DNA from: Globomyces pollinis-pini
Lineage: Eukaryota; Chytridiomycota; Chytridiomycetes; Rhizophydiales; Globomycetaceae
Length of the DNA stretch: 18,423 nt
Direction of reading: 5' to 3'
NCBI GenBank assembly: GCA_025399215.1
Contig: MU621420.1
Location: forward strand, 1 to 18,423
In this document: in pieces, positions 1 through 18,423 of the stretch
Numbering within the stretch: the stretch's first letter is position 1
How the letters are laid out: each line of letters begins with the position of its first letter
The notes under the pieces: generated by a model
The model's input: only the letters and a program-made list of their open reading frames with translations
The model's database searches: none
Told to the model about the DNA's origin: nothing
Position numbers and translations under genes: made by a program

Positions 1-139
1 AGAAACATCAATGACTATAATAAGCTGCACGAAATTAATGAATTGAATCATATCATTACCTCTATAGATCAACACAGACAATGTCAGTGTTCATACGCCG
101 TATTAAAGATCTTTAGGAAAGGTTGTCGATTTTTCATTC
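1..139 (+). other. Open frame at window edge, unassigned
   Basis: Frame 1 is open from base 1 to a TAA at 145-147 and would encode polar, helix-prone sequence (it begins RNINDYNKLHEINELNH). It could be the tail of an upstream gene or an upstream exon of the small gene that starts at 140. I found no GT/AG pair that joins it in frame to that gene: the phase-1 donors near 90-100 create a TGA on joining. It is reported as unresolved, not as a gene. Confidence 0.25.
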
Positions 140-569
140 ATGACTAATCCAACTGTCGATGATCTTTTAGTCTCTCTATTGTTACAAACGAAAGCGCGGT
201 ACAGTAGTATGATGGACTTGGCACAAATTAAAAAGAACAAGATGGTAATTCCATTTATTAATTATACAGTCTGCAAAAACTTTCGTTCGGTTGTTCGTGG
301 AATCCAATCCACAGTGTATTGCGCGGTTGAAGGAAGCTTTTAAACTGGAATATGAAGCGAATGAGTTACGTGTAGTGAATGAATTTATTACTCAGGTAAC
401 AAATATCAATGCATAATATGTTTAGGACAAACACAATGACTTTAAAGTCTTAAATGATCGAGTGGAACAATTAGAAACGCAATTACCTTGCATTCATGAA
501 ACATTGTACGAGCATGCGTATGCGATCAGCCAACTTGAAGATCCAGATACAAGCATGGTTTTCCCCTAA
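140..569 (+). CDS. Small hypothetical protein, 3 exons, 124 aa
   Basis: Exons are 140-244, 270-395 and 426-569, separated by introns of 25 nt (245-269) and 30 nt (396-425), both GTAA...AG. Splicing gives a 124-residue protein starting MTNPTVDDLLVSLLLQ and ending DPDTSMVFP with a TAA stop. Without splicing, both introns lead to stops. The middle and end (EAFKLEYEANELRVVNEF, then VLNDRVEQLETQL) are strongly helical and probably form a short coiled coil. I do not recognise a family. ATG 140 is the first ATG in frame, but an upstream exon in the window-edge frame cannot be excluded. It converges on the RING gene, leaving 113 bp between the two stops. Confidence 0.6.
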
Positions 570-682
570 GCGTAAATAAATGATCTGAGTTTAAGACACA
601 CCTTTTGGTAGATGGAAGTTTTTATTATTGAGTAACTTAAAATGTGCGAATAGATGAGAATAATAGTCTTAGAAATAGTTTA

Positions 683-1231
683 TTAAGACCATCTACGATA
701 TAGACGCATTTGTATCAAATCCATTTTTCGTCTTTCTAGCAATTCCTCTACTTCAATTGTCTTAAGTTGAAGAACAGATAATGCTTTGCATCCTTTTGCA
801 ATGTGGAGAGCTTTTGGAACTGGAGCTCTACAACTCGGACAAAGAGGTTGATATTCCAAAGCGCGGATCATACAATCTTCACAGCATATGAAGGAGCAGC
901 CAGCTTCGCATACTGAGATGTTCTGTGCCTTTAAGTATTCGAAGCAAATTGAGCATGCTCGAAAGAATAATTCATCTTCAAATACACAAATAGCTTTGTG
1001 GTCGTTGGTTCTGGTGAATAGCTGATCCTCTAAAGCTAAGTTAGCTAAATACCTTGGTTGGCAGTTTTGATCTACTTTTTGCATTTGTTGAACTAACATT
1101 GTATATGGCATTTTGATTGAAGATGCGTCGACAGCTACGCTTCTATGTTGCTGATATCCCCGAATCAAAGTCACTGCTTTCCATACCGTCTCGTGTCGCA
1201 AGGCCAGATCACTGATTCTGAGTTCATCCAT
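683..1231 (-). CDS. RING-type zinc finger protein (C4C4 variant), 182 aa
   Basis: Read from ATG 1231 to the stop at 683 this is a single-exon, 182-residue protein. A zinc-binding array sits at C93-x2-C96-x11-C108-x3-C112-x4-C117-x2-C120-x10-C131-x2-C134, ending in CPSCRAPVP, the usual close of a RING domain. No histidine is present, so all eight ligands are cysteine; this is the layout known from the CNOT4/NOT4 RING rather than classical C3HC4. RING domains normally recruit E2 enzymes, so an E3 ubiquitin ligase role is inferred. The N-terminal ~90 residues match nothing I recognise; the last ~25 (EVEELLERRKMDLIQMRLYRR) form a charged helix. The frame stays open upstream to 1441, but that stretch is AT-rich with a TA microsatellite, so ATG 1231 is preferred. 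An intron acceptor (TTACCTAG) just upstream means an additional 5' exon is possible. Confidence 0.75.
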   Translation of the reverse strand: MDELRISDLALRHETVWKAVTLIRGYQQHRSVAVDASSIKMPYTMLVQQMQKVDQNCQPRYLANLALEDQLFTRTNDHKAICVFEDELFFRACSICFEYLKAQNISVCEAGCSFICCEDCMIRALEYQPLCPSCRAPVPKALHIAKGCKALSVLQLKTIEVEELLERRKMDLIQMRLYRRWS

Positions 1232-1312
1232 TTGGAAAAATATCTCTAGGTAAGAATTGAAATTGAAGTAAAGAGAATTTATTTTAATAATTACATAGCC
1301 AGTAGAAATTAG

Positions 1313-1340
1313 AAACAAATATATATATATATTAATTTTA
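1313..1340. repeat. AT-rich low-complexity tract with TA run
   Basis: An AT-only stretch containing an uninterrupted (AT)n run near 1320-1332 lies between the RING start and the coiled-coil gene. It supports treating 1232-1450 as non-coding although one frame remains open through it. Confidence 0.7.
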
Positions 1341-1456
1341 TTTTGAGGTCTTGTAACTATTGAACCACTTTGTTCTTTCGTTATCAAAATGTCTCCAGAT
1401 GACACCGTAAAAGTACAAAATACTACTCTCTTATCCAACACTTGCTTGTATATCCA

Positions 1457-1924
1457 TCATCTTGGCTTGAGTTCATCAAGCTCAGCTTGAAGCATGCCAA
1501 TTGTTTGTTCACTGTCAATTGTGTAATATAAGATTGGTTTTCTTTCTCAAGAACATCAACTTCCACCTCCAATTCTTTGATTTTGACTTGTAAATCAGCT
1601 ACCATCTGTTCACTTGCACCAGTACTACTTTCATGTTGTGAATTTTCAATTTGTATTTGTGTTGACTCCAATTCTTTCTTTGCCTCTGATAACTCTTTTT
1701 CAATCGTTTGATTTTTCTCCAATGATCCAGTATGTTGTTCAGTCATATCTTCCAACTTTTGCTCAAGCTCCATGATAGCAACTCCTTGTCTATCCAAACT
1801 ATCAAACAACTCTTCACATTCTTTAGTATCTTTGAATAAGTTATTTTGATTTGCTTATAAGTTCTTCCATTCGTTTTACATCCCCTATACAGATTATAAA
1901 AAGTAAAACTTCAAATTTCTTCAT
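1457..1924 (-). pseudogene. Coiled-coil protein gene, apparently frameshifted
   Basis: The minus frame from about 1854 to 1516 encodes a clear heptad-repeat coiled coil rich in E, K, L and Q (for example MELEQKLEDMTEQHTG and KIKELEVEVDVLEKENQ). At its 3' end the coiled-coil pattern leaves this frame and continues in another one (SEQTIGMLQAELDELKPR, stop at 1457), while the original frame degrades into non-helical sequence and stops at 1423. No GT donor in the right phase explains the switch. At the 5' end the start is also uncertain: ATG 1924 (MKKFEVLLFII) can be joined by a 37-nt GT-AG intron (1891-1855), ATG 1870 needs a one-base shift in an A-run, and ATG 1773 needs nothing. The options are a decaying gene, a single-base assembly error, or an unusual intron. 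No specific function is assigned. Confidence 0.45.
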
Positions 1925-2473
1925 ACTTTCATTTTGAGATGCAAAGAAACAAAACGGCTGTCTTGACTGAACACCATAGTATAAGTGAGAAATTTAAAAA
2001 GTTTTTGAAGTCCATTATAGTGCCAGCATCATCTACCTACCAACTCCTGTCAGGTTCGAGTGGGAATCGAACCGGTGACATGAGCATGGTAGGACCGAAT
2101 CATTTGCCGTCCTCCCACCGGACATATAATTTTCTTTCAAAATTTACAATCTATTATGAACTGATAGTTTACGAATAAACATAATGAATATCTGAGTATT
2201 CCATAATATATCTGGGTAACAATAATAATATGTATGAATATATAAAATAACCTAACACAACTTTACTATATAGGTATAATATGATGATAAATTAATGTTC
2301 TAATAAATAGAAAACTCATTACTTGATTGTATATTTGTAGAGATGTGTTGGTTAAATAGAATACTTCGAACCAACTAGAACTTAAACAGTGCTTATTTAT
2401 ATGTAGTGTGACAGGACATGGTTTTCTTGAGACGCGTAATAGACTCTGATTCCAAATTATATTTTTGCCTTTC
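1925..2473. other. Intergenic region, no convincing gene
   Basis: Short open frames on both strands (1939-2178 plus, 2266-2475 minus) show no domain, no helix periodicity and no splice-linked extension, so I do not call them. The region holds the hairpin described separately and then a strongly AT-rich stretch (2160-2290) that presumably carries the GPCR promoter. Confidence 0.6.
2036..2093. repeat. 58-nt imperfect inverted repeat with pol III B-box-like core
   Basis: The arms are CCTACCA/TGGTAGG, CTC/GAG, TGTCA/TGACA and GGTTCGA/TCGAACC around a 7-nt loop (GTGGGAA), with only small mismatches and bulges. On the minus strand the centre reads GGTTCGATTCC, an exact match to the tRNA B-box consensus GGTTCGANTCC, and 20-30 nt upstream is an A-box-like CGGCAAATGATTCGG. 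A normal cloverleaf does not form: the 5' side of the T-stem does not pair with the 3' side. It could be a tRNA-derived element, a decayed tRNA half with an inverted copy, or a chance palindrome. Confidence 0.6.
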
Positions 2474-3478
2474 ATGGTTAACCTTATCGACTTTCCAGCA
2501 TTTCAAGCTCTTCAATTCCAGATATTATACATACAAATATTTGGTTCATTTATATCATTTCTTTTAAATATTTTGTGGATAAAATTGTTAATATCACATC
2601 AACGAGTCTTTGATTTATTTCCATACAGTGCTGCGGCAGCTGATACACTACGTTCAATCAGTAGCATAGTATTTGGATTAATACACGCAACGAATGGATC
2701 TTATTCTACTGGATTTGTTGGATGCCAGATTGATGGTTATATAACAATCACCACTGCGTCTATCTCAACAATGTCACTATTGTGTTTAATTTTGGATCCA
2801 TTACTGATAGTTGTTTTTAGGAAATCAAGATTGACTACTCAAATGAGAATGATGATTTTATCTAATTTATGGACTGGTATTCCGATACTTTCATTGATTC
2901 CAATTGTAACGGATGGTGCTAAATATCATATCCATCAAACTGGGACTTATTGTATGATATGTTTTACATGTTTACAGAATTATTGGAATGTGATTGTTGT
3001 GTATCTTACAATGGGAGGATTATTATCTGTCCCTATTGGTATGCTAATAACTTTTTCCTTGACTTATTACATTATAACCAAAAGAGCTAATTCTAGTGGT
3101 GGAGCAACTTCCGTTGAAGAAATTCAACGCGAATTGATTAAAAGGGGATTAACCATTACCATTTTTCACGCTTTAGCTTGGTTTCCTAGTTTGGCTGCAA
3201 TGATTTCAACAATGCATGGACATTATGATAGTCAATCAATGGTATATTTGGATATTGTTGCTCAATTAACTGGTATCTTTGCATTATCTATCAATCCCAT
3301 CATTTTCTTTTATTTGGAAGGTCATGCACTCAAAATGTTCAAGAAGTTTCAATTAAATTCAAGTTTTTATAAACTATCCTCAAAGAGCGTAAAAAGTTCC
3401 AAAGGATCAAATCAAGTGAATGTGTTTAATCCAAATACCACCGAAGATTTGGCCGTTACCAGAATTATTCCAAAATGA
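2474..3478 (+). CDS. Rhodopsin-like seven-transmembrane receptor (GPCR), 334 aa
   Basis: This intronless gene starts at ATG 2474 and encodes seven hydrophobic segments, roughly residues 13-40, 49-72, 84-112, 125-146, 170-202, 226-246 and 257-281. Class A signatures are present in degenerate form: C84 at the top of TM3 and C160 in the second extracellular loop (the usual disulphide), D108-P-L where DRY is expected, W133 in TM4, A235-W-F-P in TM6 (CWxP position), and N274-P-I-I-F-F-Y at the TM7 NPxxY site. No lysine lies six residues before N274, so it is not a retinal opsin. The cytoplasmic tail (about 285-334) is Ser/Lys-rich, as expected for a phosphorylated tail. Plasma-membrane signalling through a heterotrimeric G protein is inferred from the family; the ligand is unknown. 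It converges on the lipase gene, with 79 bp between stops. Confidence 0.8.
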   Translation: MVNLIDFPAFQALQFQILYIQIFGSFISFLLNILWIKLLISHQRVFDLFPYSAAAADTLRSISSIVFGLIHATNGSYSTGFVGCQIDGYITITTASISTMSLLCLILDPLLIVVFRKSRLTTQMRMMILSNLWTGIPILSLIPIVTDGAKYHIHQTGTYCMICFTCLQNYWNVIVVYLTMGGLLSVPIGMLITFSLTYYIITKRANSSGGATSVEEIQRELIKRGLTITIFHALAWFPSLAAMISTMHGHYDSQSMVYLDIVAQLTGIFALSINPIIFFYLEGHALKMFKKFQLNSSFYKLSSKSVKSSKGSNQVNVFNPNTTEDLAVTRIIPK

Positions 3479-3557
3479 ACATAATGAATGGGATACCATT
3501 AGAGAATTTTGAAATATAAAATAACAAAGAATAACTTGATGGAAATCTTTATTATAG

Positions 3558-4751
3558 CTATAAAATAAAAATCTCTTTAGCAAGGTATTGTAAAACATCA
3601 GAGTGAGTTCCATTAACACTTGGTCTACGTACAACTATAGCAGCATGAGAATTGAAAGCATTAATCTTCACATTAACTTTAATCCAATTCAATTGATTCA
3701 ATTGGAATATAATTTGCTTTCGGAGATTGGATTTTTCATCCTTGTGATTGATACTTTGACGGCCTTCTGGAATAACTTCCTCCCCTCCATCCGTTTCTTC
3801 CATTCCAACATCTTCATTTTCTATTTCCTTAGACATTGAGATATTCGTATCATAACTTTTTATCCAATCGTTTTGTAATTTAAGTTGAGATTGTTTGTAT
3901 CTTGCTGATAAAGCAAAATAACTTAGAATAGACGTCCCAATAGGTAACCAAATCGTCAATAAGATTGGCAAGTAAACAGCTTTAACATAATCTGAAGTAC
4001 TCCAGGGTATCGGTTCCTTTTCACGGGTAGTATCGACTTTAACAATGCTAGGATATTTTTCGTCAATGACTTGAGCTTCATATCGCCTAGAATGTAAACT
4101 ATCTATAAAATATACCTATAATCATTTATATATGATATTGAGCCAGTTGTATAACTGACTGAACGATCGTACTGAGTATTGGCAAAGCAAACACGTTGTT
4201 GAAATAATTCCAACCCTTTATAGAAATCATATTTTGGGCTAGATAAAACATCCAAGAGTGGTCGTTCATGTAAAAACCGATCGTTTAAGGTGAATTGATC
4301 ACCAACTCGAACCAAAAAAGTAGCTTGTAGAGAATTAAATACTCTGGTGGAAACTAAATGTGGAGGTTTTAAAGTACCCACATGAGGGGTAGCCAAAGAA
4401 ATGAATTGTATAGGTTTGACTTTCGAGAAGAATCCTTCCGAATATAATTTACCAATGGCATATCTGTAATGAGCTTTTATAAAATACATACCTTAAAATC
4501 AAACCACCTAAAGAGTAACCGATAAAAGATATCCTATCGACAGCAGGAATATCCACTAGAAACTGATGAATATCAGACACTACTCGTTGTCCACAAACGT
4601 CAATACCATCATATGTGAGTGAACCACTTGATGATTGAATATTTAAAAACAGCAATTGAGCATCTGAATGACAATCCTTTAAATGATTGATAACTGACTG
4701 CAAATGGTCAGGATTTCCCCAAAGTCCATGATGTAAAACCACTAAATGCAT
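3558..4751 (-). CDS. ROG1/LPL1-like serine esterase (DUF676 lipase), 3 exons, 378 aa
   Basis: Exons are 4751-4492, 4463-4116 and 4086-3558; introns are 28 nt (4464-4491) and 29 nt (4087-4115). The protein opens directly into the alpha/beta-hydrolase core (LVVLHHGLWGNP, the oxyanion loop), with the nucleophile elbow G-Y-S80-L-G-G and a C-terminal strand-turn with H364 in NGTHSDVL as the likely catalytic histidine; the first intron splits the codon two residues after the third GLIL strand. This order and length match the fungal DUF676 lipases (yeast ROG1 and LPL1 are relatives), which cleave acyl chains from mono- or phosphoglycerides. A hydrophobic segment around residues 240-262 (LPILLTIWLPIG) probably anchors it to a membrane or lipid droplet. 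An acidic linker near residues 285-305 follows. Its 5' end is divergent from the epimerase gene. Confidence 0.88.
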
Positions 4752-4869
4752 TTGTTTGGAGTGGAAAAATGACGGTGGAATTTCAATTTTACCATTGAAT
4801 AGGCTTTCAATTGAAGGGAACTTTGTACTTTGTCACTAAGATCCTTATAGATGTACTAAATCCAATACA

Positions 4870-4989
4870 ATGATGGTTTGGATACTGGATTTACTTGGTC
4901 CCATTACTTTGGTAACTTACCTAATTTTCAAGATTTTAATTAAACTCAAAGGGCTTTTAATTTCATTGTTTTGGATACAAATTCTTTGA
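4870..4989 (+). CDS. Short hydrophobic ORF just upstream of the epimerase (possible uORF), 39 aa
   Basis: ATG 4870 opens a 39-codon frame (MMVWILDLLGPITLV...) ending in TGA at 4987-4989, only two bases before the epimerase ATG at 4992. It is almost entirely hydrophobic apart from a few lysines, like one or two membrane helices. It may act as a translated upstream ORF, or may be chance in the AT-rich leader. There is no homology evidence. Confidence 0.25.
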   Translation: MMVWILDLLGPITLVTYLIFKILIKLKGLLISLFWIQIL

Positions 4990-4991
4990 AA

Positions 4992-6309
4992 ATGAAAGCA
5001 TCAGTACAACTAACACCACCAAAGAACTCTACTGGAGTCAGTCAAATCGTACATAATAATCAAGCATCAGAACCAATCACTGCATATTGTTTATCTAATG
5101 GTCCAACTACTGCTACTATCTTAAACTATGGTGCAACATTATCAAAGTTCACCATCAACAATATTGATGTTCTTTTAGGTTTCGATGATGTGTTTGATTA
5201 TACAAAATCTCATCCTATGTTTGGTGTCATTGTAGGTCGTACCTGTAATCGGTATCATACTTCAATAAATAACAATTCTATAGGTAACATTTCATATGTT
5301 TGATTATTACAGAATTGGAAATGGTCAGTTTGAATTAAATGGAACAACGTACAATTTACCTATAAATAATGGTCCTAATTCATTACATGGAGGACTTGTT
5401 GGTTTGGATAAACATTACTGGGATTCTAAAATCTTATCACAAAACCCACCTGCTGTTGTTTTTACTACTCAATCAAAGCACTTAGATCAAGGGTATCCAG
5501 GTACTAAATGTGAAAACTAATAAATGTATATAGGTACCAGATTTAAACTTACTAATCCCTATTAAGGAACCATTGAAGTGGCCATTACATATACTTTACT
5601 AAATGGTGATTTATCTATTGATGCTGTTGCGAAATTAATTGGCAACGAGGTTGATGAAACAGTCATCAATATTACATCTCATCCTTATTTTAATTTATCT
5701 GGAGGTATTTCACCTACAGTTGAAGATAATGAAATTCAATTCCATCACGTCACTGGTACTTTAAAAGTTAATTCTACTCAAATTCCAACTGGTGAAGTTT
5801 TGACAACCTCAACTAATCCGGAAATGTTCTTTAACGAACCAGCAACATTTGGAAGTCGGTTACCTTTAGTTCAACAATTTCGTGGTATTTGATTTTTCAC
5901 AATCAATATTAACAATCCAGGTATTCAATTACAATTTCTAACATTTTAAAAAAGGGTTTGATCATTTTTATCTAGTTGATTCACATTTACAAACTCAAAG
6001 TGGATGTGTATCGGTCAAAGATCCTCATACCAAAATTGAATTACGTGTTTTAACAGATGCATGTGGATTTCAATTATATACTGGTAATTGGTTAGAAAAC
6101 ATAACTTCAAAAAAATCACATCCTTGTGGAATATATAACAATTATTCTGGATTTTGTATTGGTAAAGTCTTTTAAAGATCACTTATTGGTTAGAACCATC
6201 TCAACCACCTGATGCAATCAATTTACCAGCTTTCCGTCAATCAGTGATATTAAAGAAAGGTGAAGAGTGGAAACAAAAAATCGTTTATCGTTTGTTACAA
6301 AATGAATAA
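4992..6309 (+). CDS. Aldose 1-epimerase (mutarotase), 362 aa, with tandem introns
   Basis: The enzyme interconverts alpha and beta anomers of hexoses such as galactose in the cytosol. Exons are 4992-5251, 5313-5500, 5567-5884, 5955-6161 and 6194-6309, totalling 1089 nt with consistent phases. Family motifs appear in order: N-Y-G-A-T-L near the N terminus, V-G-R-T-C-N-R then I-G-N-G-Q-F, N-S-L-H112-G-G, T-S-H188-P-Y-F-N-L-S-G (catalytic acid histidine), G-F-D-H, and G-F-C-I-E325-P-S-Q-P-P-D (catalytic base glutamate). The length fits the family (about 340-360). Three of the four gaps are 61, 66 and 70 nt and each splits at AG|GT into two minimal introns; removing only one member of any pair gives an early stop. 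The last gap is a single 32-nt intron (6162-6193). ATG 4992 gives the normal N terminus. Confidence 0.93.
5252..5312 (+). other. Tandem intron pair 1 of the epimerase (32+29 nt)
   Basis: Intron A is 5252-5283 (starts GTATCATAC, ends TCTATAG). Intron B is 5284-5312 (starts GTAACATTT, ends ATTACAG). Nothing lies between them. Joining 5251 to 5313 rebuilds the motif GRTCNR-IGNGQF. Removing only A gives CGG-TAA, an immediate stop. Confidence 0.85.
5501..5566 (+). other. Tandem intron pair 2 of the epimerase (33+33 nt)
   Basis: Intron A is 5501-5533 and intron B is 5534-5566; both start GTAC and both contain ACTAAT as a candidate branch site. Joining 5500 to 5567 gives QGYPG-TIEVAITY, the expected family reading. 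If either is kept the frame hits a stop. Confidence 0.85.
5885..5954 (+). other. Tandem intron pair 3 of the epimerase (36+34 nt)
   Basis: Intron A is 5885-5920 (ends AACAATCCAG) and intron B is 5921-5954 (contains TTCTAAC, ends AAAAAAG); both start GTATT. Joining 5884 to 5955 gives QQFRG-FDHFYLVD, which contains the family's G-x-D-H. Removing only A leaves a stop inside B. Confidence 0.83.
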
Positions 6310-6426
6310 AATCATACAATTTATTCACACTTGGTTTATATCTCAACTTTTGAGCAGTTTTATGTTATCCGAGTTTTTCAATATACAAAATATTACTAGG
6401 ATGCTTATTGTATCTATTTAGAATTA

Positions 6427-7971
6427 TCATTTAACAGTTTGTATAAACTTTCTATAGATATACACGAATGCAAGTATAATCATGATTCGTTTACTACAAC
6501 GTCGCGATATTAATAATGCCATCCATTCTTGAATCCATTTCCAAAAAGAATTTGTATTTTTTTGTATTTCAGAAACATATTTTGGTTTCTGGTTCTTTAT
6601 TTCATTGCTGATGGTTTCTTTTGAGGTGATAGTTTCAATCTTTGGTTGAGTGATTGCTTGTTTAGATGTTTGTACAACTGTTTCTGTTTCTATTAAATCA
6701 ACTTCATTCCCAATATATGACATTTTCAAATTGGAAAGGTTTGAAAAGGATTTGGTTCGTTTGGCGATTTTGCTTAAAGAAGTAGAACTTAACGTTCTCG
6801 TAAAGCCAGTTCCAGTCATGACAGATTGTGAATATAATATGGATTGTAAATCTGCTGCTGATCGAACTCTTGGAGGTAGATCTTTTGCATTATAATATAC
6901 ATCTCCTTCGTATTGGTAACCATCATCTGAATATGAAATTGGACTCGCTCTATTAAATTCAGCGGAAAGTAAGGAGGGTTTAGAAGATGGTACTCCATAT
7001 GATTGAATAATGGGACAAATTGCTGGTGATATTGGATATAATGTATCTAATCCGCCGTACACTAACAGTTTAACTAAAAATTAATTTACTTGTGGGTATA
7101 TTGTCTATTGGTATAAAATTGATCATGTCTTCTGTGCTAATAAATTGCAGTTTGCCTTTTGCTTCTGTAGACATAGCCGTCCTTAATACTCCCCAAATAC
7201 CAGCATGTAACCAACCGTAATTCAAGACAATTGCCTGACCAATCAACTGAGGGTATTGATTTCGAAATATTTCATATATAAGAGGTATTAAACTATAATC
7301 CTGATATATGAGAATCAAAAACAATACCATGTTAGAAACGCCAAAATCTTTCAAATCTACTACAACCAGAGCTTGTGATGTGAGTTCATCATGAGAGTCC
7401 TTGTCCTTGTGTAATGCATAAACCCATCTCCTTAAAATTTCAAGACAAAAAACAACCTAAAGGTACGAATAAACAACAATCAAATTACCGTTTTTTGAAT
7501 GATTTGAGTTGCATTTTCTACATTTGGATTATAGAGATTTGGTTGAACATAAATGACAGGTCTCCCATTCAAATCCAATTTAAAAAACCTAAATAGACCA
7601 TTTTCCAAGTGTTTTAAAATATCTGGATCTATAGTATTGATATCTAATGAATAGATATGATGATTTATTCTCCAGTCAATATGACCACTAAACAACGTTA
7701 TAGACTCATCAAATACATGATATGAGATACTGTTTGTTGTAAATCAAACTTGTTTTTCTTCAAGAATCGAAATAAGAGAGCTTTTTGATTAGCAATTGAA
7801 TTACAAAAATACATTCATCTCGTACTATATCCTGACAATCTCTGAAATTAACAGCTAGTGAAATCTGTTGAGTTTCTTGCAAGGTAGAGTTCAGACAGTC
7901 TTGTAGATTTTTAACTCCATTCATTGATTTCAAAGGTTGATCAAAATGAAGCAAGAAATTCTCATCAAATT
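6427..7971 (-). CDS. CRAL-TRIO (Sec14-like) lipid-binding protein with C-terminal membrane anchor; 5' end unresolved
   Basis: Supported exons are 7971-7813, 7780-7717, 7687-7489, 7456-7328, 7300-7090 and 7061-6427, with introns of 32, 29, 32, 27 and 28 nt; phases agree throughout and give at least 464 residues. The CRAL-TRIO N-terminal helix pair is seen in DESLLFRFLKKNKFDLQQTV, and the lipid-binding domain in NGRPVIYVQPNLYNP, VVVDLKDFGVSNM, IFRNQYPQLIGQAIVLN and GKLQFISTEDMINFIP. After it comes a Ser/Thr-rich linker and a final hydrophobic helix (IMIILAFVYIYRKF) with flanking basics, so it is probably tail-anchored to ER or another organelle membrane. Family members move or present phosphoinositides and other lipids between membranes. 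The first coding exon or exons, between about 7972 and 8213, could not be joined uniquely; the best start candidate is ATG 8213 (MPGTSFSSMTHY). It converges on the epimerase (117 bp gap). Confidence 0.85.
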
Positions 7972-8283
7972 CTTACACTAAAAACAACAGACAAGAAGAC
8001 TATGGAACTCAGATTAACGTCACTTGATAGGTTGTTGGATACTCATACTTACTATTGGATGTTAGTTTCTCCAAATTTCCAATTCAATCATTGTCAATTG
8101 ATCGACCTACCTTACGAGAATATCAACAAAATCAAACAAAAAACTATCAATTCAATGTTAGATGTGGGTCCATTGCAATAATGAGTCATGGAACTAAAAG
8201 ATGTACCTGGCATTAGCGTGGATACTTGACCATATCAAACAACAGTTCCCTTCCATACATTATTTTTAAAGTTCATACCAACA
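7972..8283. other. Divergent region between CRAL-TRIO gene and kinase; holds the unresolved 5' exon(s)
   Basis: On the minus strand ATG 8213 opens MPGTSFSSMTHYCNGPTSN..., and several strong donors (GTAAG at two places, GTAGG, GTTTG) and acceptors follow before the acceptor TGTAAG that must precede exon 7971. More than one combination of tiny introns keeps the frame, so I do not choose. An 85-codon plus-strand frame here (7924-8181) has no ATG at its start and no domain, and is treated as chance. The kinase promoter must also lie here. Confidence 0.45.
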
Positions 8284-9795
8284 ATGTCTCATGTCCAAAA
8301 TCCCTCGAATGAAGGAGGAAAAAAGAGTCGAAGAGGAAGTACAATTGTTGAATCATTTGGAGCATTATTAAATAGGTCAAGTAGTAATGCAAATCAAAAA
8401 CCAAGAAGTTCTATGGGTTCGTTACCTCATATTGAGGTACCTAAACAACAGAGTCGTCGTGGGTCAACAATTTCTTCAGTTACACCACAACCATCTTTAA
8501 AATCAGACATATCTTCCAAATCCATCAAAAACATTAAATCTTTTAGAAGTGGAAGTGTTGGTCCAGTAGAAGAAAGTCTTGATTCTTCCAATTACAAATC
8601 AAAGGATCATAATGAACCTGTGAGATCTAGACGTCAATCGGATGTTAAATTAGAAATGTTGAAAACAAAACAACAACTTGAAGATAAATATGAAATGCCG
8701 AAATATGAATTAGGAAGTCAAGATTATCTGGCACCAGGAGAAACATTATCGTTAAATGATTTCAAATTGATTAAATTAATTGGTAAAGGTGGATTTGCAA
8801 AAGTATATCAATCAGTTCGGAAAATGGATCATCGAATCTTTGCCATTAAAGTCATGAGAAAGGATCAATTGAGACAAACTAAACAAGTAATTTTAAATGA
8901 TAATTAATCAACATTAGTCGGCACATATCATGAATGAAAAATCAATTTTACAATCTTCAAGAGGAGAGAATTTCATTGTACAACTGTTGGGAACCTTTCA
9001 AGATGATATTCATTTATATATGGTACAAGAATTTCTTTCTGGTGGTGATTTATTTGGATATATCAAATTACATGGAGTAAATATTTGATTATTATTTATA
9101 ATTAGCATTTATCTGAAGTTCATTCCAAATTTTATGCTGCTGAAATATTACTTGGATTAGAATTTTTACATGAAAAGGGAATTGTCTATCGAGATTTAAA
9201 ACCAGAAAATATTTTATTTGATAATCATGGACATATTAAAATAGCAGATTTAGGATTTGCAAAACAATTAAATGGAGGTTATACAACAACATTTTGTGGA
9301 ACACCTTCTTATTTAGCACCAGAAGTGATTTTAAGAAAACCTTATAATATGATGGTAGATTGGTGGACTTTTGGAGTCATTTGTTTTCAACTTTGTTCAG
9401 GTTGTTCACCTTTTCAAGAATCAACTCCACCAAAAACTTTTTCTAGAATCATTCATGCTAATATTCGTTGGCCACCTGAACCTCAATTATATTTCTCAAA
9501 TGATGTCTTTGATTTAATCATGAGATTATTTGAAATCAATCCAAAGGAAAGGTTAAATGGAAATTTGATCAAATCTCATGAATGGTTTCAAGATATTGAT
9601 TTTCATGATTTAAATTTACGAAAAATCACTCCTCCACATATTGTTCATACTAATGTTAGGAGAAGATCGATTTCATTGGATCCAAATGCACCTACGGAAT
9701 TACGAAGAGCATCTACAATATTACCAGATCACACTGAACTAAGTGCTGGAGAAATTCCTACCCGGTCCACAAATAATCTATTTGAAGGTTTTTGA
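8284..9795 (+). CDS. AGC-family Ser/Thr kinase, PKA-catalytic-like, 3 exons, 483 aa
   Basis: Exons are 8284-8886, 8918-9076 and 9106-9795; introns are 31 nt (8887-8917) and 29 nt (9077-9105). Residues 1-159 are a Ser/Arg-rich disordered extension. The kinase domain starts at F160, with GKGGFAKV (glycine loop), FAIK189 (ATP lysine), YRD284LKPEN (catalytic loop), D302-L-G-F-A-K (magnesium motif, L instead of F), TFCGTPSYLAPEV (activation segment in AGC form) and DWWTFGV. The GFAK wording and a chain ending in F-E-G-F (a terminal FxxF as in PKA catalytic subunits) place it near PKA/PKG. There is no cyclic-nucleotide domain. Arg-directed sites recur in the extension (RRGST twice, RRQS) and tail (RRRS442, LRRAS457T), which suggests autophosphorylation or autoinhibition. 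It likely acts in the cytosol on basic Ser/Thr sites. Confidence 0.92.
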
Positions 9796-9915
9796 TAATA
9801 ATATAAGAATGTTTAAATACCAATTGCTATTGTCTCATTACATTGACTTCCATAAAATGCGTTTGGGTATCTCATGTTGTTTAGGCAAAGAGTTGTGTAG
9901 AAAAACATTTATTTT

Positions 9916-11594
9916 TTATGGGATGACAATAGCAGCAACTTCATGTAGATAAGTAGCCAACAACTTGATTCCTTCCACATAATTACTACGATCCAATTTT
10001 TCATTAATGGAGTGAGCTCCATCATCCACACGACCCATTGGTAATAAAAGAACACTTTTTTGTAAAGCATCTTGGAAAGTTATGGTTACAGGAATAGAAC
10101 CACCCTAATTGTTATTGGAAAAAATTGAAATTACTTCTCTGGTAAGATCTGGTTTGACTTTGAAAACCTTTTCAATAGCTTTGGTGGCAGCAGTAAAGTT
10201 CCAGTTGGTAACATCTGCAACCCACCATTTACCTTCATGATCACAGGTAATGCTCATGGTGTTTTTAGAACCTAATTTGGCAAATTCAGATTTGACATAA
10301 TCATAGACAAGTTGAGTAATTTCCTTTGGATCTTGATTTGGGACAGTTCTAATTGAGAATTTTCCAATTACTTTAGCTGGGATAACAGTTTTCGCACCGG
10401 AAGCATAAAAGGCCCCTTCAATACCGTGCAAAGAAAGAGATGGGTATCTCCATCTAGCCATAAGAGTGTCCTTTTCGTTATCATGAATAGTCACAGTAGC
10501 CTCAATGGCATCGTAAACATCTTTCATGTTAAAGTCCATTGTATCATAAATTTTCAATTCAGGGTCTATGTGTTAATAAAAGAGTCATACCAGTCACTGG
10601 AGCAACAGAATTCATCAATCCAGGGACAAGAATTTTGCCATCCGGAGTGGACAATTTTTGAAGGACATGAATCAGGTCGGTCATAGGTTCATGAACTACA
10701 CCACCAAATAAACCTAATTCATAAGTTTGATGAGATTCTACCAGAATGTAAATCCTTTCCAGGACCATTGATAGCCAAGTGAAAGTAAGAAACTCCACGT
10801 AGACCGTAGGTCAAACAAGGTTTAGTTGTTCCAAGCCAATAATTATCGGAAATACATACACAGTCAACATCCTTGAAATATTTATCGGCTTCAGCACGGA
10901 TTAAATCATCTAATCCCTCACTACCAGATTCTAAATAATTAATTAATGTCAATTTTCACCTTCCATTCTAATATTATCAGTTTTTATAAACAAAATTTAC
11001 CCTTCAAAGCACATTTTCAAGTTAACTGGTAAATCAATACCAAGTTTTTGATGGATTTCAATAACCCATAACCAAGAAATGACTGGCCCTTTATCATCGG
11101 TACTACCACGACCAAACATACGACCTTGATCATCTTCAACGAGTGTGAATGGGTCCGTATTCCAACCATCAGATAGTAATGCAGGTTGTACATCATAATG
11201 ACCATAAACTAAAACTGTTTTCTTTTTTGGGTCAGATCCATAATGAGCTAACACCACTGGTGGTAGGTCAATAACTTGACCTTCCAAAGTTTGTTTTCCA
11301 ACATTTCTCATTGACACCCTACCATTAACAAAGAGAGTGAATACCTAAGATGAGAAGATAGAATTCAAGTACCTAAAGAGTTAATTGAAGGCAAGATCAA
11401 TACGTAGCACCCAAACGAGTCAATTCCTTTTCCAACCATTGACCCATTCTAACGACTTAAGATTAGATACTATTAAAAGAACCTTCAGGACGATGTTCGA
11501 CAGTTCCACTGACACTTGGAATAGCGACTACTTCAGCTAATTTCTTTACGTAATCATCTTGATGTTTATCCACGAATTCACTAAATTTGTCCAT
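9916..11594 (-). CDS. DUG1: Cys-Gly metallodipeptidase (M20 family), 473 aa, 8 coding exons plus an 8-nt microexon
   Basis: Exons are 11594-11483, 11455-11404, 11318-11001, 10967-10960, 10930-10742, 10713-10591, 10565-10135 and 10104-9916, totalling 1422 nt with consistent phases. The family (yeast Dug1, animal CNDP2, about 475-480 aa) hydrolyses Cys-Gly in glutathione breakdown, using two metal ions in the cytosol. Motifs: N-terminal [10 protein letters not shown]95YD (metal), GRGSTD129D130KGP (bridging Asp), E160GME163E164SGSEG (catalytic and metal glutamates), [24 protein letters not shown] and [10 protein letters not shown] near the end (metal His). Introns are 27 nt; a 31+28+26 triplet; 33 and 29 nt around the microexon; then 28, 25 and 30 nt. 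The first intron starts with the unusual donor GTTCTT. It converges on the kinase gene (120 bp) and diverges from the small gene at 11808. Confidence 0.95.
10960..10967 (-). other. 8-nt microexon in the DUG1-like gene
   Basis: AATGGAAG lies between a 33-nt intron (11000-10968) and a 29-nt intron (10959-10931). It supplies the last base of G161, all of M162 and E163, and the first base of E164, completing the family motif FEG-ME-ESGSEG. Skipping it would remove the catalytic glutamate and shift the frame. Confidence 0.88.
11319..11403 (-). other. Triple tandem intron in the DUG1-like gene (31+28+26 nt)
   Basis: Three GT...AG segments follow each other with no exon between: 11403-11373 (GTATTGATC to CTCTTTAG), 11372-11345 (GTACTTGAA to ATCTTAG) and 11344-11319 (GTATTCACT to ATGGTAG). 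Joining 11404 to 11318 gives [16 protein letters not shown], the family reading. Removing only the first two leaves a frameshift and a TGA. Confidence 0.87.
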
Positions 11595-11807
11595 TAAAAA
11601 ATCCAAAAGCTCATCGAATGAAAATTACAAAAAGTAACCTCCTGATGTTACACTAGCAGCAACACAATATGAACTTAGTAACAACTGTTTGAATGAGTAC
11701 CTTATGTGTAGCTATGAGTACCTAGTGTGTATCTATCTATATCGTATTGTGAGTATCTGTTTGTATCGTATTGATAGCAACTGTTACGAATTGTTTACCC
11801 TTTTCCA
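11595..11807. promoter_or_regulatory. Divergent promoter region of the DUG1-like gene and the small gene at 11808
   Basis: This 213-bp gap separates two divergently read genes, so it must hold both promoters. It contains the degenerate 21-nt tandem repeat listed separately. I see no clear TATA or other named box. Confidence 0.5.
11695..11771. repeat. Degenerate 21-nt direct repeats
   Basis: Units are 11695-11715 and 11716-11736 (adjacent; share GAGTACCT, GTGTA and CTAT), and 11751-11771 (GAGTATCTG...TATCGTAT). Between units two and three, TATCGTATTG also recurs, at 11739-11748 and 11764-11773. The sites lie between two divergent genes. Confidence 0.65.
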
Positions 11808-12243
11808 ATGAATTCCATGAAATTGTTGGATATTTTCAAATGCCATCAAATCAATTCATTCATTCAAGATCCCATTCATGAAAATTCATCCTTTGCTTTA
11901 AATCCAATTGGTTCTTACAGTACATTAACAATTAGGTTCAAAGTTTTCAAAACCATTGCTAGTCATTCGTTATTCAAATAAATTACAATGTGCTCAATTT
12001 ACCGAATCAGCTTATGATAAAGATTATGATCCTATCATTGAATGGATCATTAATGGAAATACTTTGGAATTAGTTTCAATTTATCGTTGGCATCAAGGTT
12101 TATTAACTGTTGGAAAAAATATAAAGAAATCAGATGCAGATGATTTTGTTGATAATTGGATACTGGATTTGTTGGAAAGAGGTTACAATGATCCATTGGA
12201 AGCTGAACTCGAATGGTTTTCAAAACCAAAATCAAAACTATAG
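11808..12243 (+). CDS. Small hypothetical protein, 127 aa, probable tandem intron pair
   Basis: Exon 1 is 11808-11910 and exon 2 is 11963-12243. The 52-nt gap splits into 25 nt (11911-11935, donor GTTCTT) and 27 nt (11936-11962, donor GTTCAA), each ending in TAG; joining restores frame as SFALNPI-VIRYSNKL. The resulting protein starts MNSMKLLDIF and ends FSKPKSKL. The second exon is well-formed coding sequence (IIEWIINGNTLELVSIYRW, then DADDFVDNWILDLLERG) with no signal peptide or membrane segment; it looks like a small acidic alpha/beta protein. I do not recognise the family. An alternative single 43-nt intron (donor GTACAT at 11920) also keeps frame but would be longer than every other intron here. 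It converges on MFS carrier 1 (58 bp gap). Confidence 0.6.
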
Positions 12244-12301
12244 TTCATTACAACAATAAATATCAATCGATGTTCTAATATTAAAAAGAATTCTTTATTA
12301 T

Positions 12302-13836
12302 TTATTGGCGAATATCTCTAGCGCGTTTAATATACAGTAGAATGTTTCCAAAAACAGCAATACCACACAAAATTGTAGAAATCAAAAAGGTATCATAATA
12401 GCATTTAGCTCCTTTACAAATCGATGTTCCGGCAGATTCGTAAACCTGTCCAAAGAGGGATGAGAAAAATTGTCCACCAAATGCAGGTATCACAGTCATC
12501 CAACCCCTTTGTATTAAAATTAAAGAATGTATTACCAATTTTTAGCAAAATTCCTTAATCCAAAATATTCTCCAACTAGAATTGGAATGGCAGTCCACAT
12601 GGCACCAAATCCCCAACCAATCAAGATGGTGACAATATCCAATTGTTCAATATGTTGTATATACAAAGTATACATGCAACCAGCAGTCATCAATACTGCA
12701 GCTACAATTGGCCAAACTGTTCGTACTATTCCAAAAGAAGTGGCCCCAAAATCAGATATAAGGCTTAAAACAACACCAGATACAAAAGAATGAATTGAAA
12801 ATGTCTGTACATGACTTTTTTGAATTGCTTGAACAAAAGAGTCTTTGGCGGTCAATTCTGGTGGTAGAATTGCAATAACTAACATTAGCGATGAATCAAA
12901 ACTTACCAACAGCACCAAGATTATTGATATGCATCAATCCAACTCCAATCACAGCAAACATATTGTAACCCAACAAAACGGAATTCCATGAAGGAAAACA
13001 AGCTGTTTCTTTTGATTGTTGTCGCGTTTCAGGTTCCTCAATATCCAAATCCACAGACATTATTGGCATCAATTGAGGATCATCAAGCAAATATCTTTGC
13101 TCCTGGATTGAATCGCATAAACGTTGACATTCTGGATCAATAAATTCTTCTTCTTGATCATATGGTTTCAAAAATACAAACAAAATCAAGTTTAATACAA
13201 ATCCAAAAGTTCCAAGAAAGAACAAATAATCATTGACTCTCAACACATTATCAGTCATAAAGAAAATGGAACCAAGAGTTGCAAAAAAGTAGGCACTTAA
13301 ACCAAAGAAACCAACAGAGAAACCAACAGCGATTGAACGATATTTCTCGGGCCAGTTTCGATAGTTGGTTGCCAAGGAACAATGGTATGTAGCAGCACTA
13401 AAAATAATGAATCTACGTGAAAAAGTACCTTCCCAGTCCAATCAACAAGAAATAAAAAGCTAATATGAGATAATGAGGTTTGGGAAGGGATCCATCAAAG
13501 GTCAAACTGGTAACATAATAACCAGTAAATATTCCAGAACCACCCATTAAAAAGAATGCCCAAGTTAAATCTGGATAACGATCCACCAAGGAACCAAACA
13601 ACGGCCCACCAATAAAAACCCCAGCATTTCCACAACTACAAGATCAATACTATAGTCAAGTTACGAAGCAATAAAAGCAGTTTCTGATTGAGTCAGATCA
13701 AGGAAATAAGACATTTGAGGCCTAAGATTAAACAAGCTTCTTGATACCCAAATAAAGAAAAGGTATAAGCAGATCCGGCCGTCAACATAGCGATCGACGC
13801 TAGCGTTTGACTTAGAAATAATTTAAAAAATGACAT
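12302..13836 (-). CDS. Major facilitator superfamily transporter, MCH1/nodulin-like, 463 aa (carrier 1)
   Basis: Exons are 13836-13748, 13721-13665, 13635-13429, 13397-12907, 12878-12536 and 12506-12302; introns are 26, 29, 31, 28 and 29 nt. The protein has about 12 hydrophobic segments in two halves split by an acidic central loop (DQEEEFIDPECQRLCDS onwards). Recognisable pieces are the N-terminal SLSQTLASIAMLTAGSAY, GGPLFGSLVDRYPDL (the loop 2-3 MFS signature with D and R), NWPEKYRSIAVGFSVGFFG, and ILVGEYFGLRNFAKNWGWM near the C terminus. This fits the MCH1/nodulin-like MFS branch, whose fungal members are called monocarboxylate transporter-like but mostly have unknown substrates. Its paralogue at 16541 has the same intron positions. 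No signal for a particular membrane is visible. Confidence 0.9.
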
Positions 13837-14480
13837 GATTTCAATGGTCAAGTTTTCCGTTTAAAAATCAAATTTGTTATCAACAAACATGTGACTGGAT
13901 GAAACCATCAACAGATTGGTTGCGATTTCATAAAATCACGATGAAATGATAATGGAAGGTATTTGAATGATTGTTATTTGTTTGTTGTTCATTTGGTAAT
14001 TTCCAAAATAATTTATTGAATTGGTCTGTTTGAAAAATCACGTTAAATCATACTGAACAATGAGTTCACTACCTTTTAATACTATTTAAATCCTTCACTG
14101 CTACTTGAATGCATTCACTCTGTGCATCTTTATCTCGTTGTAAGTTGGTATCAAACCATGTGGAAGTCTTTAAGAATCATGTGATCACGTCCCCCAATTT
14201 ATCCTGTCCCCAAATTCAAAAATATCTGTGATGTTGATTGATGATGAGCACTGAACTTGTTGATTCTAACCAAGCTCATTTTCAAAGGGCAAAATCATTC
14301 ATCAATGCTATACGTTCAATTTAATCCCCGCTTCTATTATCAGCCCTGAGTTGTCACGCCTTCAATTCCTTATCAAGTAACTGTACCCTTTAAAACGATG
14401 CCCGTATCACGTTATACATTATCTATTTATTATCTCACTTTAATACTAGTCACACTACTCATTCCAAAAAATACACACAA
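13837..14480. promoter_or_regulatory. 644-bp intergenic region upstream of MFS carrier 1
   Basis: I see no coding frame of note on either strand. The region holds ATCACGT at 14037-14043, 14184-14190 and 14406-14412, and ATCACG at 13935-13940, plus a C-rich patch near 14190. It is upstream of carrier 1 and downstream of the Ser-rich gene, so promoter elements are plausible but unproven. Confidence 0.4.
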
Positions 14481-16447
14481 CTACCAAAACGAATCTAAGG
14501 TATGGGCATCCACTTCCTCCAAAATTAATTCAACATCATCTATTTGACTTTTCTTGAACTGGAATTCATTGGACTGTGATGGTTTCGATGTATTCATACC
14601 ATCTATTGTAAACAGATTATTGATTTACCAAATACAGGATATATTGGGATATCAGAGAGCGATGGGAATATCAGATTGGGTTCTTGTGGTATCAAATCAT
14701 TAGTATGAATATCAATCTCTGGAGGTTGTATATTCGTTCCAAACATGTCCATTTCAATGGAATGTGTTGTTACGGAACTATCATGTAAAGTGACACTTGA
14801 TGTATCCAAAATCGCTCGTTGATCAATCACTAGTAAAATAAGTATATAAAATCTTACTTGAAGAATCCGATGTACAAAAATAATTATTTTCTAGAAATAA
14901 TGGTATAGGTGTGGAATTATAATTCATTTCCAACGGATTTTGAATATAGAGATGACTTTGATTCATATTCTTCAATGAAAAACAAGAAATGGTAAACCAT
15001 TTAGAAAAATGAGAATGTAATATTTCGGGTATAAACAATTCTACAGGTTGGTTGGCAATCACCTTTATACATGTATCCATAAATATTTCCAATGATGAAG
15101 TGCATGTAAATAAATATCGATAAACTCCCTCTTTCACCAATTCAAGAAATTCACGGGTAACCATGGATTCGTAACCCGGGTATATCTTGTGTATCATATC
15201 CAACCATCGAATCAATACAATCCCAGATCCAAGAGTCCATTTTAATAACAATCGGTCATTAATATATGGTATTGTTGAACATCCTCTTGCCATCATCCGT
15301 TCCATCTCTGTAACTGAATAATACTTCCAATCGTCTGAATACTTTATAAATTGATCATAAAACGATTCAATAAAAAAATCATGGTATATTTTTGGTAAAT
15401 AATGATGTTCCAATGGTTTCGTTTTCCTCTTTGTGATTTTTGTAATATTTTGTAATCCGTAATGTAACGGAAATGTAGTTAAATTATACCTTTTAACAAA
15501 GGTATTCAGAAATTTTAAATGGACAGGTCCATATTGAAAGTTGGGGTATTTTTTTCGTATCAAGGTCAACCAAAAATCGGAATCTTCTAATTCAACGAAT
15601 TCTAGGTAATCACATACACATATATTTTCTAAGTATGTTAGATAATCGTAATGTTACCAAACAAAGCCAATTGAAAATCACGTTTTGGATATTCAATGGA
15701 AGTTGGATGAAATCCTAAACTCGTTGATTTTTTCTTCCTTCGTTCTTTATCCAATTTTTTGTTATCAACATTTGTCTTTTTATTTTTGTTGCGTGATGGT
15801 TTTTCAATCTCAGAGTTTCCCATAGATAGTTTATCTTCATTAAAGTCACTATCTTTTGCTAATACAAATGGGAAACTGGAGACCAAAGAATTTGTGGATC
15901 TCGGTTTGATAATTCGTTGAGCTCGACTGGTTTTAGTTGGTTGAATTGTATTTTTTGGTCTCTTTGAACTTCTCGATCGTGAATTGGTAGATTGACTACT
16001 AAATGACAAGTTTTCTGACACTGATAAATCAGTGGTAGAGATAGATGACGTAGAGATAGAAACTGAATCATCCAAGTGAATATCATTAATTAGTTTGGTA
16101 TTTGGGGTTGCTTCCGTTGCAACAAAAAATGCGTGAGGGGAAGGACGTACTGGAGCTGTTATAATACTACTACCAGATAAACGTTTAATTGAATGACTCT
16201 GTTTGACTGATGAATTTGAAATGGAGTCAGAGTGAGAACTCGAAGAATCTGTTAATGAATCATTCTGATCCGACATTCCATCCCCTTCTTTTGACCCACT
16301 TTCATAACCGGATGCGTCATCATCATCTGTATCGGAATCTGAATCAGTGGATTGATTCTCATACATTTTCTGTTGTCCATTTTGAGTTCCCAAATAGAAA
16401 ATCGCATTACCCTTCAGATTCTTTAGGTTCCTAGTCTTCTTTCGCAT
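14481..16447 (-). CDS. Ser-rich, likely nuclear protein of unknown function, 4 exons, 627 aa
   Basis: Exons are 16447-15658, 15628-14858, 14829-14629 and 14602-14481; introns are 29, 28 and 26 nt, and the total of 1884 nt is in frame to a TAG. Residues 1-20 are basic (MRKKTRNLKNLKGNAIF). A Ser/Asp stretch follows (STDSDSDTDDDDASGYESG), then a long Ser/Thr-rich linker and a Lys/Arg cluster (KNKKTNVDNKKLDKERRKKK) that looks like a nuclear localisation signal. Residues about 264-520 are compact and rich in Tyr, Phe, Trp and Leu (SDFWLTLIRKKYPNFQYG onwards) and resemble a folded helical domain I cannot name. The tail is acidic and ends LILEEVDAHTLDSFW. A chromatin or transcription role would fit the composition but is only a guess. 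Its start is 93 bp from the divergent start of MFS carrier 2. Confidence 0.8.
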
Positions 16448-16540
16448 GGTCCTCTCCGCTTTTCTGAATTTTTTTGTCCAACTTGATTTCGTTGATCAAA
16501 CTTCATTTGTCATCATTTTTTCTTTGTTTTTGGATTTCAA
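16448..16540. promoter_or_regulatory. Short divergent promoter between the Ser-rich gene and MFS carrier 2
   Basis: Only 93 bp separate two divergent start codons. The plus strand is T-rich (runs at 16468-16474 and 16516-16533). No named element is visible. Confidence 0.5.
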
Positions 16541-18118
16541 ATGTCGATTGCTCAACTCTCACTCAGTCAGACTCTAGCGTCTGTTACGATGTTGACTGCT
16601 GGAACTGCTTATGCATTTTCTCTTTATGGGTATCGTTTTTATAATGGTTTGATTATAGTCCTCAATTATCTACTCTCTTTCACTTATCCCAATCAGAAAC
16701 TGCCTTTGTCGCTTCGTTTGTCATTTAGTAGTTGTTGATTGTAATAGTTGTGGAAATGCTGGTGTTTTTATTGGTGGACCTATAAGTGGAACTTTGGTAG
16801 ATCGGTTCCCAAATTTCGCATACTTGTTTTTCTTAGTTGGTGGATTAAGTATTTTTACTGGATATCAGTTGGTCAGTCATACTGTTAGTGGATTATTACC
16901 TCGTCCTCACTATTTGGTGCTGGCCCTTTATTTTTTCATCATTGGATTGGGAAGGTGATCATCGTTTCTTTAACTTTCAGTTCGGCAAACTATCATTGTT
17001 CTTTAGCTACAAATTATAGAAATTGGCCTGCTTCATACAGATCCATTGCAGTGGGAACATCTGTGGGATTTTTCGGTCTAAGTGCATTTTTCTTTGCTAC
17101 CGTTGGATCACAATTTTTCATAGTCAATCAAGTCCTTCAAGTAGAGCAATTCTTATCATTCTTGGGAGGATTTTGTTTGATAATCAGTCTATTATCAGCA
17201 TTACTATTAAAACCCATTCAAACTAAAATAGAAATTATAGTAGATAACGTTAGTACAGAAAGTACACCTTTTTTACACGCCACTGAACATGAATCAGAGT
17301 ATGTTGAAGAGCGAGAAGAAGGCGAAACGAGCTCAATCACATCTCGTGGATATATTTCCACACCTGTAGATGATTTAGAATATTCAATATGTGATGAACG
17401 AATTGAATTAGATGATATTTCATGTTTTCCATCAATCAATGCATTTCTTTTAGCATACAACATGTTTGCAATTATTGGTGTTGGACTAATGTATCTCAAT
17501 AATGTTGGAGCTATTTGTAACAATTTCATTCTGATATCTAGTGATTTCTCTGTTACCAACGGATATGGATTCAAGCCATCCAAGTGTTCAAGTGATGCAA
17601 AAGAGTCACGTCCAGTTATTGTCATTACTTTCATTTGCATCAAGGGTTCTGATTGGAATCCTATCTGATGTATGTGCCTCTTCCATTGGATTGCCTAGAA
17701 CATTTTGGCCTATTACTGGAGCACTATTGATGGTTATCGGCTGTGGGATGATGCTTTATATCAAGAATGCCGACCTTTTGTATGTTGTTTCTGTCATCAT
17801 TGGCAGTGCATATGGTACAATTTGGTCCGCAGTTCCAATTCTGGTTGGAGAATATTTTGGATTGAAGAATTTCGCCAAAAATTGGTAAATTTGTACTTTT
17901 AACTTTATTAAAGGGGATGGATGACTGTTATGCCTGCATTTGGTGGTTACCTGTTTGCAACAATTTTTGGAGCCGTGTATGAAGAATCAGGTGTTTCTGT
18001 TTGTAAGGGACAAAACTGTTACATGAAAAGTTTCATTATAGCTACTGTATTGTCACTTCTAGCACTTTTTGGAAATATTTTCTTGTATTTTAAACGATAT
18101 CGTGAAACCCGTGTTTAG
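16541..18118 (+). CDS. Major facilitator superfamily transporter, MCH1/nodulin-like, 478 aa (carrier 2)
   Basis: Exons are 16541-16629, 16659-16715, 16748-16954, 16981-17516, 17542-17884 and 17914-18118; introns are 29, 32, 26, 25 and 29 nt. The sequence parallels carrier 1 throughout: SLSQTLASVTMLTAGTAY, CGNAGVFIGGPISGTLVDR, NYHCSLATNYRNWPASYR, SVGFFGLSAFFFATVGSQFF and ILVGEYFGLKNFAKNWGWM. Exon lengths 89, 57, 207, 343 and 205 are identical to carrier 1; only exon 4 differs (536 versus 491), because its acidic Ser/Thr/Glu-rich central cytoplasmic loop is 15 residues longer. Intron 2 uses the weak donor GTTTGT and intron 3 GTGATC. About 12 membrane segments are expected; the substrate is unknown. 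Confidence 0.9.
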
Positions 18119-18423
18119 ACTCTATCATTACTAGATAATTATATGAATATATGATATAATGTTACAGTTTTGTACTTGTAGTTGTACACATTAGTACATA
18201 TGTACTTGAGTTCGATTAAATAGCTGAATTCACTGAGTGTATAAGCATTATTGAACCATTACATAGTTATAATTTGATTATTGGATTATAATACCGAAAT
18301 ATACTATTGGTTGATATTGGTGTTTCGGAGAGTGGATGAACTAAATTACTACAGAACGAATAAAACATTTGTGTTGTACGTCGTGATACTATATTGATTT
18401 TCTGTAATTGTTGAATAAAGAAG
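18119..18423. other. 3' flank of MFS carrier 2, no gene seen
   Basis: AT-rich sequence with no coding frame. It has several GTAC-containing words (TTGTACTTG, TTGTACAC) and a perfect 14-bp palindrome AGTACATATGTACT at 18193-18206. Confidence 0.5.

Follow-up and report, generated by a model that had tools for sequence, protein, structure and literature searches.

Head-to-tail chains of putative minimal introns in Globomyces pollinis-pini, including a three-unit chain in a DUG1-like gene

INTRODUCTION

In recursive splicing, very long introns are split by AG|GT zero-length exons and removed stepwise (PMC5126111), while fungal stwintrons are nested, with an inner intron interrupting a splice element of the outer one (PMC9024468, PMC8469720, PMC7138796). 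Tandem duplication or repeat expansion has been described as a source of new introns in the potato RdRp gene (PMC4974935), Cryptococcus CNN00420 (PMC2395259), and fission yeast SPOG_01682 (PMC3629103). These accounts and the comparisons drawn from them follow excerpts of the cited papers.

In this study, we examined a DUG1-like gene of Globomyces pollinis-pini in which an 85-nt gap in the coding sequence appears to consist of three complete, minimal U2-type spliceosomal introns lying head to tail. Judged from sequence features, this reading has a probability of roughly three in four, a figure that jointly covers growth of the chain by duplication and its removal unit by unit. The chain is probably one of several hundred chains of two to six units in this genome. 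Like recursive splice sites, the joints consist of AG|GT with nothing in between; unlike the excerpted description of recursive splicing, the host here measures 52 to 162 nt and holds up to six minimal introns of about 24 to 39 nt, each unit has the size of a single intron, and the arrays look partly duplicated. In both the chains and stwintrons, at least two U2 introns share a gene position, with more than one excision, which stwintrons need and which is presumed here, but the chain units abut at AG|GT, with no element interrupted and no order forced. As in the tandem-duplication cases, local copying would make introns, neighbours can be near-identical, and the repeats carry proto-splice sites. 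Those cases, as excerpted, comprise one or two genes each, with repeats that include exon or an intron that spans several repeats, whereas here the exon-free intron itself forms the repeat unit, and the number of such loci is estimated at several hundred. Nearest in look are the fission yeast introns made of 24-nt repeats (PMC3629103). Genomes full of very short introns also occur in the ciliates Stentor and Paramecium, for which the openings of the abstracts contain no end-to-end chains. The literature covered, which lacks most subscription papers and all preprints, yielded no description of complete introns chained in this way across a genome, and this is weak evidence of absence. By this comparison, the joints resemble recursive splice sites and the growth would resemble tandem-duplication gain, a combination that we did not meet at this scale in the literature covered.

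MATERIALS AND METHODS

The window analyzed here is the whole of contig C331 (positions 1 to 18423; 18,423 nt) from a genome of 18.55 Mb in 459 contigs. A sample of 240 kb was taken from ten long contigs; it contained 13,366 nt of N, leaving 226,634 nt outside the window. Genes were called with a semi-Markov gene finder, trained on the sample plus the window and uncalibrated against any annotated gene set. Chains in the sample were accepted only if the posterior of each unit exceeded 0.8. Fifteen further loci were picked, not sampled, and chains there were called at a laxer posterior (0.4). The homology search covered six of the nine chains outside the window, all but C1+14785, C1+42529, and C7+15671, the last being a chain that was not retained as a whole in the Viterbi path; among the picked loci, L030 and L042 were outside this search, and L032, L037, and L044 had no listed protein.

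RESULTS

The preliminary description of this stretch had claimed that the 85-nt gap at 11319 to 11403 splits exactly into GT..AG|GT..AG|GT..AG with 31 + 28 + 26 nt and that all three parts have to be excised. The letters of the minus strand (11403 to 11319) bear out the split, and removal of the 85 nt restores a conserved protein that aligns across the joint (Table 1). With the remaining introns of 27, 33, 29, 28, 25, and 30 nt also taken out, the spliced 473-aa product aligns to structures of cytosolic non-specific dipeptidase and DUG1, and the joint is free of gaps in both alignments printed. A GenBank protein of Globomyces sp. JEL0801, with 98% identity over 87% of the length, has the identical 12 residues at the joint; the next named matches are from Terramyces and Entophlyctis, both chytrids. 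A gene finder run blind to chains called the 85-nt gap with a posterior of 0.97, and in dinucleotide shuffles of the gap a full split into 22- to 40-nt units has a probability of 0.002.

Table 1 Coordinates of the two genes and their chain units in the window
Feature	Position	Strand	Remarks
DUG1-like Cys-Gly metallodipeptidase gene	9916..11594	-	473 aa once spliced
DUG1 chain unit 1	11373..11403	-	31 nt; branch motif TTAACT, A 9 nt from 3' end
DUG1 chain unit 2	11345..11372	-	28 nt; branch motif CTCATC
DUG1 chain unit 3	11319..11344	-	26 nt; branch motif TTAATG
Aldose 1-epimerase gene	4992..6309	+	three chains and one single intron (6162-6193, 32 nt)
Epimerase chain 1 unit 1	5252..5283	+	32 nt; weak branch motif ATAACA, 1.7 bits
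Epimerase chain 1 unit 2	5284..5312	+	29 nt
Epimerase chain 2 unit 1	5501..5533	+	33 nt
Epimerase chain 2 unit 2	5534..5566	+	33 nt
Epimerase chain 3 unit 1	5885..5920	+	36 nt
Epimerase chain 3 unit 2	5921..5954	+	34 nt

Elsewhere in the same gene, an 8-nt exon (AATGGAAG; 10960 to 10967, minus strand) is flanked by introns of 33 and 29 nt. The JEL0801 GenBank protein lacks MEESGS, the residues around this exon, as well as the C terminus. Upstream of the gene, at 11640 to 11800, repeats with GTACTCAT motifs and AG|GT joints were considered as a further chain; the stretch (about 11700 to 11780) was not counted because its pieces measure 16 to 21 nt by eye, below the intron range found here. Scans of the window with Rfam, at the gathering threshold, and for tRNAs gave no matches.

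Three further chains, missed by the preliminary description, are located in an aldose 1-epimerase gene of the window, where gaps of 61, 66, and 70 nt equal 32 + 29, 33 + 33, and 36 + 34 nt. The spliced product aligns to aldose 1-epimerase 1snz across each of the three joints; the alignment has a gap of one residue a few positions ahead of the third. When paralogs were sought for a comparison of chain lengths, the gene itself was the sole match. More than one chain per gene was seen in this gene (5252 to 5954) and at L031, L030, and L039, and a gamma-tubulin gene has two, which suggests that chains cluster by gene. Also in the window, at 12300 to 13840 (minus strand) and 16540 to 18120 (plus strand), lies a transporter-like gene pair, related by eye, with single introns of 26/29, 29/32, 31/26, and 29/29 nt at seemingly matching places; this pair may serve as a yardstick for intron turnover.

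Analysis of the sample plus the window with the chain-blind finder yielded 329 gaps (posterior >0.9, coding flanks), with a length peak at 24 to 32 nt and a mode of 28 nt. Permitting zero-length exons raised the log-likelihood by 127 nats; with the window left out, the gain was 93.8 nats, or 81.0 nats without the exonic splice-site positions. A total of 13 chains were obtained, four in the window and nine outside, of which seven have two units and two each have three, four, and five units. Outside the window, zero-length exons numbered 20, compared with five exons of 1 to 10 nt and ten of 11 to 20 nt (19, 7, and 14, respectively, without exonic splice-site positions). Scaled up from the nine outside chains (538 gap loci, 226,634 nt), the whole genome would hold 737 chains (Poisson range, 337 to 1398). 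Chains found span 52 to 162 nt overall.

Gaps of at least 46 nt called by the chain-blind finder (posterior >0.8) split fully into 22- to 40-nt GT..AG units in 6 of 26 cases, against 0.55 expected from dinucleotide shuffles (P = 1.1e-6). Since the finding itself came from the window, the fair figure is the one outside it, where 3 of 22 long gaps split against 0.35 expected (P = 0.0021). In the survey of gaps above 45 nt for AG|GT splits that had been proposed earlier, run here on the sample and the window, these six were split and the other 20 were not. The latter, of 48 to 151 nt, rule out a hard size limit, which the preliminary description had placed near 36 nt, although some of the unsplit calls are probably wrong (at 16955 in the window, 65 nt were called where the chain model gives 26 nt), so that 20 is an upper bound. 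A branch score of at least 4 bits was found in 7 of the 20 (70 to 131 nt). The unsplit gaps form a thin second class beside the introns of 24 to 36 nt.

In the whole genome, the pattern GTAT..TAG|GTAT..TAG with both parts of 24 to 34 nt has 191 matches. Size controls gave 25 (44 to 54 nt twice), 56 (24 to 34 nt, then 44 to 54 nt), and 24 matches (11 to 21 nt twice), some of these control matches being three-unit chains themselves. The respective controls with backward patterns gave 87, 72, 66, and 85 matches; as the backward words differ in sequence, we relied on the comparison between sizes. An initial wide-spaced pattern search (393 matches, 549 in its backward control) was uninformative, and size-matched counts were used in its place.

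Chance, or an artefact of the gene finder or the assembly, is a negligible explanation for the chains in our judgment. In its favor, the exonic terms of the splice-site matrices favor AG|GT, and without them one of the nine outside chains was lost, one of the eight that recurred was shortened, and two new ones appeared. In a V-ATPase c gene (L043), moreover, coding sequence was assigned to an intron in the Viterbi path, so that the predicted protein is wrong at the chain, and this joint was read by eye. Against it stand the excess of full splits among the chain-blind calls, inside and outside the window, the joints backed by homology in many genes, and the differing sequences of the units of most chains, which are therefore not assembly copies. 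For DUG1, aldose 1-epimerase, Rab8, and gamma-tubulin, protein alignment ruled out chance or an artefact. Five of the nine sample chains outside the window have their joint within a domain or structure that was matched (Rab8, kinase, M48, KAP, and MutS II), and the C2+6657 chain protein had no Pfam match. Among the picked loci, gamma-tubulin (with both of its joints), M16, Dopey, epimerase, and Hikeshi have the joint within a match, which is not the case for a short-chain dehydrogenase gene on contig C68 (joint at residue 1), a WD protein (L040), L039, and L041.

Several chains stand out. In the sample, Rab8 has a five-unit chain of 32 + 31 + 35 + 28 + 34 = 160 nt, and the spliced protein aligns to Rab8A without gaps, with the joint at residue 79; a protein kinase gene has five units (25 + 27 + 29 + 28 + 29 nt) within the matched kinase domain. 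Among the picked loci, gamma-tubulin carries chains of 29 + 24 + 26 + 29 and 26 + 26 nt, over whose joints the spliced protein aligned gap-free to 8va2, and the Dopey gene has three units, two of them nearly identical. The dehydrogenase gene holds six 27-nt units (162 nt), in which Tandem Repeats Finder reported a 27-nt repeat with 5.4 copies and 86% matches; this array directly follows ATGG, so homology offers no proof of its removal. At the same locus (L038, C68:14801-17200; positions 1077 to 1250), the first array unit and the exon after the array both start with GTAAAAGA, as seen by eye, as if the array had grown from a copy of exon sequence, which is the sole hint of such copying. In the V-ATPase proteolipid gene (L043, C198:20401-21900; 683 to 706, minus strand), a GTATCG..CTAG stretch after a three-unit chain mimics a 24-nt unit; it encodes GIVGVYGLV, presumably a conserved part of the V-ATPase proteolipid.

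Each unit carries the signals of a complete intron. All 38 units in the 13 chains have GT..AG ends, by construction, as the finder requires them. A YTNAY branch motif with its A 7 to 12 nt before the 3' end is present in 274 of 309 single introns. In a second count, YTNAY occurred in 245 of the 309 single introns, compared with 22 of the 25 sample-chain units that are not last and 37 of the 40 such units at the picked loci. The branch score of the 25 non-last sample units was 5.01 bits, compared with 2.18 (standard deviation, 0.57) in their own shuffles, none of 2000 of which reached it, although the test partly depends on the finder, in which the motif is partly covered by the acceptor matrix (-8 to -3) and the order-2 content. 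Last units scored 4.70 bits and the 309 single introns 4.60 bits; the 40 non-last units of the picked loci reached 5.08, versus 2.50 in shuffles. Inner donors (0.60 versus 0.23; p = 0.56) and acceptors (0.62 versus 0.17; p = 0.45) are no weaker than the outermost sites, which every model must use. Relative to single introns, chain units have weaker donors (0.47 versus 1.36 bits; p = 2e-4) and acceptors (0.46 versus 1.25; p = 0.0035) and are slightly longer (30.2 versus 28.5 nt). The earlier claim that the minimal introns lie side by side and are not nested agrees with units that have donor, branch motif, and acceptor and with the recurrence of chains in the genome.

Unit-by-unit excision is the most likely mode of removal on these signals. 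Each unit would be recognized across itself and excised singly, and pairing the GT of any unit with its own AG or with that of a unit farther downstream would take out a whole number of units, so that either a valid chain of fewer units or the completed joint would be left. Because every GT-AG pairing would leave a valid chain, all orders of splicing would give the same mRNA, and array length should consequently be near neutral. Alternatively, the first GT might be joined to the last AG, with the whole chain removed in one step and the internal AG|GT sites left as unused relics. This rather unlikely alternative would yield an identical product, and the unsplit gaps of 48 to 151 nt, seven with branch scores of at least 4 bits, speak for it, so that on size an 85-nt excision in one step could occur. 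A single intron would, however, need the last branch site only, and relics should decay, whereas the branch motifs of inner units are at full strength even though most neighbors are no longer similar, and the inner donors and acceptors show no loss of strength relative to the outer ones. Furthermore, chains of up to 162 nt (six units) contrast with confident introns that peak at 24 to 32 nt.

With regard to the origin of the chains, similarity was examined in 97 neighboring unit pairs from the genome-wide GTAT..TAG pattern matches, in which pairs within one array are not independent. The 99th percentile of cross-locus pairs was exceeded by 21 of the 97, and the 99.9th by 10, from eight loci and including three pairs of the C68 array. 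Of 25 adjacent pairs in the unselected sample, only one lay above the 99th similarity percentile, although the distribution was shifted (p = 1.6e-4). Duplication is thus directly visible in a minority of chains only. When 20,000 pairs were drawn at random from the 309 single introns of the sample, none scored 12 or more, and the top score of 11.0 equaled the maximum of shuffled introns. As neighbors are related in a minority of cases and the sampled single introns lack families, copying seems to be local, with most copies old enough to have diverged.

The context AG|..|G, one of five flank contexts tested, surrounds 11 of 32 chains (19 of them from picked loci at a posterior of 0.4) and 37 of 309 single introns (p = 0.0019); G after the chain alone gave p = 0.0021 and G before it p = 0.18. 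Such AG|G at both intron ends could supply microhomology that places a breakpoint exactly at AG|GT, and slippage or unequal exchange between these ends would duplicate exactly GT..AG. A chain would then lengthen as entire introns are duplicated in tandem at the site, with the intron acting as the repeat unit of a minisatellite. The flank enrichment might also point to mobile, introner-like introns that inserted next to a resident intron, at the AG|G joint. We regard this as very improbable, as no dispersed families were found among the 20,000 single-intron pairs, in the sample only, while neighbors within chains are related.

It is also conceivable, though unlikely, that a long intron acquired internal AG|GT and branch sites and was thereby split into several. 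Long unsplit introns are present as possible precursors, and a similar route was proposed for Lipomyces stwintrons in the excerpted text (PMC7138796). Splitting does not, however, account for the clear minority of related neighbors, which extends up to near-identical arrays, and chains of five and six units at a regular spacing of 25 to 35 nt would need many coordinated gains. Local duplication of whole introns is the reading that we prefer to both of these.

DISCUSSION

Taken together, we lean, at better than even odds, toward intron satellites: introns would multiply in place as units of a minisatellite, their copies would stay full introns since each starts with GT and ends with AG, and the length of the array would drift almost freely.

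Intron positions are usually taken to contain a single intron each, but here hundreds of positions, by extrapolation, would hold two to six with no exon between them. For gene prediction such genomes are difficult, as exemplified by the incomplete GenBank DUG1 protein of Globomyces sp. JEL0801. The chains offer a natural test of how the spliceosome handles adjacent tiny introns and a system in which recursive splicing could be studied in the absence of long introns. Moreover, they offer a testable route of intron multiplication, as some arrays are near-identical repeats and may differ in length between strains. If intron satellites hold true, this chytrid would be undergoing ongoing intron gain across its genome, with up to six introns per gene position.
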